A stretch of DNA of 64,000 nucleotides from Hymenobacter siberiensis (GTDB lineage: Bacteria; Bacteroidota; Bacteroidia; Cytophagales; Hymenobacteraceae), in contig NZ_JAHLZZ010000001.1 of the NCBI RefSeq assembly GCF_018967845.1, forward strand, positions 1,488,001 through 1,552,000, given 5' to 3'. Shown here piece after piece: positions 1-64,000 of this stretch (the stretch's first letter is position 1; each line of letters starts with the position of its first letter). The position numbers and the translations under genes are program-made. The notes under the pieces were generated by a model. The model saw only the letters and a list, made by a program, of their open reading frames with translations, was not told the origin of the DNA and did not search any database.

Positions 1-1930
1 GTGCCGCCTACGTTAATGGCGCGCACGAAGGTGGCGTTGGTTGGCGTGGTGCCGGTGCCCGTGGTGGTCGGCGTGGTTGTAGTAGCGGCCGTCACGGTCA
101 CCGAAGAAACGGCGGTGGAGGTAGCGGCGCCGGCGTTGTTGGTGGCGCGGGCCGTTAGGCTGAGCGTGCCGGCCGCAGCGGGCGTGAAGCTGAGGGCGTA
201 GGGAGCCGTCAGGTCTTCGCCGAGCTTGGTGGCGCCGCTGAAGAACTCGACTTTGGTGATGGTGCCGTTGACGGCCGCAGCGGTGGCCGTCAGGTTCAGG
301 GCCGTGCCCACGGTGCCGGTGCTCGGGGCGCTCAGGCTAACGGTGGGGGCGCTGGGTGCGGTAGTGCCCGCGTTCTGCTTCCAGATTTCGATGCCCGAGA
401 GGTTGTTGTTATTGCTGCTCACGGTGCCGATGTTGATGGTGCCGTCGGTGATGTTGGCCGTGAAAGGGCCGAGGCGGTCCCAGTGGCCCCCGTTGCCGCT
501 GCTGTAGTTCGACTGCACGGTCTGGCCTTCGAGGGTAATGTCGAGGGTCACCGGGTTGTTATCCTCCCACATGTAGAGGTACACGCTGTAGGTACCGCTG
601 GCCACGCCGCTCACGGCAGCGCTAATGTTCGTGTCATACACCGAAGCGCGAATCATGGCCGCACGGGCGGCGTCGGTGGCCGGGTTCAGGGCGACGCCCT
701 GGTTGGCGAAGGGCGAGCCGTTGATTTGGAAGTTGCCGGCGCTGTTGCCGTCTTCCCAGCTCAGGCCGTCGACGGTGGTGGCCGTGCCGCCTACGTTAAT
801 GGCGCGCACGAAGGTGGCGTTGGTTGGCGTGGTGCCGGTGCCCGTGGTGGTCGGCGTGGTTGTAGTAGCGGCCGTCACGGTCACCGAAGAAACGGCGGTG
901 GAGGTAGCGGCGCCGGCGTTGTTGGTGGCGCGGGCCGTTAGGCTGAGCGTGCCGGCCGCAGCGGGCGTGAAGCTGAGGGCGTAGGGAGCCGTCAGGTCTT
1001 CGCCGAGCTTGGTGGCGCCGCTGAAGAACTCGACTTTGGTGATGGTGCCGTTGACGGCCGCAGCGGTGGCCGTCAGGTTCAGGGCCGTGCCCACGGTGCC
1101 GGTGCTCGGGGCGCTCAGGCTAACGGTGGGGGCGCTGGGTGCGGTAGTGCCCGCGTTCTGCTTCCAGATTTCGATGCCCGAGAGGTTGTTGTTATTGCTG
1201 CTCACGGTGCCGATGTTGATGGTGCCGTCGGTGATGTTGGCCGTGAAAGGGCCGAGGCGGTCCCAGTGGCCACCGTTGCCGCTGCTGTAGTTCGACTGCA
1301 CGGTCTGGCCTTCGAGGGTAATGTCGAGGGTTACCGGGTTGTTATCCTCCCACATGTAGAGGTACACGCTGTAGGTACCGCTGGCCACGCCGCTCACGGC
1401 AGCGCTAATGTTCGTGTCATACACCGAAGCGCGAATCATGGCCGCACGGGCGGCGTCGGTGGCCGGGTTCAGGGCGACGCCCTGGTTGGCGAAGGGCGAG
1501 CCGTTGATTTGGAAGTTGCCGGCGCTGTTGCCGTCTTCCCAGCTCAGGCCGTCGACGGTGGTGGCCGTGCCGCCTACGTTAATGGCGCGCACGAAGGTGG
1601 CGTTGGTCGGCGTGGTGCCGGTGCCCGTGGTGGTCGGCGTGGTTGTAGTAGCGGCCGTCACGGTCACCGAAGAAACGGCGGTGGAGGTAGCGGCGCCGGC
1701 GTTGTTGGTGGCGCGGGCCGTTAGGCTGAGCGTGCCGGCCGCAGCGGGCGTGAAGCTGAGGGCGTAGGGAGCCGTCAGGTCTTCGCCGAGCTTGGTGGCG
1801 CCGCTGAAGAACTCGACTTTGGTGATGGTGCCGTTGACGGCCGCAGCGGTGGCCGTCAGGTTCAGGGCCGTGCCCACGGTGCCGGTGCTTGGGGCGCTCA
1901 GGCTAACGGTGGGGGCGCTGGGTGCGGTAG
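1..1930 (-). repeat. 783-bp tandem repeats inside the beta-helix gene
   Basis: The sequence beginning GTGCCGCCTACGTTAATGGC at base 1 recurs at 784 and 1567, giving an exact 783-bp (261-codon) period. Copies 1-783 and 784-1566 are complete. The third, 1567 to about 1930, holds only the Ig-like part. Only a handful of substitutions separate them (for example near 488/1271, 552/1335, 823/1606 and 1107/1890), and the ones checked are silent third-position changes. This points to recent duplication or ongoing homogenisation. The array may continue past base 1. Confidence 0.95.
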
Positions 1931-3170
1931 GCGCGGTTGGGGTAGTGGGTGTGGTAGCGCCGGGGTCCAGCGTGATGCCATTCTGTTGCAGCTTTTGGTT
2001 CCAACGCGTGAACTCATCCCGCTCGGTTTGGAGGGTGATGGGGTTCGGCAGGTGGATGGTACCGGTGGCAATTCGAAAGCCGTAGTCGCCCTCATCCTGA
2101 CGGTCCTGAAAAGGACTATTGCGGCCCCATTGCACGTAACCAATCGTGTTGTTGGTTACGGACTGGTTCGTGAATGTTCCGCTCTGACCGTAGTAGTCGA
2201 ATACGGCAACCCCGGTGTAAGTGGCATTCAGGCGCGAACCGTCGGGCATCAGGCCGCTGGTCACTAGGCGGTTGTCGTAGTAATGTACATCATGGCCGCC
2301 GGCGATGTTCATGGCCGAGTTGCAGGTAGATACGAACTGGTTGTTGTACGACTCGAAGAAGCCTTGGGTGTTACTCTGAGTACCGTCGATTATCATGCCG
2401 GTGCCCGTAAAATCGCTGCCGTTGGCCGGGTAGGGGTACGCTCCCTGCACGTAGTTGTCGTGGATGCGGACGGGGCTGGCCGCAGTGCCCCCGGAGTTGT
2501 AGAAGTTGATATTGTCCTCTACAAGCGACTGGTTGGGCTCGTTGATGACCTGATTCCAGGCCACTTCTACGTTCGCCAGGTTCGGCACCTTGTCTGCCCC
2601 CAGGAAGTTAGAGAATTCGCTGCCGCTGTTGTTGCGGAAGCGGCCGTCGATGTTTTTGGCCGAGTTGTACCGAACCGTAAGGGTTTGGGCCGTCGAACCG
2701 TTGCCGCTCCACTGGTAGATGGCAATGCCAGTGGTTTGTTCGAGGTAATTGTGCTCAATTACCACCGACTTAGCCGAGTTAACCTCCACGAAGCGGCCGT
2801 GGCGAACCCCGTCGGCGCTTTGGGTGAGGCCATACGCTTTGTTGTTGCGGACAGTGATACTGCTGCCGCCGTTCTTCGCATCAATGATGTCGCCGGCGCC
2901 CGCCAGCACACAGTTCTCGATGATAACAGGCTGGGTGGTCTGAATAGTGATAACGGGCACCGAAGAGTTGGTGCTGCGATAATTGCCGGAATAGGTGCCG
3001 CCCTGTGTAATAACCAAGGGGCTGGAGTACGTAATGTTGGGAGCCTGTGCGAAGGCTGGTTTTAGGCCCGGTAATAGGGCGAGGAGCGCAACAAGAGCAG
3101 TTGAAAGAATGCCGGCCAAAGGATGCGGCGCAGAAAGAAGAGCGGAGGTGTGCTTTGAAATTTTTTGCAT
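1..3170 (-). CDS. Secreted right-handed beta-helix protein with tandem Ig-like/malectin-like modules (3' end outside window)
   Basis: The reading frame opens at an ATG at 3168-3170 and stays open to base 1, so at least 1,056 residues are coded and the C-terminus is missing. The start encodes a signal peptide (MQKISKHTS, then a hydrophobic stretch ending LKPAFAQA). Residues about 35-405 resemble parallel beta-helix proteins and clearly match the neighbouring lipoprotein at 3657-4964; shared strings include PNQSLVEDNIN and LPNPITLQTE. A Thr/Pro/Ala linker follows, then alternating Ig-like domains (VEFFSGATKLGEDLTAPY) and malectin-like carbohydrate-binding domains (FVRAINVGG..DGLSWE) with a period of 261 residues. 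Inference: an extracellular polysaccharide-binding or polysaccharide-modifying protein made alongside the adjacent exopolysaccharide locus. A T9SS sorting domain would be expected beyond the left edge but cannot be seen. No catalytic residues can be assigned. Confidence 0.85.
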   Translation of the reverse strand, partial: MQKISKHTSALLSAPHPLAGILSTALVALLALLPGLKPAFAQAPNITYSSPLVITQGGTYSGNYRSTNSSVPVITIQTTQPVIIENCVLAGAGDIIDAKNGGSSITVRNNKAYGLTQSADGVRHGRFVEVNSAKSVVIEHNYLEQTTGIAIYQWSGNGSTAQTLTVRYNSAKNIDGRFRNNSGSEFSNFLGADKVPNLANVEVAWNQVINEPNQSLVEDNINFYNSGGTAASPVRIHDNYVQGAYPYPANGSDFTGTGMIIDGTQSNTQGFFESYNNQFVSTCNSAMNIAGGHDVHYYDNRLVTSGLMPDGSRLNATYTGVAVFDYYGQSGTFTNQSVTNNTIGYVQWGRNSPFQDRQDEGDYGFRIATGTIHLPNPITLQTERDEFTRWNQKLQQNGITLDPGATTPTTPTAPTAPSAPTVSLSAPSTGTVGTALNLTATAAAVNGTITKVEFFSGATKLGEDLTAPYALSFTPAAAGTLSLTARATNNAGAATSTAVSSVTVTAATTTTPTTTGTGTTPTNATFVRAINVGGTATTVDGLSWEDGNSAGNFQINGSPFANQGVALNPATDAARAAMIRASVYDTNISAAVSGVASGTYSVYLYMWEDNNPVTLDITLEGQTVQSNYSSGNGGHWDRLGPFTANITDGTINIGTVSSNNNNLSGIEIWKQNAGTTAPSAPTVSLSAPSTGTVGTALNLTATAAAVNGTITKVEFFSGATKLGEDLTAPYALSFTPAAAGTLSLTARATNNAGAATSTAVSSVTVTAATTTTPTTTGTGTTPTNATFVRAINVGGTATTVDGLSWEDGNSAGNFQINGSPFANQGVALNPATDAARAAMIRASVYDTNISAAVSGVASGTYSVYLYMWEDNNPVTLDITLEGQTVQSNYSSGNGGHWDRLGPFTANITDGTINIGTVSSNNNNLSGIEIWKQNAGTTAPSAPTVSLSAPSTGTVGTALNLTATAAAVNGTITKVEFFSGATKLGEDLTAPYALSFTPAAAGTLSLTARATNNAGAATSTAVSSVTVTAATTTTPTTTGTGTTPTNATFVRAINVGG

Positions 3171-3656
3171 TCTTGAAAAACTTGAAACGAAAAGAATGAT
3201 TGGCGATGGCCCCCTCAACCTAGCCAAAAATCTATTTGTTCCAAGCGTTCGAATTGTATTTGTTATATATCATAAAATGCAATTTTTTATTGTACATGCG
3301 TAAGCTGTCCTGATTTGAAAAGCTTTCCAAGTTTGAGAATGCGTTGTTGGATGCCCGTTAATAAATGGCTGGCCTCTGGGGAAATCAATCCTTTGATGCC
3401 GTAATCAACATAATTGGCGGATTTTTTTCATTCTGCCCGACAACGAAATGAGCGGCTGGCGCTAATGAGAAACTCGCAGGTGCAATCCTTGATAACGGAA
3501 GGTTTTGAAGCGGTAAACTTCTCAAAAAGCTAAGTATATGAGAAAAATAAAATATCAATTAATTGAAAAAGTGCAATAATATGTTTTGGTGAATATAAAT
3601 AATATACAATATAATTTATATTTATTTTTTGCCGCTCAAAGCATTCTTTAATATAA
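3171..3656. other. AT-rich intergenic region between the two beta-helix genes
   Basis: These 486 bp are much richer in A/T than the flanking genes, above all from 3520 to 3680. I find no convincing gene. An open minus-strand stretch without a start codon (3287-3427, about 46 codons) may be a fragment of something. The region presumably carries the promoter of the gene starting at 3170, but I see no clear TAnnTTTG element on the minus strand. Confidence 0.5.
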
Positions 3657-4964
3657 TTAATTAAACAATATATTATAATATGATAGTTCTGGTGCGACGG
3701 GCGCGAAGTGCCCGTTGGTGGGGTAATAAGTGGCACCAGATGTTATGAGCGCATTTTTGCGTGCCGGTAGGGCCGGGAGGGGACCTACCCGCAGCCGGTG
3801 CGTGCGGAGCTTCAACTGCCAGCGGGTCCACTCGGCCTGTTCCGTTTGCAGGGTGATGGGGTTGGGTAGGTGCAAGGTGTTTGAGCAGGCCCCGCAGGCT
3901 TCGGGCCGGATATCCTGGCGGTTGGGATAAGGAGTGGTGCCGCCTTCGAAATAGAACCCGATAGTATTGTTGCTGAAATCGTTGTTAAAGAATACGTCCT
4001 TGGGCTGATGGTAGGCATTCCAAAGGCCTGCCCCGGCATAGTTCGCCGCCAGCCGGGTGCCGTCGGGCAGCAAGCCGCAGGTAACGAGGCGGTTGTCGTG
4101 AAAGTGGTTGTCGTGCCCGGCGGCTATGTTCATGCCAATGCAGGCGCTGACTACCTGGTTGTGGGCTCCGTCCACGTAAGCGGTGGCCGTCAAGGCGGCG
4201 CGGCCACTGCCATCGAGCGTAATGCCCGAGCCGGTGAAATCGGAGCCGGTGGCCGGATAGGGGTATGCTCCCTGAATATAATTGTCGTGGATACGGACCG
4301 GGCTGGTGCGGGTGCCTCCGGAGTTATAAAGATTGATATTGTCCTCTACAAGCGACTGGTTGGGCTCGTTGATGACTTGGTTCCAGGCGATTTCCATGTT
4401 GGCTACGCCCGGCAATGCGTTCAGACCCAGGAAATTCGCCTTCGTGCCGCCGCCGTCACGGTAGCGGCCATCAATATTCCGGGCCGAATTGTAGCGAACG
4501 GTGAGCGTTTGGGCTGGCGTGCCGTCGCCTCCCCATTGGTAAATGCTGATGCCGATGGTATGCTCAAAGTAGTTATGTTCGACCCGCACAGAGCGCCCGG
4601 AATTGACCTCTAGGAAGTGCCCGTGGCGGGTTTGGTCAGCCGATTGCGGCAGGCCGTATCCCCGGCAGTTCACAACCGTAAGCGTAGCCCCGCCGCTGGT
4701 GGCCCGAATCAAGTCGCCGGCCCCCATCAGGGTGCAGCCGCTCAGGGTAACGGGTTCGGTGGTTTCGATACGGATGCAGGGCACGTCGGAATCGGAGCTG
4801 CGGTAAGAGCCGGTATAAGTGCCCCCAGCGCGAATAATCAACGGTTTCGAGCTGTTATCTGCGCCGGCAGAGGAAGGCTGACACCCGGCCGTGATGGCCG
4901 CCAGGCCCACCCCGGCGGCCAGCTGCCAGCGGCGGACCGCCGCTCCGGTGGCCGGGCGGCTCAT
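3657..4964 (-). CDS. Right-handed beta-helix lipoprotein of the exopolysaccharide locus
   Basis: 435 residues from the ATG at 4962-4964, which overlaps the stop of the upstream GT11 gene as ATGA and so suggests translational coupling; an in-frame ATG at 4991 would add nine residues. The N-terminus is a lipoprotein signal with lipobox ITAGC (Cys28). The rest has the short Asn- and Gly-rich strand repeats of parallel beta-helix (PbH1-type) proteins, e.g. NNDFSNNTIGFYFEG. It is a paralogue of the N-terminal domain of the gene at 1-3170 but lacks the Ig-like/malectin-like array. Known families with this fold include pectate lyases, epimerases and other polysaccharide-active proteins. Inference: a membrane-anchored factor that trims, modifies or binds the polymer made by this operon. 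The substrate and catalytic residues are unknown. Confidence 0.85.
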   Translation of the reverse strand: MSRPATGAAVRRWQLAAGVGLAAITAGCQPSSAGADNSSKPLIIRAGGTYTGSYRSSDSDVPCIRIETTEPVTLSGCTLMGAGDLIRATSGGATLTVVNCRGYGLPQSADQTRHGHFLEVNSGRSVRVEHNYFEHTIGISIYQWGGDGTPAQTLTVRYNSARNIDGRYRDGGGTKANFLGLNALPGVANMEIAWNQVINEPNQSLVEDNINLYNSGGTRTSPVRIHDNYIQGAYPYPATGSDFTGSGITLDGSGRAALTATAYVDGAHNQVVSACIGMNIAAGHDNHFHDNRLVTCGLLPDGTRLAANYAGAGLWNAYHQPKDVFFNNDFSNNTIGFYFEGGTTPYPNRQDIRPEACGACSNTLHLPNPITLQTEQAEWTRWQLKLRTHRLRVGPLPALPARKNALITSGATYYPTNGHFAPVAPELSYYNILFN

Positions 4965-5890
4965 AGCGCTTGCGCCATCTGCGTGCTCCACTGCACGGTT
5001 TCCTGGTCCTCAAACATCACGAATTCGTGTAGCGACGTGATGGGCTGGTCGTGCTGGTGCAGGTGGCAAAGCGGGACGCGGCCGTAGAACGAGGCCCACA
5101 TGGAGTAGGTGCTGAGCGGCCCCACAATGTAGTCGCAGCCGGCCATGGCATACAGGTCCTCCACGGGATGGTTGGTGGAGCGGCCGGTGTCGAATTCGGC
5201 AAAATCGGCCGCCGGAATGGGCTCGTTCGAAAATAACAGGAACCGGACCCGGGTTTCTTGGGGGAATAAGGCCACGACTTCGTGCATGGCCCGCACGTAG
5301 GTGGCATTGCTGTAGAGAAAGGCCCCACCGTACCAGCCGGCATAGTCGCCCCGGCGAATGTGGATGCCCACCAGGACATCGGCCCGTTCGCGGTTGGTGG
5401 CCAGTACCTGCTCTACGGCTTGGCGGTGGAGCCTGATGGGCCGAAAGAACTGCCGGAGCAGGTTGCCGTGCTTGGCAAAGTTGGTTTTGTCGCGAAACTG
5501 CCAGCCGTTTATGAGCAGGGTGCGCGTGTGGCGGGCCTGCACGAGGTAGCCAGTGCTGTTGAGGTCGACATCGTCGGGGCCGGAGTCGTCGAGAATCGGG
5601 GCACCCAGGCTGCGCGGCAGCCAGGGAAGGCGTCGGAGCAAGGCCTCGCCCCACTGCCACTGCAGGGCGCTATACAACGCATTGGTCACGGCACTGCCGA
5701 GATGCAGCTGCACGGGCAGCCCCCCAAACGAGGCCACCTGCTGGCCGGCAGTGCCTTCAAAAAAGGCGTAATGTGCCCCGAACGAGGGGATGGCCAGCTG
5801 ATAGTTGTGCTCAAGGGCATTCACTAAAAAATGAGAGCTTATCAGCAGCTGGTTACCGAAGCCGTTGAAATCTTTTGTAAGAATGACCAT
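4961..5890 (-). CDS. GT11-family glycosyltransferase (alpha-1,2-fucosyltransferase-like)
   Basis: 309 residues. The N-terminal GFGNQL segment (about residues 10-15) and HIRRGDY (177-183) are the nucleotide-sugar-binding signatures of GT11 fucosyltransferases. A later block, DLYAMAGCDYIVGPLSTYSMWASFYG, covered here only in outline (DLYAM.GCDY...STYS.WAS), is the conserved C-terminal region. The family moves fucose from GDP-fucose to a galactose-containing acceptor, so fucose in the exopolysaccharide is likely. No GDP-fucose synthesis genes (gmd/fcl) are in the window, so the donor sugar is inferred. It sits 41 bp after the GT2 gene and overlaps the lipoprotein gene by four bases. Confidence 0.85.
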   Translation of the reverse strand: MVILTKDFNGFGNQLLISSHFLVNALEHNYQLAIPSFGAHYAFFEGTAGQQVASFGGLPVQLHLGSAVTNALYSALQWQWGEALLRRLPWLPRSLGAPILDDSGPDDVDLNSTGYLVQARHTRTLLINGWQFRDKTNFAKHGNLLRQFFRPIRLHRQAVEQVLATNRERADVLVGIHIRRGDYAGWYGGAFLYSNATYVRAMHEVVALFPQETRVRFLLFSNEPIPAADFAEFDTGRSTNHPVEDLYAMAGCDYIVGPLSTYSMWASFYGRVPLCHLHQHDQPITSLHEFVMFEDQETVQWSTQMAQAL

Positions 5891-5931
5891 GGGTATTGTG
5901 GCTTAAAAGTGGTGGATGTGGGACGTAGCGC

Positions 5932-6771
5932 TTAGTGCAGAAAATAGCCGACCAGCCGACGGGCGTAGCCGTTCAGCAGGTAATAGGGGAGGTAGGGCCG
6001 GGGGCAGTTTTTGAAGGTGAAATGCGTGAAATTGACCAGATTGCCGCCGCCCCGGATGCCGAACAAGTGCTGGTAATAGCCGCGCAGGCTACGCTGGCGC
6101 CGGGTTTGTTCCTGGCCGCTTTCCTCGGGGTAGGTGCTCAAGCGGGCATCGTAGTTACAAAACACCGGGAAACCATGGCGGCGGGCCACGCTGGTGTAGT
6201 CAAAATCAGCGAGGTAGTGCGGCAGGCGCTGCTCGTCGAACAGGCCAATGGCTTCAATCACGGCCAGCGGCACGAGCAGGCCCCGGCCCGGCAGGTACGT
6301 CACCGGATGCAGGCCGTGGCGCTCGGCGGGGGCCAGCTCGGTCAGTAAGTCGCGTCGGGTATTGGTGCGCCAGTCCAGGCGTTCGCCACCGTACACGGGT
6401 TCGCCGGTGCTCACGTCCAGCTCCAGTGGCCCCAGCAGGGCGGTGGGGTGGCGCTCGGCGGCGGCCAGCATTTGGGCCATAAAATTGGGCAGCGCCAGTA
6501 CGTCGTTATTCATCGTCATCACGCAGGTGGCTTTTAGGGCCAGGGCGCGGCGAATGCCGGCATTCACGCCAGCCGTCCAGAACAGCTGGCCGTTCCCGGT
6601 CACTACTTCTACTTCCGGAAACTCCTGGGCCAGCATCTGGGCGGTGCCATCGGTGGAGCCGTCGTCGACGACGACGACGCGGAAATCGGCGCGGGTTTGC
6701 TGCCGGAGCGAAAGCAAGCAGTCGCGGGTGTACTGCTTGCGGTTGAAAACGGGAATGACGACGTAGAGCAT
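5932..6771 (-). CDS. GT2-family glycosyltransferase
   Basis: 279 residues, GT-A fold. It begins LYVVIPVFNRKQY and carries VVVDDGSTDG (about residues 34-42) for nucleotide-sugar binding. MNND (87-90) stands in the place of the usual DXD metal-binding motif, as in rhamnosyltransferase-like (WbbL-type) members of GT2. A hydrophobic C-terminus may associate with the membrane. It lies 39 bp after the HlpA-like gene in a same-strand operon. Expected role: adding one sugar to the lipid-linked repeat unit in the cytoplasm. Donor and acceptor cannot be read from sequence. Confidence 0.88.
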   Translation of the reverse strand: MLYVVIPVFNRKQYTRDCLLSLRQQTRADFRVVVVDDGSTDGTAQMLAQEFPEVEVVTGNGQLFWTAGVNAGIRRALALKATCVMTMNNDVLALPNFMAQMLAAAERHPTALLGPLELDVSTGEPVYGGERLDWRTNTRRDLLTELAPAERHGLHPVTYLPGRGLLVPLAVIEAIGLFDEQRLPHYLADFDYTSVARRHGFPVFCNYDARLSTYPEESGQEQTRRQRSLRGYYQHLFGIRGGGNLVNFTHFTFKNCPRPYLPYYLLNGYARRLVGYFLH

Positions 6772-6810
6772 CGGGTGCAGAATAGAAGGGTACGATTTGA
6801 TTATAGCAGC

Positions 6811-7818
6811 TCAGGGCGTGGCCGCTACGGGCTGCGATACGGGCTCGGCCGTTGCAAAGGGGAGCAACAGCCGGGCAGTGAGCCGCCGGACCATGGCCAG
6901 GGCGCGGCCCGTCAGGTGCTCGCGGAAGTACCGCTGGTCGCGCCGGGCATCGCGCAGCACCACGGGGGGGTGGTGCAAGGGAAACGGCAGCCGGTACACC
7001 ACCGGGTGCACGAACTGGTCGTGGGGGTCGAACGTATGGGTCGCATCCTCGCCGAAGCCGATGTTGGTAACCAGGTTCACGGCCGGTATCACCGTGAGGC
7101 CACCGTGCGCGGCCACAGCGAAGTGCCACTGGTAGTCCCAGATATGAGCCGGCTGCGGCCCGGTGCGCACGGTTTCAAACTTGCGCAGCCAATACTGCCG
7201 CTCCATCAGGGCCGGGTACACGTTGGTCAGCGCTCTGCGGCGGCGCAGCTCAGGCAGCAGGGTCAGGTCAAAATCGAAGTACTGCCACGCGCGACGCCAG
7301 GTGGCCCAGCCCCAGCTGTGCACCCTGCCCGAAAAATGGTACGAGTCGGCCCCGGCCGCTACCGGGCGCCGGGCCTCCTGCGCCAGGTTGTTGCCGCTGA
7401 TATGCATCACGCGGGTATCGTGGCGGTAGTGCCGCAGCAGCTCATCGCAAAAGTGGAAAAAATCGGGCGTCGGGAGGCAGTCGTCTTCCAGGATAATCCC
7501 TTCGGTTTCGTGCTTGAAAAACCAGGAAATGGCAGATGCCGGCCCTAGGCCGCACCCCAGGTTTTCGTCCCGAAACAAGGTGAGGACTTCGCACGGCCAG
7601 GGCTCGCTGTTGGTAACCATGGCGCGGGTGAGGGCGCAGCGCAGGGCATCGGTGGCGTGGTGGGGGCGGGGGCCGTCGGCCGCCACGTAGAGGCGCGCCG
7701 GATGCGCCCGGCGCACGGCTTCCAGCACCCGCTGCGTGAGGTGCGGCCGGTTGAAGACGATGAGCAGAACGGGCGGGGCCAGCTCAGCGGTGGGTGGTGG
7801 AAGTGGCGGCGTCGGCAT
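6811..7818 (-). CDS. HlpA-like nucleotide-diphospho-sugar transferase
   Basis: 335 residues. After a Pro-rich start it opens PPVLLIVFNRPHLTQRVLEA and carries EDDC (111-114) as the likely metal/nucleotide site. WGWATWRRAW and IWDYQWHFA are typical of a family often annotated as hemolytic protein HlpA-like or glycosyltransferase. The family name comes from an old assay; the fold points to a GT-A transferase. The start overlaps the end of the Wzy-like gene by 35 bp, so the two are probably translated together. Likely another assembly enzyme for the polysaccharide repeat unit. Confidence 0.8.
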   Translation of the reverse strand: MPTPPLPPPTAELAPPVLLIVFNRPHLTQRVLEAVRRAHPARLYVAADGPRPHHATDALRCALTRAMVTNSEPWPCEVLTLFRDENLGCGLGPASAISWFFKHETEGIILEDDCLPTPDFFHFCDELLRHYRHDTRVMHISGNNLAQEARRPVAAGADSYHFSGRVHSWGWATWRRAWQYFDFDLTLLPELRRRRALTNVYPALMERQYWLRKFETVRTGPQPAHIWDYQWHFAVAAHGGLTVIPAVNLVTNIGFGEDATHTFDPHDQFVHPVVYRLPFPLHHPPVVLRDARRDQRYFREHLTGRALAMVRRLTARLLLPFATAEPVSQPVAATP

Positions 7819-9115
7819 GGTTCAAGGAAGGAATGGACACAAAAGCCGGCCGCACAGCACGGGCGGCCATGGGCAGGCGCACTGCCACGCGGCCAGGAGC
7901 TGCGGCGGCGGCGGCCAGAGACAGCCCGAGGATGCCGAAGAAATACAGGGGCCAGTCGTACGAAACGCTGTATACCAGCGAGCTGAGCGAGAAGATGACG
8001 AAGGTGGCCGTGGGCGGGGTCAGGGGAATAGGGCTCAGCAGGCGGCGGCCCAGCAGCAGCACGGGCACCAGCACCGTGAGCAGCAGCCCGGTAATGCCGA
8101 AGTAAAAAATGCGGTCGACGTAGAAACTGTGGAAGTGATGCCCGGTCCGGTCTTCCCACACGGGCACCTGGCTGCCGCCATCGTCGGCCAGCGTGTAGAA
8201 CTGCACCGGCAGCTCAAACCCTTTCAGGCGCATGCCCGCAATGGGGTATTCTTCCAGATAGGGCTTGTAGGCTTTGAACTGCTTGAGTCGCCAGCCACCC
8301 GTGCCCTGCTGGCTGGGGCGCATGATGTCGTTGATACTGCCTTCCAGCTTCTTCACTACGTGTGGGTCGCTGAGGGCCACGAGGCCCCCGGAAACCAGTA
8401 CGAGCAACGGAATGAGAAACATGGGCAGCAGGCGAGTAGAGCTCAGGCGCGCGCCCGTAACCCGGCCCAGGGCCATCACCAAGGCATTGAGGGCCAGGGC
8501 GACGCCCATTGATAGCCACACCGAACGGTGCTGCAGGAAAAGGATGAGCGCCGTGCCCAGAAAAAATATCAGCAGACGCGCCATCCCGCCGTGCGCCATG
8601 TACTGGTTGAAGTAATAGAGGGTAGGCAGCAGGAGCAGCATGGCCGAAGTGGAGCTGAACCCGCGCTCGTTATCCAAAAATGCCGATAAGCTCAGCGCGT
8701 CCCGGTGGTAGAATGCCAGGTTGGCGGCCAGGCCCAGTACCAGCAGCCCCATCAGCTGGCCAAATGGCGGCGGCCCAAACCGGCGGTGAAACCCGTAAAT
8801 CGCAAACACATGCACCATGACCAAGAACTTGGCGAATACGTGCGGATACACCGCCCACGTCTGCCATCCGGCGTAAGATTCGAGGGATAGCGCCCCCAGG
8901 GCGGCCACCACCAGCAGCAGCCAGCGCTGCATAATGGTGCCCATGTACCGGTAGCAGAGCACGACAATGCCCATCGAGCAGGCCAGCATCAGCCGCCCAT
9001 ATAGCTGGAGCATGGGCGAACTTTCATCGAAAAACACGAACTCGGTGAAGGCCCGGTCCGTGGCGATGATGCCCAGCACCGGCAGCAAATACAGAAAGCG
9101 TAAACTGAGTTTCAT
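7784..9115 (-). CDS. Wzy/O-antigen ligase-like polytopic membrane protein
   Basis: 443 residues with roughly ten or more hydrophobic segments spread over the protein. QHRSVWLSMGVALAL resembles the short RSxxL-type motif at the start of the Wzy_C/O-antigen ligase region. A long, more polar loop follows (GSINDIMRPSQQG... YTLADDGG...), as in polysaccharide polymerases and ligases. In a locus with Wzx, Wzc and Wza, polymerase is the most economical role: joining undecaprenyl-linked repeat units on the periplasmic side of the inner membrane. Polymerase and ligase cannot be told apart by sequence alone, and this family is poorly conserved. Confidence 0.75.
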   Translation of the reverse strand: MKLSLRFLYLLPVLGIIATDRAFTEFVFFDESSPMLQLYGRLMLACSMGIVVLCYRYMGTIMQRWLLLVVAALGALSLESYAGWQTWAVYPHVFAKFLVMVHVFAIYGFHRRFGPPPFGQLMGLLVLGLAANLAFYHRDALSLSAFLDNERGFSSTSAMLLLLPTLYYFNQYMAHGGMARLLIFFLGTALILFLQHRSVWLSMGVALALNALVMALGRVTGARLSSTRLLPMFLIPLLVLVSGGLVALSDPHVVKKLEGSINDIMRPSQQGTGGWRLKQFKAYKPYLEEYPIAGMRLKGFELPVQFYTLADDGGSQVPVWEDRTGHHFHSFYVDRIFYFGITGLLLTVLVPVLLLGRRLLSPIPLTPPTATFVIFSLSSLVYSVSYDWPLYFFGILGLSLAAAAAAPGRVAVRLPMAARAVRPAFVSIPSLNHADAATSTTHR

Positions 9116-9166
9116 GGGATGTTGCGTGGTTGGTAGTTGAATAGTGGCCGGGTTGCCCCGTACTCC

Positions 9167-10297
9167 TCAGGAGAACAGCTGGGTTTCAGGGGTTAAAACC
9201 AAGGCATCCTGTCGGGCTTCTTCGTACACCTGCCGGGTTTGGGCCGCCGCTCGCTCCCAAGTGAAGTCGCGCACCCGCGTCAGTGCTCTGTTGACCAGCG
9301 TATGGCGCAGCGCGCGGTCGCAGAGCACGCGGTCGAGCTGTTCGCGCAGGTCGTCGGCATCGTACGGATCAAAATACTGGGCCGCATCCTGCGCGATTTC
9401 GGGAAAGCACGAGGCATTGCTGAGTACCACGGGGCATTGCTGGCCGAAGGCTTCGAGAATAGGAAACCCGAACCCTTCATACAGCGAGGGAAACACAAAG
9501 GCCCGCGCCCGGTGGTATAGCTGGTTGAGTTGGTCATCGGTGAGGTAGCCGAGCTGGTGGGTGCGCTTGGCCACCCCAGCCTCGCGCAGCATCACCAGCT
9601 CGGCTTCGCTGAAGGGACCGCCCCCGGCGCACATCAGGTGCAGGCCGGGGTATTGTTGGTGCAGCAGGCCGAAGGCCTTTACCAAGCAACCGAAATTCTT
9701 GTAGTCCCGGCGCGTGCCCGTGAAGAGCAGATAGTCGTCGGGGGCGGCCACGGGCACTTGGGACGAGCTGTGGTGCACCACGTGGCCGTGGTGCACCACC
9801 ACCACCCGCTCGGGCCGCACGGGCAGCAGGCGCAGCACGTCGGCCCGGGTGTGTTCCGATACGGTGATGATGCGCGCAGCCCGGGCAGCCAGCAGGCCCA
9901 GCTCGGGCCCCCGCGACTGGAAATACTCGCTGAACAAGGTTGAAATCATATCATGGATGGTGATAACCAACGGCTTGTCACCCATAATATCCAGAAAATA
10001 AGCTTGGTCGTTGCCCGTCGGGTGCAGCACATCGTAGTCCTGCCGTGCAATGGCCCGCCGGGCCGCCCGCCGGTTAAAGTACTGCATCACCCGCCAGCGC
10101 CCGCGCACGGGCAGGCCCGGCAAAAACTGGCGGTGCCGGGTGTGCTCCCGGTCGCGCAGGTACAGATTGTTGCTCAGCACCACTGGCAAGTCGCAGGTCA
10201 AGCCGGGCCCGGCATGATGGATAAGCTCGTAGAAGTAGCGCGATACTCCACCGTAGTCCTGAATAGAGAATGTTTCGGGTTCGTAGAGTACTTTCAT
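9167..10297 (-). CDS. GT4-family glycosyltransferase (copy 1 of tandem pair)
   Basis: 376 residues, GT-B fold. It starts MKVLYEPETFSIQDYGGVSRYFYEL. The C-terminal donor domain has FTGTRRDYKNFGCLVKAFG (in the region near residues 193-210) and the E-X7-E motif EGFGFPILE, then CFPEIAQDAAQYFDP. These are hallmarks of retaining GT4 enzymes of the WbnH/mannosyltransferase-like type. Its neighbour at 10393-11505 is a close paralogue over the full length. Expected to add one sugar to the repeat unit in the cytoplasm. Donor unknown. Confidence 0.9.
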   Translation of the reverse strand: MKVLYEPETFSIQDYGGVSRYFYELIHHAGPGLTCDLPVVLSNNLYLRDREHTRHRQFLPGLPVRGRWRVMQYFNRRAARRAIARQDYDVLHPTGNDQAYFLDIMGDKPLVITIHDMISTLFSEYFQSRGPELGLLAARAARIITVSEHTRADVLRLLPVRPERVVVVHHGHVVHHSSSQVPVAAPDDYLLFTGTRRDYKNFGCLVKAFGLLHQQYPGLHLMCAGGGPFSEAELVMLREAGVAKRTHQLGYLTDDQLNQLYHRARAFVFPSLYEGFGFPILEAFGQQCPVVLSNASCFPEIAQDAAQYFDPYDADDLREQLDRVLCDRALRHTLVNRALTRVRDFTWERAAAQTRQVYEEARQDALVLTPETQLFS

Positions 10298-10392
10298 CGG
10301 GCAAAGGCTAAAGCAGCGAAGCTGCCGATTGAGAAAAAAGGGCTAAGCCGGGCGCTGGCGGCAATTCGGTGAGCGCAACGGCCGCACGCTCG

Positions 10393-11505
10393 TTAGCAGG
10401 CCAGCATCGGCGAGTCCTCCCGCGCCTCCTCGTACACGCGGTGGGTATCGGCCACGGTGCGGGCCCAGGTGAAATCGCGCACCCGGTCCTGGCCCCGGCG
10501 CACCAGAATCTGGCGCAGGGCGTGGTCGTAGAGCACACGGTCGAGCTGCTCGCGCAGGTCGTCGGCATTGCTGGGGTCGAAGTAGAGGGCTGCGTCCTGC
10601 GCGATTTCCGGGAAGCACGAGGCGTTGCTGAGCACCACCGGGCACTGCTGGCCGAATGCTTCGAGAATAGGAAACCCAAACCCCTCATAAAGCGACGGAA
10701 ATACGAAAGCCCGCGCCCGGTGGTATAGATGATGCAGCTGCCCATCGGAGAGGTAGCCGAGCTGGTGGGTGCGCTCGGCCACGCCGGCTTCGCGCAGCTG
10801 GGTCATTTCCTGCTCGGTGAAGGGGCCGCCGCCGGCGCACATCAGGTGCAGGCTGGGATATTTGGCGTGCAGCATCCCGAAGGCCTTCACCAGGCACCCG
10901 AAATTTTTATAGGTCCGGCGGCTACCGATGAACAGCAGGTAGTCGTCGGGGGTGGCCACGGCGTCCTGGTAGGGGTAGTGGCGCACGGTGTGGCCGTGGT
11001 GCACCACGGTTACGTGGTCGGGGGGCACGGGCAGCAGGCGCAGCACGTCGGCCCGGGTGTTTTCCGAAACCGTGATAATACGGGCGGCCCGGCTGGCCAG
11101 CGTGCTCAGCTCGGTACCGGAACGCTGGTAAAATTCGCTGAATAGCGCCGGAATCATGTCGTGAATGGTGATGACAAACGGCTTCTTGTTCAGCAAATCC
11201 AGAAACCAAGTCTGGTCGTTCGTGGTGGGGTGAAACACGTCGAACTTCTGCCGCTGAATGGCTTTGCACGAGGCCCTGCGGTTGGCATATTGCATCATGC
11301 GCCACAGGCCGGGCACCGGTATGCCGGGCAGCAGCCCCAGGTGGCGGGTGTGCTTGCGGTCCTTCAGGTAAATGTTGTTGCTGAGCACCACGGGTAGCTC
11401 GCAACTCACCTCCGGCCCGGCGTGGTCGATGAGCTCGTAGAAATAGCGGGAAACGCCCCCCACATCCTGGATGGAAAACGCCTCGGGTTCGTACAGGATT
11501 TTCAT
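10393..11505 (-). CDS. GT4-family glycosyltransferase (copy 2 of tandem pair)
   Basis: 370 residues, homologous to the downstream copy from end to end. It shares the start motif (ILYEPEAFSIQDVGGVSRYF), FIGSRRTYKNFGCLVKAFG, and a donor-site block that is nearly the same in both proteins (EGFGFPILEAFGQQCPVVL). The N-terminal acceptor-binding halves differ more than the C-terminal halves. This pattern suggests an old tandem duplication in which both enzymes kept the same sugar donor but may use different acceptors; that is inference. The gene is 14 bp after the flippase gene and 95 bp before copy 1. Confidence 0.9.
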   Translation of the reverse strand: MKILYEPEAFSIQDVGGVSRYFYELIDHAGPEVSCELPVVLSNNIYLKDRKHTRHLGLLPGIPVPGLWRMMQYANRRASCKAIQRQKFDVFHPTTNDQTWFLDLLNKKPFVITIHDMIPALFSEFYQRSGTELSTLASRAARIITVSENTRADVLRLLPVPPDHVTVVHHGHTVRHYPYQDAVATPDDYLLFIGSRRTYKNFGCLVKAFGMLHAKYPSLHLMCAGGGPFTEQEMTQLREAGVAERTHQLGYLSDGQLHHLYHRARAFVFPSLYEGFGFPILEAFGQQCPVVLSNASCFPEIAQDAALYFDPSNADDLREQLDRVLYDHALRQILVRRGQDRVRDFTWARTVADTHRVYEEAREDSPMLAC

Positions 11506-11519
11506 GGCCAGGGCGGGAG

Positions 11520-13184
11520 CTAGACGAGCTCAGTTTCAGCGGTGGAAAAATGGGAGGGGTGGGATTCGGCCGGCATTTCAGCATCCAGCTCGATGGCCAA
11601 GGCGGTAGTGGGCGCTGGCACTGTGGCTGGTGCCTCACCGGCCTGCCGGGCCAGGCGGGCGGCCAGGGCATGCAGCAGGCGCGGAACCAGGCGGTCGGTG
11701 GCCGTGGCGTGGGTGCCGGTGAGGCGGGCCAGCAGGGCGCGCATCACGGTGCGCAGCTGCACGGGCGGGCGCACCAGCACCAGGCTGCCCAGCACCACGG
11801 CCCCGGTCAGCATTTCGGCAATGAGTATGGCCAGGGCGGGCGCGTGCAGGGCCAGCAGCCCCAGGCGCACCACCCCAATGGCCCCGGCGGCCACGGCACC
11901 CGCCAGCACGCCCGGCCCGTAGGCGCCCAGCACCGCGAAGGGGGGCGTACCCAGCTCGCGCCGCATAATGTTGGAATACAGGGCCGTGCGCAACAGCTCG
12001 CAGCCTACCATGGCCCAGGCCACGCCCACCAGCCCAAATTTGCTGCCCCCATACAGCAGCACCGTGAGCGCCGCCAGGGATACCAGCGAGAGCAGCAGCT
12101 TGCGGCTGAGGGCCGCCGTGGCATCGCACACCACCCCGGCAAACATGGTGATGGCGCTCAGCACATACGTCACGCTGATGACCTGCAGAATGGGCACGGC
12201 GGCCATCCACTTCTCGCCCAGCATCACGCGCACTATTTCCGGGGCGGCTACCATGGCACCGGCGCACACCGGCGTAATAATCATGGCTACCAGCGTGATG
12301 CTGCTCAAATAAACCTCGCGCAGCCGCGCCCGGTTGGCTTGCATCTGGCTGAAGGACGGGAACACCACCTTGGCCACGTTGCTCGACAGTAGGTACACTG
12401 GCAGCCCAATCAGCAGCCCGCCGCGGGTGTAGATGCCCAGCGCCGCCGGCCCTAGCAGCCGCCCAATCAGCAGCGTGTCCAGCGACTGCGTCACGAATTC
12501 CACGAAGCTGATGGCCGACATGCGGCTGCCGTACGCCAGCAGCGGCTTGTAAGCGTCCCAGCTGAATAGCGGCCGCAGCGTGTGCCGCACCACGCCGTAG
12601 GACAGTACGCTCATTATCAGGCCCTGTCCTAGCGTGGCGCCCACTAGCGCCCATACTCCGAAGCCCTGCCAGGCCAGCACCATGCCCAGCCCCAGGTAGC
12701 TTATCAGAAACGAAGCCATCTCGAAAATAGCCAGCGCCCGGAAGCGCATGGCCCGGTGCAGCAGGCTCATGGCCGTGCCGTTGAGGCCGCTGAAGAGGAT
12801 GCCCAGCGCCAGCGCCCGCACCACGGGCACCACCTCGGGCTGCTGCACTATATTGGCCGCCAGCGGCGCGCCCGCCACCAGCAGTCCCGCAAAAAACACC
12901 CCCAGCACCACCGACGACGTGAACGCCGCCCGTACATCACGCTCCGTCAGGTCGGGCTTCTGAATGATGGCCCGCTCCATGCCCATCTTGGCGAAGTATA
13001 CCCCGAAGCGCAGTATTACGCCCGCCAGCGCCACCAGCCCGAAGGCGGCGGGGCTCAGCAGCCGGGCCATCACGGCGGTGTAGCCCACTTGCAGCACCGA
13101 GTTGACGATGGTGGCCGTCATCGTCCACTTCACACCATTGACGGTGACCACGGTCAGGTTTTGCGGTTCGTTGGTGGAGGCCAT
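11520..13184 (-). CDS. Wzx-type lipopolysaccharide/oligosaccharide flippase
   Basis: 554 residues from the ATG at 13182-13184 (MASTNEPQNLTVVTVNGVKW). A longer frame to an ATG at 13232 exists, but that codon lies in a dispersed palindrome, so I prefer the shorter start. The protein has about 12-14 hydrophobic segments and the MOP-superfamily opening (TVNGVKWTM...YTAVMARLLSPAAFGLVALA) typical of the MVIN/polysaccharide-transporter group related to WzxC. It should flip the undecaprenyl-linked repeat unit across the inner membrane. The C-terminal 70 residues form a polar, Pro/Ala/Thr-rich cytoplasmic tail. Confidence 0.88.
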   Translation of the reverse strand: MASTNEPQNLTVVTVNGVKWTMTATIVNSVLQVGYTAVMARLLSPAAFGLVALAGVILRFGVYFAKMGMERAIIQKPDLTERDVRAAFTSSVVLGVFFAGLLVAGAPLAANIVQQPEVVPVVRALALGILFSGLNGTAMSLLHRAMRFRALAIFEMASFLISYLGLGMVLAWQGFGVWALVGATLGQGLIMSVLSYGVVRHTLRPLFSWDAYKPLLAYGSRMSAISFVEFVTQSLDTLLIGRLLGPAALGIYTRGGLLIGLPVYLLSSNVAKVVFPSFSQMQANRARLREVYLSSITLVAMIITPVCAGAMVAAPEIVRVMLGEKWMAAVPILQVISVTYVLSAITMFAGVVCDATAALSRKLLLSLVSLAALTVLLYGGSKFGLVGVAWAMVGCELLRTALYSNIMRRELGTPPFAVLGAYGPGVLAGAVAAGAIGVVRLGLLALHAPALAILIAEMLTGAVVLGSLVLVRPPVQLRTVMRALLARLTGTHATATDRLVPRLLHALAARLARQAGEAPATVPAPTTALAIELDAEMPAESHPSHFSTAETELV

Positions 13185-13218
13185 TGGGGTGGTGGTTTTG
13201 GATGGTAGGCGAGTGAGT

Positions 13219-13263
13219 GTCATGCCGAGCATTCTGCTTGATGCGCAGAATGCTCGGCATGAC
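13219..13263. repeat. Dispersed palindrome, GTCATGC-family
   Basis: A perfect 19-bp inverted repeat: left arm GTCATGCCGAGCATTCTGC (13219-13237), right arm at 13245-13263, loop 7 nt. It lies between the Wzc-like and Wzx genes. The outer GTCATGC(C/T)GAGC sequence is shared with elements at 19164, 50635 and, in a diverged form, 41992. Confidence 0.9.
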
Positions 13264-13306
13264 GGGCTTTGCTATGACGTTCTATTTCCGTTAGTTGCTT
13301 CCCGTC

Positions 13307-15691
13307 TCAATACCCGTATTCATAAGCCTTCTGCTTATACCGATACTCGTAGTTGTGGTTGAAGTGCATGTCGTTGATAATCATGTATAAATGCTTGATG
13401 CGCTGCGACTGGTGCAACTCGTTTATCTGGTGCATCAGGGTGCGCTCGGTGTAGTTGTGGCGCACCACGTAAATGTTGGCATCGAGGAAGCGCACCAGCA
13501 CGAAATATTCGGCCACGAAGCCTACGGGCGGCGTGTCGAGCACCACGTAGTCGTATTCGGCGCGGAGCTGGGCCACGAGGTCGGCCATGCGTTGGCGCTC
13601 CAGCAGCTCGGTGGGGTTGGCGGGTATCTGGCCGCAGGTTATCACATCGAGGTGGGGCACGCCGCTGGGCCGGCAGGCTTCGTCCAGGGTGCTTTCCTCG
13701 CGCAGGTAGCTGGCCAGACCGTGGGCGGGCACGGGGTCGAGGTTGAAGTAGCTGGCTACGGTGGGGCGGCGCAGGTCGGTTTCCACCAGCATCACGCGGC
13801 GGCCGGCCATGGCCAGTTCGGTGGCAATGTTCACGGCACAAAAGGTTTTGCCCTCGCCCGGAATCGACGAGGTCACGCCCAGCACCTTCTTATCCATCCC
13901 CGCCGACAGGTACTGCAAATTCACCCGAATGGAGCGAAACGACTCCGCAATCGGCCCTTTGGGGTCTTGCAGCATCGTCACTTTGTCGTGTTTTGAGCCG
14001 TGCGCTACTACGCCCAGCAGCGGAATGCTCGTGACTTCGGCCAAGTCCTCGCGGCCCTGAATGCGGCGGTTGGCCTTGTCCAGCAGCAGCACCAGGCCGG
14101 CGGGCAGCAGCACGCCCGCCAGCGCGGCCATCAGCCAGGCCAGCATCGGTTTCGGCGACTCGGGGCCGGGGCTGGTTTGCTGCGCCGGGTCGATAACTTT
14201 CTTGTCGGTCGCATTCGTGGCCAGTGCAATGGCCGCCTCGTTGCGCTTATCAACCAGGAAGTTGTAGTTCTTCTCGTTGAAGTCGCTGGTGCTTTTTAAC
14301 GAGGTTAGCTGGCGCTCACTTTCGGGCATCTGGCTCATCTGGCCACGCACCTGGCTCAGCTGGCTGTCCAGGTCGCGGAGGGAAATATCGTTGGCCTGGC
14401 TCATGTTGGCCAGCGTTTGAATCAGCGATTCCTTGGTGTTGCGGATGCGGCCGTCGAGCACCGTTAGCAGCGGGTTTTCGCCGCTGGCGGTGGCGCTCAG
14501 CTCGGCTCGCTTCTCGTTCAGGTTGCTCAGCTGCATAATCAGGCTGTTGAGTACGGGGTCCTCGATGCCCGCGCTGCTGGGCGAGGCCACCTGGCTGGCG
14601 TTGCGGTTGGCGCGCAGGTAGCCCAGCATGTTCTGGTAGTATTTGCGGCGGGTGGCAATCTGGGCGCGGTCGGTCTCGAGCCCGCTCATGCGCTGGATGC
14701 CCGTGCTCGACTGGGCGGCCACGTCCAGCACCCCGCGCGTGGCTCGGAAGGTGGCCAGCGCCTCGGCCGACTGCCGCCGCTGGCCCGAGAGCTTATCAAT
14801 CTCCTGGTTCAGGAAAGTCAGCGTTTTGCGGCCGGTCTGGTCCTTCTCGCGCAGGTCTTCGGCAATGTACTGCGTCATAAGCGTGTCCAGAAACTGCGTT
14901 CCCTTGGCCGGAACCGTGTTTTTGGTGGTCAGCTCGATAATGAGCGACTCGTGGTCGATGGGCCGCACGGCCAAGCTGCCTTGGTACTGGCCGGCCGCGC
15001 CGTTCAGGTCGTTCAGCACGAAATAGTAGGCCGCCGGCTCCTGCCCAAACGGCATGCCCGGCTCGGGCTGCAGTACCGCCGTGAGCAGGCGCGAGCGCAG
15101 GGTATCGCCCCAGGCACCGGTCTGGTCCACGCTCACATCGGTGATATCCGAAATCCGCTCGCTGGTGGGCAGGCTGAAAAGCGTGCCTTTTTTGGCCGTG
15201 GCGTGCAGCCGGAAGCGCCCCGGTCCGGCCGGCTCCACGTAAATGGGCACGCCGGCCAGCTGCGGCGCCTGCAAATCGACCCAGACACGAAACGGCACCG
15301 CGCCCGCCGCCCGCTCGCGCACCTGCAACGGCCGCAGCTTGTTCAGCCAGGTGGCTGGCTGGGCGTAGTAGCTCACGGCGTAGGGCAACCGGGCCACGGC
15401 CTGCCGCACAAACTCAGTCGAGGTGAGCACGCCCAGCTCGTCCTCCATCTTGGGCCCTTTTTCGTGCACCTGCAGCATCTGGAGCAGCTCCTGGGCCTGT
15501 TTCGAGCCGCTGCCCTGGTCGCCGAGCAGCATGGTAGACCGGAAAGCGTACACCGGGGCCTTCACCTGCAGGTACAGGTAGGCGCAGCCGCCCGCCAGCA
15601 GCATGGCCAGCACAAACAGCGGCCAGCGGGTGCGCAGCTTAAAAAACAGCGCGTGCAAATCAATCTCGTCAGGAGCGGGCTGGGTTTCCAT
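13307..15691 (-). CDS. Wzc-like polysaccharide co-polymerase with bacterial tyrosine kinase domain
   Basis: 794 residues. The N-terminal Wzz domain has a first membrane segment near residues 20-40, a long periplasmic coiled-coil region (about 270-460), and a second membrane segment near 525-545. The cytoplasmic BY-kinase domain shows Walker A SSIPGEGKTF (about residue 610), Walker A' ETDLRRP (about 640) and Walker B YVVLDTPPVG (about 718). The C-terminus is a tyrosine cluster (YEYRYKQKAYEYGY), the usual autophosphorylation tail. It should control chain length and export together with the Wza-like protein. About 100 bp separates it from the wza-like gene. Confidence 0.93.
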   Translation of the reverse strand: METQPAPDEIDLHALFFKLRTRWPLFVLAMLLAGGCAYLYLQVKAPVYAFRSTMLLGDQGSGSKQAQELLQMLQVHEKGPKMEDELGVLTSTEFVRQAVARLPYAVSYYAQPATWLNKLRPLQVRERAAGAVPFRVWVDLQAPQLAGVPIYVEPAGPGRFRLHATAKKGTLFSLPTSERISDITDVSVDQTGAWGDTLRSRLLTAVLQPEPGMPFGQEPAAYYFVLNDLNGAAGQYQGSLAVRPIDHESLIIELTTKNTVPAKGTQFLDTLMTQYIAEDLREKDQTGRKTLTFLNQEIDKLSGQRRQSAEALATFRATRGVLDVAAQSSTGIQRMSGLETDRAQIATRRKYYQNMLGYLRANRNASQVASPSSAGIEDPVLNSLIMQLSNLNEKRAELSATASGENPLLTVLDGRIRNTKESLIQTLANMSQANDISLRDLDSQLSQVRGQMSQMPESERQLTSLKSTSDFNEKNYNFLVDKRNEAAIALATNATDKKVIDPAQQTSPGPESPKPMLAWLMAALAGVLLPAGLVLLLDKANRRIQGREDLAEVTSIPLLGVVAHGSKHDKVTMLQDPKGPIAESFRSIRVNLQYLSAGMDKKVLGVTSSIPGEGKTFCAVNIATELAMAGRRVMLVETDLRRPTVASYFNLDPVPAHGLASYLREESTLDEACRPSGVPHLDVITCGQIPANPTELLERQRMADLVAQLRAEYDYVVLDTPPVGFVAEYFVLVRFLDANIYVVRHNYTERTLMHQINELHQSQRIKHLYMIINDMHFNHNYEYRYKQKAYEYGY

Positions 15692-15719
15692 AGATTAGGA
15701 GTAGAAAAATGGTAGGCTG

Positions 15720-15800
15720 ATTGAGTTAAGATTTAGAAGTTGAGAGTTAGGGGTTTAGATTCTAACCACTTGATTTTTAACTATTAATTCTTAACTCAAT
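15720..15800. repeat. AT-rich palindrome between wza-like and wzc-like genes
   Basis: Outer arms ATTGAGTTAAGA (15720-15731) and its complement (15789-15800) enclose an AT-rich spacer with several GTTA/TAAC blocks. It belongs to the same loose group as elements at 33023 and 47980. The right arm overlaps the last bases of the wza-like gene. Confidence 0.75.
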
Positions 15801-16578
15801 TAGCCTTAATGAAGCTCAGGAGCAGAATAATGGTCGAGAGGCCGCCGAATACCAACCCTAGGTTGTTGGCGTTGCCACGGCTGGTGCGGGCCTTCAGCGG
15901 CTCCACGTATAGGGCGTCGTTGGGCAGCAGATAGTAGTACTTGGACCGTAGCAGGTTGGGGTCGGTCAGGTCGAGGAGCACCACTTCCGAGCCCTTGGGC
16001 GTCTGCCGTATCAGCTTGATATTGGTGCGGTTGCCAAACTCGCCGATGTCGCCGGCCAGGCCCAGGGCCTCCAACACGGTGGCTTGCGAGTTGTATACGA
16101 AGTAGCGCCCCGGTGCCCGTACCTCGCCCAATATGGTGAGCTTGAAGCTAGTAAGCTTCACTAGGACGTTGGATTCGCGCATGAAGCGGGCCACTTCCTT
16201 CTGGATAAGCTGCTGGGTTTCTTCCACCGTGAGGCCGGCCACTTTCAGCCGTCCCGCCGTGGGCAGGTTGATGCTGCCGGTGTCATCCACGGAGTACCCG
16301 GAGGAGAAAATGTTGCCCGGGTCGCCGCTCTGAATGTTTTGCCCGCTGGTCACGCTGAACAAGTCGTTCAGGGCCGGCTGCACGCTCTGCACCCGGATGC
16401 TGAGCACGTCGCCGGGCTGCAGCCGGTACACCTGCCGCTCATTATCGACCTGCACCGCCGCCCGGGTCGAGTAGTCCTTGCCCTGCAGGTATGGCAGCTG
16501 CTGCTGCGATACGCACGAGCCCAGCCCTGCCACTACCAACCCCAGAACCCACACGCGGAAGTAAAACAATGAGTTCAT
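15796..16578 (-). CDS. Wza-like polysaccharide export lipoprotein
   Basis: 260 residues. Lipoprotein signal with lipobox GLGSC (Cys22). The Poly_export domain follows (YRLQPGDVLSIRVQSVQP, about residues 52-70, through LIQKEVARFMRESNVLVKLTSFKLTILGEV), then an SLBB-type segment (PGRYFVYNSQATVLEALGLAGDIGEFGNRTNI). A C-terminal hydrophobic segment (NNLGLVFGGLSTIILLLSF) is usual in Bacteroidota homologues. It should form the outer-membrane channel through which the polymer leaves. First gene of the operon. Confidence 0.93.
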   Translation of the reverse strand: MNSLFYFRVWVLGLVVAGLGSCVSQQQLPYLQGKDYSTRAAVQVDNERQVYRLQPGDVLSIRVQSVQPALNDLFSVTSGQNIQSGDPGNIFSSGYSVDDTGSINLPTAGRLKVAGLTVEETQQLIQKEVARFMRESNVLVKLTSFKLTILGEVRAPGRYFVYNSQATVLEALGLAGDIGEFGNRTNIKLIRQTPKGSEVVLLDLTDPNLLRSKYYYLLPNDALYVEPLKARTSRGNANNLGLVFGGLSTIILLLSFIKAN

Positions 16579-16826
16579 AGACTGGCCGTAACGAAGCAGG
16601 TTCCTGGCGCAAAGCCGACGCTTCGTGCGTTGGTTTCGAGTGTCGGTTCCTACCCCGGGTAGTGGAGAATAATAGCTAATCTAGTTATTTATTTTGCATA
16701 TATAGCACAAATTATTTATTTTTCTGTATTAATAAATTTTTAATGTATCTTTAATCTTGCTATAAATCAATAATATCAACCGACCCGATTCGGCTCCTTC
16801 TCACCTCATTCGCTCACCCGATGGCC
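16579..16826. promoter_or_regulatory. Probable leader/promoter region of the exopolysaccharide operon
   Basis: About 250 bp upstream of the first operon gene. Bases 16680-16790 are strongly AT-rich, a sharp contrast with the surrounding DNA. No exact minus-strand TAnnTTTG element is visible, so the promoter position is inferred from location and composition only. Confidence 0.4.
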
Positions 16827-16875
16827 AAAAAAAGAGTGGCACCCCGACCCTGAAGCCGTGGTACCACTCTTTTTC
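16827..16875. terminator. Bidirectional rho-independent terminator
   Basis: Stem AAAGAGTGGCACC (16830-16842) pairs imperfectly with GGTACCACTCTTT, with an A-run on the left and a T-run on the right. It lies downstream of the minus-strand gene ending at 16951 and shields the AT-rich operon leader. Confidence 0.75.
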
Positions 16876-16950
16876 ACCAGGTATTCCGCACCTTATCCGG
16901 GCGATGCGTGAACCCGGCCTAAGTCCAAAAACCGGCCCGCCCGAAGCTTT

Positions 16951-17433
16951 TTATTTCAGATTGGTGCTCCGGTTGTTGAGGCGTACTACCTGGCCAACGC
17001 GCTTACCGTTGCGCTTAATGCGGGCACCGTTGGCCTGCTCCAGCACCAGGCGCGGCAGCGTGCATTCGGTGAGGGCAATTTCCTGGGGCGTGTAGCCGGC
17101 CGCGCCCACCACCAGCGTCTGGCCCTGGTACACGGGGTCGGTGAGGTGGAACTTGCCATCCGCATCGGTTACATATACATCGTGGGTGCCTTTCACGAGC
17201 AGCGTGGCGCCCACTAGGGGCCGGCCGTTGGGCTCATAAATGGTTCCGGTGAGGGGCGCGCACGCCAGGCGCATGGGCCGGGCCGCGCTGCTGGCTGTTG
17301 GTCGCGACGACATGGCGATGTGGTCCTGGGCATTGCCGGCCGGTGCCAGCGTGCTGGCGCTTTGGGCGGCCACGGTCTGGCTGCTACCCAGGGCAAAAAA
17401 AGTTACTGCGGCGGCGAGAAAAAATGGGCGCAT
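16951..17433 (-). CDS. Secreted CarboxypepD_reg-like domain protein
   Basis: 160 residues with a signal peptide (MRPFFLAAAVTFFALGSSQTVAAQ). Residues about 60-130 form one carboxypeptidase-regulatory-like beta-sandwich: GTIYEPNGRPLVGATLLVKGT, TDADGKFHL and VVGAAGYTPQEI. In Bacteroidota this domain normally sits at the N-terminus of TonB-dependent receptors; here it stands alone. Its function is unknown; a periplasmic or cell-surface role is likely. A monocistronic unit with its own terminator. Confidence 0.75.
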   Translation of the reverse strand: MRPFFLAAAVTFFALGSSQTVAAQSASTLAPAGNAQDHIAMSSRPTASSAARPMRLACAPLTGTIYEPNGRPLVGATLLVKGTHDVYVTDADGKFHLTDPVYQGQTLVVGAAGYTPQEIALTECTLPRLVLEQANGARIKRNGKRVGQVVRLNNRSTNLK

Positions 17434-17679
17434 AGGTAAGCGGATTAAAACGAGCGTGCAGGAATGAATATGAAGTTATTAATTGATAATTAACCCGTAA
17501 TAATAATAAGTATAGTTTTTTACCGGAATAGCATAATTTTAGTGCGGCTTTTCGTGCGAGCCGAGGCCGGCCAAATGGCTGTACTATTCAACTGGCCTGG
17601 TTTTTACTTAGTTTCAAAAAGGAAAATTTTACACCCTATTCACGCAGTCGGGAGCAAGTTGTTGCCTCAATTAACCAGT

Positions 17680-19140
17680 ATGCCCAAATTTCATAAACCT
17701 TCTTTTGCTTGCCTGCGCCCGGTTCGCGTGCTTCACCTGTTGGCCTGAGCTTGTTGCTGCTGCCGGCTACCAGCTGGGCGCAGGGCCTGGTGGCGTTTCC
17801 GGGGGCCGAGGGTGCGGGGCGCTTCACCACCGGCGGGCGGGGCACGGCGGCAATGCCCACCACGGTGCTCGAAGTCACCAACCTGCTCGATGACGGCCAG
17901 CCCGGCAGCCTGCGCTACGCCGTGCAGCTGAACCTCGCTAAAGCCTCCGTGCGCACCATCGTCTTTCGGGTGTCGGGCACCATTCACCTGTTGTCGCCGC
18001 TCACCATCAGCAAGGGCAACATCACCATTGCGGGCCAGACGGCCCCCGGCGGCGGTATTTGTCTGGCCGATTATCCGGTATCGGCGAAGGCCAATAATGT
18101 GATTATCCGCTTCATCCGCTTCCGGATGGGTGATAAGAACCAGAACCAGGGCTTCGTGGACGGCGGGGGCGGCGATGATGCCTTTGGCGGCACCCGCAAC
18201 AACCACCTCATCGTAGACCATTGCTCGATGAGCTGGAGCACCGACGAGGCCATGTCGGTGTACGAGGGCGACAGTACCACCCTGCAATGGAACATCATGG
18301 CCGAGCCACTGAACTACGCCTACCACTACGAAGCCGGCGACACCGATTTCGAGCGCCACGGCTTCGGCGGCATCTGGGGCGGTAGCATTCCTCGTTCCAC
18401 CACAACCTGTTTGCGCACTGCAAAAACCGCACGCTGCGCTTCAACGGCAGCCGCTACACGCACGCGGCAGGGTTCGAGAATGTCGATTTCAGCAATAACG
18501 TAATTTACGACTGGGGCGAAAACAACGTGTACGCCGGCGAGGGCGGCAACGACAACGTGGTGAACAACTACTACAAGCCTGGCCCCAGTACCAACCCCAA
18601 GGTGCAGGCCCTGGTGCTGAACCCGTACAAAATAGACAAGGAAAAGGGCCGCCTGCCCTACGGCAAGTTCTACCTCACCGGTAACTACGTAGACGGCTCG
18701 CCCGCCGTGACGGCCCGTAACTGGTGCGGCGTGGTGATGAACGGCGGGACCTCCGCCGATACCGCGCAGTCGAAAGTAACCACGCCGTTCGACCTGGGCC
18801 CGCTGGCCCTGCAAGCCGCGCCCGCCGCCTACGAGGCCGTGCTGAACGGCGCGGGGGCCATCTACCCGCAGTGCGACACGCTCGACCAGCGCATTGCGCA
18901 CCCGCACCGGCACCATCATCGACGTGCAGGGCCACTACCCGCACGTCACGCCCTACCGCATCTCGCAAAAAGCCTGGCTGGTGCTGAAATCAACCCCCGC
19001 ACCCCTCGATACCGACCACGACGGCATGCCCGACGCCTGGGAAAAAGCTCATCACCTGAACCCTGAAAATGCTGCCTACCGATGGCTACACCAACCTGGA
19101 AAGCTATTTGAATAGCCTGGTGGCGGTGGGAGGGAAGTAG
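17680..19140 (+). pseudogene. Pectate lyase (PL1-like), broken by four frameshifts
   Basis: Homology runs through four reading frames: signal peptide from ATG 17680 (MPKFHKPSFACLRPVRV), mature start QGLVAFPGAEGAG, core VIIRFIRFRMGD and IVDHCSMSWSTDEAMSVY, and C-terminus DTDHDGMPDAWEKAHHLNP...DGYTNLESYLNSL. Frame changes occur near 17747 (one base missing after GGCC), 18386 (one C missing before ATTCCTCG), about 18893 (a small deletion, probably 2 or 8 bp) and about 19078 (2 bp missing). With these restored it reads as a full secreted pectate lyase with a Ca-binding DxDxDG-type tail. Two of the indels are not simple homopolymer slips, which favours real decay over sequencing error, though local base errors cannot be excluded. 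Confidence 0.85.
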
Positions 19141-19163
19141 CAGGAAGTCAGGAATAACAAAGC

Positions 19164-19270
19164 AACGGTCATGCTGAGCGCAGCCGAAGCATCTCTACCG
19201 CACCAGTAATTCCAATTGTCAGGATTAGTATCGCGGTAAAGATGCTTCTACTGCGCTCAGCATGACCGTT
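19164..19270. repeat. Dispersed palindrome, GTCATGC-family
   Basis: Left arm AACGGTCATGCTGAGCGCAG continues into GAAGCATCT. The right arm mirrors it and ends CAGCATGACCGTT at 19270. The outer arms are nearly perfect and the centre is variable. It lies between the pectate lyase and hydrolase pseudogenes. Confidence 0.9.
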
Positions 19271-19353
19271 ATGCTTTGAGCCAGTGCCGCATTCGCCATT
19301 CAGCCGCCATTTCGCCCGTTCAGCGGGCCGGAATACCGTTCGCTTAAATTTCG

Positions 19354-19384
19354 TTTCGACCGCTGATGGGGACCGGTAAGTTTG
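19354..19384 (+). promoter_or_regulatory. Candidate Bacteroidota promoter
   Basis: TAAGTTTG (19377-19384) matches the TAnnTTTG -7 element. A weak -33 match, TTTC, lies 19 bp upstream (19354-19357). It is about 36 bp before the hydrolase ATG at 19420. Confidence 0.45.
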
Positions 19385-19419
19385 GGTCATTTAATCACCA
19401 ACAACCCCATACTTACCCG

Positions 19420-20242
19420 ATGAAAACTGCTGCTTTCGCCCGCCGCCTGTCCTTGGCGCTGTTGCTGCTGAGCGCGGCCGGCGCTACTTTCGCCACCAAT
19501 CCGGTCGCCGCGCCTGCCGCAAAAGTCGTGGCCGATAATCCTGCGTTGCACCCCACCTTCACGGTGCGGGTGGTGGGCAAGGGCCAGCCCATGCTGCTCA
19601 TTCCCGGTCTGAACTGCCCCGGCGCGGTGTGGGACGAAACCGTGGCCCACTACCAGACGCGGTACTGGTGCCATATCATCTCGCTGGCAGGCTTCGCCGG
19701 CACGGCTCCCGTCGCCCCCCTGGCCGACCCGCTGCTGCCCGCCGTGCGCGACCAACTGCTGGCCTACATCAAAACCCAGAAGCTGAGCAAGCCCACCATC
19801 GTGGGCCACAGCCTGGGCGGCTTTATGGCGCTGGCCCTGGAGCGCGGCCCAGCCCGAGGCCATCGGCCCGCTCGTGATTGTGGATTCGCTGCCCTTCATG
19901 GCCGCCATCCAGAATCCGGCCGCTACCGTGGAAACCGTGCGGCCCATGGCCGACAAGATGCGCCAGCAGATGAAGCAGGGCCACCTGCCCGCCGCCGCCC
20001 AACGCCAGATGGTGGCCGGCATGGCCACCGACACCGCCCGCCAAACCCAGATTGCCCGCTGGGGCACGGCCTCGGACCCCGCCACCACCGCCCAGGCCAT
20101 GTACGATATGTACACCATTGATTTGCGGAACGACGTCGGCCGGATTCAGCAGCCCGTGCTGGTGCTGGGGGCCTGGGCCGCCTACGCGCAGTATGGCTCG
20201 ACGAAGGAGAGCACCCGCGCCATCTTCACGCAGCAATACGCC
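19420..20242 (+). pseudogene. Alpha/beta hydrolase, frameshifted and C-terminally replaced
   Basis: Signal peptide at ATG 19420 (MKTAAFARRLSLALLLLSAAG). The hydrolase core follows: GKGQPMLLIPGLNCPGAVWDE (oxyanion region, here in outline), IVGHSLGGFMALAL (nucleophile elbow G-H-S-L-G), then after a one-base insertion near 19842 SAAQPEAIGPLVIVDSLPF. Homology continues to GAWAAYAQYGSTKESTRAIFTQQYA, after which the frame runs directly into a response regulator. The catalytic His region expected in the last 40 residues is missing. The gene is therefore broken twice: by the frameshift and by the fusion at 20234-20242. Confidence 0.85.
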
Positions 20243-20737
20243 CTGCAGGCCTTCGCCGTCAACGCCCTCGACTACCTGCTGAAACCCGTGCAGGAAGCCC
20301 GCCTGGCCGCCGCCCTGGCCAAGGCCCGCGCCCATTGCAGTGCCCCGGTGCCGGCCGCAATGACTCCCGCCGGCCCGGCCGAGGAAGCCCCGCTGGCCCC
20401 GCTCACGGTCCAGGACCAGGTGTTTGTGAAGGACGGTGAGCGGTGCTGGTTCGTGAAGCTGGCCGACATCAAGCTCTTCGAAATCAACGGCAGCTACCCC
20501 CGCATTCATTTCGAAAGCCACCAGCCACTCATTCCACGCACCTTGCAGCAGCTGGAGGCGCGCCTCGACCCCAAAGTGTTTTTTCGCGTCAATCGCCAGC
20601 AGATTATCAACCTGAAATGGATTGCCGGCATCGAGCCTTGGTTTAGCAACACACTGAAGCTGAAGCGGCGCGGCGGCCCCGAGGTGGAAGTGTCGCGGCA
20701 GCAGTCGGTGCGGTTCCGGGAGCTGCTGAGCCTGTAG
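20234..20737 (+). pseudogene. LytTR-family response regulator, 3' fragment fused to hydrolase
   Basis: From QYALQAFAVNALDYLLKPV (the last strand and helix of a receiver domain, with its conserved K-P) the frame continues through a linker into a complete LytTR DNA-binding domain: VFVKDGERCWFVKLADIKLF, then YPRIHF, HQPLIPRTLQQLEARL and FFRVNRQQIINL. The receiver's phosphoacceptor Asp and its first four strands are absent. The junction lies in CAATACGCC (20234-20242), which fits both parent genes, so a deletion by short homology is the simplest explanation. If translated, the DNA-binding domain would be free of receiver control. Confidence 0.85.
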
Positions 20738-20750
20738 CGGCGGCGGTGGG

Positions 20751-21107
20751 TTACGCGCAGAGCTCGGCGAACACCAGGATATTGCCGAACGGGTCGGTCA
20801 CTTCCACCTGCATCACTTTGTCGCTCCAGTAGGTTTTTTGCAGCACCGGGCTCGGATAGGCTGAGGCCTTCTGCGTGAGTAGGTAGTGAAAGGCAATCAA
20901 GCCATTGATTTCGGCCATAGCCTTGGCGCCGGCGCAGCTTTCCTCGGGGTGGCTGGTGAGGTGCAGCACGATGCCGCCGCGCGATACCTGCATGTACAGC
21001 GGCCCGCGCGCCGACTGCTCCTCCCAGTCAATTCGAAACCCCAGCCAGTCGATGTAGAAATCGAGGGCCTGCTGGTAATCTGAAATCTGAAAAATGGGCG
21101 TGACCAT
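20751..21107 (-). CDS. VOC/glyoxalase superfamily protein
   Basis: 118 residues, single VOC-type domain: TPIFQISDYQQALDFYIDWLGF at the start, GIVLHLTSHPEE in the middle and VEVTDPFGNILVFAEL at the end. This layout is common to glyoxalases, bleomycin-resistance-like proteins and many uncharacterised VOC proteins. Candidate metal ligands (His in LHLT, Glu in FAEL) are present, but substrate and catalysis cannot be called. It converges on the LytTR fragment, 13 bp away. Confidence 0.8.
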   Translation of the reverse strand: MVTPIFQISDYQQALDFYIDWLGFRIDWEEQSARGPLYMQVSRGGIVLHLTSHPEESCAGAKAMAEINGLIAFHYLLTQKASAYPSPVLQKTYWSDKVMQVEVTDPFGNILVFAELCA

Positions 21108-21256
21108 TGAGGCGGTTGGCTAAATAGCAGCGGTTGGCTTTGTGCTGATATTCGTTGAAATATAGTCCGAAATCGGCGATATTTCTTGCTGTTGTCTCAC
21201 CTACGCCAGCCGCACCCGTTTCAGATTACCCGGCCCGGTTCGCCTACATTTAGCCC

Positions 21257-22753
21257 ATGATTTCACCTGCCGAATATGACCGCCTCGACGGCCTGGCCCA
21301 GGCTGCCCTCGTGCGCGCCGGCCAGCTCACGCCCGCCGAGCTGTGCGCCGCCGCCATTGCCCGTGCCGAGGCCGTAAATCCTCAAATCAACGCCGTGGTG
21401 CACCCGTTGTATGAGCCCGCCCGGGCTCGCGCCGCCGTCGGGCTGCCGGCTGGCCCATTCGGCGGCGTGCCGTTTCTGCTGAAGGATTTTGGCGCGCAGT
21501 ATGCCGGCGCGCCGCACACCTCGGGCAGCCGGGCGCTGCGCCATTTTGTGCCCCACGAAGATGCCGAGCTGGTGCGCCGCTGGCAGGCTGCCGGCCTCAA
21601 CATCCTGGGCAAAACCAATACCCCCGAGTTTGCCCTGATGGGCGTGACTGAACCCTTGCTGCACGGCCCCGCCCGCAACCCCTGGCACCTGGGCCACACG
21701 CCCGGCGGCAGCAGCGGCGGGGCGGCGGCGGCCGTGGCGGCCGGCATTGTGCCGGTGGCCGGGGCGGGCGACGGCGGCGGCTCCATCCGCATTCCGGCGG
21801 CCTGCTGCGGGCTGTTTGGGCTGAAACCCAGCCGGGGCCGCGTGCCCACCGGCCCTGAGCAGGGCGAAAAGTGGCAAGGTGCCGCCGTGGAGCACGTGGT
21901 GTCGCGCTCGGTGCGCGACAGCGCGGCCCTGCTCGATGCCACTCTGGGTCCCGATGCGGGTGCGCCCTACTTCCTGCCCAAGCCCGCCCGGCCTTATCTG
22001 GAAGAGGTGGGCCGGGAGCCCGGCCGCCTGCGCATCGCCTTCAGCCTGGGCCACCCGCTGGGCAGCGCCTTGCACCCGGAGTGCGCTACGGCCGTGACGG
22101 AGGCCGCGAAACTGCTCGAAAGCCTGGGCCATGAGGTAGCGGAGGTGCCGCTGCCGTTTGATGGCCAGGCCGTGGCCTCGGCGTTCCTGATGCTGTATTT
22201 TGGCGAAACCGGGGCCAGCATCGCGGCCCTGGCCAAACACCTGGGCCGCCCGGCCCGGCCCAGCGACGTGGAGCCCACCACCTGGCTGCTGGGCCTACTG
22301 GGCCGCACGTATTCCGCCGCCGATTTCGCTGCCGCCCGCCATACCTGGAACGACCATGCCCGCGCCTTCGGCCGCTTCCATCTTACCCACGACCTGCTGC
22401 TCACGCCCACGCTGGCCACGCCGCCCGTGCGCATCGGCGAGCTGCAGCCCAAGCCGCTGGAGCAAAAGCTGCTGAAGCTGGTGAATACCTTTGGCCTGGG
22501 TGGTCTCATCCGCCGCTCGGGCATCGTGGAGAAGCTGGCCGAGCAGAGCCTCGAAAAAACGCCCTACACCCAGGTGGCCAACCTCACGGGCCAGCCCGCC
22601 ATGTCGGTGCCCCTGCACTGGACCGCCGACGGCCTGCCCTGCGGCGTGCAGTTCATCGCAAAGCTGGGGGCTGAGGACGTGCTGTTCCGGCTGGCCGGGC
22701 AGCTGGAGCAGGCTCGGCCGTGGTTTGATAAGCGGCCGGTGCTGGTGGGGTAG
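21257..22753 (+). CDS. Amidase-signature family amidase
   Basis: 498 residues. All parts of the Ser-cisSer-Lys triad are visible: Lys in PFLLKDFGA (about residue 75), GGSSGGAAAAVAAG (about 150-163) and GDGGGSIRIPAACCGLFGLKPS (about 172-193). LTGQPAMSVPL near the C-terminus is also typical. The family hydrolyses amides; GatA is unlikely because of the length, the N-terminal sequence and the absence of GatB/GatC nearby. Likely cytoplasmic, as no signal peptide is seen. ATG start at 21257; strong terminator 30 bp downstream. Confidence 0.9.
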   Translation: MISPAEYDRLDGLAQAALVRAGQLTPAELCAAAIARAEAVNPQINAVVHPLYEPARARAAVGLPAGPFGGVPFLLKDFGAQYAGAPHTSGSRALRHFVPHEDAELVRRWQAAGLNILGKTNTPEFALMGVTEPLLHGPARNPWHLGHTPGGSSGGAAAAVAAGIVPVAGAGDGGGSIRIPAACCGLFGLKPSRGRVPTGPEQGEKWQGAAVEHVVSRSVRDSAALLDATLGPDAGAPYFLPKPARPYLEEVGREPGRLRIAFSLGHPLGSALHPECATAVTEAAKLLESLGHEVAEVPLPFDGQAVASAFLMLYFGETGASIAALAKHLGRPARPSDVEPTTWLLGLLGRTYSAADFAAARHTWNDHARAFGRFHLTHDLLLTPTLATPPVRIGELQPKPLEQKLLKLVNTFGLGGLIRRSGIVEKLAEQSLEKTPYTQVANLTGQPAMSVPLHWTADGLPCGVQFIAKLGAEDVLFRLAGQLEQARPWFDKRPVLVG

Positions 22754-22781
22754 GGGTGGTACAATCGGCCCAATTGGCCAC

Positions 22782-22810
22782 AAAAAAAGCCCGGCCGAAG
22801 CCGGGCTTTT
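22782..22810. terminator. Bidirectional terminator between amidase and M36 protease genes
   Basis: AAAAAAAGCCCGGC - CGAA - GCCGGGCTTTT: a GC-rich stem with an A-run on the left and a T-run on the right, placed between convergent genes. Confidence 0.92.
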
Positions 22811-22834
22811 CTGCAAACGCAGGGACCGTGAAGC

Positions 22835-25669
22835 TTAGTGCTGCACGCTCACCTTGGTGCTGTACGTGCCACCGCTGGTCGTTACGCGCACAATGTAAAT
22901 GCCCGATGCCAGGCGGCTGGTGTTCAGCTCCACGCCGCTCTGCTGCATCTGGCCGGCTGGTACTGGCATGGCGCGCAGCACGGTTTTGCCCAGCAGGTCG
23001 AGCATGTCTACCTGCATGGGTACGGTGCTGGTGAGCTGTGTGCGCACGGTGAGCACGTTCTGCGCCGGGTTGGGGTAGGCTTCCAGCGCATTGCCGGCGG
23101 TAGCGCCATTCTTGCTGGACAAGGCGATGGCCGGAGTGCCGGGGGGCAGGTCAAATGCCTGCACAATGCCCGTAACGAGTGGCGCACCGTTCACACGGTT
23201 GCCCTGCACGGCGCTGTAACCCATGCCCCGACGGGCAAACACGTTCCAAATCAGGCCGGCGTTGGCGGCGCGGTTGGTGAGCGAGTCGGCCCGCAGCAGG
23301 CCATCGCGGCCGTCGAGGAAGCCGGGGTTACACACCTGCAGCTTGCAGCCGTCGAGCACCAGCTTCAGGGCTTTGTTGTTGCCGCCGGTAGCGCTGAAGA
23401 AGTCGGCGTTGTAGCCGTAGCGGTAGATGAACTGCCAGTTCAGGTCCCACAGCACGGTAGCCCACACTTCGCCCACGTCGTGGGTTTCCTGGAAGCGGCC
23501 GGTGGCGGTGCCCAACTGGGCGTAGGTGTAGTTGTTCTGCGCGAAGTTGGTGGAGTACGGCTTGCGGCGGAAGCCCGGGCCCACGGCGTAGGGGTTGCCG
23601 TTGTCGTAGGTCGCCACGTAGCGGTTGTTTGCACCATCTTCGCCGGGGCGGGTGGTCATCCAGAGGGCAAAAAAGTCGCTCCAGCCTTCGCCCATGGTTT
23701 GGTTGCCAGTGGCGGAGTTGAGGCAGCTGGAGTTAGCCGGGCCGCCGGTGAGGCGGTTGCTGATGCCGTGGCCAAACTCGTGCGATACCACGCCGTTGTC
23801 AAACGAGCCGTCGAAGTCGGCACCCAGCGTGGTGGTCGCGTTCAGCGTAGCCCCGGCCAGAATGGCCGTGCGCAGCCGGAAGCCATCGGCCCCACTGATG
23901 AAAATGGCCGGAATGCGAATGCCCACGGTATCGGTGCCGCCGAAATTCATCAGGTTGGTGGTGGTGCCCAGCGAGTCGAACACGATAACGGAAGTAGCAC
24001 CGTTGTCCTGGGCACGCTTCACCTTGGTGGCAAATGCGTTGGTAGCCCGGGGATTGAGCGTGGTGAGCTGGGGGCAGCCGCCGCGCTGAATAAAGGCAAT
24101 ATTGCCGGCCACCGCCGCCGCGTTCACGAAGGGCGAAGCGCAGCCGTGGTCGCCGCCATCGGCCGATACGCCATCGTTCACGAGCACCAGCCGGCCCGTC
24201 AGCGGCCGCTTGGTGAGGCGTGGGCCAAAGGAAACCGCCGCAAAGCGGTAGCTGCCGGCCGCGCTGGCCGCGCCGGTTACGGTCAGGGCATTGGCCCCGG
24301 TGTTATCAAACAGGTACATCTGCATCCGGCCGTTGCTGCCGTCTGCCGGAGTCGAGAAGTTGGCGTTGTTGCGGCCGCTGCCGTCCTGCGATTCGGCCCG
24401 CACAAAGTCGTTGCCCAGGCCCTGAGTACCAATGTTCTTGTACTGGAAGTTGCCCGATACCTCATCAAACCCCTTGCTCATCATCACGTCGTGGAGCATG
24501 TTGTTCCAGTAGAACAGGTTGGTGATGCCGGCCGCGAGGTTGCCCGGGTCGCGGGGCCCCAGTGGCTGGTTGAAGGCAAAGTCGAAGTCGCGGTTGGCCC
24601 CGCCATCGGGCGAGTTGGTAGTAGAAGCCACGTTGCCGTTGCCCGATACCGTCGTAGCGTTGTCGTCGTAGGCCGCCACGTTGTTGCCTCGCGTGAGCTG
24701 CTTGCCGCTCGAAATCAGCGAGTAGGCATCGGCGTAGAACGCGCTGGGGGCGCGGGTGTCGCTCACCTGCCAGCCGTAGGGCGAGTACAGCGGGTTTGCC
24801 GAGCTGAAGGGCACCACCACGCGGGGCGCAAGGTCGGGGCTTTCGAACGGCACGGGGATAACCGTCATGCTGTTGGCTACGCCCGTGGTGCCTTTCGCGC
24901 CTTTGGCGTTCTTCAGCGCCTTGGCGGCTTTCACGTCCAGGGCAATGGCGGCCGTGGTGGGCACCAGCTTGCGCCGGGCCTGCTCCTGCATCACATGCTG
25001 GCGGAAGGTGGTCTGCTCGCTCACGGTGTAGTCGTTGCGGTCCAGCAGGCGGCCGGTTTGCGCATCCACGCGGGCGTTCCAGTAGTGCTGCTGGTCGAGC
25101 TGGGCAATGGTCACGTTCCACACGAGCACCAGCTTGTTGTCAACGCGCAGGTACATCAGCCGCACCGGAATGTTTTCTTCCGAAATACCGCCTTTGTTGA
25201 ACACAATGCCGTCGGCCACGCGGCCTTCCGTCACGCGTTGCAGGGCTACGGGCATGGGCAGGCTCAGGCCCTTCGCGGCCGCTCCCACGGCTTGCTCCGG
25301 CGTGAGGCCCGGCGTGGCCGAAGGGGCTACTGCCGCCGCGCCCGCCAGAAAATCCTGGTTGAAATACACCACCTTGCCGCTGGCATCGGTGTGCACGGCC
25401 CCGTTGGCGTTAAACACCGTCAGGCCATTCACCCGCTGCTGCAGGTAGGTGTGCGTGAGGCCCGTGCTGGCGTCAGCATACGAGCTGGTCACCGTAGGAT
25501 TGGCCACATCGGCCTCCGTCAGGTGGCCCTGGGCCCGCGCCTTCACGGCAAACGAGGCCAGCACCTGCGCGGCCGGGGTAACCTCCTGGGCCAACACCAG
25601 CCCCGGCATAGCCAGCGCAATGGCCAGTGCCAGCTTACGATAGCCTGAATTAGTAGGTAATACGTTCAT
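22835..25669 (-). CDS. Secreted M36 (fungalysin-like) metalloprotease with T9SS sorting domain
   Basis: 944 residues from the ATG at 25667-25669 (MNVLPTNSGYRKLALAIALAM, signal peptide); an ATG at 25819 would add an implausible leader. An N-terminal FTP-type propeptide (residues about 50-220) is followed by the catalytic domain with HEFGHGISNRL (about 630) and the downstream Glu ligand in MGEGWSDFFALW (about 660). A PA-type insert (NIAFIQRGGCP...GATSVIVFDS) lies near 510-560. The last 80 residues, EAYPNPAQNVLTV...LASGIYIVRVTTSGG, form a type-A T9SS sorting domain. Role: extracellular protein degradation, exported through the Por system and anchored or released at the surface. Confidence 0.93.
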   Translation of the reverse strand: MNVLPTNSGYRKLALAIALAMPGLVLAQEVTPAAQVLASFAVKARAQGHLTEADVANPTVTSSYADASTGLTHTYLQQRVNGLTVFNANGAVHTDASGKVVYFNQDFLAGAAAVAPSATPGLTPEQAVGAAAKGLSLPMPVALQRVTEGRVADGIVFNKGGISEENIPVRLMYLRVDNKLVLVWNVTIAQLDQQHYWNARVDAQTGRLLDRNDYTVSEQTTFRQHVMQEQARRKLVPTTAAIALDVKAAKALKNAKGAKGTTGVANSMTVIPVPFESPDLAPRVVVPFSSANPLYSPYGWQVSDTRAPSAFYADAYSLISSGKQLTRGNNVAAYDDNATTVSGNGNVASTTNSPDGGANRDFDFAFNQPLGPRDPGNLAAGITNLFYWNNMLHDVMMSKGFDEVSGNFQYKNIGTQGLGNDFVRAESQDGSGRNNANFSTPADGSNGRMQMYLFDNTGANALTVTGAASAAGSYRFAAVSFGPRLTKRPLTGRLVLVNDGVSADGGDHGCASPFVNAAAVAGNIAFIQRGGCPQLTTLNPRATNAFATKVKRAQDNGATSVIVFDSLGTTTNLMNFGGTDTVGIRIPAIFISGADGFRLRTAILAGATLNATTTLGADFDGSFDNGVVSHEFGHGISNRLTGGPANSSCLNSATGNQTMGEGWSDFFALWMTTRPGEDGANNRYVATYDNGNPYAVGPGFRRKPYSTNFAQNNYTYAQLGTATGRFQETHDVGEVWATVLWDLNWQFIYRYGYNADFFSATGGNNKALKLVLDGCKLQVCNPGFLDGRDGLLRADSLTNRAANAGLIWNVFARRGMGYSAVQGNRVNGAPLVTGIVQAFDLPPGTPAIALSSKNGATAGNALEAYPNPAQNVLTVRTQLTSTVPMQVDMLDLLGKTVLRAMPVPAGQMQQSGVELNTSRLASGIYIVRVTTSGGTYSTKVSVQH

Positions 25670-25881
25670 ATAGAGTGAAGAGTGGGAAGACAAAAACGGT
25701 TGGGCAACAGCTTTTAATTGCTGCGAATGAATGAGGGATTTCCCGAAAAACAGTTGCGTTGCCCGGGTGCGCCAGGTTTGGGAATTGAAGGTTGGCACCG
25801 AAGCGCAATTGCCAGGCAAATGCCTTCAGTGCCAACTTCTCAACGGGCAGTCGATGGGGTGAAATAGTGCGGCTGCGCGCG

Positions 25882-28632
25882 TTATTTCACAATGCTTACC
25901 TGGCTGGTCAGGCGCTCATCGCCGTTGCGCACCTGGAGGTAGTAAATGCCGGCCGCGAGGCCGCTCAGGTCGAGCCGGTTGGTGTAGTTGTCGCGGGCCG
26001 CACCCGTGTACACGCGCTGGCCCAGGGTGTTGGTCACCTGCACATCGAGGCTGCCTTTGGCATTGGCTCCGTGAATTTCGAGGTCAAATACGCCCGTGGT
26101 TGACGGGTTGGGGAACACGCTCACAGCGCGCAGCAGCGCCTCCGAAGTAGCCGTGATGGAAACGGCCGTCACCGCCACGTCGTCGATGTAGAGGTTGCCC
26201 TGGTTGGCCAGGCTCTTCACATGGAAGCCCACGTACTGCGTGCTTGCGCCCACGGGCAGCAGGGCCACCACGGGTACCGAAGTGCCGTTGGCCAGGGCAT
26301 AGTTGGTGTTGGTGATGGCTGTGTTGTTGTACAGCAGGTTGGTTTGGGCGGCTACCGTGGCGGCCGTGCCCGATTTCACTTCCAGGCTCTCCGTGTAGTT
26401 CGAGGGGCTGTTGGCAATGCCTTCGCCACGGTAGCGGAACGCCACCTGATAGCGCGAAGTAGCCAGCAGCGCCAGCGGCGGCGTGAAGAACCAGTCGTTG
26501 GCCACCACGTTGTTCAGCACCAGGCCCCGGTAGCGGATGCTGTTGGCGCCCGAGTTGGGGTTGGTGGCCGATACGGCCCAGGTAGCACCGTCGGCGTTGG
26601 CATCCAGCACGCTGAAGCCGCAGGGCAGCGACTGGCCCGGAATCAGGGTGTCGAAGTCTTGGCTGTAGGGGAAGGCGGCCACCGTCTGGGTGGGGCTGCA
26701 GGGCGTGGTGAACGTGACGGGCGTAGCATAGCTGCTGCTGCCGCCGGCGGTACAGTTGCTCCGCACATATACCTGGTAGGTGGTGGCGGGCGTCAGGCCG
26801 CTCAGCGTCACGGGGGCGTTGGTACTCGTGACTAGCGTGCCGGTAGAGAGGGCGAAACCAGCCGGGCCGTACAGCACTTCGTAGTTGGTGGCACCGCTGG
26901 CAGGGGCCGTAAAGAACACGCCGGCGGTAGTGGCGGTGATGTTGCTCACGGCCAGCGTAGTGGGCGGGGCGCAGTTCGGGGTGATGGTGCCAAACTCAAT
27001 CGCAAAGCGGAACGAGTTGTTGGGGGCGAAATCGAGCCAGGTGGCCGTGCCGCCCGGCAGGTAGAAGAACGTGCCGGGGCGAATGGGGGCCTCAAGCTGG
27101 TAAGAAAGCGACATGTTGGTGGCGCTGGTTTCTTTCACACCCACAAAAAAGCTGGTTGGTACGGCGATGTTGGGTACCGTTAGCGTAACGGTGCCGCCGG
27201 CGGTGGTACGGTTCTGCGTGGGCGAGGTGTAGAGCAGCGCGCCGGGCAGGCCCCCTGGGGCCGAAGCATCATAGATAACCAGCTGGTACGGAGCCGTGTT
27301 GGTCGTCGTGCCGGCGGCCGGGGCAAAGGTTAGCACCACATCGCCAATGGTGGTGGCCGCCGGCAGCGTGTACTTCGAAGCCAGAATGGCGTTGCCGAGG
27401 CCAATGCCTCCCGTAGCCGCAGCTGCCTGGTCGGTATACGACACGCGGTTGGCCGTTACCAGCTGGCCGTAGGTGGCGGTGTTGTTGGTGTTGTTGCCAT
27501 CGGCCGGCACGGTTACGGTAATCGTGTTGGTGCCCGCCGCGAGCGTGGCCGGGTAGCTGGCAAACGTAACCGTAGTGGAAGCGCCCGCCGCCAGCGAGGC
27601 CACGCGCTTGGTATCGGTGAAGGTGTTGGCCCCGGTCACGTTCAGCGTCACGTCGAGGTTGGTCTGCGCCGAGACGCCGGCATTGGTCACCACGGCCCGC
27701 ACGGCGTGCGGCAGCGCATCCGGGCTGGCTATTTTGCCCAGCGTATAAATAACCGATACCGCTGCATCGCTGGTCGGCGTAGGCGCGAAGCGGTAGGTGC
27801 GGCCCACATCCGGCAAAGCCGTTTGACGGACGTTGTGGGCGTTGCCCGCGCTCGATGCCAGGTAAGGGCCCACAATAAAGGTGGCCGCCGACCAGAGCCC
27901 CGTAGACGGCTTGGTGGCCAATACCGACGATGCCGGTACCGCGCCCTTGATGCCAATGGCCGCGTATTTGATATTCGATACGCCGGTGCTGGCCGTGGCA
28001 GTACCGTACACAAACTCCACGTTGTTAGTGGTTTCGTAGAGCTTTACCTGGAAGGAAAAGTTGTCGAACTGCGTGGCGATAACTGTCGCAATGGTCGAAG
28101 AAGCGGCCTGGGGCTTGTCGGCCACGTTTTTCCACTGAATGGTGCACACCCGGTTGGGGGCTGTGCCGGTGGTAACCACGCGGTACTCGGTGCCGCCGGC
28201 GGTGCCGGGGCCCAGGTCCAGGTTGAACGGTGCAATCAGGTTGATATCTGCCGCGTTGGTGCCGGAAATCGGGCCGGATTCCGGCGTTTGAGCAAACGGT
28301 GGAAAGGCTGCCACCGACGAAGGCGCTGCGCTGCCCAGCCGAATCAGACCGTTCGTGTTCAGCACAAACTGCGTGAACGCGATGCCATTGAAGTTGAAGC
28401 TGAACCCAATGGCCTGCGCCGCCGAGTTGTCATCGTCGGTGTTGGCCGTGGCAATGGCCGTACCGGTGGTGCCCAGGTCGGTATAAGTGCCGGCCACGTT
28501 CACGGCCGTGCTGGGCGTATAGTTCAGCGCCTGCGCTTGTGCGGCTCCAGCGGCCCCACCCGCCACCAATATAGCTAAACTAGCCTTCTGCAAACGGCTC
28601 GCCCAGGTTTTTCGATTGTAAGATTCTATCAT
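25882..28632 (-). CDS. Large secreted adhesin-like protein with Fn3 and T9SS sorting domains
   Basis: 916 residues from the ATG at 28630-28632 (MIESYNRKTWASRLQKASLAI, signal peptide ending AAQAQA). Visible parts: an N-terminal beta-rich region (about 25-240), a CARDB-like segment (DALPHAVRAVVTNAGVSAQT, about 300-400), a beta-sandwich (about 410-540), one fibronectin type III domain (APPTTLAVSNITATTAGVFF, about 545-640), and a cleaved-adhesin/MAM-like domain (AFPYSQDFDTLIPG...ANDWFFTPPL, about 645-820). The end, VSVFPNPSTTGVFDLEI...GLAAGIYYLQVRNG, is a T9SS sorting domain. No enzymatic motif is seen. Likely a surface adhesin or binding protein. Confidence 0.85.
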   Translation of the reverse strand: MIESYNRKTWASRLQKASLAILVAGGAAGAAQAQALNYTPSTAVNVAGTYTDLGTTGTAIATANTDDDNSAAQAIGFSFNFNGIAFTQFVLNTNGLIRLGSAAPSSVAAFPPFAQTPESGPISGTNAADINLIAPFNLDLGPGTAGGTEYRVVTTGTAPNRVCTIQWKNVADKPQAASSTIATVIATQFDNFSFQVKLYETTNNVEFVYGTATASTGVSNIKYAAIGIKGAVPASSVLATKPSTGLWSAATFIVGPYLASSAGNAHNVRQTALPDVGRTYRFAPTPTSDAAVSVIYTLGKIASPDALPHAVRAVVTNAGVSAQTNLDVTLNVTGANTFTDTKRVASLAAGASTTVTFASYPATLAAGTNTITVTVPADGNNTNNTATYGQLVTANRVSYTDQAAAATGGIGLGNAILASKYTLPAATTIGDVVLTFAPAAGTTTNTAPYQLVIYDASAPGGLPGALLYTSPTQNRTTAGGTVTLTVPNIAVPTSFFVGVKETSATNMSLSYQLEAPIRPGTFFYLPGGTATWLDFAPNNSFRFAIEFGTITPNCAPPTTLAVSNITATTAGVFFTAPASGATNYEVLYGPAGFALSTGTLVTSTNAPVTLSGLTPATTYQVYVRSNCTAGGSSSYATPVTFTTPCSPTQTVAAFPYSQDFDTLIPGQSLPCGFSVLDANADGATWAVSATNPNSGANSIRYRGLVLNNVVANDWFFTPPLALLATSRYQVAFRYRGEGIANSPSNYTESLEVKSGTAATVAAQTNLLYNNTAITNTNYALANGTSVPVVALLPVGASTQYVGFHVKSLANQGNLYIDDVAVTAVSITATSEALLRAVSVFPNPSTTGVFDLEIHGANAKGSLDVQVTNTLGQRVYTGAARDNYTNRLDLSGLAAGIYYLQVRNGDERLTSQVSIVK

Positions 28633-28813
28633 GAAAAAGGGTAACAGAGAAATATGACTATTGAGAGTGCTGCAATCTTTACTCAACTTGCATAGTGCAG
28701 GCAAATCGATTGCGCATGCAATATCCTGCATTTTTTCATCAACTGTTTTAAGAATTCGTCATCAAAAACATCATACTGTAGTAATTGCCCTGATACATCG
28801 CTGATAGACAGCT

Positions 28814-28822
28814 GAAAAAAGG
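28814..28822. repeat. 9-bp target duplication of outer IS (left; right copy 31239-31247)
   Basis: GAAAAAAGG abuts the left inverted repeat and is repeated at 31239-31247 directly after the right inverted repeat of the outer element. Confidence 0.95.
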
Positions 28823-28949
28823 TACTCTACCCTACTAAAAGTCAGGCAAGGCAAAAAAACGGGGCGGCCCGACCTTTGAGGTTCCTACACGCTCAACTCG
28901 TTCCGCCCCATGAAGCAACGCCTCATCGCCAAAATTACGACCGTTTTAC

Positions 28950-30149
28950 TACTCTACCCTACTAAAAATCGGGCATAAAAACGGGAAGGTTCGACCTTTG
29001 TAGTTCCTCAACTGCCAAAAGCACCCCTTCCCGTGAAGCATTGCCTCGTTGCCAAAATTACGACCCTTTTGCATTCGGCCCCGCTGGTGCGGAACCTGGC
29101 CCGCAAGAAGTTCATTGCCCGCTTCGTGCTGGGTCTCTTCAAAAGTCGAAACGTACAATTTTGCGAAGTGGCGCAGCATCTCAACGACGGCGCAAAACTG
29201 GCCTCGAACGAGACGCGCATCCAGGACTTTTTTCGCGAGGTCGACCTGGATTACCTGGCCCTGGCTGTGCTACTGGTGGGCCTGCTGCCGGGCACGGGCA
29301 AGCTGCGCCTGTGCCTGGACCGCACGGAGTGGGACTTCGGCAAGTGCCAGGTAAACATTCTGCTCGTCACGGTGGGCCGCGGCGACTGCCACTGGCCGCT
29401 GTACTGGGAATTACTCGACAACCGCAGCGGTAATTCCAACGCGGCTGACCGCGCCGCGCTGCTGGATTTTTGCCTCCGGGTACTGGGCCCCGACCGGGTG
29501 GGGTTGGTGGTGGGCGACCGGGAATTTGTGGGCCATGCGTGGTTCAAGTACCTCAAAGACAAGGGCATTTTCTTCGTCATGCGCCTGCCCAAGCACCACT
29601 TGCTCACCGACCGCCACGGCCGCCGTCACGCCGTGGCCGACTGGGGCCTGCACCCGGGCCAGTGCCGCCAACTGGCCGCGTGCCAGGTCGACGGGGTCTG
29701 GGGTGGGGCGCAGGTCACGGCCCTGACCGGGGGCGAGTACCTGTTCCTTTTCGGCACGGCCAACGTCGCTTTTTTGGGCCAGTTCTACCGCAAGCGCTGG
29801 ACCATCGAAGCCTGTTTTCAGAACCTGAAAGGGCGCGGCTTTGCCTTGCGCGGGACGCATTTGCAGTGCCGCGGCAAGCTCAAAAAACTCGTTGGCCTCG
29901 TGAGCCTGGCCTACGCGCTGTGTGTCAGCGTGGGCACCTGGCTCCACGAAAAGGTGCAACCCATCAAAACCAAAAACAACGGCTACAAACGCGCCAGTTT
30001 CAGCCGCCACGGCCTCAACGCTCTGCGGCAATACACGCGGCCCGGCCGCAGCACTGACCCGGCCTTCATTGCTAACATGAACGCCGTGTTTCGATGGATT
30101 ATTTGCCAACTAACTCTTTATCAATTAACTAAAATAGTAGGGTAGAGTA
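28950..30149 (+). mobile_element. Inner IS4-family insertion sequence, 1,200 bp, apparently intact
   Basis: Bounded by TACTCTACCCTACTA inverted repeats and the 9-bp direct repeat CCGTTTTAC (28941-28949 and 30150-30158), which is sequence of the outer transposase gene. One intact transposase gene fills it. The ends match those of the outer element, so a close relative has inserted into its own kind. Confidence 0.96.
29033..30145 (+). CDS. IS4-family transposase
   Basis: 370 residues from a GTG start (read as Met) at 29033: MKHCLVAKITTLLHSAPLV. DDE catalytic residues: Asp in CLDRTEWDFG (about residue 99), Asp in VVGDREFVGHAWFKYL (about 160), and the IS4 signature Y-(2)-R-(3)-E-(6)-K exactly as FYRKRWTIEACFQNLKGRG, supplying the catalytic Glu. 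The 9-bp target duplication fits cut-and-paste transposition. The gene is complete with no internal stops, and its stop lies inside the right inverted repeat. No start-site RBS is evident. Confidence 0.95.
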   Translation: MKHCLVAKITTLLHSAPLVRNLARKKFIARFVLGLFKSRNVQFCEVAQHLNDGAKLASNETRIQDFFREVDLDYLALAVLLVGLLPGTGKLRLCLDRTEWDFGKCQVNILLVTVGRGDCHWPLYWELLDNRSGNSNAADRAALLDFCLRVLGPDRVGLVVGDREFVGHAWFKYLKDKGIFFVMRLPKHHLLTDRHGRRHAVADWGLHPGQCRQLAACQVDGVWGGAQVTALTGGEYLFLFGTANVAFLGQFYRKRWTIEACFQNLKGRGFALRGTHLQCRGKLKKLVGLVSLAYALCVSVGTWLHEKVQPIKTKNNGYKRASFSRHGLNALRQYTRPGRSTDPAFIANMNAVFRWIICQLTLYQLTKIVG

Positions 30150-31312
30150 CCGTTTTACAACACCTGCCGGTGGTGCGCAACCTGGCTCGCCAAAAGTTTG
30201 TGAGCCAGTTCATTATCGCGCTGATAAAAAGCCGCAACGTCCAATTCTGCGAGGTGGCCCAGCACTTGAACGATGCCGTCAAGTTAGCCTCGAACGAAAC
30301 CCGGATTCAGGATTTTTTCCGCGAAACGGACCTGAACTATCTGGTGCTGGCGCAGTTAGTGCTGGGCCTGCTGCCGGCCCAGGGCAAGCTGCGCCTGTGC
30401 CTGGACCGCACGGAGTGGGATTTCGGCCAGTGCCAGGTCAATATCCTGCTCGTGACCGTGGGCCAGGGCGCGTTTCACGTACCCCTCTACTGGGAACTGC
30501 TCGACAACCGCAGCGGCAATTCCAACGCGGCTGACCGCATCGCCCTGCTCCGGGTCTGCGTCCAGGTGCTGGGTAAAGACCGGATTGGCCTGGTGCTGGG
30601 CGACCGCGAATTCGTGGGCTATGCCTGGTTCAAATAGCTCAAGGACAACGGATTGCCTTTTGTTATGCGTCTACCCCGGCACCACCTGCTCACTCACCCG
30701 AGTGGCCGCCGGCAAGCCATTACGGACCTGGGCCTGGCCGTCGGACAGACCCGGCGCTTCGCCCAGTGCCAGGTCGACGGGGTCTGGGGACAGGTCTGGG
30801 TCAAGGCCTTGACGGACGGGGATTTCCTCTTTCTTTTTGGCAACGTGGGCCTGCCGTACATGGGGCAGCTCTACGCCAAGCGCTGGACCATCGAGTAGTG
30901 CTTTCAGAACCTCAAAGGCCGGGGCTTCAACCTGGAGGCCAGTCACTTGCGCTGCCACCTGAAGTTGCGCAAGCTCGTGGCCCTGGTCAGTCTAGCGTAC
31001 GCCTTTTGCCTGGGCGTGGGCACGGTAGCCGACCGGAAAAGCCAGCCCATCGGCCGCAAAAACCACGGCTACCGAGCCATGAGCCTTAGCCGACACGGCT
31101 TAAATATCCTGCGCCAGCTCAGCCGCCCCGGTACCGGGGCGGCTGAGAAGCTCGCCCGAATGGTGGAAACAGTATTGCGCTGGTTTTGCTGGCAAATTAC
31201 TCGATATCAATTCACTAGAAAAATAGTAGGGTAGAGTAGAAAAAAGGTCGACACGCTACGAATAATTTCAGGAAAAACAGGTGCTGAACCTACTATTTTG
31301 ATAATGAAGCTA

Positions 31313-31387
31313 TTTAGAAAGTCCCCGAACGGTCATGCAGAGGGCAGCGCAGTATGACCGTTTGAGTACCTTTTGTGACTTTCTAAA
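31313..31387. repeat. Degenerate palindrome with GGTCATGC core
   Basis: Outer arms TTTAGAAAGTC (31313-31323) and GACTTTCTAAA (31377-31387); inner AACGGTCAT and ATGACCGTT. The inner part matches the outer arm tips of the 19164 element, so it is probably a decayed member. It lies in the gene-free stretch 31248-31578, which otherwise holds only the terminator below. Confidence 0.7.
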
Positions 31388-31517
31388 CAACTCCAATACC
31401 GGTTATGGACTCCTAAGCGGTAGCCCCCGCCAGGTCGTATCCGGCAGGGCGGCATACCGGTAGCAAAGCCAGTAGTACAAGGGGCGGAGTCACGTCGGGG
31501 CGCAAAAAATGCCCCAT

Positions 31518-31552
31518 AAAAAGAGCCCCGGCGCTGGTGGGGCCGGGGCTTC
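31518..31552 (-). terminator. Rho-independent terminator for the S1/P1 nuclease gene
   Basis: On the minus strand, GCCCCGGC and GCCGGGGC arms are followed by TCTTTTTAT. It lies about 30 bp after the stop at 31579. Confidence 0.85.
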
Positions 31553-31578
31553 AGAAATGAGCGTTGGAAGGTGCCGGC

Positions 31579-32388
31579 TTACTTGTCGAATACCTCGTTG
31601 AGCACACCAGCCAGGCGGATGCCGGCTTTCAGCACCTGCTGCTCCACGGTGGGGCCGAAGGTGGGGTAGAAGTGCCAGTCGAACTTGGTGGGCGAAACGG
31701 CCGCGCTGGCGTAGATGGGCGTGCAGAGCTGGTACGACTCGAAAAGCCAGGTCGTCATGTCGTCCCTCTGCCACTGCTTGATTTGGGCGGGCGTGGCGTG
31801 GTCGTAGGCCGTGGCCATTTCGCTATAGGTGAAGCCGGGGTATTCTACCAGGGCGGTATCCCACACGCTGTGCAGGTTGGTATCGTCCTTGGCGCGCCAG
31901 TTCACCATGATGTTGTTGCCGCCTTTGTCTTCGGCGTGGCCTACGTGCAGGGGCTGGTGCACATCGCCCACCAGGTGAACCACAAACTTGAGGGCCACGA
32001 GCTTTTCCTCGGCGGTTTTCTTGGGGTCTTTCAGGTCGCGGCGGGCTTGCAGCAGGGCCGTGTAGGCGTTGGTGGGCGCGGCGGGGGCGGCCAGGGCGGG
32101 GTCGTTCAGCTGCTTCACAAAGGCGGCAAAATCGAGGCCCACGGGCACGTTGAGGTAGTGCCAGGGTGCCGTGTCGCGGAACTGCGGGTCCGAGCGCAGC
32201 TCATCGGCCCAGGTGCTTACCAACGGCATGGTTTCGTGGCCCAGGATGCGGGCTACTTCGCGCCTGGCCGTGGAAGAGAGGTGGTTTTCGGCAATTTTGG
32301 CCACGGCCCGGTGGCCTACCACGCCCCAGGCCAACAGGCTAAACGGCGCACACAACAGCGCCAGGAGGGCAACACTTTTTTTGAACAT
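31579..32388 (-). CDS. S1/P1-type zinc nuclease, secreted
   Basis: 269 residues from the ATG at 32386-32388 (MFKKSVALLALLCAPFSLLA, signal peptide). The mature protein begins WGVVGHRAVAKIAENHL; the terminal Trp and first His bind zinc in this family. HLVGDVHQPLHVGHAEDKGGNN carries the central His/Asp cluster, and SVWDTALVE and the upstream HYLNVP (His) complete the usual set. These enzymes cleave single-stranded nucleic acids, probably in the periplasm or outside, and may release phosphate and nucleosides. A longer in-frame start at 32583 would bury the signal peptide. Confidence 0.93.
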   Translation of the reverse strand: MFKKSVALLALLCAPFSLLAWGVVGHRAVAKIAENHLSSTARREVARILGHETMPLVSTWADELRSDPQFRDTAPWHYLNVPVGLDFAAFVKQLNDPALAAPAAPTNAYTALLQARRDLKDPKKTAEEKLVALKFVVHLVGDVHQPLHVGHAEDKGGNNIMVNWRAKDDTNLHSVWDTALVEYPGFTYSEMATAYDHATPAQIKQWQRDDMTTWLFESYQLCTPIYASAAVSPTKFDWHFYPTFGPTVEQQVLKAGIRLAGVLNEVFDK

Positions 32389-32616
32389 CAGCGAACAGGG
32401 TGGGAGTGAGGCGAGAGCAAGCGGTTTGCCGGGTTTTCGGGCACCTTCCGGCGCAAGCAGAACCACAAAGCTAGTGCCCGGCCGCAGCAGATGAATGCGC
32501 GGCCGGCAAAGTATTTGTGCCCGCGAGTAAGAAGGCAGAATCCAGGACCGGGAAGGCTTATGTGTCGTTCTTTGAGTGCGCAAAAGGTCGTTGCCGGCCC
32601 CGCGCTCCGCCTATCC

Positions 32617-33012
32617 ATGCAAACTGTTTTCGATTCTCCCACCCTGTTCATCGGTCACGATGAGCCGAACCGCTGGCTCTACGTGGACCTGCGCGGCAGC
32701 TACGATGCCTCCCTGGCCCAGGCCGCCTGCGAGCAGATGTTGGCCAGCCTGCGCCAGTGGCCCTGCCAGAAAATCCTGACCGACGGCACCAATATCCTTG
32801 CCGTACACATGCAACGCACTCACTGGGGTGCGCGGTGGCTGGAAGAGATGCAGACCGCCGGCCTGCGCTACTTTGCCTGGGTGCTGCCCCTAAGCCTACA
32901 GGCCCGCCACGCCACCGAAGAGCGGATATATCCCATCACTACCCCATCAGTAGGCACTTTCGATGATGTTGCCTCGGCCTACCTGTGGCTGCAGCAGCAG
33001 CGGGAGCAATAG
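32617..33012 (+). CDS. STAS-like hypothetical protein
   Basis: 131 residues from ATG 32617 (MQTVFDSPTLFIGHDEPNRW). The pattern WLYVDLRGSYDASLAQAACEQMLASLRQWPCQKILTDGTNI, an initial strand then helix then strand with an Asp-rich turn, resembles the SpoIIAA/STAS-like proteins found singly in Cytophagales. No partner kinase or sigma factor is adjacent. Function unknown. An upstream in-frame ATG at 32491 is possible, but its added sequence looks non-coding. It diverges from the S1/P1 nuclease gene. Confidence 0.65.
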   Translation: MQTVFDSPTLFIGHDEPNRWLYVDLRGSYDASLAQAACEQMLASLRQWPCQKILTDGTNILAVHMQRTHWGARWLEEMQTAGLRYFAWVLPLSLQARHATEERIYPITTPSVGTFDDVASAYLWLQQQREQ

Positions 33013-33022
33013 GGGAGTTAGG

Positions 33023-33078
33023 AATTAAGAGTTAAGAGTTACGAGGAACGTTATGATTGAAACTCTTAACTCTTAATT
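33023..33078. repeat. AT-rich perfect palindrome
   Basis: Left arm AATTAAGAGTTAAGAGTT (33023-33040) and its exact complement (33061-33078), 18 bp each, with a 20-nt loop. It fills most of the gap between the STAS-like gene and the GH43 gene. There is no T-run, so it is not a canonical terminator. Its GTTAAGAGTTA core recurs in the 47980 element. Confidence 0.9.
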
Positions 33079-33087
33079 AAAGCCGCC

Positions 33088-34074
33088 ATGTTCACCAATC
33101 CCGTCCTCGACGACAACTTTCCGGACCCCACCATTATTCGCGCCGCCGATGGCTGGTACTACGCCTATGGTACCCAAACCAAGCGCGCCGGCCTCATTAT
33201 CAACCTGCAAGTGGCCCGCTCCCGCGATTTGGTGGCTTGGGAATACCTCGGCGAAGGCCTGCCCGAAAAGCCCGTCTGGGCCACCGAAAGCCAGAAAATA
33301 TGGGCTCCGCACGTGAGCGAGCACGGCGGGCGCTATTATCTGTACTACTCGTCCCGGCCCGATGGCGCCGACTACTTCAGCCTGGCCGTGGCCGTGGCCG
33401 ATGCGCCCGCTGGCCCGTTCGTAGACTGTGCCCGGCCCATGTTGCCCGGCCCCGGCTTCACCTGCATCGACCCCATGGCGTTTGATGACCCTGCCACCGG
33501 CCGGCGGCTGCTGTACTGGGGCTCGGGGTTCGGCCCCATCTGGGTGCGCGAGCTGGCCCCCGACCGCCTGCGCTTCGCCCCCGGCAGCGAGGCCGTGGCC
33601 GTGCTGCACCCCAGCGCTTCCGACGACCCCGCCAACTACCACCGCCTCATCGAAGGGGCCTGGGTGCACTACCGCGCCGGCTGGTACTACCTGTTTTTTT
33701 CGGGGGACAACTGCTGCGGCCCGCACGCCCACTACGCCGTGCTGGTGGCCCGCGCCCGCCACGCCACCGGCCCCTTCGAAACCTACGCCGCCGCCACCGC
33801 CAATCCCCACGCCGCCTTGCTTGCCGCCAATGCCCACTGGCATGCCCCCGGCCACAACTGCGTGGTGACCGATGCCGCCGGCCAGGACTGGCTGGCCTGC
33901 CACGCCATCGACCCCCGCCAGCCCACCTTCGACGCCATCGACGATTCGGAGGGCTACTCGCGCCGCGTGCTCATTCTGGCCCGCCTGGACTACACTGCCG
34001 ACGGCTGGCCCGCCGTGGCCGGCGGCTCGCCCCAGTGGCTGCCCCAGTCCGCGCCAGCCAGCCCGGCTAGTTAA
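33088..34074 (+). CDS. GH43-family glycoside hydrolase
   Basis: 328 residues, five-bladed beta-propeller type. NPVLDDNFPDPTIIRAADGWYYAYGT places the general base Asp at residue 13; FTCIDPMAFDD (about 128) holds the pKa-modulating Asp; HRLIEGAWVHYRAGWYYLFFS (about 189) holds the general acid Glu. The closest fit is the arabinanase/xylosidase group acting on arabinose- or xylose-containing polysaccharides. No signal peptide is obvious, so it may be cytoplasmic and act on oligosaccharides, or the start may be further upstream (not supported here). Exact substrate unknown. Confidence 0.9.
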   Translation: MFTNPVLDDNFPDPTIIRAADGWYYAYGTQTKRAGLIINLQVARSRDLVAWEYLGEGLPEKPVWATESQKIWAPHVSEHGGRYYLYYSSRPDGADYFSLAVAVADAPAGPFVDCARPMLPGPGFTCIDPMAFDDPATGRRLLYWGSGFGPIWVRELAPDRLRFAPGSEAVAVLHPSASDDPANYHRLIEGAWVHYRAGWYYLFFSGDNCCGPHAHYAVLVARARHATGPFETYAAATANPHAALLAANAHWHAPGHNCVVTDAAGQDWLACHAIDPRQPTFDAIDDSEGYSRRVLILARLDYTADGWPAVAGGSPQWLPQSAPASPAS

Positions 34075-34173
34075 ACTGCCAGCGCCGGCCTCTGTCTTTG
34101 TTGTCGGCTATCATGCGTAGCTCACGTTAATGGCTTAGCTTTAGCCCGATTGCGCCACTGCTACTACTTTACT

Positions 34174-34929
34174 ATGACTCGTTACATCGGGGCCAGCTTG
34201 CTGGTTGCCCTGCTGCTGAATGCCTTGGTGGGAGCCGCCCAGACCCGGCCCGCCGCCGATTCGGCCGGAGCCACGGAGGCGGGACCGCCTTGCCCGGCCC
34301 CCGTGGCCCCGCGCCGCCGGGTGGGCTTTGTGATTTCGCTCGATAACCGCGAGTCCTTCGTGCAGTCGTCGGCCGTGCACATCATTGGGGTCAATGCCGG
34401 GGTGCTGCTGCCCGGCCGGCGCTGGCGGTTGGGCCTGGGCGGCTACACCCTCAGCCGTGACTATGCCGCGCTCTATATCTACCAATACCGAAACGGCAAG
34501 CGTACCAAGAAAATCACCGATACCCTCACGCCTCAGCTCGGCCTCACGTACTTCACGCCCAACGTGAGCTATATTTTCTTCCAGCGGCCCTGGCTCGAAA
34601 TCAGCCTGCCGCTGGAAGTGGGCCTGGGCCGCAGCCACTACACCATTACCAACCAAAGCGGCTCCACCACTACCGACCACCGGGGCCTGTTTGTGCCCGT
34701 CGAGGCCGGGCTTTCCATCCTGGTCAAGCCGTTTCGCTGGGTGGGGGTGAGCGGCAGCGTGGGCTACCGCAAATCGGTGCTTGAAGTTGATTATGAGGAC
34801 GATTTCGACGGCATGTACTTCAGCTACCGCCTCAACGTGTTTGTGGGCGTCATCTGGCGCGATGTGCGCCAGTACCGCCAGAACCACCGGTTCGCCCGCG
34901 AGCTGGCCGAAGCCCGGCGCGGGTACTAA
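34174..34929 (+). CDS. Secreted or outer-membrane beta-barrel-like hypothetical protein
   Basis: 251 residues from ATG 34174, with a signal peptide (MTRYIGASLLVALLLNALVGAAQ). The mature part has alternating strands of aromatic and small residues (GLGGYTLSRDYAALYIYQYRNG, LTYFTPNVSYIFFQRPW, VGVSGSVGYRKSVL, MYFSYRLNVFVGVIW) as in outer-membrane beta-barrel proteins, but the ending does not finish in the usual aromatic strand. No family is recognised. Monocistronic, between the GH43 and metalloprotease genes. Confidence 0.65.
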   Translation: MTRYIGASLLVALLLNALVGAAQTRPAADSAGATEAGPPCPAPVAPRRRVGFVISLDNRESFVQSSAVHIIGVNAGVLLPGRRWRLGLGGYTLSRDYAALYIYQYRNGKRTKKITDTLTPQLGLTYFTPNVSYIFFQRPWLEISLPLEVGLGRSHYTITNQSGSTTTDHRGLFVPVEAGLSILVKPFRWVGVSGSVGYRKSVLEVDYEDDFDGMYFSYRLNVFVGVIWRDVRQYRQNHRFARELAEARRGY

Positions 34930-35031
34930 GCTGCCATCCGAACAGCCGGCAGCCAACTTGTTGGGCCAGGCACTAAGGCCCTTCATCCCGGTTTGCCGTA
35001 TCTTCGGCAGCACTCGTTTTTTTCCTTGCTT

Positions 35032-37155
35032 ATGCCTGCTGCACTACCATTTCTTCGTTTCGTGAGCCGCAAGTGGGCGAGTGCATTGGGGCTGCTGATA
35101 GCGGGAGCCGGCCCGGCACTGGCCCAGGCCCCGGTGCCCGCCGAAACCCGCTGCCTGATGCTGCCCCTGGAGCCGGCCCGCCGCGCCCGGCAGTCGGCCC
35201 TGGTAGTTGAAGCGCAGGTACTCGACGCCCGCAGCTTCTGGGATGCCGGCCACCGGCACCTCTTCACCCGGCACCGGCTACGGGTCTTTTCGCTGCTGAA
35301 AGGCCCGGTAGCCGATACCACCGGCCTCACCGTCCTCACCGAAGGCGGCCGGCTGGGGCTCGACCAGCAAATCCTGACCAATACCCTGCAGCTCACGCCC
35401 GGCCAGCAGGGCGTTTTCTTCCTGATGCCCGCGCCCTGGCCGGGCCTTCCGGTCGTTGGCCCCGCCGCCTTCACCCCAGTGGGCAGCGAGCAGGGTTTCA
35501 TCCAATTCAACCCCACTGAGGGCACCGCCTCCGAGCCCTTTCGTGTTTACAAGGCGCTGGATGCGGGCTTTTATCAGGAAATAGCTCAGCTCACGGGGCA
35601 GGCGCGCCAGGTGTTGCAGGCCAACCCGGCGCTGGCCCAGGCGGCGGCGCCCGCGCAGCGGGGCACGGCGGCCCCTACCATTGCGGGCTTTGCACCCACC
35701 AGCCTCACGGCGGGTACCGGGGCGGTGCTCACCATCACCGGCGACGGCTTTGGCAGCACCCGGGGCAGTGGCTTTGTTGAATTCAGGAATGCCGACGATG
35801 GCGGTGCGACCCGCGTGAAAGCCCGCGACGACGATTACCTCAGCTGGACCAACAACCAGATTCAGGTGCGGGTGCCTTCCACGGCCAGCGGTGGCAGCCC
35901 GGTGAGCAGCGGCCACCCTGCCGGCTCCGGCCCGGTGCGCATCACCACTTCCGACCAGCTCAATGTCGAAAGCAGTAGTGCCGTTACCATCGTCTACGCC
36001 CTCACCAACGTGGAGAGCACCGATGGCAAGCTGCTCCAGCGCCCGAACCACATTGCCCTCAATGCCACCGGGGGCATCACCTTCCGCTTCGGGCCCAACT
36101 TCACGGCCACGCCGGCTGCGGCTTGGCAGCGCGCCCTGGCCACCTGGCGCTGCCAGACGGGCATGAACTGGGAAGTGGGCCCCGCCAGCGCCACCAACAC
36201 CATCGCCGACGACGGCCAGAACGTCGTTGCCTTCGACCAGGGTGCCGAGCTGCCCGCCCGCGTTCTGGGCCGCACCACCAGCTACTATAAAGGCTGCTAC
36301 GCGCCGAATGGCGAGGTAATATTCTGGGTGAAGGAAATCGATATGCAGTTCGACGATGCCTCGCCCTTCCAGTTTGGTCCGTTGCCGGCCGCCATCAACC
36401 AGGTCGATTTTGAGTCGGTGGCCGTGCACGAGCTGGGCCACGCCCAGCAGCTCAACCACCTCAACCTGCCCCGCGCCATCATGCACTACGCCCTGGCGCT
36501 TGGTCAAACCACCCGTTCGTTGAACCCCCTCAGCGAAGTGGCCGGTGGGCGGCAGGTGCTGCGGGTGCGCAGCTTTCGCAACCTGGGCTGCAGCGGCCCG
36601 GCCCTGCTGCCCGCTCCCCTCACCGGCCTCACCGGGCAGTACACTGCCGGCACCGGCGCCACTCTCAGCTGGGCCACCCGCGACGAGTGCTTCCTGAGCC
36701 GCTTCGTGGTGGAGCGCAGCCTGAGCGGCGATACCATCGCTTGGACGCCGCTGGCCACCATCGCCCCGCGCCCCCCCGCCAGCCAGTACCAGTACGTAGA
36801 TGCCCAGCCGCTCACCGGCCTGCACTACTACCGCCTCCGCCTGCAGCGTCCCGATGGCTCACTCGACAACGCTGCTCCCGTAGTCATAAGCTCGGAAAGC
36901 GCCAGCGTCAGCATCTTCCCCAACCCGGTGACGGACTCCCGGCTACGCCTCCAATACCCTGCCTCCGCCGATGGCACGGTAATTTTCTGGGTGTATGACA
37001 TGCTGGGCCGCCGCATCATGGCCACCGCCCTCAGCGTACCTGTTGGCCTGAACGTACTCACCCTAAATCTGCCCGCTACGCAGCCCGGCCTGTATGTATT
37101 GCGCTGGCAGGATGCGCAAGGCCGCACTGGCAGCCAGAAGTTCACCCGGCTGTAG
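35032..37155 (+). CDS. Secreted metalloprotease-like protein with IPT/TIG and T9SS sorting domains
   Basis: 707 residues from ATG 35032 (signal peptide ending GPALAQA). Residues about 215-320 form an IPT/TIG Ig-like domain (PTIAGFAPTSLTAGTGAVLTITGDGFGSTRGSGFV). VAVHELGHAQQLNH (about 463-476) is the HExxHxxxxxH zinc site of metzincins; WRCQTGMNWEV before it resembles matrixin-like folds. The C-terminus ISSESASVSIFPNPVTDSRLRL...LPATQPGLYVLRWQD is a T9SS sorting domain. Likely an extracellular protease; the substrate is unknown. Confidence 0.88.
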   Translation: MPAALPFLRFVSRKWASALGLLIAGAGPALAQAPVPAETRCLMLPLEPARRARQSALVVEAQVLDARSFWDAGHRHLFTRHRLRVFSLLKGPVADTTGLTVLTEGGRLGLDQQILTNTLQLTPGQQGVFFLMPAPWPGLPVVGPAAFTPVGSEQGFIQFNPTEGTASEPFRVYKALDAGFYQEIAQLTGQARQVLQANPALAQAAAPAQRGTAAPTIAGFAPTSLTAGTGAVLTITGDGFGSTRGSGFVEFRNADDGGATRVKARDDDYLSWTNNQIQVRVPSTASGGSPVSSGHPAGSGPVRITTSDQLNVESSSAVTIVYALTNVESTDGKLLQRPNHIALNATGGITFRFGPNFTATPAAAWQRALATWRCQTGMNWEVGPASATNTIADDGQNVVAFDQGAELPARVLGRTTSYYKGCYAPNGEVIFWVKEIDMQFDDASPFQFGPLPAAINQVDFESVAVHELGHAQQLNHLNLPRAIMHYALALGQTTRSLNPLSEVAGGRQVLRVRSFRNLGCSGPALLPAPLTGLTGQYTAGTGATLSWATRDECFLSRFVVERSLSGDTIAWTPLATIAPRPPASQYQYVDAQPLTGLHYYRLRLQRPDGSLDNAAPVVISSESASVSIFPNPVTDSRLRLQYPASADGTVIFWVYDMLGRRIMATALSVPVGLNVLTLNLPATQPGLYVLRWQDAQGRTGSQKFTRL

Positions 37156-37194
37156 GTTGTTGAGGATAACCGCCAGCCTTTGCCGCTACAGCAG

Positions 37195-37725
37195 CTACAA
37201 GCTGCGCCCCGTAGCCGGTGCGGCTGCAGCCGTGGCCACCGCCGCCACCTCGTAGCGCCCTAGCTGGGCCTCGTCCAGGTTGCCATTTAGCCATTCGTCC
37301 TCAATGGTCGCGCCCAGCTTTTTGTAAAAGCCGATGGCGGGCTCATTCCAGTTCAGTACCTGCCATTTCATCCGCACGGCGCCGGTGGCGCGGGCTTCGG
37401 CCACCACGGCATCGAATAACAGCCGGCCCAGGCCGCCGCGCCGGCCCGCCTCCGTCACCACTAGGTCTTCGAGGTATAGCATCCGGCCCTTCCAGGTAGA
37501 GTAGGCCGTGTAAAACAGCGCCAGCCCGATGATTTCGGCCCTCTCATTTTCCAGTACGAAAAAGCCGAAGATGGGGTCCGGCCCAAACCCATCGCGCTGC
37601 ATGGCCACCAGCGTGTTGGTCACGGCCTCCGGTGCTTTCTCATATTCGGCCAGCTCCTGAATCAGGCCCAGCACCTGCGGCAAATCGGCTTCCACGCCCC
37701 GGCGCAGCACAATGTTATTTTCCAT
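37195..37725 (-). CDS. GNAT-family N-acetyltransferase (SSAT-like)
   Basis: 176 residues. The sequence aligns in style with diamine/spermidine N1-acetyltransferases: RRGVEADLPQVLGLIQELAEYEKAPEAV at the start, FFVLE, YSTWKGRMLYLEDLVVTEAGRRGGLG with the acetyl-CoA pyrophosphate loop (R-R-G-G-L-G), and WQVLNWNEPAIGFYKKLGA. The C-terminal 15 residues are low-complexity. Polyamine substrate is inferred from the family only. Confidence 0.85.
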   Translation of the reverse strand: MENNIVLRRGVEADLPQVLGLIQELAEYEKAPEAVTNTLVAMQRDGFGPDPIFGFFVLENERAEIIGLALFYTAYSTWKGRMLYLEDLVVTEAGRRGGLGRLLFDAVVAEARATGAVRMKWQVLNWNEPAIGFYKKLGATIEDEWLNGNLDEAQLGRYEVAAVATAAAAPATGRSL

Positions 37726-37750
37726 GGTAATTAAATCAGAAGAAAAAGAA

Positions 37751-37786
37751 ATTGGGCCGCTACCGCCTCAGCAGTAACGGCCCAAT
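37751..37786 (-). terminator. Rho-independent terminator
   Basis: Arms ATTGGGCCG (37751-37759) and CGGCCCAAT (37778-37786), followed on the minus strand by a T-rich run (TTTCTTTTTC). It ends the small lipoprotein transcript. Confidence 0.75.
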
Positions 37787-37915
37787 CAATTAAAAGCAGA
37801 AAACCTAATGAATGGCCCGAGTCAGCGCGCCCCCAACCGAAGGTCAGCGTCCACAAAATCCGTGAACCGAAGGTCGGCGTAGCCAAATTCGCTAAAATCC
37901 GAGCCAATCCGTGGT

Positions 37916-38146
37916 CTACATCTGCGGCTGCATTTTCTTGATATCTTCCGTGGCGTTCACAGAGTTCAATTCGCGCATCTGCTCGGGCTGCTTGGCACCC
38001 TGGGTGGTGTCGGGGGCAGCGGGCAGCGGGGGCAGGGCGGTGGTGGCTACGTCATCGTCGCCCTCGGCGGCAGAAGGGCCGCACGAAGGCAGCGTGAGCG
38101 ACAGCAGAGCAGCGGCCAACAGGCCGGGGAGGAGCGTTTTTTTCAT
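37916..38146 (-). CDS. Small hypothetical lipoprotein
   Basis: 76 residues. Signal peptide with lipobox LPSC (MKKTLLPGLLAAALLSLTLPSC), then a short acidic and Pro-rich tail ending EDIKKMQPQM. No domain is recognised. Gap 37787-37915 contains only two near-identical 16-bp blocks (37835 and 37865). Confidence 0.65.
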   Translation of the reverse strand: MKKTLLPGLLAAALLSLTLPSCGPSAAEGDDDVATTALPPLPAAPDTTQGAKQPEQMRELNSVNATEDIKKMQPQM

Positions 38147-38261
38147 GTGTTGAGAAACGAATTCGGGTGCAAGTTACGCACGCCCGGTGGGTTGCGGTAC
38201 GAAAATATTGCAAAAACGGTCCATGCTTCAGTCAACAAAAACGCCGGATATTTGCCCGCCC

Positions 38262-39029
38262 ATGCCCATCCCTCTCTCTGTCGTTATCATCACCTTCAAC
38301 GAAGCGGCCAATATTGCCCGCTGCCTCCAGGCCCTGGGCGACGTGGCCGACGACGTGCTCGTGGTCGATTCCTTCTCTACCGATGCTACTGTGGAAATCT
38401 GCCGCCAGCACGGGGGTCGCGTTATCCAGCACGCCTTCGCCGGCTACGTCGAACAGAAAAACTACGCCACCAGCCAGGCGAAATTCGACCATGTACTCCA
38501 GCTCGATGCCGACGAAGTCCTCACCGACGAGCTGCGCCAGTCCATCCGCGCCGTTAAGGCCGACTGGCAGCACGCCGCCTACTCGCTGGCCCGCCTCACC
38601 AACTACTGCGGCCACTGGGTGCGCCACGGCGGCTGGTACCCCGACCGCAAGTTGCGCCTCTACGACCGCCGCCTGGGCCGCTGGACCGGCCTGCTCCTGC
38701 ACGAGAAATTTGAGGTAAACCCCGGCCAGACTACCGGCCCACTCGCCGGCGATGCCCTGCACTACAGCTACCACAGCATTGCGCAGCACGTCAGCCAGCT
38801 CAACAAGTTCACCAGCATCACGGCCCAGGAATTGGCCCTGCGTGGTCGTACCCACGTCAGCCTGTTTCACCTGCTGCTCAAGCCGCTCTGGAAATTCGTG
38901 CACGGCTACTTCTTTCGCCTTGGTTTCCTCGATGGCTTTGCCGGCCTGTGCATCGCCGGCATCTCGGCCTGGGGCGTGTTCCTGAAATTCGCCAAGCTGA
39001 AAACCCGCACCGAACAAGCCGAAGCATGA
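38262..39029 (+). CDS. GT2 glycosyltransferase, WaaE/KdtX-like
   Basis: 255 residues from ATG 38262. PLSVVIITFNEAANIARCLQAL, DVLVVDSFSTDATVEIC, YVEQKNYAT and VLQLDADEVLTDEL (the Asp-Ala-Asp metal site), then a conserved block GWYPDRKLRLYDRRLGRW and HEKFEV, identify the WaaE/KdtX-type GT2 group, often linked to LPS core decoration. A C-terminal hydrophobic stretch may associate with the membrane. Its stop overlaps the next ATG (ATGA), so it is coupled to a GT9 heptosyltransferase-like gene. An earlier in-frame start at 38187 adds sequence without family similarity. Confidence 0.88.
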   Translation: MPIPLSVVIITFNEAANIARCLQALGDVADDVLVVDSFSTDATVEICRQHGGRVIQHAFAGYVEQKNYATSQAKFDHVLQLDADEVLTDELRQSIRAVKADWQHAAYSLARLTNYCGHWVRHGGWYPDRKLRLYDRRLGRWTGLLLHEKFEVNPGQTTGPLAGDALHYSYHSIAQHVSQLNKFTSITAQELALRGRTHVSLFHLLLKPLWKFVHGYFFRLGFLDGFAGLCIAGISAWGVFLKFAKLKTRTEQAEA

Positions 39030-40078
39030 GCCCGGAAAAAACCTTCACCTTCCTCGTCTCCCGCACCGACGCCATTGGCGATGTGGTGCTCACCCTGCCG
39101 GTTTGTGGCCGGCTCAAGCAGCTGTTTCCCGGCTGCCGGGTGGTGCTCATCGGCCGCACCTACACCGCGCCCATGGCCGCTGCCTGCCCGTGGGTCGATG
39201 ATTTCCTGAACATGGATGAGCTGCTTAAAGAATCCGTAACGGCTCAGCTCGAAACCTTGCGCGCCTACGCCGCCGCTGCCATCATCCACGTCTTCCCCAA
39301 TAAAATTCTGGCCCGCCTCGCCCAGAAGGCCAGAATCCCGCTGCGCATCGGCACCCGCAACCGCTGGCAGCACTGGCTCACCTGCAACCAGCTCATCGCC
39401 CTCAGCCGCCGCCACTCTCCTCTGCACGAAGCCCAGCTAAATGTGAAGCTGCTGGAGCCCCTCGGTGATACTTCCACGCCCACCACAGAGGAAGTGGCCC
39501 AGCTGGTGCGTCTGCGCGCCACCGAGCCGCTGGCCCCGCCGCTCCAGGAGCTGCTCCAGCAGCGCCAGCCCGGCCAGCTCAACGTCATCCTGCACCCGCG
39601 CAGCCGGGGCAGCGCCCGCGAGTGGGGCCTCGATAACTTCGCCCAGCTCGCCAAGCTGCTGCACCGCGCCGGCCACCGCGTCTTCATCACCGGCACAGCT
39701 GCGGAAGGGGAGGAGCTGGCCCCCTGGCTTCAGGAAAATGCCGCCTTCCTCACTGCCGACCTCACTGGCCGGCTCAGCCTGCCGCAGTTCATCGCCTTCA
39801 TTGCCGCCGCCGATGGCCTTGTGGCCGGCAGCACCGGCCCGCTGCATCTGGCCGCCGCGCTGGGCCGCCACGCGCTGGGCTTGTACCCGCCCATCCGGCC
39901 CATGCACCCCGGCCGCTGGGCCCCATTGGGCCCGTACGCCGAATTCATGGTCTTCGACAAGCCGAATTGTGACGACTGCCGCCAGCAGCCTGCCGCCTGT
40001 ACTTGCATCCGAGCCATTGCGGCGGCGGCGGCGGCGGCGCGGGTGGCCGCGTGGGCGCCGCTACTGGTCGAGCAATAA
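39026..40078 (+). CDS. GT9 (heptosyltransferase-like) glycosyltransferase
   Basis: 350 residues from ATG 39026, overlapping the GT2 stop. FLVSRTDAIGDVVLTLPVCGRLKQLFP at the start and VILHPRSRGSAREWGLDNFAQLAKLL, GRLSLPQFIAFIAAADGLVAGSTGPLHLAAALG and LGLYPPIRPMHPGRWAP at the C-terminal half are the conserved GT9 parts, including the usual S-T-G-P-L-H donor site. Together with the neighbouring gene it probably builds part of the LPS core. The sugar (heptose or another) is unknown. Confidence 0.9.
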   Translation: MSPEKTFTFLVSRTDAIGDVVLTLPVCGRLKQLFPGCRVVLIGRTYTAPMAAACPWVDDFLNMDELLKESVTAQLETLRAYAAAAIIHVFPNKILARLAQKARIPLRIGTRNRWQHWLTCNQLIALSRRHSPLHEAQLNVKLLEPLGDTSTPTTEEVAQLVRLRATEPLAPPLQELLQQRQPGQLNVILHPRSRGSAREWGLDNFAQLAKLLHRAGHRVFITGTAAEGEELAPWLQENAAFLTADLTGRLSLPQFIAFIAAADGLVAGSTGPLHLAAALGRHALGLYPPIRPMHPGRWAPLGPYAEFMVFDKPNCDDCRQQPAACTCIRAIAAAAAAARVAAWAPLLVEQ

Positions 40079-40365
40079 ATGCTATATGGCGACGAACAAT
40101 GGCTGATTCGTCTAGTTAATTTGCTGCTTGTTTGCCATATCGCAACCTAGCAGCCGATGCAATCCGTACATCGGGCAATGCGCCGCACGTTGCGTTGCGC
40201 TACTTTTGGTCTTTCCGGGCTGCGGGTAGCGTCGCACAATGAGCGGTTATTGGCATGGATTAACCCGGTCAGCCCCACTGTCGAGTTGCTGCCTCACCTG
40301 CTTCTATTGTCATAATCCCCTATTCCTTCGTAGGTTTCGGCCTGCAATTTCCCCCGCCCACGTGT
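40079..40365 (+). promoter_or_regulatory. Intergenic region upstream of the sigma factor gene
   Basis: 287 bp without a gene. TACTTTTG (40201-40208) matches TAnnTTTG but has no good -33 partner. A weaker TAGGTTTC (40331-40338) lies 21 bp after ATTG (40306-40309) and is nearer the start. Neither is secure. Confidence 0.3.
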
Positions 40366-41010
40366 ATGAGCGATTCTCCCGAACGGCTTAAACTGAGCAA
40401 AGAGGAAAAAGACCGGCGTTTTCAGGCCGAGCTAATGCCTGTGCTCGACCCGCTCTACAACTTTGCCTACCGCCTCACCCTCGATGAGGATGATGCCAAC
40501 GATTTGGTGCAGGAAACCTACCTCAAGGCGTACCGTTTTTTCGAGTATTTCGAGGCCGGTACCAATGCCAAGGCTTGGCTATTCCGCATTCTTAAGAATT
40601 CGTTTATCAACGACTTCCGTAAGAAAAGCAAGCAGCCCGCCAAGGTCGATTACAGCGAAATTGAGGGCTATTACAACCCCGACGATGTGGAGGCCGAAGG
40701 CGAAATTGGCGCTTCTTCGTCCGACATGCGCCAGCAGTCGACCCGCGACCTCATCGGCGACGAAGTTGCCAGCGCGCTAAATTCTTTGCCGGTCGATTTT
40801 CGTACCGTCATCATCCTCTGCGACCTCGAAGGGTTTACCTACGAGGAAATGGCTAAAGTGCTTGATATTCCGATAGGTACGGTGCGTTCACGGCTGCACC
40901 GCGCCCGCAATTTTCTTAAGGATAAGCTGGAGAAATACGCCCAGTCAATGGGATATGGCAATGATGCAATAGACGATGAAACGGAACTAACCGAGGCCGA
41001 GAATAATTAA
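40366..41010 (+). CDS. RpoE-like (ECF group) RNA polymerase sigma factor
   Basis: 214 residues. Region 2: LYNFAYRLTLDEDDANDLVQETYLKAYRFFEYFEAGTNAKAWLFRILKNSFINDFRKKSKQ (about 30-90). An acidic linker (EIEGYYNPDDVEAEGEIG) is longer than in most ECF factors. Region 4: LNSLPVDFRTVIILCDLEGFTYEEMAKVLDIPIGTVRSRLHRARNFL (about 140-190). The C-terminal tail is acidic. In Cytophagales this gene is widely kept in single copy beside a small zinc-finger-like protein, as here. Probable anti-sigma partner at 41084. Confidence 0.92.
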   Translation: MSDSPERLKLSKEEKDRRFQAELMPVLDPLYNFAYRLTLDEDDANDLVQETYLKAYRFFEYFEAGTNAKAWLFRILKNSFINDFRKKSKQPAKVDYSEIEGYYNPDDVEAEGEIGASSSDMRQQSTRDLIGDEVASALNSLPVDFRTVIILCDLEGFTYEEMAKVLDIPIGTVRSRLHRARNFLKDKLEKYAQSMGYGNDAIDDETELTEAENN

Positions 41011-41083
41011 CGTCTTCAACAAGGGCGCATTATTCCCGGCCTTGTACTGCATTGCTCCTCACCCCTTTCCTACATTTTCAATT

Positions 41084-41374
41084 ATGAACCAATCCGCTAC
41101 TAAAGAAACCAATACGTCGGCCCCCATTTTGGCTAATGGCCCCGACTGCGAACGAGTGAACACTGTACTAGAACAACTCATCGAAGGCCAGCCCCTGACC
41201 GCCGAGGACGAAGATTACCTCTTCGACAACGCCACGGACTGCTCGCCTTGCTTCGACGACATCGAGAAGCAGCGCGTATTTATCGGTTTTCTGAACCAGC
41301 GCGTAACCCGGCAGCCCATCCCGGCCACCCTGCACGATGCCATTTTGGCTCGCGTAGGTGCGCAAATGGCCTAA
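41084..41374 (+). CDS. Probable anti-sigma factor (small zf-HC2-like protein)
   Basis: 96 residues from ATG 41084. It is acidic and carries CERVNTVLEQLIEGQPLTAEDEDYLFDNATDCSPCFDDIEKQRVFIGFLNQRV: one Cys near residue 23, then a CxxC pair (DCSPC), the spacing of zinc-containing anti-sigma domains, though the usual His is not obvious. No membrane segment, so it would be cytoplasmic. Function is inferred from its position 73 bp after the sigma factor gene. Confidence 0.65.
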   Translation: MNQSATKETNTSAPILANGPDCERVNTVLEQLIEGQPLTAEDEDYLFDNATDCSPCFDDIEKQRVFIGFLNQRVTRQPIPATLHDAILARVGAQMA

Positions 41375-41392
41375 TACCGGTAGCTTTGTGCG

Positions 41393-41977
41393 ATGCAAGG
41401 CAAAATCATTGTGTTTTCGGCCCCCTCGGGCGCTGGCAAAACTACCATCGTGCACCGCCTCATGGACCGGTTGCCGGAACTTAGCTTTTCCATTTCTGCC
41501 TGCACCCGCGACCGTCGCGGCCGGGCCGAAGTGCAAGGCAAGGACTACCATTTTATCTCCGTTCAGGATTTTCAGGATAAAATCAGCAACGACGAGTTCG
41601 TGGAGTGGGAGGAAGTGTATGAGGGCGCTTTCTACGGCACCTTGAAGTCCGAAATCGAACGCATCTGGGAAGGCGGCAAGCATGCCATTCTCGATGTTGA
41701 CGTGAAGGGTGGCCTCAGCATCAAGGAGTTCTATAAGGACCGGGCGCTGGCTATTTTCGTCCGTCCGCCGTCCATCGAGGTTTTGGAGCAGCGCCTGCAG
41801 GCTCGGGCTACCGACTCACAATCCAGCATTTCTTCGCGGGTGTACAAGGCTAATTTTGAGCTTGGCTTCGAAAACCGATTCGACGTGACCGTCGTCAACG
41901 ATAACCTCGACGAAGCCTCCGACCACGCCGAAAAGCTGGTGCGCCAGTTCATCAGCGGCGAGCCCGCCATCGTCTAG
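41393..41977 (+). CDS. gmk: Guanylate kinase
   Basis: 194 residues. P-loop IIVFSAPSGAGKTTIVHRLM (residues 5-24), GMP-binding SFSISACTRDRRGRAEVQGKDYHF and EFVEWEEVYEGAFYGTLKSEI, then HAILDVDVKGGLSIKEFY and the lid region. Converts GMP plus ATP to GDP plus ADP. One oddity: the usual TTR-x-R-xGE motif reads CTRDRRGRAEVQG, a tolerated variant in Bacteroidota. Starts 18 bp after the anti-sigma gene, so probably cotranscribed. Confidence 0.96.
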   Translation: MQGKIIVFSAPSGAGKTTIVHRLMDRLPELSFSISACTRDRRGRAEVQGKDYHFISVQDFQDKISNDEFVEWEEVYEGAFYGTLKSEIERIWEGGKHAILDVDVKGGLSIKEFYKDRALAIFVRPPSIEVLEQRLQARATDSQSSISSRVYKANFELGFENRFDVTVVNDNLDEASDHAEKLVRQFISGEPAIV

Positions 41978-41991
41978 CTGAATAAAGGCTG

Positions 41992-42076
41992 TCATCCTGA
42001 GCGTGCGAAGGACCTTATCACGTTCGCTGCGTCGGGTATTATCATGTGATAAGGTCCTTCGCACCGCTCAGGATGA
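41992..42076. repeat. Dispersed palindrome, related GTCATCCTGAGC type, overlapping the nadD start
   Basis: Left arm begins TCATCCTGAGCG, then GCGAAGGACCTTATCAC; the right arm is the near-exact complement ending CGCTCAGGATGA at 42076. Arms of about 30 bp with a central spacer. The ATG chosen for nadD (42073-42075) lies inside the right arm. Confidence 0.9.
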
Positions 42077-42657
42077 GAGTTTCTTCCCGCATCGGCCTGC
42101 TATTTGGCTCGTTCAATCCCGTGCACACCGGCCATCTCATCCTGGCCGAACATTTTGCCACACGCACCGATTTAGCTGAAGTCTGGCTCGTCGTCACGCC
42201 CCACAACCCCTTCAAAGCCGCTGCCGACCTGCTGCCCGATACCCAGCGCCTCCGCCTCGTGCAGCGCGCCATCGCCGATAACCCCCGCCTGCGCGCCGAG
42301 GACATCGAATTTGGCCTGCCCCGCCCCAGCTATACCATCGCCACGCTCGACGCCCTGCGTCAGCGCCACCCCACGCGCGATTTCGTGCTCCTCATGGGCA
42401 GCGACAATCTCCCCGGTCTGCCGCGCTGGCAGGAGGCGGCCCGTCTGCTTTCGGAAGTCGATATCTACGTATATCCCCGTTCCGGCTCGCCCATTCCCGA
42501 TTTAGCGCCCTTTCCCCGCGTGCAAGTCATGACCGCGCCGCTGCTCGACATCTCGGCTACCTACATCCGCGAAAGCCTGCGCCAGGGCCACAGCATCCGC
42601 TACCTGGTACCCGCCGCCGTCGAAGAGGCGCTCCAGCCTCCGCGCACCTCCGCATAG
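42073..42657 (+). CDS. nadD: Nicotinate-nucleotide adenylyltransferase
   Basis: 194 residues from ATG 42073 (MRVSSRIGLLFGSFNPVHTGHL). GSFNPVHTGHL holds the T/HxGH nucleotidyltransferase motif; VVTPHNPFK (about residue 45) and the C-terminal ISATYIRESLRQGHSIRYLVP (ISSTxIR-type) are the other family signatures. Converts nicotinate mononucleotide to deamido-NAD in NAD synthesis. The start codon and first residues derive from the palindrome at 41992-42076. Homologues usually start just before RIGLLFGSFNP, so the extra MRVSS may come from the element. Confidence 0.94.
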   Translation: MRVSSRIGLLFGSFNPVHTGHLILAEHFATRTDLAEVWLVVTPHNPFKAAADLLPDTQRLRLVQRAIADNPRLRAEDIEFGLPRPSYTIATLDALRQRHPTRDFVLLMGSDNLPGLPRWQEAARLLSEVDIYVYPRSGSPIPDLAPFPRVQVMTAPLLDISATYIRESLRQGHSIRYLVPAAVEEALQPPRTSA

Positions 42658-42690
42658 CCACTGCGAGCCTCTGCGAGAATTACGACCCAC

Positions 42691-42725
42691 AAAAAAGCCT
42701 GACGATAATTCGCCAGGCTTCTTCG
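42691..42725. terminator. Bidirectional terminator between nadD and frr
   Basis: AAAAAAGCCTG and CAGGCTTCTTC arms with a short loop, A-run on the left and T-rich on the right, between convergent genes. Confidence 0.8.
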
Positions 42726-42741
42726 TCATTAAAAGGCCAAA

Positions 42742-43305
42742 TCAGATGGTCATAATCTCGGATTCCTTCCTGCTGAGCGTCTTTTCAACCTCTGCAATAT
42801 AATTATCCGTCGTTTTCTGCACCTTCTCTTCGGCGCTCTTCACGGCATCTTCCGAAGCGCCTTCTTTTAGCAGCTTGCGCAGGCTCTCGTTCACATCCTT
42901 GCGGATGCCCCGCACCCGCACCTTACCGGCTTCCGATTCGTTCTTGGCCTGCTTCACCAAATCGCGGCGGCGCTCCTCGGTCATGGCCGGAATGTTGAGG
43001 CGTACTCCATCTGCATCCGATACTGGGTTCAGGCCCAGGTCACTGTTTTTGATTGCTTTAGCTACCTCGCTCACCATGTTTTTTTCCCAGGGCTTGATGA
43101 GGAGCGAGCGCGCATCGGGTGCGGTAATGTTCGCAATCTGGCTCACGGGCGTGGGGGTACCGTAGTAATCCACGCGCAGGCCATCGAGCATCGCCGGTGA
43201 GGCCCTGCCCGCCCGAATGCGGCTCATTTCAACGTTTACATGCGCCAAAGCCTTGCTCATCGATTCGGCAAGCTCATCAAGGTAAAACTGAATTTCTTCG
43301 TCCAT
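42742..43305 (-). CDS. frr: Ribosome recycling factor
   Basis: 187 residues from the ATG at 43303-43305 (MDEEIQFYLDELAESMSKAL). The three-helix tail and signatures RIRAGRASPAMLDGLRVDYYGTPTP, RSLLIKPWEKNMV, GLNPVSDADGVRLNIPAMTEERRRDLVKQ are full family motifs. Splits post-termination ribosomes with EF-G. The longer in-frame ATG at 43377 runs through a palindrome and is unlikely. In a minus-strand pair with pyrH, the usual pyrH-frr order. Confidence 0.97.
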   Translation of the reverse strand: MDEEIQFYLDELAESMSKALAHVNVEMSRIRAGRASPAMLDGLRVDYYGTPTPVSQIANITAPDARSLLIKPWEKNMVSEVAKAIKNSDLGLNPVSDADGVRLNIPAMTEERRRDLVKQAKNESEAGKVRVRGIRKDVNESLRKLLKEGASEDAVKSAEEKVQKTTDNYIAEVEKTLSRKESEIMTI

Positions 43306-43318
43306 CTCGTTAGAAGGG

Positions 43319-43400
43319 TTGAATTTTGAGGGTTGAATGTTGAATGACGTTGAGTTGAGGCCGAAATAATCATTCAACCCTCAAAACTCAACATTCAAAA
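43319..43400. repeat. Palindrome between pyrH and frr
   Basis: Left arm at 43319-43339 (starts TTGAATTTTGAGG) and right arm at 43371-43391 are complementary over 21 bp with one mismatch; GTTGAATG-type blocks recur in the spacer. No T-run follows. Confidence 0.85.
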
Positions 43401-43404
43401 TTTC

Positions 43405-44202
43405 TTAAGCTTGCTCCGGCTGGTTGCCCACCAGCGGCTGCAACAGGCTTTGGGCGGGGTCGATGAGGGGCTTGCGGCCATCGCGGCCGGTACCGCCGGC
43501 GCTCACCAGCGTGCCCATGGCCTCGCCGTTCAGCAGACGCTCCAGGTTGCCCGGGGTGTTCATGTCGAACACGATGATGGGCAGGTTATTTTCCTTGCAA
43601 AGTGTGAAGGCCGTCATGTCCATCACGTTCAGATTCTTGCTCAGCACCTCGTCAAAAGTGATTTCGGGGTAGCGCGTGGCCGTGGGGTCCTTCTCCGGGT
43701 CGGCCGTATAAATGCCGTCCACCCGTGTGCCTTTCAGTACCACGTCGGCCTCAATCTCAATGGCCCGCAGCGAGGCTGCCGAGTCCGTAGTGAAATAAGG
43801 CGAGCCGATACCAGCCCCGAAAATCACCACGCGGCCCTTTTCCAGGTGCCGCACCGCGCGCCGCCGGATATACGGCTCGCACACCCGCTGAATGGTGAGG
43901 CCGGAGAGCAGGCGCGTGCTCACTTCCAGCTTCTCCAGGGCGCTTTGCAGGGCCATCGAGTTGATGACCGTGGCCAGCATGCCCATGTAGTCGCCCTGCA
44001 CGCGGTCGAGACCGAAGGCTTCGGCCTGCACGCCCCGGTAAATATTGCCACCGCCAATCACGACGGCCACCTGCACGCCCGTTGCGGCCACGCTTTTAAT
44101 TTCGGAGGCGTACTGCATCAGCCGTTCGGCGTCGATGCCGTACTGCTGCTGGCCCATCAGCGCTTCGCCGCTGAGCTTGAGGAGAATGCGATTGTATTTC
44201 AA
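43405..44202 (-). CDS. pyrH: UMP kinase
   Basis: 265 residues. [16 protein letters not shown] at the start, [11 protein letters not shown], the Asp-containing [38 protein letters not shown] and [31 protein letters not shown] identify the amino-acid-kinase-fold bacterial UMP kinase. Makes UDP from UMP. About 25 residues longer than typical, because of a C-terminal tail after the family's end ([20 protein letters not shown]). Confidence 0.96.
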
Positions 44203-44226
44203 TTTCGTGGTTTTCAGGCAAGCCTT

Positions 44227-44505
44227 CTATTTAAGGCCGCGAATTAAATCGATAATTTGAGTCAAGCCAGCTGTTGTTTCCTGCTGAAATTTTTCCGTGT
44301 CCCGGCGTAGCTCCAACACGTTGCGACTTACGTCTTCCAACTTTCCTTCCACGCGTTCGATGCGGTTTTCGACGCGCACTATTTTAGTATTCAGCTCGCT
44401 CTGTCCTTCTCGCATACGAGCGAGTTCTTCAACCGTACGGTCTTGCTTGCGCAGCATTTCGACCATTACATTTTCCAGCTGCTTGAATCTTTCGTCGATA
44501 TTCAT
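44227..44505 (-). CDS. Small coiled-coil protein
   Basis: 92 residues, charged and highly helical. Heptad-like repeats run through most of it (RMREGQSELNTKIVRVENRIERVEGKLEDVSRNVLELRRDTEKF). No signal peptide or catalytic motif. Function unknown; the gene lies between the biotin carrier protein gene and pyrH on the same strand. The coding potential is good, but a role in any complex is not established. Confidence 0.65.
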   Translation of the reverse strand: MNIDERFKQLENVMVEMLRKQDRTVEELARMREGQSELNTKIVRVENRIERVEGKLEDVSRNVLELRRDTEKFQQETTAGLTQIIDLIRGLK

Positions 44506-44535
44506 GAGGGATGAAATAAAATGAAAGACTAAGAA

Positions 44536-45039
44536 CTACGAAAACTGCACCAGCACCTGGCCTTTCTGCACGTTGTCGCGCAGGTTCACTTTCAGGTTGC
44601 TCACCGTGCCGTCGGCGGGCGCTTTCAGAATGTTTTCCATTTTCATGGCCTCCAGCACCAGCAGCGGGTCGCCCTTCTGCACGGTCTGGCCGGGCGTCAC
44701 CCGAATGTCTACGATGAGGCCGGGCATGGGGGCTTTCAGCTCGTTTACTTTGGCTACGGCGGCATTGCTCATGCCCAGGCGCTCAAGCAGCAGGTCGAAC
44801 CGGTCTTTGGCTTGCATCACCACGCGCTGGCCGTTCAGCTTCAGCACAATGTTTTTGGTGGCGTAGTCAATTTCGACAACTTCTGCATTGTAAGAGCGAC
44901 CTTCGTAAAGCACATGAAATCGTCCTTCGCCCAAATCCGCTACATCCCAGGCCAACGGCTGGCTATTGAGCGTGATAGCGTCGGTGGCGCGATAGTCTAC
45001 TTCCCAGACTTGGTCGGGGGCGGTGCTGATTTGGAACAT
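44536..45039 (-). CDS. Biotin carboxyl carrier protein / biotin attachment domain protein
   Basis: 167 residues. The C-terminal biotinyl domain reads KAPMPGLIVDIRVTPGQTVQKGDPLLVLEAMKMENILKAPADGTVSNL, with the biotinylated Lys in EAMKM (about residue 131). The N-terminal 90 residues are a beta-rich region (FHVLYEGRSYNAEVVEIDYATKNIVLKLNG) as in Bacteroidota acyl-CoA carboxylase carrier subunits. It would carry CO2 for an acetyl- or propionyl-CoA carboxylase whose other subunits are not in the window. Single cistron, divergent from the M1 aminopeptidase gene. Confidence 0.88.
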   Translation of the reverse strand: MFQISTAPDQVWEVDYRATDAITLNSQPLAWDVADLGEGRFHVLYEGRSYNAEVVEIDYATKNIVLKLNGQRVVMQAKDRFDLLLERLGMSNAAVAKVNELKAPMPGLIVDIRVTPGQTVQKGDPLLVLEAMKMENILKAPADGTVSNLKVNLRDNVQKGQVLVQFS

Positions 45040-45135
45040 CGAAAGCGGATGGGGTGGGGGGAAAGCGGTGTTAAAGGTAGCCCAAATCTCAAATTAATTC
45101 AGAAATTGAGGCGTTTTTCGCCTGTTGCTGCTGGC

Positions 45136-47721
45136 ATGAAGTATCTGGTTCCGGGCCTTACCAGCCTGTTGTTGTTCGCACAATTTATGGCGGTTGCCCA
45201 AAGGGGCACGTCTGGCTCGGGCAAGTTGCCCATTAAAGCCCCCATTCACAAAAAAATCGCGCCCGAACCGCCGCCCGCTACCACGTCGGCCGGTCTTGTC
45301 GTACCGTCCTGGCTGCCTTCAGAAGCATCCATCCAGCCCGCCGCCACCATCCTCACCGATGTCGTGGACACGAAGCTTGATGTTCGTTTCGATTACAAAA
45401 AGCAATACTTGCTGGGCACGGCCATTCTCACGTTGCGCTCGCATTTCTATCCGCAGGGAGAAGTGGTGCTCGATGCCAAGGGTTTCGATGTGCAGAAAGT
45501 AGAGTTAGTTGGTGAAAAGAAGAATAAAAGCCTCACCTATAACTACAACCGTCGCAAGCTCGTCATCGCGCTCGACCACCCGTACCCGCGCAACACGCCC
45601 TATCAGGTGCGCATCGTGTACCTAGCAAAGCCCAACGAGCTGCTGCAGGGCGGTTCCGCCGCCATCACCAACGACAAGGGCCTGTACTTCATCAACCCGC
45701 TGAGCCTGGAGAAGAATAAGCCCCGCCAAATCTGGACCCAGGGCGAGACGGAGTCCAGTTCCTGCTGGTTTCCCACCATCGATAAGCCCAACCAGCGGAT
45801 GACCCAGGAAATTAGCATGACCGTGGAAAAGCAGTTCAAAACGCTTTCCAACGGCCTGCTCACGGCCTCCCACGCCAACCCCGACGGCACCCGCACCGAT
45901 ACCTGGAAGCTGAGCGCGCCCCACGCGCCCTACCTGGCCACAATGGTGGTGGGCGACTTTGCCGTCGTAAGCGACTCCTGGCACGGTAAGCCCGTCGACT
46001 ATTACGTGGAGCCCAAATACGCCGGCACCGCCCGCGCCGTCTTCGGCCACACGCCCGAGATGCTGGACTTTTTCTCCAAAAAGCTGGGTGTGGAGTACCC
46101 ATGGGAAAAATACGCCCAAGTGGCCGTGCGCGACTACGTAAGCGGGGCCATGGAGAATACCACGGCTTCCACCTTCGGCAGCTTCGTGCAGGCCTCCAGG
46201 CGCGAATTGCTCGATTCCAATTTCCAGACCAGCGAGTTTGTGATAGCCCACGAGCTGTTCCACCAGTGGTTCGGCGATTATGTGACCTGCGAAAGCTGGG
46301 CCAACCTCCCCCTCAACGAGTCCTTCGCCGACTATTCCGAATACCTCTGGGCCGAGCACAAGTATGGGGCTGACGAAGCCGGCCTCGTGCAGGAAATCAA
46401 AATCAATAACTACCTCGAAGAGGCCCAGAGCAAGCGCGAGCCCCTCATCCGCTACCGCTACAACAACCGCGAAGACATGCTTGACCGGCATTCTTACGAT
46501 AAAGGCGGCCGCGTGCTCCACATGCTGCGCAAATACGTGGGCGACGAGGCATTCTTCGCTTCCCTTAACCGCTACCTGACCCAGAACAAACTCTCAGCCG
46601 TCGAAATCTCCAAGCTGCGCACCGCTTTCGAAGAAACTACCGGCGAGGACCTGATGTGGTTCTTCAACCAGTGGTTCCTCAGACGCGGCCACCCCGAGCT
46701 CCGCATCACCCACAGCTACGCCAACGGCCAGGTAGCCCTGCGCGTGCAGCAAACGCAGGATACCCTGTTCCAGCCCGTCTACCGCCTGCCCGTCACCGTC
46801 GCCGTCTGGACCGGTAGCAACCAGCCCACCGAACACCACATCACCGTCACCAAAGCCGACCAGACCTTCCAGCTACCTGCCGGTCAGAAGCCGGTTTTCG
46901 TTAAGTTCGATAGCGAAAGCCAGCTTCTGGCCCAGTTCGACGAAGAACGTACCACCGATGAGTTGGTCTTTCAGTTCTACCACGCCCAGAGCTACCAGCA
47001 GAAGTCGGAAGTGTTAGATCTGCTCCAGAATAAAACCGACCAGATGGCCGTGAGCAGCCTGCTCCGCAACGCCCTCAACGATAAATTCTGGAACGTGCGC
47101 CGCCTCGCTCTCGACCACCTCCGCCGCTACCGCGGCCCCGAGCCCGCCGGGATGCGCAAAGACATCCAACGCCTCGCCGCCGACCCCGCTTCCCGCGTCC
47201 GGGCCCAGGCCATCACCACCCTGGCCACCTTCCCCGATGGTAATTATGGCGCTATTTATGAGAAAGCCGTCGGCGACAGCTCTGCCCTGGTAGCCGCCGC
47301 CGCGCTTGTGGTCCTCGCCAAAAGTCCCGAGCCTACCACGCAACAGCAGGTCGCCTCCATCGAAAACACCACGAGCAGCCCGCTCCTTGTCGCTATCGCC
47401 AGCTACTACGCCCTCAACGGCGGCCTCGATCAATACCCCTGGTTTCTGCGCCGCCTGCCCGATGTCACCGAAGCCGACCTCTACGCCTACTTCCAGTCTT
47501 TCGGCACTTTCATGGCCCACATTCCGCCCGTAGAGCGCGATAAAGGCGTCAAGATTCTCGAAGACTATGCCCGAAATTCCCCACGCTACGAAATCCGTTT
47601 AGGTGCCTACAAGAGCCTCGCGCTCCTGCTTCCATCCATGCCCAGCCTCAAAGCCACCCTCCAAAACATCCGCGAGAAGGAAACTGACGACCGACTGAAG
47701 GCATTTTATAACCTTATGTAA
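45136..47721 (+). CDS. M1-family aminopeptidase, secreted
   Basis: 861 residues from ATG 45136 (MKYLVPGLTSLLLFAQFMAVAQ, signal peptide). SGAMENTTAS (GAMEN exopeptidase motif, about 335) and VIAHELFHQWFGDYVTCESWANLPLNESFADY (HExxH-x18-E zinc site, about 368-400) are complete. The C-terminal third is helical and HEAT-like (NALNDKFWNVRRLALDHLRRYRG..RVRAQAITTLATF) instead of the ERAP-like domain. Expected to remove N-terminal residues from peptides in the periplasm. Confidence 0.93.
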   Translation: MKYLVPGLTSLLLFAQFMAVAQRGTSGSGKLPIKAPIHKKIAPEPPPATTSAGLVVPSWLPSEASIQPAATILTDVVDTKLDVRFDYKKQYLLGTAILTLRSHFYPQGEVVLDAKGFDVQKVELVGEKKNKSLTYNYNRRKLVIALDHPYPRNTPYQVRIVYLAKPNELLQGGSAAITNDKGLYFINPLSLEKNKPRQIWTQGETESSSCWFPTIDKPNQRMTQEISMTVEKQFKTLSNGLLTASHANPDGTRTDTWKLSAPHAPYLATMVVGDFAVVSDSWHGKPVDYYVEPKYAGTARAVFGHTPEMLDFFSKKLGVEYPWEKYAQVAVRDYVSGAMENTTASTFGSFVQASRRELLDSNFQTSEFVIAHELFHQWFGDYVTCESWANLPLNESFADYSEYLWAEHKYGADEAGLVQEIKINNYLEEAQSKREPLIRYRYNNREDMLDRHSYDKGGRVLHMLRKYVGDEAFFASLNRYLTQNKLSAVEISKLRTAFEETTGEDLMWFFNQWFLRRGHPELRITHSYANGQVALRVQQTQDTLFQPVYRLPVTVAVWTGSNQPTEHHITVTKADQTFQLPAGQKPVFVKFDSESQLLAQFDEERTTDELVFQFYHAQSYQQKSEVLDLLQNKTDQMAVSSLLRNALNDKFWNVRRLALDHLRRYRGPEPAGMRKDIQRLAADPASRVRAQAITTLATFPDGNYGAIYEKAVGDSSALVAAAALVVLAKSPEPTTQQQVASIENTTSSPLLVAIASYYALNGGLDQYPWFLRRLPDVTEADLYAYFQSFGTFMAHIPPVERDKGVKILEDYARNSPRYEIRLGAYKSLALLLPSMPSLKATLQNIREKETDDRLKAFYNLM

Positions 47722-47775
47722 AAGCAACTTCCGTGAATAGCGCAAAAAAAGAACAACCTTTTTTTGCGCTACCCC

Positions 47776-47805
47776 TTGCCTTGTGTCAAAAAACCTCTAA
47801 TTTTG
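47776..47805 (+). promoter_or_regulatory. Promoter of tRNA-Tyr/Gly/Thr-tuf transcript
   Basis: TAATTTTG (47798-47805) matches the -7 element TAnnTTTG. TTG at 47776-47778 lies 19 bp upstream as the -33 element. It is about 80 bp before tRNA-Tyr. Confidence 0.7.
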
Positions 47806-47892
47806 CGACTCCTTACGAAACACTACTACTACGGTAGCAGCGAAACATAAGGGGTTACGCCACCCGGCAATCGGCCGGGCAGCACCAAAAAT

Positions 47893-47975
47893 GGGGGTAT
47901 CGCATAGTGGCAATTGCGGGTGACTGTAACTCACCTCCTTCGGGTTCATAGGTTCGAGTCCTGTTACCCCCACCA
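47893..47975 (+). tRNA. tRNA-Tyr (GTA anticodon)
   Basis: 83 nt. Acceptor GGGGGTA pairs with TACCCCC; anticodon loop CTGTAAC; long variable arm (CTCCTTCGGG) as in class II tRNAs; T-loop GGTTCGAGTCC; discriminator A and encoded CCA. First of three tRNAs before tuf. Confidence 0.93.
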
Positions 47976-47979
47976 TTTT

Positions 47980-48050
47980 GAGTTAAAAGTTAGGAGTTAA
48001 AAGTTAAGAGATTTTAACTCCTAACTTTATACTTTTAACTCTTAACTCCC
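47980..48050. repeat. AT-rich palindrome between tRNA-Tyr and tRNA-Gly
   Basis: Left arm starts GAGTTAAAAGTTAGGAGT; right arm mirrors it and ends near CTTAACTCC. Contains GTTAAGAG-type blocks as at 33023. It sits inside a probable tRNA precursor, so it may form a hairpin in the transcript. Confidence 0.85.
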
Positions 48051-48054
48051 TTCT

Positions 48055-48127
48055 GCGGGAGTAGCTCAGCTGGTAGAGCGGCAGCCTTCCAAGCTGCAGG
48101 TCGCGGGTTCGAACCTCGTCTCCCGCT
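48055..48127 (+). tRNA. tRNA-Gly (TCC anticodon)
   Basis: 73 nt. GCGGGAG/CTCCCGC acceptor, D-arm GCTCAGCTGGTAGAGC, anticodon arm GCAGC-CTTCCAA-GCTGC, T-arm GCGGGTTCGAACCTCGT. CCA is not encoded; the discriminator is T. Confidence 0.95.
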
Positions 48128-48142
48128 CATTTTTCAGAATAA

Positions 48143-48214
<72 letters not shown>

Positions 48215-48385
48215 CAGATTATTACACAAGTCCAGCAAATCGGAATTATTCCGGTTGCTGGCTCGGTTCTCTCAGGCAAGCGACGCACAGTTTTCTATTT
48301 CAGTAGGGGCTGAGTCTCGCTTTCTTCGTGTAGGTTCCGATTTTACCTTCAAATTCACTTCACCACCTCTTTTTTACTCTTTACA

Positions 48386-49576
48386 ATGGCTAAAGAAAAT
48401 TTCGACCGGTCCAAGCCGCACGTAAACATCGGTACCATCGGTCACGTCGACCACGGCAAGACCACTCTGACTGCTGCTATCACGCAGGTGCTGGCCGGCA
48501 AAGGCTTGGCAGAGAAGCGTGATTTCGGTTCGATTGACAACGCCCCCGAAGAGAAAGAGCGTGGTATCACCATCAACACCTCGCACGTAGAGTACTCGAC
48601 GGTTCTCCGTCACTACGCTCACGTTGACTGCCCCGGTCACGCTGACTATGTGAAGAACATGGTAACCGGTGCTGCCCAGATGGACGGTGCTATCCTCGTG
48701 GTAGCTGCCACCGACGGCCCAATGCCCCAGACCCGTGAGCACATCCTGCTCGCCCGTCAGGTAGGTGTTCCCCAGCTGGTGGTGTTCATGAACAAAGTAG
48801 ACATGGTGGATGACCCCGAGCTCCTCGAGCTGGTGGAAATGGAAATCCGTGAGTTGCTCTCGTTCTACGACTTCGACGGCGACAACATTCCGGTTATCCA
48901 GGGTTCGGCCCTCGGCGGCCTGAACGGCGATGCCAACTGGGTTCCCAAAATCGAAGAGCTGATGGACGCGGTTGACTCGTTCATTCCGATTCCTGCTCGT
49001 CTGACTGACCTGCCCTTTCTGATGCCTGTTGAGGACGTATTCTCGATTACCGGCCGTGGCACTGTTGCCACCGGTCGTATCGAGCGCGGTATCATCAACT
49101 CGGGTGAGCAAGTTGATATTCTGGGTATGGGCGCTGTTGCCGGCCTGAAGTCGACTGTTACGGGTGTGGAAATGTTCCGCAAAATCCTCGACCGTGGCGA
49201 AGCTGGTGACAACGTAGGTCTGCTGCTCCGTGGTATTGAAAAAGAAGCCATCCGTCGCGGCATGGTTATCTGCAAGCCCGGTTCGGTAACTCCTCACCAG
49301 AAGTTCAAGGCTGAAGTTTACGTTCTCTCGAAAGAGGAAGGTGGCCGTCACACGCCGTTCTTCAATAACTACCGTCCGCAGTTCTACCTGCGTACCACCG
49401 ATGTTACCGGCATCATCACCCTCCCCGAGGGCGTTGAAATGGTAATGCCCGGCGACAACATCACCATCACCGTTGAGCTCATCAACAAGGTGGCGATGGA
49501 GAAAGGCCTCCGTTTCGCTATCCGTGAGGGTGGCCGCACGGTAGGTGCCGGTCAGGTAACCGAAGTTCTCGACTAA
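48386..49576 (+). CDS. tuf: Elongation factor Tu
   Basis: 396 residues. [33 protein letters not shown] (P-loop GHVDHGKT), [30 protein letters not shown] (NKVD) and the domain II/III sequences are full length. Delivers aminoacyl-tRNA to the ribosome as a GTPase. Lies after three tRNA genes and before tRNA-Trp, a typical Bacteroidota arrangement. Followed by a strong terminator. Confidence 0.99.
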
Positions 49577-49596
49577 GCTCCGGCTTAATCAGTAAT

Positions 49597-49633
49597 AAAA
49601 GCCGCTCTCGACTTCTTCGGGGGCGGCTTTTTT
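49597..49633 (+). terminator. Rho-independent terminator after tuf
   Basis: AAAGCCGC and GCGGCTTTTTT arms with a loop of about 17 nt and a T-run. Confidence 0.9.
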
Positions 49634-49654
49634 ACGCTGAAACAGAAGCAAATA

Positions 49655-49685
49655 TTTGTTTTCTCTTCTGTTTCTCTTACCTTTG
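49655..49685 (+). promoter_or_regulatory. Promoter of tRNA-Trp-secE-nusG transcript
   Basis: TTTG (49655-49658), 19-bp spacer, TACCTTTG (49678-49685): an exact fit to the Bacteroidota -33/-7 consensus. tRNA-Trp starts 42 bp downstream. Confidence 0.88.
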
Positions 49686-49726
49686 CACTCCCTTTAGCGA
49701 AATGCGCTTTGCGGGAATGCCAATAA

Positions 49727-49797
49727 ACGAGTGTGGTGCAGCGGTAGCATACGGGTCTCCAAAACCTTTGACGGGAGTTCGAATCTCTCCACTCGTG
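49727..49797 (+). tRNA. tRNA-Trp (CCA anticodon)
   Basis: 71 nt. ACGAGTG/CACTCGT acceptor, anticodon loop CTCCAAA, T-arm GGGAG-TTCGAAT-CTCTC, discriminator G. The outermost anticodon-stem pair is a mismatch. CCA not encoded. Confidence 0.93.
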
Positions 49798-49861
49798 CAA
49801 TCTGGGTCAGTTGGCCCGCTCCATGTCGTCATCAGCGGCAACGCTGTTATTTCTTCAACCA

Positions 49862-50056
49862 ATGGACAAACTGAGCAATTATTTTCGCACCACCATCGAG
49901 GAGATGCGTTACAATGTAACGTGGCCCACGACGACGGAACTGCAGAAAAGCGCCGGCCTCGTGCTGATTGGTTCGCTGGTTTTTGCCATTGTGGTAGGCG
50001 TCATGGATATCAGCTTTGAGTCGGTACTTAAAGCGTTTTATAACTCGTTTCGCTAA
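49862..50056 (+). CDS. secE: Preprotein translocase subunit SecE
   Basis: 64 residues from ATG 49862 (MDKLSNYFRTTIEEMRYNVTWPTTTELQKSA), then one membrane helix GLVLIGSLVFAIVVGVMDIS. Matches the short single-helix SecE type, with the conserved ...EMRxVTWPT amphipathic segment. Stabilises SecY. Usual position just before nusG, 12 bp upstream. Confidence 0.95.
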   Translation: MDKLSNYFRTTIEEMRYNVTWPTTTELQKSAGLVLIGSLVFAIVVGVMDISFESVLKAFYNSFR

Positions 50057-50068
50057 TCAACAGTCAAG

Positions 50069-50635
50069 ATGGGCGAATTGAAATGGTACGTGGTCCGCTC
50101 TGTGAGCGGCCAGGAAAAGAAAGCCAAAAACTACCTCGAAACAGAGCTCGGCCGGCATAGCCTGACCGAGCTTGTGCCGCAGGTACTGATTCCGGTAGAG
50201 AAGGTGTTTGAGATGCGCAACGGCAAGAAGCGCGTCCGCGAGCGGAACCTCTACCCCGGCTACATCATCATCCACGCTGACCTCAGCCACGGTGAAGTTG
50301 ACCACATCATCACCAGCACGCCCGGCGTGATTGGTTTCCTTGGCGACAAGGACAAGAAGGACGCTTCGAACAACAAGCCCGTCCCGCTGCACATCACCGA
50401 AGTGAACCGTATTCTCGGTATCGTGGATGAAGCCGAACAGCAGGTTGATGCCGCCCTCGACAAGCCTTACGTAGTGGGCGAACTCGTGAAAGTGGTAGAT
50501 GGCCCCTTCAATGGCTTCTCCGGTAATGTGGATGAAGTATTTGAAGAGCGTAAGAAGCTGAACGTAGTTGTGAAAATCTTCGGCCGCTCGCAGCCGGTAG
50601 AACTCAGCTATACTCAGGTAGAAAAAGAAATATAG
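50069..50635 (+). CDS. nusG: Transcription termination/antitermination factor NusG
   Basis: 188 residues. NGN domain from KWYVVRSVSGQEKKAKNYLE to IHADLSHGEVDHIITSTPGVIGFLG, and C-terminal KOW domain GELVKVVDGPFNGFSGNVDEVFEERKKLNVVVKIFGRSQPVELSY. Couples RNA polymerase with Rho and ribosomes. A palindrome begins at its stop codon. Confidence 0.97.
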   Translation: MGELKWYVVRSVSGQEKKAKNYLETELGRHSLTELVPQVLIPVEKVFEMRNGKKRVRERNLYPGYIIIHADLSHGEVDHIITSTPGVIGFLGDKDKKDASNNKPVPLHITEVNRILGIVDEAEQQVDAALDKPYVVGELVKVVDGPFNGFSGNVDEVFEERKKLNVVVKIFGRSQPVELSYTQVEKEI

Positions 50636-50735
50636 AACGTCATGCCGAGCGAAGCCGAGGCATCGCGCTCGCATCGTCTGACGATTTAGTTAGTAACACA
50701 CACGATATGCTTCGGCTTCGCTCAGCATGACGTTC
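50635..50735. repeat. Dispersed palindrome, GTCATGC-family, between nusG and rplK
   Basis: Left arm GAACGTCATGCCGAGCGAAG followed by CCGAGGCATCG; right arm CGATATGCTTCGGCTTCGCTCAGCATGACGTTC (shown only in outline: CGATATGC...ATGACGTTC) ends at 50735. Nearly perfect arms of about 30 bp. It starts on the last base of the nusG stop codon. Confidence 0.92.
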
Positions 50736-50861
50736 TAACTGATTCATATAAAAACACCACGCCGGCTAATTGCTCCGGGTCGGCGGGGCTTCCAAACAAG
50801 GAGTTTACTAAACTGAGGCAAGCGCGAGTTACGACGCAGGCGCCACAGCCAATACAATCAA

Positions 50862-51305
50862 ATGGCCAAAGAAATCAGAGGTTATCTGCGTCTGCAGATA
50901 AAGGGAGGCTCAGCGAACCCATCGCCGCCGGTAGGACCTGCACTTGGTAGCAAAGGCTTGAATATCATGGAGTTTTGCAAGCAGTTCAATGCTCGCACCC
51001 AAGATAAAGCCGGCCAGATTTGTCCTGTACTTATCACCATGTACACCGATAAGTCGTTCGACTTCGTGGTGAAGACGGCACCGGCTCCGGTGTTGCTCAT
51101 GGAAGCAGCTAAGATTCAGAGCGGTTCGAAAGAGCCGAACCGGAACAAGGTTGGCTCCGTGACGTGGGACCAAGTACGTACCATTGCCGAAACGAAAATG
51201 GTTGACTTGAACGCCTTTAAGGTGGAGTCGGCGATGAAGTCGGTGGCTGGTACGGCCCGCAGCATGGGTATCACCATCAGTGGCACTTCTCCTTTTGCTG
51301 AATAA
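50862..51305 (+). CDS. rplK: 50S ribosomal protein L11
   Basis: 147 residues. [39 protein letters not shown] and the C-terminal RNA-binding [20 protein letters not shown]...[10 protein letters not shown] are standard. Part of the L7/L12 stalk base. 19 bp before rplA. Confidence 0.98.
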
Positions 51306-51324
51306 TTAAACGGAGAACCTACAC

Positions 51325-52023
51325 ATGGCACAAGTAAGCAAAAAGCGCAAGGAAGCCCTTGCCAAACACGACCTGACGCAAATGCGCAGCCTCGTGGAAG
51401 CCGCAATCGTGGTGAAGGATATTACCTACACCAAGTTCGATGCTTCAGTAGATATTGACGTTCGCCTCGGTGTGGACCCTCGCAAAGCGGACCAGATGGT
51501 TCGTGGCGTGGCTACCCTGCCCCACGGCACCGGCAAAACCGTTCGCGTTCTGGCCTTGGTTACTCCCGACAAGGAGGCCGAAGCCCTCGCCGCCGGCGCC
51601 GACTTCGTTGGTCTGGACGACTATATCGCTAAAATCGAGAAAGGCTGGACCGACATCGACGTAATCATCACCATGCCCGCCGTAATGGCTAAGGTAGGTC
51701 GCCTGGGCCGTGTGCTCGGCCCCCGTGGTCTGATGCCGAACCCGAAGTCGGGCACCGTTACGACCGACGTCGCTAAGGCGGTGCAGGAAGTGAAGGCTGG
51801 TAAAATCGACTTCAAAGTTGACAAAACCGGTATCATTCACTGCTCCGTGGGTAAAGTATCGTTCGACCCAAGCATGCTGGCCGAAAACGCCCTGGAGGTA
51901 ATCCAGACGTTGGGTCGCCTGAAGCCGTCGTCTTCGAAAGGTACCTACATCAAGAGCATCACGCTCAGCAGCACGATGTCGCCCGCTGTTCCGGTGGACA
52001 GCCAAGTAAATTCCGCTAGCTAA
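51325..52023 (+). CDS. rplA: 50S ribosomal protein L1
   Basis: 232 residues, complete L1. Signatures [75 protein letters not shown]. Binds 23S rRNA at the L1 stalk and often represses its own operon; no clear leader mimic was identified. Confidence 0.98.
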
Positions 52024-52038
52024 TTAACCCAACCAAAC

Positions 52039-52587
52039 ATGACTCGGGAAGAAAAACAAACCCTCGTGGATGAGTTGAGCGGAAAAATGCAATCGCACAA
52101 CTCGTTCTACATTGTCGATGCTTCGGTAATGTCGGTGGCGAAAATCAACGACTTCCGTCGTATGGCGTTCACCCGCGGTCTGGAATACAAGGTGTACAAA
52201 AATACCTTTATCCGGAAAGCGCTGGATACCCTCGGCCACGATACGTCGGAGATGAACTCCGCACTGAAAGGCCAGTCGGGCGTACTATTCTCTACGGAGA
52301 GCGGCTCGGCTCCTGCCAAGATGCTGCGTGACTTCTACAAATCGCAGGCTTACGGCCGCAACGTAACGCCCAAGCCCGTGCTGAAAGGCGCTTATGTGGA
52401 TGCTAGCATCTACATCGGCTCCGACCAGCTCGAAGGTCTTACGACCCTCAAAGGCAAGCAGGAACTGCTCGGTGAACTCATCGGTCTGCTCCAGTCGCCC
52501 GCTAAAAATGTTATCTCGGCTCTTCAGAGCGGTGGCAACAAACTGGCCGGCATCCTCAAAACCCTCAGCGAAAAAGAGGCCGCTTAA
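52039..52587 (+). CDS. rplJ: 50S ribosomal protein L10
   Basis: 182 residues. REEKQTLVDELSGKMQSHNSFYIVDASVMSVAKINDFRR at the start and LGELIGLLQSPAKNVISALQSGGNKLAGILKTL at the end, which binds L7/L12 dimers. Classic position between rplA and rplL. Confidence 0.97.
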   Translation: MTREEKQTLVDELSGKMQSHNSFYIVDASVMSVAKINDFRRMAFTRGLEYKVYKNTFIRKALDTLGHDTSEMNSALKGQSGVLFSTESGSAPAKMLRDFYKSQAYGRNVTPKPVLKGAYVDASIYIGSDQLEGLTTLKGKQELLGELIGLLQSPAKNVISALQSGGNKLAGILKTLSEKEAA

Positions 52588-52652
52588 TTAGCTGCTTTTT
52601 CGCCCCCCTAATCAAATTTTCAACAACACATTTTTTTTAACAATCTACAGAA

Positions 52653-53033
52653 ATGGCAGATTTGAAAGCATTCGCTGAGCAGCTTGTAAACCTGACGGTG
52701 AAAGAAGTAAACGAATTGGCAACCATCCTGAAGGACGAGTACGGCATCGAGCCCGCTGCTGCTGCTCCCGTAATGATGGCCGGTGGTGGCGCTGCTGCCG
52801 CTGACGAGGCTCCCGAGGAGAAGACGTCGTTCGACGTTATCCTGAAGGCTGCCGGCGGCGCTAAACTCGCTGTTGTGAAGCTGGTGAAAGACCTGACCGG
52901 CCTTGGCCTGAAGGAAGCCAAAGAGCTGGTTGACGGTGCTCCTAAGGCCGTGAAAGAAGGCGTAACCAAGGACGAGGCTGAGTCGCTGAAGAAGCAGCTC
53001 GAGGAAGCCGGTGCTGAAGTAGAAGTTAAGTAG
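52653..53033 (+). CDS. rplL: 50S ribosomal protein L7/L12
   Basis: 126 residues. N-terminal dimerisation helix [31 protein letters not shown], Ala-rich hinge [18 protein letters not shown], then the C-terminal factor-binding domain [43 protein letters not shown]. Confidence 0.98.
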
Positions 53034-53076
53034 TTTCTGCTCCTGAAGCATCTCCGGACCCGCTTCGAATAAGGAT

Positions 53077-53104
53077 AGACCTGGCAACTTAGCCAGGTCT
53101 TTTC
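53077..53104 (+). terminator. Terminator/attenuator between rplL and rpoB
   Basis: AGACCTGGC (53077-53085) and GCCAGGTCT (53092-53100), 6-nt loop, followed by TTTTC. A partial terminator here would tune rpoB against the ribosomal protein genes, as in other bacteria; the strength cannot be judged by eye. Confidence 0.75.
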
Positions 53105-53160
53105 CTGTTTGTAGCGTGTCAACCGCGCGAGCCACCCAGTTCGCGCTTTTGTTATGTCAG

Positions 53161-53188
53161 CTAACTATCTTGTTGCATAGATAGTTAG
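53161..53188 (+). promoter_or_regulatory. Second hairpin upstream of rpoB
   Basis: Perfect 10-bp stem CTAACTATCT / AGATAGTTAG with an 8-nt loop and no T-run. It ends about 80 bp before the proposed rpoB start. Possible RNA processing or regulatory element. Confidence 0.5.
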
Positions 53189-53269
53189 GGAGTGCGTTGT
53201 ACCGCTGACAAGTCGCTATTGCGGCTTCCTTTTTTACGCTTCTGTGTCCATCTTATAATCCCCATCGCA

Positions 53270-56200
53270 TTGGCTACACCGAAAGCAAAGACGGCCGCGC
53301 TCAAAAAGGCCGCCGACGCGCGAATCAATTTCGCCAAGATTAAGAAGGTTATCGAGTACCCGGACTTTTTGGACGTGCAGGTTCGCTCGTTCCAGGAATT
53401 CTTTCAGTTGGAAACTGCTGCTGAGCGTCGTTCTAACGAAGGATTGTTCAAAGTGTTTGCTGAGAACTTCCCAATTTCGGATTCGCGCGAAAACTTCGTA
53501 CTGACCTTTATCGACTATCACGTTGACCCACCGAAATATTCGGTCGACGAATGCATTGACCGTGGTTTGACTTATTCAGTTCCGCTGAAAGCAAAGCTCC
53601 GTCTGGTTTGCAATGATAAGGACAACGAGGACTTCGAAACGATTGAGCAGGAGGTGTTCCTCGGGAACATCCCTTATATGACCGTAAAGGGTTCGTTCGT
53701 TATCAACGGTGCCGAGCGCGTTATCGTATCGCAGCTGCACCGCTCGCCGGGCGTATTCTTCGCCCAGAGCAAGCACACGAACGGTACCAAGCTGTATTCG
53801 GCCCGGATTATCCCGTTCAAAGGCTCGTGGATTGAATTTGCCACGGACGTGAACAACGTGATGTACGCGTACATCGACCGCAAGAAGAAATTCCCGGTGA
53901 CGACGCTGCTGCGCGCCATCGGCTATGGCACCGACAAAGACATTCTCGACCTGTTCGGGCTGTCGGAGGAAGTGAAGTCCGACAAGAAAAACCTCAAGAA
54001 AGCCGTTGGTCGCAAGCTGGCTGCCCGGGTGCTCCGCACCTGGACGGAAGACTTCGTGGACGAAGACACCGGCGAAGTTGTATCGATTGACCGCAACGAA
54101 GTGTTGCTGGAGCGCGATGCCACGATTGAGGAAGCGGATATCGACGTGATTCTGGAGGCCGGCGCGAAGTCGGTTATTCTGCACCGCGAGAACGTGAACA
54201 TTGCGGATTTCGCAATCATTTACAACACGTTGCAGAAGGACAACTCCAACTCGGAGAAGGAAGCTGTTGAGCAGATTTACCGTCAGCTCCGGAACACGGA
54301 GGCTCCTGACGAAGAAACTGCCCGTGATATCATCCAGAAGCTGTTTTTCTCGGACAAGCGCTACGACCTCGGAGAGGTAGGCCGCTACCGGATTAATAAG
54401 AAGCTCCAGATTGGCATGGACCAGGAGTCACGGGTGCTGACCAATCAGGACATTGTCTTGATTGTGAAATATCTGATTGGCTTGAGTAACTCGAAGGCCA
54501 TTGTCGATGACATTGACCACTTGAGCAACCGTCGCGTGCGTACCGTGGGCGAGCAGCTCTACGCTCAGTTCGGCGTGGGTCTGGCCCGCATGGCACGTAC
54601 CATTAAGGAGCGCATGAACGTGCGCGACAACGAGGACTTCAAGCCGGTTGACCTGATTAATGCCCGGACGCTGTCCAGCGTTATCAACTCGTTCTTCGGT
54701 ACGAACCAGCTGTCGCAGTTCATGGACCAGACGAACCCGCTGGCCGAGGTGACGCACAAGCGTCGCGTATCGGCACTCGGGCCGGGAGGTCTGTCGCGCG
54801 AGCGCGCTGGCTTCGAAGTACGTGACGTACACTACACGCACTACGGTCGTCTTTGCACCATCGAAACGCCGGAAGGACCTAACATTGGTCTGATTTCGTC
54901 GCTGTGCGTGCACGCCCGCGTGAACGCAATGGGCTTTATCGAAACCCCTTACCGCGACGTGAAAGGCGGCAAGGTGGACATGAGCCCTAATGTGAAATTC
55001 CTGACTGCTGAGGAAGAGGATACCCACCACATCGCACAGGCCAACTCCCTGCTGGATGAGGGCGGTAACCTGACCCAGGAGCTGGTGAAAGGCCGTTTTG
55101 AAGGTGACTTCCCGGTAGTTAATCCCTCGGAGTACTCCTACATGGACGTGGCCCCGAACCAGATTGTATCGGTAGCTGCTTCGCTGATTCCGTTCCTGGA
55201 GCACGATGACGCCAACCGTGCGCTCATGGGCTCGAACATGCAGCGCCAGGCGGTGCCGTTGCTCCGTCCCGAAGCTCCGATTGTGGGCACGGGTCTGGAA
55301 GCACGTATCGCAAGCGACTCGCGTACGCTGATTATGTCGGAAGGCGAGGGCGTGATTGACTACGTGGACGCCAACAAAATCGTGGTGAAGTACGACCTCA
55401 CGGAGGACGACATCATGGTGAGCTTCGATGCTGAGCGTATTACTTACGACCTCATCAAGTTCCGTCGCACCAACCAGGATACCTGCCTCAACCTGACGCC
55501 ACTCGTGAAGCGCGGCGAGCGGGTGACCAAGGGCCAGGCCCTCTGCGAAGGCTATGGTACCAACAAGGGCGAACTCGCCCTGGGCCGTAACATGCAGGTG
55601 GCATTTATGCCATGGCAGGGCTACAACTTCGAGGATGCCATCGTCATCTCGGAGCGTGTGGTTCGCGACGACATCTTCACCTCGATTCACATTGAGGAGT
55701 TTGAGCTGGAAGTGCGCGAGACCAAGCGTGGCGAAGAAGAGCTGACCTCGGAGATTCCGAACGTGAGCGAAGAAGCTGTGCGTAACCTCGACGACAACGG
55801 CATCATCCGCCTCGGCGCGGAGGTGAAGGAAGGCGACATCCTGATTGGTAAAATCACGCCGAAAGGCGAGACAGACCCCACGCCGGAAGAGAAGCTGCTC
55901 CGCGCCATCTTCGGCGATAAGGCCGGCGATGTGAAGGATGCTTCGCTCAAAGCGCCGCCCTCCCTGCAGGGTGTGGTTATCGGTACCAAACTCTTTTCGC
56001 GTCCTAAGAAAGACAAAAACCTCCGGGCCAAGTCGAAGAAGGAAGTGGAAGACCTGAAAGGTACTTACGCGCAGGAACTGCGTGGCGTGAAAGCCATCAT
56101 GATTGATAAGCTGGTGCAATTGCTGGAAGGCAAGACGAGCCAGGGCATCAAGCACCGCTTCGGCGAGGAGATGATTTCCAAGGGCGTGAAGTTCAACCGC

Positions 56201-57169
56201 AAGAACATCAACGAGGGGATGTTCCCCGAGAAGAACCCGTACAAGGACGAAAGCAACTACGCCGTTCCGGAAGAAGTGAACCTGTTTAAGGACCTGATTC
56301 TGGAAGGCTGGACGGCTGATGCCCGCGTAAACGGCCTCGTGCTGGAGCTGGTGCGTAACTACGCCAAGCGCCGCAACACCATTACCGCGAAGTTCAAGCG
56401 TCAGCGCTTTACCCTGGAAGTGGGCGATGAGCTGCCCGCTGGCATCGTGCAGTTGGCTAAGGTTTACATCGCCAAGAAGCGCAAGCTGAAGGTGGGTGAC
56501 AAGATGGCCGGCCGCCACGGTAACAAAGGTGTAGTAGCCCGCATCGTACGCGATGAGGACATGCCCTTCCTGCCCGACGGTACGCCGATGGACATCGTGC
56601 TTAACCCGCTTGGTGTACCAAGCCGGATGAACATCGGTCAGATTTACGAGACCGTACTGGGCTGGGCTGGTCTGAAAATGGGTCGCACCTATGCTACCCC
56701 GATTTTCGACGGCGCAACCGAGGATGAAGTTGCACACGAGCTGACCGAAGCCGGCCTGCCGGACTGGGGTCGTGCGTACCTGTACGACGGCTTGAGCGGC
56801 GACCGTTTCGACCAGCCGGTAACCGTGGGCGTGATTTACATGCTCAAACTCGGTCACCTGGTTGACGACAAGATGCACGCTCGTTCCATCGGGCCGTACT
56901 CGCTCATCACGCAGCAGCCGCTGGGTGGTAAGGCGCAGTTCGGTGGCCAGCGCTTCGGCGAAATGGAAGTGTGGGCACTGGAGGCCTTCGGTGCTTCCAA
57001 CGTGCTGCAGGAAATCCTCACCATTAAATCGGACGACGTGGTGGGCCGCGCCAAAGCGTATGAAGCCATTGTAAAAGGCGACATTCTGCCCAAGCCGAAT
57101 ATCCCCGAGTCGTTCAACGTGCTGCTCCACGAATTGCGTGGTCTGGCACTGGAAATCACGATGGAATAG
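53270..57169 (+). CDS. rpoB: RNA polymerase beta subunit
   Basis: 1,299 residues if it starts at TTG 53270 (read as [20 protein letters not shown]). The frame is open further up to 53192, but the added sequence does not look like RpoB. All main regions are present: [22 protein letters not shown], the rifampicin-binding segment ([24 protein letters not shown]), [27 protein letters not shown] and the C-terminal clamp. The rifampicin segment shows no obvious resistance change. Confidence 0.97.
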
Positions 57170-57560
57170 TGAATTGCTGCCGGTTGCGGCTGAGGCGTAA
57201 GCTTTGGCCGCAACTCGTAGTTTGCCTGCCGGCAGGCAGCAGAAGGCTCTGATTGAGTGCCTCTGGTAACAAAAGATGAGAAAACGCTTCGGTGAAAGAG
57301 GAGCGGGGGCTGTTCCGAGATATGGTCAGTGCAGCATTCAACCCCCAGTGAATTTTAATCGAAGGCCTTCCCATCAGTCAGTACTGCCCAACGGTCTTAA
57401 TAATTCGACCTTTTAAAAGTGCCTTTGCCCAACATACCTATCTGTTCCGCAAAGGCACTTTTTGAAGTGTCAACCTGTTCTGATTCTCTTGCGCCCTTCT
57501 GGCGAACGGCGAAGAATCAGGCAGCTCAAAGCCAACAGCTACTAGCTTAACCCCAATCAA
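57170..57560 (+). other. 391-bp rpoB-rpoC intergenic region
   Basis: Unusually long for this gene pair. It holds a 16-bp perfect palindrome TGCCTGCCGGCAGGCA (57223-57238) and the terminator-like hairpin listed below. No gene is visible. No TAnnTTTG promoter was recognised between the hairpin and rpoC. Confidence 0.7.
57416..57463 (+). terminator. Terminator-like hairpin between rpoB and rpoC
   Basis: AAAAGTGCCTTTG (57416-57428) and its exact complement CAAAGGCACTTTT (57450-57462), 13-bp stem, 21-nt loop, ending in a T-run. It looks like a rho-independent terminator within a normally cotranscribed pair. Confidence 0.8.
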
Positions 57561-60500
57561 ATGGCTTTCGCAAAAAACAAGAAAGTAGTTCAGGACTTCT
57601 CCAAAGTCACGATTTCGCTGGCCTCGCCCGAAGCAATTCTGGAGCGTAGCACCGGCGAAGTGGTGAAGCCTGAAACCATCAACTACCGCACGTACAAGCC
57701 CGAGATGGGTGGTCTGTTCTGCGAGCGCATTTTCGGTCCCGTGAAGGACTGGGAGTGCCACTGCGGCAAGTACAAGCGGATTCGTTACAAGGGCATTATC
57801 TGCGACCGTTGCGGCGTGGAGGTGACCGAGAAGAAAGTGCGTCGTGAGCGCATGGGCCACATCGAGCTGGTGGTGCCCGTTGCCCACATCTGGTACTTCA
57901 AGTCGCTGCCTAACAAAATTGGCTACCTGCTGGGCCTGCCCACCAAGAAGCTCGACCAGATTATCTATTACGAGCGGTACGTAGTCGTACAGCCCGGCTC
58001 GCTGGCGGAAGAAGGCGTACAGATTCTCGACTTCCTCACCGAAGACGAGTACCTGGACATCATCGATAAGCTCCCCCGCGAGAACCAGATGCTGCCCAAC
58101 GAGGACCCCAACAAGTTCATCGCCCGCATGGGTGCTGATGCTCTGCACATGCTGCTGGAGCGCATCAACCTGGACGAGCTGAGCTACTCGCTGCGTGACT
58201 CTGCTGCCCACGAGACTTCGCAGCAGCGTAAGGCGGAAGCCTTGAAGCGTCTGCGCGTAGTGGAAGCTTTCCGTGATGCCGCTACCCGCGTGGAAAACCG
58301 CCCCGAGTGGATGGTTATCCGCATGGTGCCCGTTATTCCCCCGGAACTGCGTCCCCTCGTTCCGCTCGACGGTGGCCGTTTCGCCACTTCCGACTTGAAC
58401 GACTTGTACCGTCGCGTTATCATCCGTAACAACCGCCTCAAGCGCCTGATTGAAATCAAGGCTCCTGAAGTGATTCTGCGGAACGAGAAGCGCATGCTGC
58501 AGGAAGCCGTTGACTCCCTGTTCGACAACTCGCGCAAGGTGAACGCCGTGCGCGCCGAAGGCAACCGCGCCCTGAAGTCGCTGTCCGACATGCTGAAAGG
58601 CAAGCAGGGCCGTTTCCGTCAGAACCTGCTCGGTAAGCGTGTCGACTATTCGGGTCGTTCGGTAATTGTGGTTGGTCCTGAGCTGAAGCTGCACGAGTGC
58701 GGCCTGCCCAAGAACATGGCGGCCGAGCTGTTCAAGCCGTTCATCATCCGCAAGCTCATCGAGCGCGGCATTGTGAAGACGGTAAAGTCGGCTAAGAAAA
58801 TTGTGGACCGCAAGGACGCTGTGGTATGGGACATCCTGGAGAATGTGCTGAAAGGCCACCCAGTGCTGCTCAACCGGGCTCCTACGCTTCACCGTCTGGG
58901 TATCCAGGCATTCCAGCCGCGCCTCATCGAGGGCAAGGCTATCCAGCTGCACCCCCTCGTTTGTACGGCCTTCAACGCTGACTTTGACGGTGACCAGATG
59001 GCTGTGCACGTGCCCCTCGGCCCGGCCGCTATCCTGGAAGCCTCCATGCTCATGCTGGCTTCGCACAACATCCTGAACCCCGCCAACGGCGCGCCCATCG
59101 CGGTGCCGTCGCAGGACATGGTTCTGGGTCTGTACTACGTTACCAAAGGCAAGCGCAGCACCGAAAACGAGAAGATTGTCGGTGAAGACCGGGTATTCTA
59201 TTCGGACGAAGAAGTTGTTATCGCCATCAACGAAGGCCAGCTTTCGAAGCACGCTTTCATCAAGGTACGGACGCAGATTCGGGACGAAAACGACGACTTG
59301 GTAACCAAAATCGTCGATACCGTAGCCGGCCGCGTGCTGTTCAACCAGCTCGTGCCGGAAGAAGTAGGTTTCGTGGATGAGCTGCTGACCAAGAAGAAGC
59401 TCCAGCAAATCATCTCGACGGTGTTCAAGCGCACGGGCATGGCTCGTACGGCGCAGTTCCTAGACGAAATCAAGACTCTTGGCTTCCAGTCGGCCTATAA
59501 AGGCGGCCTGAGCATGGGCCTCGGTGATATCAAAATCCCGATGGAGAAGGACGTGCTGGTAAAGCAGGCGCAGAACGACGTGAAGGCCGTAACCCAGAAC
59601 TACCAGATGGGTCTGATTACGGATAACGAGCGTTACAACCAGGTTATTGACATCTGGACGCGCATCAACAACCAGATTACGGAGACGCTGATGGGCCGCC
59701 TGGAAAAGGAGGACCAGGGCTTCAACTCCATCTACATGATGATGCACTCGGGAGCCCGTGGCTCGCGCGAGCAGATTCGTCAGCTGGGCGGTATGCGTGG
59801 CCTGATGGCCAAGCCGCAGAAGTCGCTGCAAGGTTCGATTGGCGAGATTATCGAAAACCCGATTCTGTCGAACTTCAAAGAAGGCCTTGACGTAATCGAG
59901 TACTTTATCTCGACGCATGGTGCCCGTAAAGGTCTGGCTGACACGGCTCTGAAGACGGCTGACGCCGGCTACCTAACCCGTCGTCTGGTAGACGTTTCGC
60001 AGGATGTAATCGTGAACGAGCCGGATTGCGGCACGCTGCGCGGTATCGAAACCTTTGCGTTGAAAGACAACGAAGACATCGTGGAGCCGCTGGCCGAGCG
60101 TATCCTGGGCCGTGTAACGGTGCACGATATCATTGACCCGCTGACCGGCGAAGTACTCCTGACTTCGGGTTCCGAAATCAAGGAAGACACGACCCGTCGT
60201 ATTGATGCCACTAGCATTGAATCGGTGGAAATCCGCTCGGTGCTGACTTGCGAAAGCAAGCGCGGTATCTGCGCCAAGTGCTACGGCCGCAACCTGGCTT
60301 CGGGCCGCATGGTGCAGCGTGGCGAGGCAGTAGGTGTTATCGCCGCTCAGTCGATTGGTGAGCCTGGTACGCAGCTCACCCTGCGTACCTTCCACGTAGG
60401 TGGTACGGCTTCTAACATCGCCGTGGAGTCGAACATCAAAGCCAAATTCGCTGGTGTGGTGGAGTTCGAGGACGTTCGTACCGTAGCAACCATGACGCCG

Positions 60501-61913
60501 GAAGGCGTGAAAGGTGCCGTGGTAATGGGCCGCTCGGGTGAAGTTCGCATCGTGGAGAAAGGCACGGGCCGCGTCTTCACTTCCAACCACGTTCCCTACG
60601 GCTCTTTCATGCTCGTAACGGAAGGCCAGGAAGTGGAGAAAGGCACCGAGCTGAACAACTGGGACCCCTACAACGCCGTTATTTTGGCCGAGTTTGATGG
60701 TACCGTGCAGTTCGATGCCATCACGGAAGGCGTGACCTACCGTGAGGAATCGGACGAACAGACCGGTCACCGCGAGAAGGTAATCATGGAGTCGAAGGCG
60801 AAGGACCAGAACCCGTCCATCATCATCCGCCCCGGCAAAAAGGGCGATGCCGAAGGTCAGAAGGGCTACAGCATTCCGGTGGGCTCGCACTTGAACGTCG
60901 AGAACAACGAGAAAATCACGGCTGGTCACATCCTCGCCAAGATTCCTCGCTCGGTGGGCAAGACCCGCGACATCACCGGTGGTCTGCCGCGGGTAACGGA
61001 GCTTTTCGAAGCCCGGAACCCGTCGAACCCCGCCGTGGTATCGGAAATCGACGGCGTGGTAACCTACGGCACCGTGAAACGCGGCAACCGTGAAATCTAC
61101 GTTGAGTCGAAAGACGGTGTCAAGAAGAAATACATGGTGCCGCTGTCGAAGCACATTCTGGTGCAGGACAACGACTTCATCCGCGCCGGCATGCCGCTGT
61201 CGGATGGTGCCATCACGCCTTCGGACATCCTGAGCATTCAGGGCCCCGGTGCCGTGCAGGAGTACCTCGTGAACGAGATTCAGGAAGTGTACCGCTTGCA
61301 GGGTGTGAAAATCAACGACAAGCACATCGAGGTGGTAGTCCGCCAGATGATGCAGAAAGTTGTGATTCTGGATGCCGGTGACACGTCGTTCCTCGAAAAT
61401 CAGGTGATTGATAAAATCATCTTCATGGCCGAGAACGATATGATTATCGACATGAAAGTGGTGACCGAAGCCGGTGATTCGAGCAACATGAAGCCCGGTC
61501 AGATTGTGACAGCCCGTCGCCTCCGCGACGAGAACAGCAGCCTGAAACGCCGCGACCTCACCCTCGTGCAAGTGCGCGACGCGCAGCCTTCGGTTTCGCG
61601 CCCCACGCTGCAAGGCATCACGCAGGCGTCGCTTGGTACTGCTTCGTTCATCTCGGCCGCATCCTTCCAGGAGACGACCAAGGTGTTGAGCGAAGCCGCC
61701 ATCCGCGGCAAGGCCGACCAGCTGCTGGGCCTGAAGGAGAACGTAATCGTCGGTCACCTCATCCCGGCCGGTACCGGTCTGCGCGAATACACGCGTCAGA
61801 TTGTCGGCTCGAAAGAAGAGATGGAAGCTGCCCAAGCCGCGCAAGCAGCCGAAGCTGCCGTTCCCGCCAAGCGCCCCAGCCGTGCTGGCAAGCGCGAAGT
61901 GTCGGCTGAGTAA
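57561..61913 (+). CDS. rpoC: RNA polymerase beta' subunit
   Basis: 1,450 residues from ATG 57561. N-terminal zinc site [20 protein letters not shown], catalytic Mg loop [12 protein letters not shown] (about residue 471), bridge-helix/trigger-loop region ([24 protein letters not shown]) and second zinc site ([19 protein letters not shown]). Ends in an Ala-rich basic tail ([17 protein letters not shown]). Terminator 21 bp downstream. Confidence 0.98.
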
Positions 61914-61933
61914 TCCGCCGTAGGTTTGTAATG

Positions 61934-61969
61934 GAAAAGCCGACTGGGGTATCCCGGTCGGCTTTTTTT
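61934..61969 (+). terminator. Rho-independent terminator after rpoC
   Basis: AAAAGCCGACTGGG and CCGGTCGGCTTTTTTT arms with a T-run; ends the rpoB/rpoC transcript. Confidence 0.92.
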
Positions 61970-61989
61970 GTTTATTGCATTCCAGTTAT

Positions 61990-62454
61990 ATGAGCAAGAC
62001 TAAAATGAAAAACCGATTAAGCGTTGCTCTGGTGCTTCTAACGGGAGCTTTGAGTTTCACAGGATGCACGACCTTCCAGATTCCGGTTCAAAGTTTTCGG
62101 CAGCAGTTTGCTGGAGTAGACATGAACAGTCTGCAACAAGTAAGAGTAAGTGGACCTTATGGAATGCCGATAAGCTACCTTGCAAACGTCGGCAGAATTC
62201 CGATAATCAAGTGTGTTGACTCTAATAATAAGGAAGTAACTCTGCAAAATAGCCCTTCAATTGAGGTTCGCTTCACCCACAATGGCAAAAGGAATATCAT
62301 GTATTTTGACCGCCTTTTTATAAAAGACAGCGCAGTTATTGGTAGTCCTTCGACCTTTATGCTAGGTTTAATGAATGTCATTCCATTGCGCGATATCACG
62401 AAGATTGAAGTGCAGGATGGGCACAAGAATTTTCATTATGTGGACAGGCGGTAG
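61990..62454 (+). CDS. Hypothetical lipoprotein, lower GC than neighbours
   Basis: 154 residues from ATG 61990 (MSKTKMKNRLSVALVLL); ATG 62005 is an alternative. Lipobox FTGC (SFTGCTT). The rest is a small beta-rich protein (VRVSGPYGMPISYLANVGRIPIIKCVDSNNKEV... GLMNVIPLRDITKIEVQDGHKNF) with no recognised family. It is visibly more A/T-rich than the flanking genes, which suggests transfer or weak codon selection. It follows the rpoC terminator with no clear promoter. Confidence 0.7.
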   Translation: MSKTKMKNRLSVALVLLTGALSFTGCTTFQIPVQSFRQQFAGVDMNSLQQVRVSGPYGMPISYLANVGRIPIIKCVDSNNKEVTLQNSPSIEVRFTHNGKRNIMYFDRLFIKDSAVIGSPSTFMLGLMNVIPLRDITKIEVQDGHKNFHYVDRR

Positions 62455-62508
62455 AGCTGTTTGCAAATATTGATAAAGCCAAACATCTAAGTTTATAAAG
62501 CCATTCAA

Positions 62509-62832
62509 ATGCAACCAACCGACCAAAATCCGGACCCCAACGCCATCAATATCGAGCTTTCCGAAGCCATGGCCGAGGGCGAATACGCCAACCTTGCCAT
62601 GATTGCGCACAGCAACAGCGAGTTCGTGATTGACTTCATCCGCATGATGCCCGGCCTGCCCAAGGCCAAGGTGAAGGCGCGCATCGTCGTCACGCCCGAG
62701 CACGCCAAGCGCCTGCTGCAAGCCCTCACCGAGAACATCGAGCGGTTTGAAGCCGCCTTTGGCCCTATTAAGATGCAGAACGAAGCCCCGAGCTACCCGA
62801 TGAACTTCGGCGGCGCGGTAGGTGAGGCGTAG
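62509..62832 (+). CDS. DUF3467 family protein
   Basis: 107 residues. INIELSEAMAEGEYANLAMIAHSNSEFVIDFIRMMPGLPKAKVKARIVVTPEHAKRLLQALTENIERFE covers the whole DUF3467 domain (NxxxISHSxxEFVxDFxxxxPG then VxxxPxHAKxLxxAL). Widespread in Bacteroidota, often near rpoC or rpsL as here. Function unknown; cytoplasmic. Confidence 0.9.
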   Translation: MQPTDQNPDPNAINIELSEAMAEGEYANLAMIAHSNSEFVIDFIRMMPGLPKAKVKARIVVTPEHAKRLLQALTENIERFEAAFGPIKMQNEAPSYPMNFGGAVGEA

Positions 62833-62857
62833 GGTGAGACAGATAATTAGGATGCAT

Positions 62858-62890
62858 AAGCACCTTCATGCAATAATGGAGGTGCTTTTT
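62858..62890 (+). terminator. Rho-independent terminator after DUF3467 gene
   Basis: AAGCACCT and AGGTGCTTTTT arms, loop about 14 nt, with a T-run. Confidence 0.85.
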
Positions 62891-62905
62891 GCTGCCCAGC
62901 CGTCA

Positions 62906-63006
62906 ACCTCACCCCCTGACCCCCTCTCCAAAAAAGAGGGGGCACCGGTCTTGCTTCTTATGGCGTCAGGCTCCCCTCTCTTTTGGAGAGGGGCCGGGGG
63001 TGAGGT
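62906..63006. repeat. Dispersed palindrome, CCTCACCCCC type
   Basis: Left arm ACCTCACCCCCTGACCCCC with CTCTCC; right arm GGAGAGGGGCCGGGGGTGAGGT ends at 63006 (quoted in outline). An inner CCCCTCTC/GAGAGGGG pair adds a second stem. A GC-rich type, distinct from the other two families here; similar sequences are common between genes in many bacteria. Confidence 0.85.
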
Positions 63007-63057
63007 GACCCGCGAGGATAATTCCGCAGCTATCTGAAAATTAACATCCTCACGCTG

Positions 63058-63089
63058 TTTGCTATTGCGGCGAAATAATCTTACCTTTG
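63058..63089 (+). promoter_or_regulatory. Promoter of the str operon (rpsL-rpsG)
   Basis: TTTG (63058-63061), 20-bp spacer, TACCTTTG (63082-63089), the Bacteroidota consensus. About 47 bp before the rpsL ATG. Confidence 0.85.
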
Positions 63090-63136
63090 CAAGCCAAATT
63101 TTAGGGGCAAACGGCTCCCAACAAACCATTCCTTAA

Positions 63137-63559
63137 ATGCCAACCATCAATCAGTTAGTACGGAAAGGCCGTGAGGCTTTGACTACCAAGTCGAAGTCGC
63201 CCGCCCTTGATTCGTGCCCGCAGCGTCGGGGCGTATGCACTCGTGTGTATACCACCACGCCTAAGAAGCCGAACTCGGCTATGCGCAAAGTGGCCCGTGT
63301 GCGCCTTACCAACGGTAAGGAAGTAAACGCATACATCCCCGGTGAAGGCCACAACCTCCAGGAACACAGCATCGTGCTGATTCGTGGTGGCCGGGTTAAA
63401 GACTTGCCAGGTGTTCGCTACCACATTATCCGTGGCGCCCTGGACACCGCCGGTGTAAGCGGCCGGACCCAGCGTCGTTCTAAGTACGGTGCCAAGCGTC
63501 CGAAGCCCGGTCAGCCCGCCGCAGCAGCGAAGGGTGCACCCGCTAAGAAGAAAAAGTAA
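63137..63559 (+). CDS. rpsL: 30S ribosomal protein S12
   Basis: 140 residues. [57 protein letters not shown], with the lysine of TPKKPNS where streptomycin resistance changes occur (wild-type here). A basic Lys/Ala tail ([13 protein letters not shown]) extends past the family's end. First gene of the str operon. Confidence 0.98.
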
Positions 63560-63562
63560 TTT

Positions 63563-63650
63563 ATTAGTTGTCGGTTGCTAATTGACAGTTTGAAGGGAAT
63601 TAATGTCCTCAATGACTGACAATTAGCAGCTAACAACTGACAACTAAATA
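63563..63650. repeat. Palindrome between rpsL and rpsG
   Basis: TTAGTTGTCGGTTGCTAATTG on the left and CAATTAGCAGCTAACAACTGACAACTAA on the right (in outline) pair imperfectly, with GTTGTC/GACAAC tips. A third AT-rich variant, inside a ribosomal operon. Confidence 0.75.
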
Positions 63651-63655
63651 AACTC

Positions 63656-64000
63656 ATGAGAAAGTCAAAACCAAAAAAGCGCATCTTGCTGCCGGACCCT
63701 AAGTACAAGGAGACGCTGGTAACCCGCTTTGTGAACTACATGATGTACGATGGTAAGAAAAACCTGGCGTACACCATTTTCTACGATGCCTGTGACCTCG
63801 TGGAGCAGCGCACCAAGGAGAGCGGCCTCGAAATGTGGCGCAAAGCGTTGAACAACGTGATGCCCACCGTGGAAGTAAAGAGCCGCCGCGTAGGTGGTGC
63901 CACCTTCCAGGTTCCGATTGAAGTGCGTGCTGACCGCCGCATCTCGGTGGGTGCCAAGTGGATGATTCAGTACGCTCGTCGTCGTGGTGAGAAGACCATG
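63656..64000 (+). CDS. rpsG: 30S ribosomal protein S7 (3' end outside window)
   Basis: First 115 residues. [45 protein letters not shown], then [32 protein letters not shown], are S7 signatures. Follows rpsL as in the str operon; the rest and probably fusA lie to the right. Confidence 0.97.

Follow-up and report, generated by a model that had tools for sequence, protein, structure and literature searches.

A probably secreted beta-helix protein with near-identical Ig-malectin repeats at the edge of a polysaccharide cassette in Hymenobacter siberiensis

Introduction

AlgG, a mannuronan C-5 epimerase, is encoded in the alginate locus. In an excerpt of one article, RbmB of Vibrio cholerae is described as a VPS lyase encoded in the exopolysaccharide/biofilm cluster (PMC11637428). 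Excerpts of two further articles characterize the Periscope proteins, such as CdrA, SasG, Rib and Sgo_0707, by tandem folded domains of more than 50 residues encoded by near-identical, recombination-prone DNA, and describe CdrA as a Periscope protein that binds exopolysaccharide (PMC8201768, PMC9704523). Further marks of this class are a repeat number that differs among closely related strains, an array shaped as an elongated rod, and anchoring at the cell surface.

Here we describe a gene of H. siberiensis at the left edge of a window of 64,000 nucleotides (G000:C1:1488001-1552000, where G000 is the genome of the window). A tandem unit of 261 residues with very high DNA identity is the first feature that it shares with the Periscope proteins as outlined in those excerpts. 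It differs from them in that the unit is a pair of an Ig module and a malectin-fold module, in that the history of the head is tied to a polysaccharide cassette, in that the copy number was equal in the two strains seen here, and in that no anchor was found. The protein may be classed as a Periscope-like repeat protein and as a putative new variant at the family level. RbmB (PDB 9ozl) is a beta-helix protein like the head (VIA Z 23.4, rmsd 3.1 Å, 268 aligned residues, 13% identity), but its solved chain has 348 residues and therefore no Ig-malectin tail. The mannuronan C-5 epimerases AlgG/AlgE (PDB 4nk6, 5lw3 and 2pyg) share the fold of the head with Z of 24.0-24.2 and 9-16% identity. No earlier account of this family was found in the open-licence PMC literature, covered mostly by titles and the starts of abstracts, which is weak evidence of absence.

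On balance, we lean towards the following reading of the gene. The protein, encoded in a polysaccharide locus, would be secreted to the matrix or the cell surface. Its beta-helix head, which has the fold of many polysaccharide lyases and epimerases, would bind or process the strain's own exopolysaccharide, and the tail, in which Ig spacers alternate with malectin-fold modules, would attach the protein to a conserved glycan in the matrix or on the cell surface. Unequal recombination between Ig modules would have enlarged the tail from two Ig-malectin units to four, the new copies would go on exchanging sequence, and the additional MalA copies may raise avidity or reach. The head would travel with the variable polysaccharide cassette and the tail with the conserved flank.

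Gene structure and the near-identical array

The left edge of the window cuts a minus-strand gene, of which 1-3170 lies inside the window, and the remainder was read from the whole genome (L009, G000:C1:1478001-1492500). Coordinates without a locus name are those of the window, and features lie on the minus strand unless stated otherwise. The open frame, L009:8809-13227, has its leftward end at L009:8809 (window -1191) and comprises 1,472 amino acids counted from a TTG at window 3227. The ATG at window 3170, 19 codons inside the TTG start, is the likelier start, since a signal-peptide-like stretch (3051-3170) follows it directly; this is a hydrophobic stretch to ...AFA-QAP, judged by eye from the sequence.

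The signal-like N-terminus is followed by a parallel beta-helix domain (residues about 60-425; 1953-3050), then by Ig-MalA-Ig-MalA-Ig-MalA-Ig and finally by MalB, so that there are four Ig and four malectin-fold modules. The Ig modules begin near residues 438, 699, 960 and 1221, and the malectin-like modules occupy residues 544-690, 805-951, 1066-1212 and 1321-1467, respectively. Ig module 1 (residues 439-504) is located at 1716-1913, and Ig modules 2 and 3, the same residues shifted by 783 and 1,566 bp, are located at 933-1130 and 150-347, respectively; all three are Pfam Big_7 matches. MalA copy 1 (1149-1601) was assigned from the unit model and a VIA match, and copy 2 (366-818) is a repeat of it. 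Only the beginning of copy 3 (1-35) is inside the window, the rest lying beyond the edge. The diverged module MalB (L009:8827-9267) and the fourth Ig module are located outside the window.

Three in-register copies at a spacing of 783 bp were found within window 1-1930. When the sequence was compared with itself at +783, 4 of 1,147 positions were unlike (489, 549, 825 and 1107), all of them silent and at the third codon position, and the self-match ended from window 1931 onward. The full array, L009 9286-11930 (window -714 to 1930), spans 2,645 bp or 3.38 units of 261 residues and contains Ig modules 1-4 and malectin modules 1-3 (MalA). Across the whole array, adjoining copies were unlike at five places, which correspond to four unit positions and are all silent. 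Tandem Repeats Finder, whose longest period is 500, missed the array. The near-identical 783-bp repeats with few silent differences that an initial annotation had described from the window were borne out over the whole array, and extension to the left of the window, read here from the whole genome, completed the gene and gave four units. Its description of every unit as one Ig plus one malectin-like domain within a near-identical array held for the three MalA copies but not for the C-terminal MalB, which lies outside the array and shares 63% amino acid identity with MalA.

The beta-helix head

The parallel beta-helix fold of the head is clear in the predicted model (mean pLDDT 92.6). The best 50 VIA rows for the head had Z of 22.7-24.8 and comprised PL6 lyases, AlgG/AlgE epimerases, NosD, RbmB and inulin-processing enzymes, as well as the adhesin PfbA and phage tailspikes. 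By sequence, the head was below every Pfam and NCBIfam cut-off, with Pfam Beta_helix just below. A phmmer search of the PDB gave one chain (E 0.75), the best PDB match of the head profile was a pectin lyase (E 0.062), and the best Foldseek E value was 2.2e-3, none reaching 1e-3. The head was aligned with 79 of 100 other heads (80 of 101 in all, 24 of the aligned heads being tail-less paralogues). Residues invariant in 80 of 80 aligned heads included several D, H, R, Y and N, for example H253, D222, R261 and R317 in the numbering of the model.

These invariant residues, the Z values to PL6 lyases, AlgE/AlgG epimerases and the VPS lyase RbmB, among others, and the adjoining Wzx/Wzy genes would also suit a polysaccharide-modifying enzyme, that is, a lyase, hydrolase or epimerase acting on the strain's own polysaccharide like RbmB or AlgG/AlgE, with the repeats raising its affinity for the substrate. 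RbmB is, in the excerpt cited above, likewise encoded within a biofilm gene cluster (PMC11637428). We regard such an enzyme as a serious candidate that is nevertheless somewhat improbable, as non-enzymes of the same fold (NosD and the adhesin PfbA) reach similar Z and no catalytic residue was identified in the head.

Predicted folds of the repeat unit and the C-terminus

Big_7 (PF17957) matched the window part of the protein in three stretches (E = 8.9e-27, 94 bits against a gathering cut-off of 24.1), scored 43.9 bits for one unit, which is above the cut-off as well, and was matched by all 63 units at E <= 0.1. The unit was modelled from a 63-row alignment (A1), which omitted 1 of 63 other units because it ran past its locus and in which three units were shortened to stop before the stop codon; alignments A3 and A4 were made without the second genome of the species (G072). 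The unit model had a mean pLDDT of 92.7 and a pTM of 0.64, and the only segment below 50 was the linker between the Ig and malectin halves (96-101). In VIA-align 2, the Ig half matched 9kvu (Z 15.3, rmsd 1.3 Å, 91 aligned), and the malectin half matched human malectin 9ikp_A (Z 14.6, rmsd 3.0 Å, 146 aligned) and the FERONIA ectodomain (Z 15.2, 2.6 Å, 152 aligned). Malectin surfaced only in this second look; the best 50 Foldseek rows for the unit were beta-glucuronidases, Ig-like modules and CBM35, CBM36, CBM61 and CBM6 chains, with no malectin among them. The C-terminal region of Bacteroides uniformis beta-glucuronidase 2 (PDB 6d8g) reached Z 17.7 across both modules of the unit with an rmsd of 18.5 Å, so that the modules match but their mutual placing does not.

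By sequence, the malectin part of the repeat matched no Pfam family at E <= 10, and phmmer against the PDB gave 2 weak, unrelated chains. The C-terminal MalB matched Pfam Malectin (PF11721) below the gathering cut-off (E = 0.026, 14.9 bits against 23). A profile of 91 malectin modules found 9 weak PDB sequences, none of them malectin, the best being an exo-beta-D-glucosaminidase module (E 0.097). Pfam Malectin matched 15 of the 91 modules at E <= 0.01, the repeat itself not being among them. The repeat has the same predicted fold as malectin (PF11721; PDB 9ikp) without a Pfam Malectin match, and fold comparison is what supports the malectin assignment. Of the Ig and malectin folds first proposed for the 261-residue unit, both were recovered by structure prediction, but the malectin fold was not recovered by sequence.

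No Pfam or NCBIfam domain, T9SS C-terminal domain included, was found in the last 160 residues of the protein at E <= 0.001. The T9SS sorting domain (PF18962 / TIGR04183) ends 29 of 57 scanned family members and has 86 matches in the genome of the window. In contrast to such T9SS cargo, this protein and those of H. artigasi 1B (G009), H. negativus BT442 (G046), G025, G021 and G005 end 0-5 residues past the last malectin module. T9SS sorting of this protein was rejected for want of a C-terminal sorting-domain match. A defence role was also rejected, the single PADLOC match (PDC-M12B, 23 bits, E 1.3e-5, residues 600-638) being taken as chance. Two neighbouring long ORFs, 22835-25819 and 25882-28731, have ends with T9SS sorting domains (G000:C1:1510847 and 1513894, respectively).

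Unit number across relatives

In a search of 120 genomes of the genus, the head was detected in 65. Regions were taken from 59 genomes besides this one, which makes 60 of the 65 with the head, five being omitted, and some genes were cut by contig ends. Among 58 genes with a head and at least one further domain, four malectin modules were present in 2, three in 5, two in 32 and one in 4, and none was detected in 15. Both genes with four modules belong to the two genomes of this species. All 15 genes without detected malectin have Ig modules; two of them were examined by Pfam, and a T9SS sorting domain was found in both and CBM_4_9 in one. The nearest relatives, H. artigasi and H. negativus, have Ig-MalA-Ig-MalB only. 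These counts support growth of the tail from two to four Ig-malectin units in this species. They agree with the very recent expansion that had been proposed from the window, with two malectin modules in the nearest species and four here. The variation in copy number between strains that had been proposed along with it was not seen, the gene of the second genome being equal in length with four units in each (2 of 2 genomes of the species equal), and gain or loss of units was thus not observed directly; the number of malectin modules does change between close species (4 v 2; 3 v 2).

In 16 of the 30 genes that have two or more Ig modules, the best pair within the gene had a rounded DNA identity of at least 93%; one of these genes is on the complete chromosome of H. 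qilianensis (G061), with Ig modules that are 100% identical. In 20 of the 30, the Ig modules resembled each other more than they did any Ig of the remaining fetched genes, and the same was true of the malectin modules in 11 of 39; both counts take in the two genomes of this species without comparing them to each other. In a separate case, the draft assembly of H. lapidiphilus (G035), both modules were 100% identical. Across the genus, Ig modules are often homogenized inside the gene and malectin modules less often. Because they are nearly identical inside the gene, Ig modules would suit as recombination substrates, and the simplest history would be unequal recombination between two Ig modules, with exactly one Ig-MalA unit gained per event. 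The malectin modules hold invariant aromatic and acidic residues, which together with their separate identities suggests a function for these modules. The gene offers a natural test of how spacer modules are homogenized while the neighbouring binding-type modules stay distinct.

Tandem folded domains of more than 50 residues, near-identical DNA, the position beside polysaccharide genes and the unlike unit number between close species would equally fit a Periscope-type stalk like those of CdrA, SasG and Rib, in which the repeats would serve solely as a spacer of variable length that holds the beta-helix head outward, and malectin-type sugar binding would be incidental. We consider a mere stalk unlikely. 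The repeat number is equal in the two strains, the search of the last 160 residues gave no C-terminal domain, the low-confidence linker and the pTM of the one-unit model do not favour a stiff rod, and the malectin modules stay distinct in most genes and keep their invariant residues.

In two genes of the family, L087:2948-6116 (G066) and L116:1556-4737 (G062), the last malectin module was in another frame and overlapped the gene end, which may reflect a frameshift, a sequencing error or a switchable end. At L104:6059-6988 (G115), an additional ORF at the end of the contig encodes extra malectin modules next to a gene with three of them.

The polysaccharide locus

A tail-less beta-helix paralogue of 444 amino acids (3657-4991) is located directly upstream of the gene. 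It is followed by a type-specific polysaccharide cassette (4961-13232) encoding GT11, GT2, an ORF without a Pfam family (6811-7818), Wzy_C, GT4, GT4 and a Polysacc_synt (Wzx-type) flippase, and by export genes (13307-16578) encoding Wzz/AAA (13307-15691) and Poly_export (15796-16578). A GT61 gene is also present in the locus. The tail-side genes are ones that we take to encode a GDP-mannose dehydratase-like (GMD) and a GDP-fucose synthase-like (GFS) protein. By its predicted gene content, the locus is of the Wzx/Wzy type, and the polysaccharide setting first ascribed to the gene is confirmed by the genes that adjoin it.

Of the 59 fetched regions, 58 contained at least one homologue of a polysaccharide gene of this locus, as did 59 of 66 named loci, the two sets overlapping. 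In 15 of the 59 regions and 14 of the 66 loci, the only polysaccharide matches were to GT2/GTx glycosyltransferase queries, which indicate a polysaccharide locus less strongly. Two heads occur together in 45 of 59 regions and 47 of 66 loci. Members of the beta-helix family were detected in 89 of 150 sampled genomes of the taxonomic family (named members Hymenobacter, Pontibacter and Solirubrum) and in 3 of 295 genomes sampled in the class, all three of which belong to this genus and one of which is this genome. Its members are mostly located beside polysaccharide genes. A head with 44% identity was encoded on L176, from an Oligoflexia MAG, possibly on a mis-binned contig. About 9.5 kb past the 3' end of the gene, to the left of the window, a plus-strand open frame of 1,675 amino acids (L120:6310-11334) contains a glucose/sorbosone dehydrogenase-like domain, PKD, InlB-type repeats and one malectin-like module of the same family.

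Split history of head and tail

In 500-bp bins compared with H. artigasi, the left flank from window -5.5 kb was 92-97% identical and the tail 91-97%, except for two bins at window 1-1000 with 89 and 78%, where we think that the surplus units align only to a diverged copy. The head was 64-68% identical and the cassette 66-82%, there was no match at 9.0-11.5 kb (two GT4 genes), and identity was again 91-95% from window 13.0 kb; bins 13001-14400, the part of the export side compared, at its start, were likewise 91-95% identical. The change was sharp and lay at the junction of head and Ig1 (1930-1953, no strand), where bins of 100 columns passed from 52 and 67% to 84 and 95%. H. negativus had the same left edge, and there the low stretch ended near 10.5 kb. 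In codon-aligned DNA of this genome and H. artigasi, identities were 64, 95, 96, 65, 95 and 97% for head, MalA, MalB, tail-less paralogue, GMD and GFS, respectively. Between H. qilianensis and G085, they were 78% for the head, 92 and 94% for the tail, 92% for GMD and 93% for GFS. On these identities, the gene straddles the edge of the Wzx/Wzy cassette, its head going with the cassette and its tail with the flank, and this is clear in the group of this species and in one other pair. It offers a natural test of which part of the protein recognizes the variable polysaccharide, namely the head that changes along with the cassette, and which part, the constant tail, does not.

A head identity lower by at least 10 points than that of either malectin module was seen in 4 of 32 close pairs, of which three belong to a single group of species; this count leaves out 3 pairs with G072, with which it becomes 6 of 35. 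A general divergence of the head across the family was rejected, as 28 of the 32 pairs did not have the 10-point drop. In G063, G041, G053, G051 and G110, the tail-less cassette paralogue was mostly 70-79% identical against 82-86% for the head, a pattern that is unexplained by a simple rule in which the head moves with the cassette. The rank correlation of cassette-minus-flank identity with head-minus-tail identity was 0.73 over 24 of the 32 pairs, which is only a hint, as the pairs are non-independent and the value depends heavily on three pairs from a single group.

A further interpretation of the junction is that the Ig-malectin tail acts as an in-frame recombination anchor at the cassette edge. 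Any Ig-malectin unit could recombine in frame with any other, and an incoming cassette of another polysaccharide type would enter with its matching beta-helix head and be joined to the tail already present, so that the head and the polysaccharide that it matches would be exchanged en bloc. In that case, the array would have grown as a by-product of cassette exchange or as an aid to it. We offer this interpretation tentatively and doubt that it is correct.

Exchange between copies in two strains

The two genomes of the species showed 26 mismatches in 11,115 bp of the locus. Ten differences were in the gene, and the 8 of these that lay within the array occupied just 4 unit positions; when 8 differences were placed at random 200,000 times, four or fewer unit positions were never obtained. 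Taken unit by unit, the four sites are AGAT, GAGG, GAGT and G in the genome of the window and GGGT, AGAT, AGGT and G in the second genome, so that the unit haplotype A-G-A-T is carried by unit 1 in the former and unit 2 in the latter. Since the variants are in different copies in the two strains, sequence has been exchanged between copies, or units have come and gone, after the two strains diverged. This re-sorting of variants between copies is the most direct evidence obtained, and it comes from one pair of genomes with unknown read types, in which short-read polishing could misplace variants. The continuing gene conversion proposed at the outset accords with the eight array differences on four unit positions and with the one haplotype at a different unit in each strain.

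Identical repeats are a known source of assembly error, and the near-identity could in principle be an artefact of a single or double unit in assemblies whose read types are both unknown. We judge this highly improbable, as both genomes of the species (4 and 3 contigs, with main contigs of 4.7 and 4.6 Mb, respectively) give the same four-unit gene and the variants are placed differently in the two. That the copies are old and held identical by strong constraint, without recent duplication or exchange, is scarcely credible: the differences between copies are silent, which fits constraint, but the copies are almost identical at silent sites as well, whereas MalA has 95% DNA identity to H. artigasi, and the nearest species do not have the extra units.

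On the plus strand, antisense ORFs at 483-941 and 1266-1724 recur with the array and were taken as by-products of GC-rich coding sequence.
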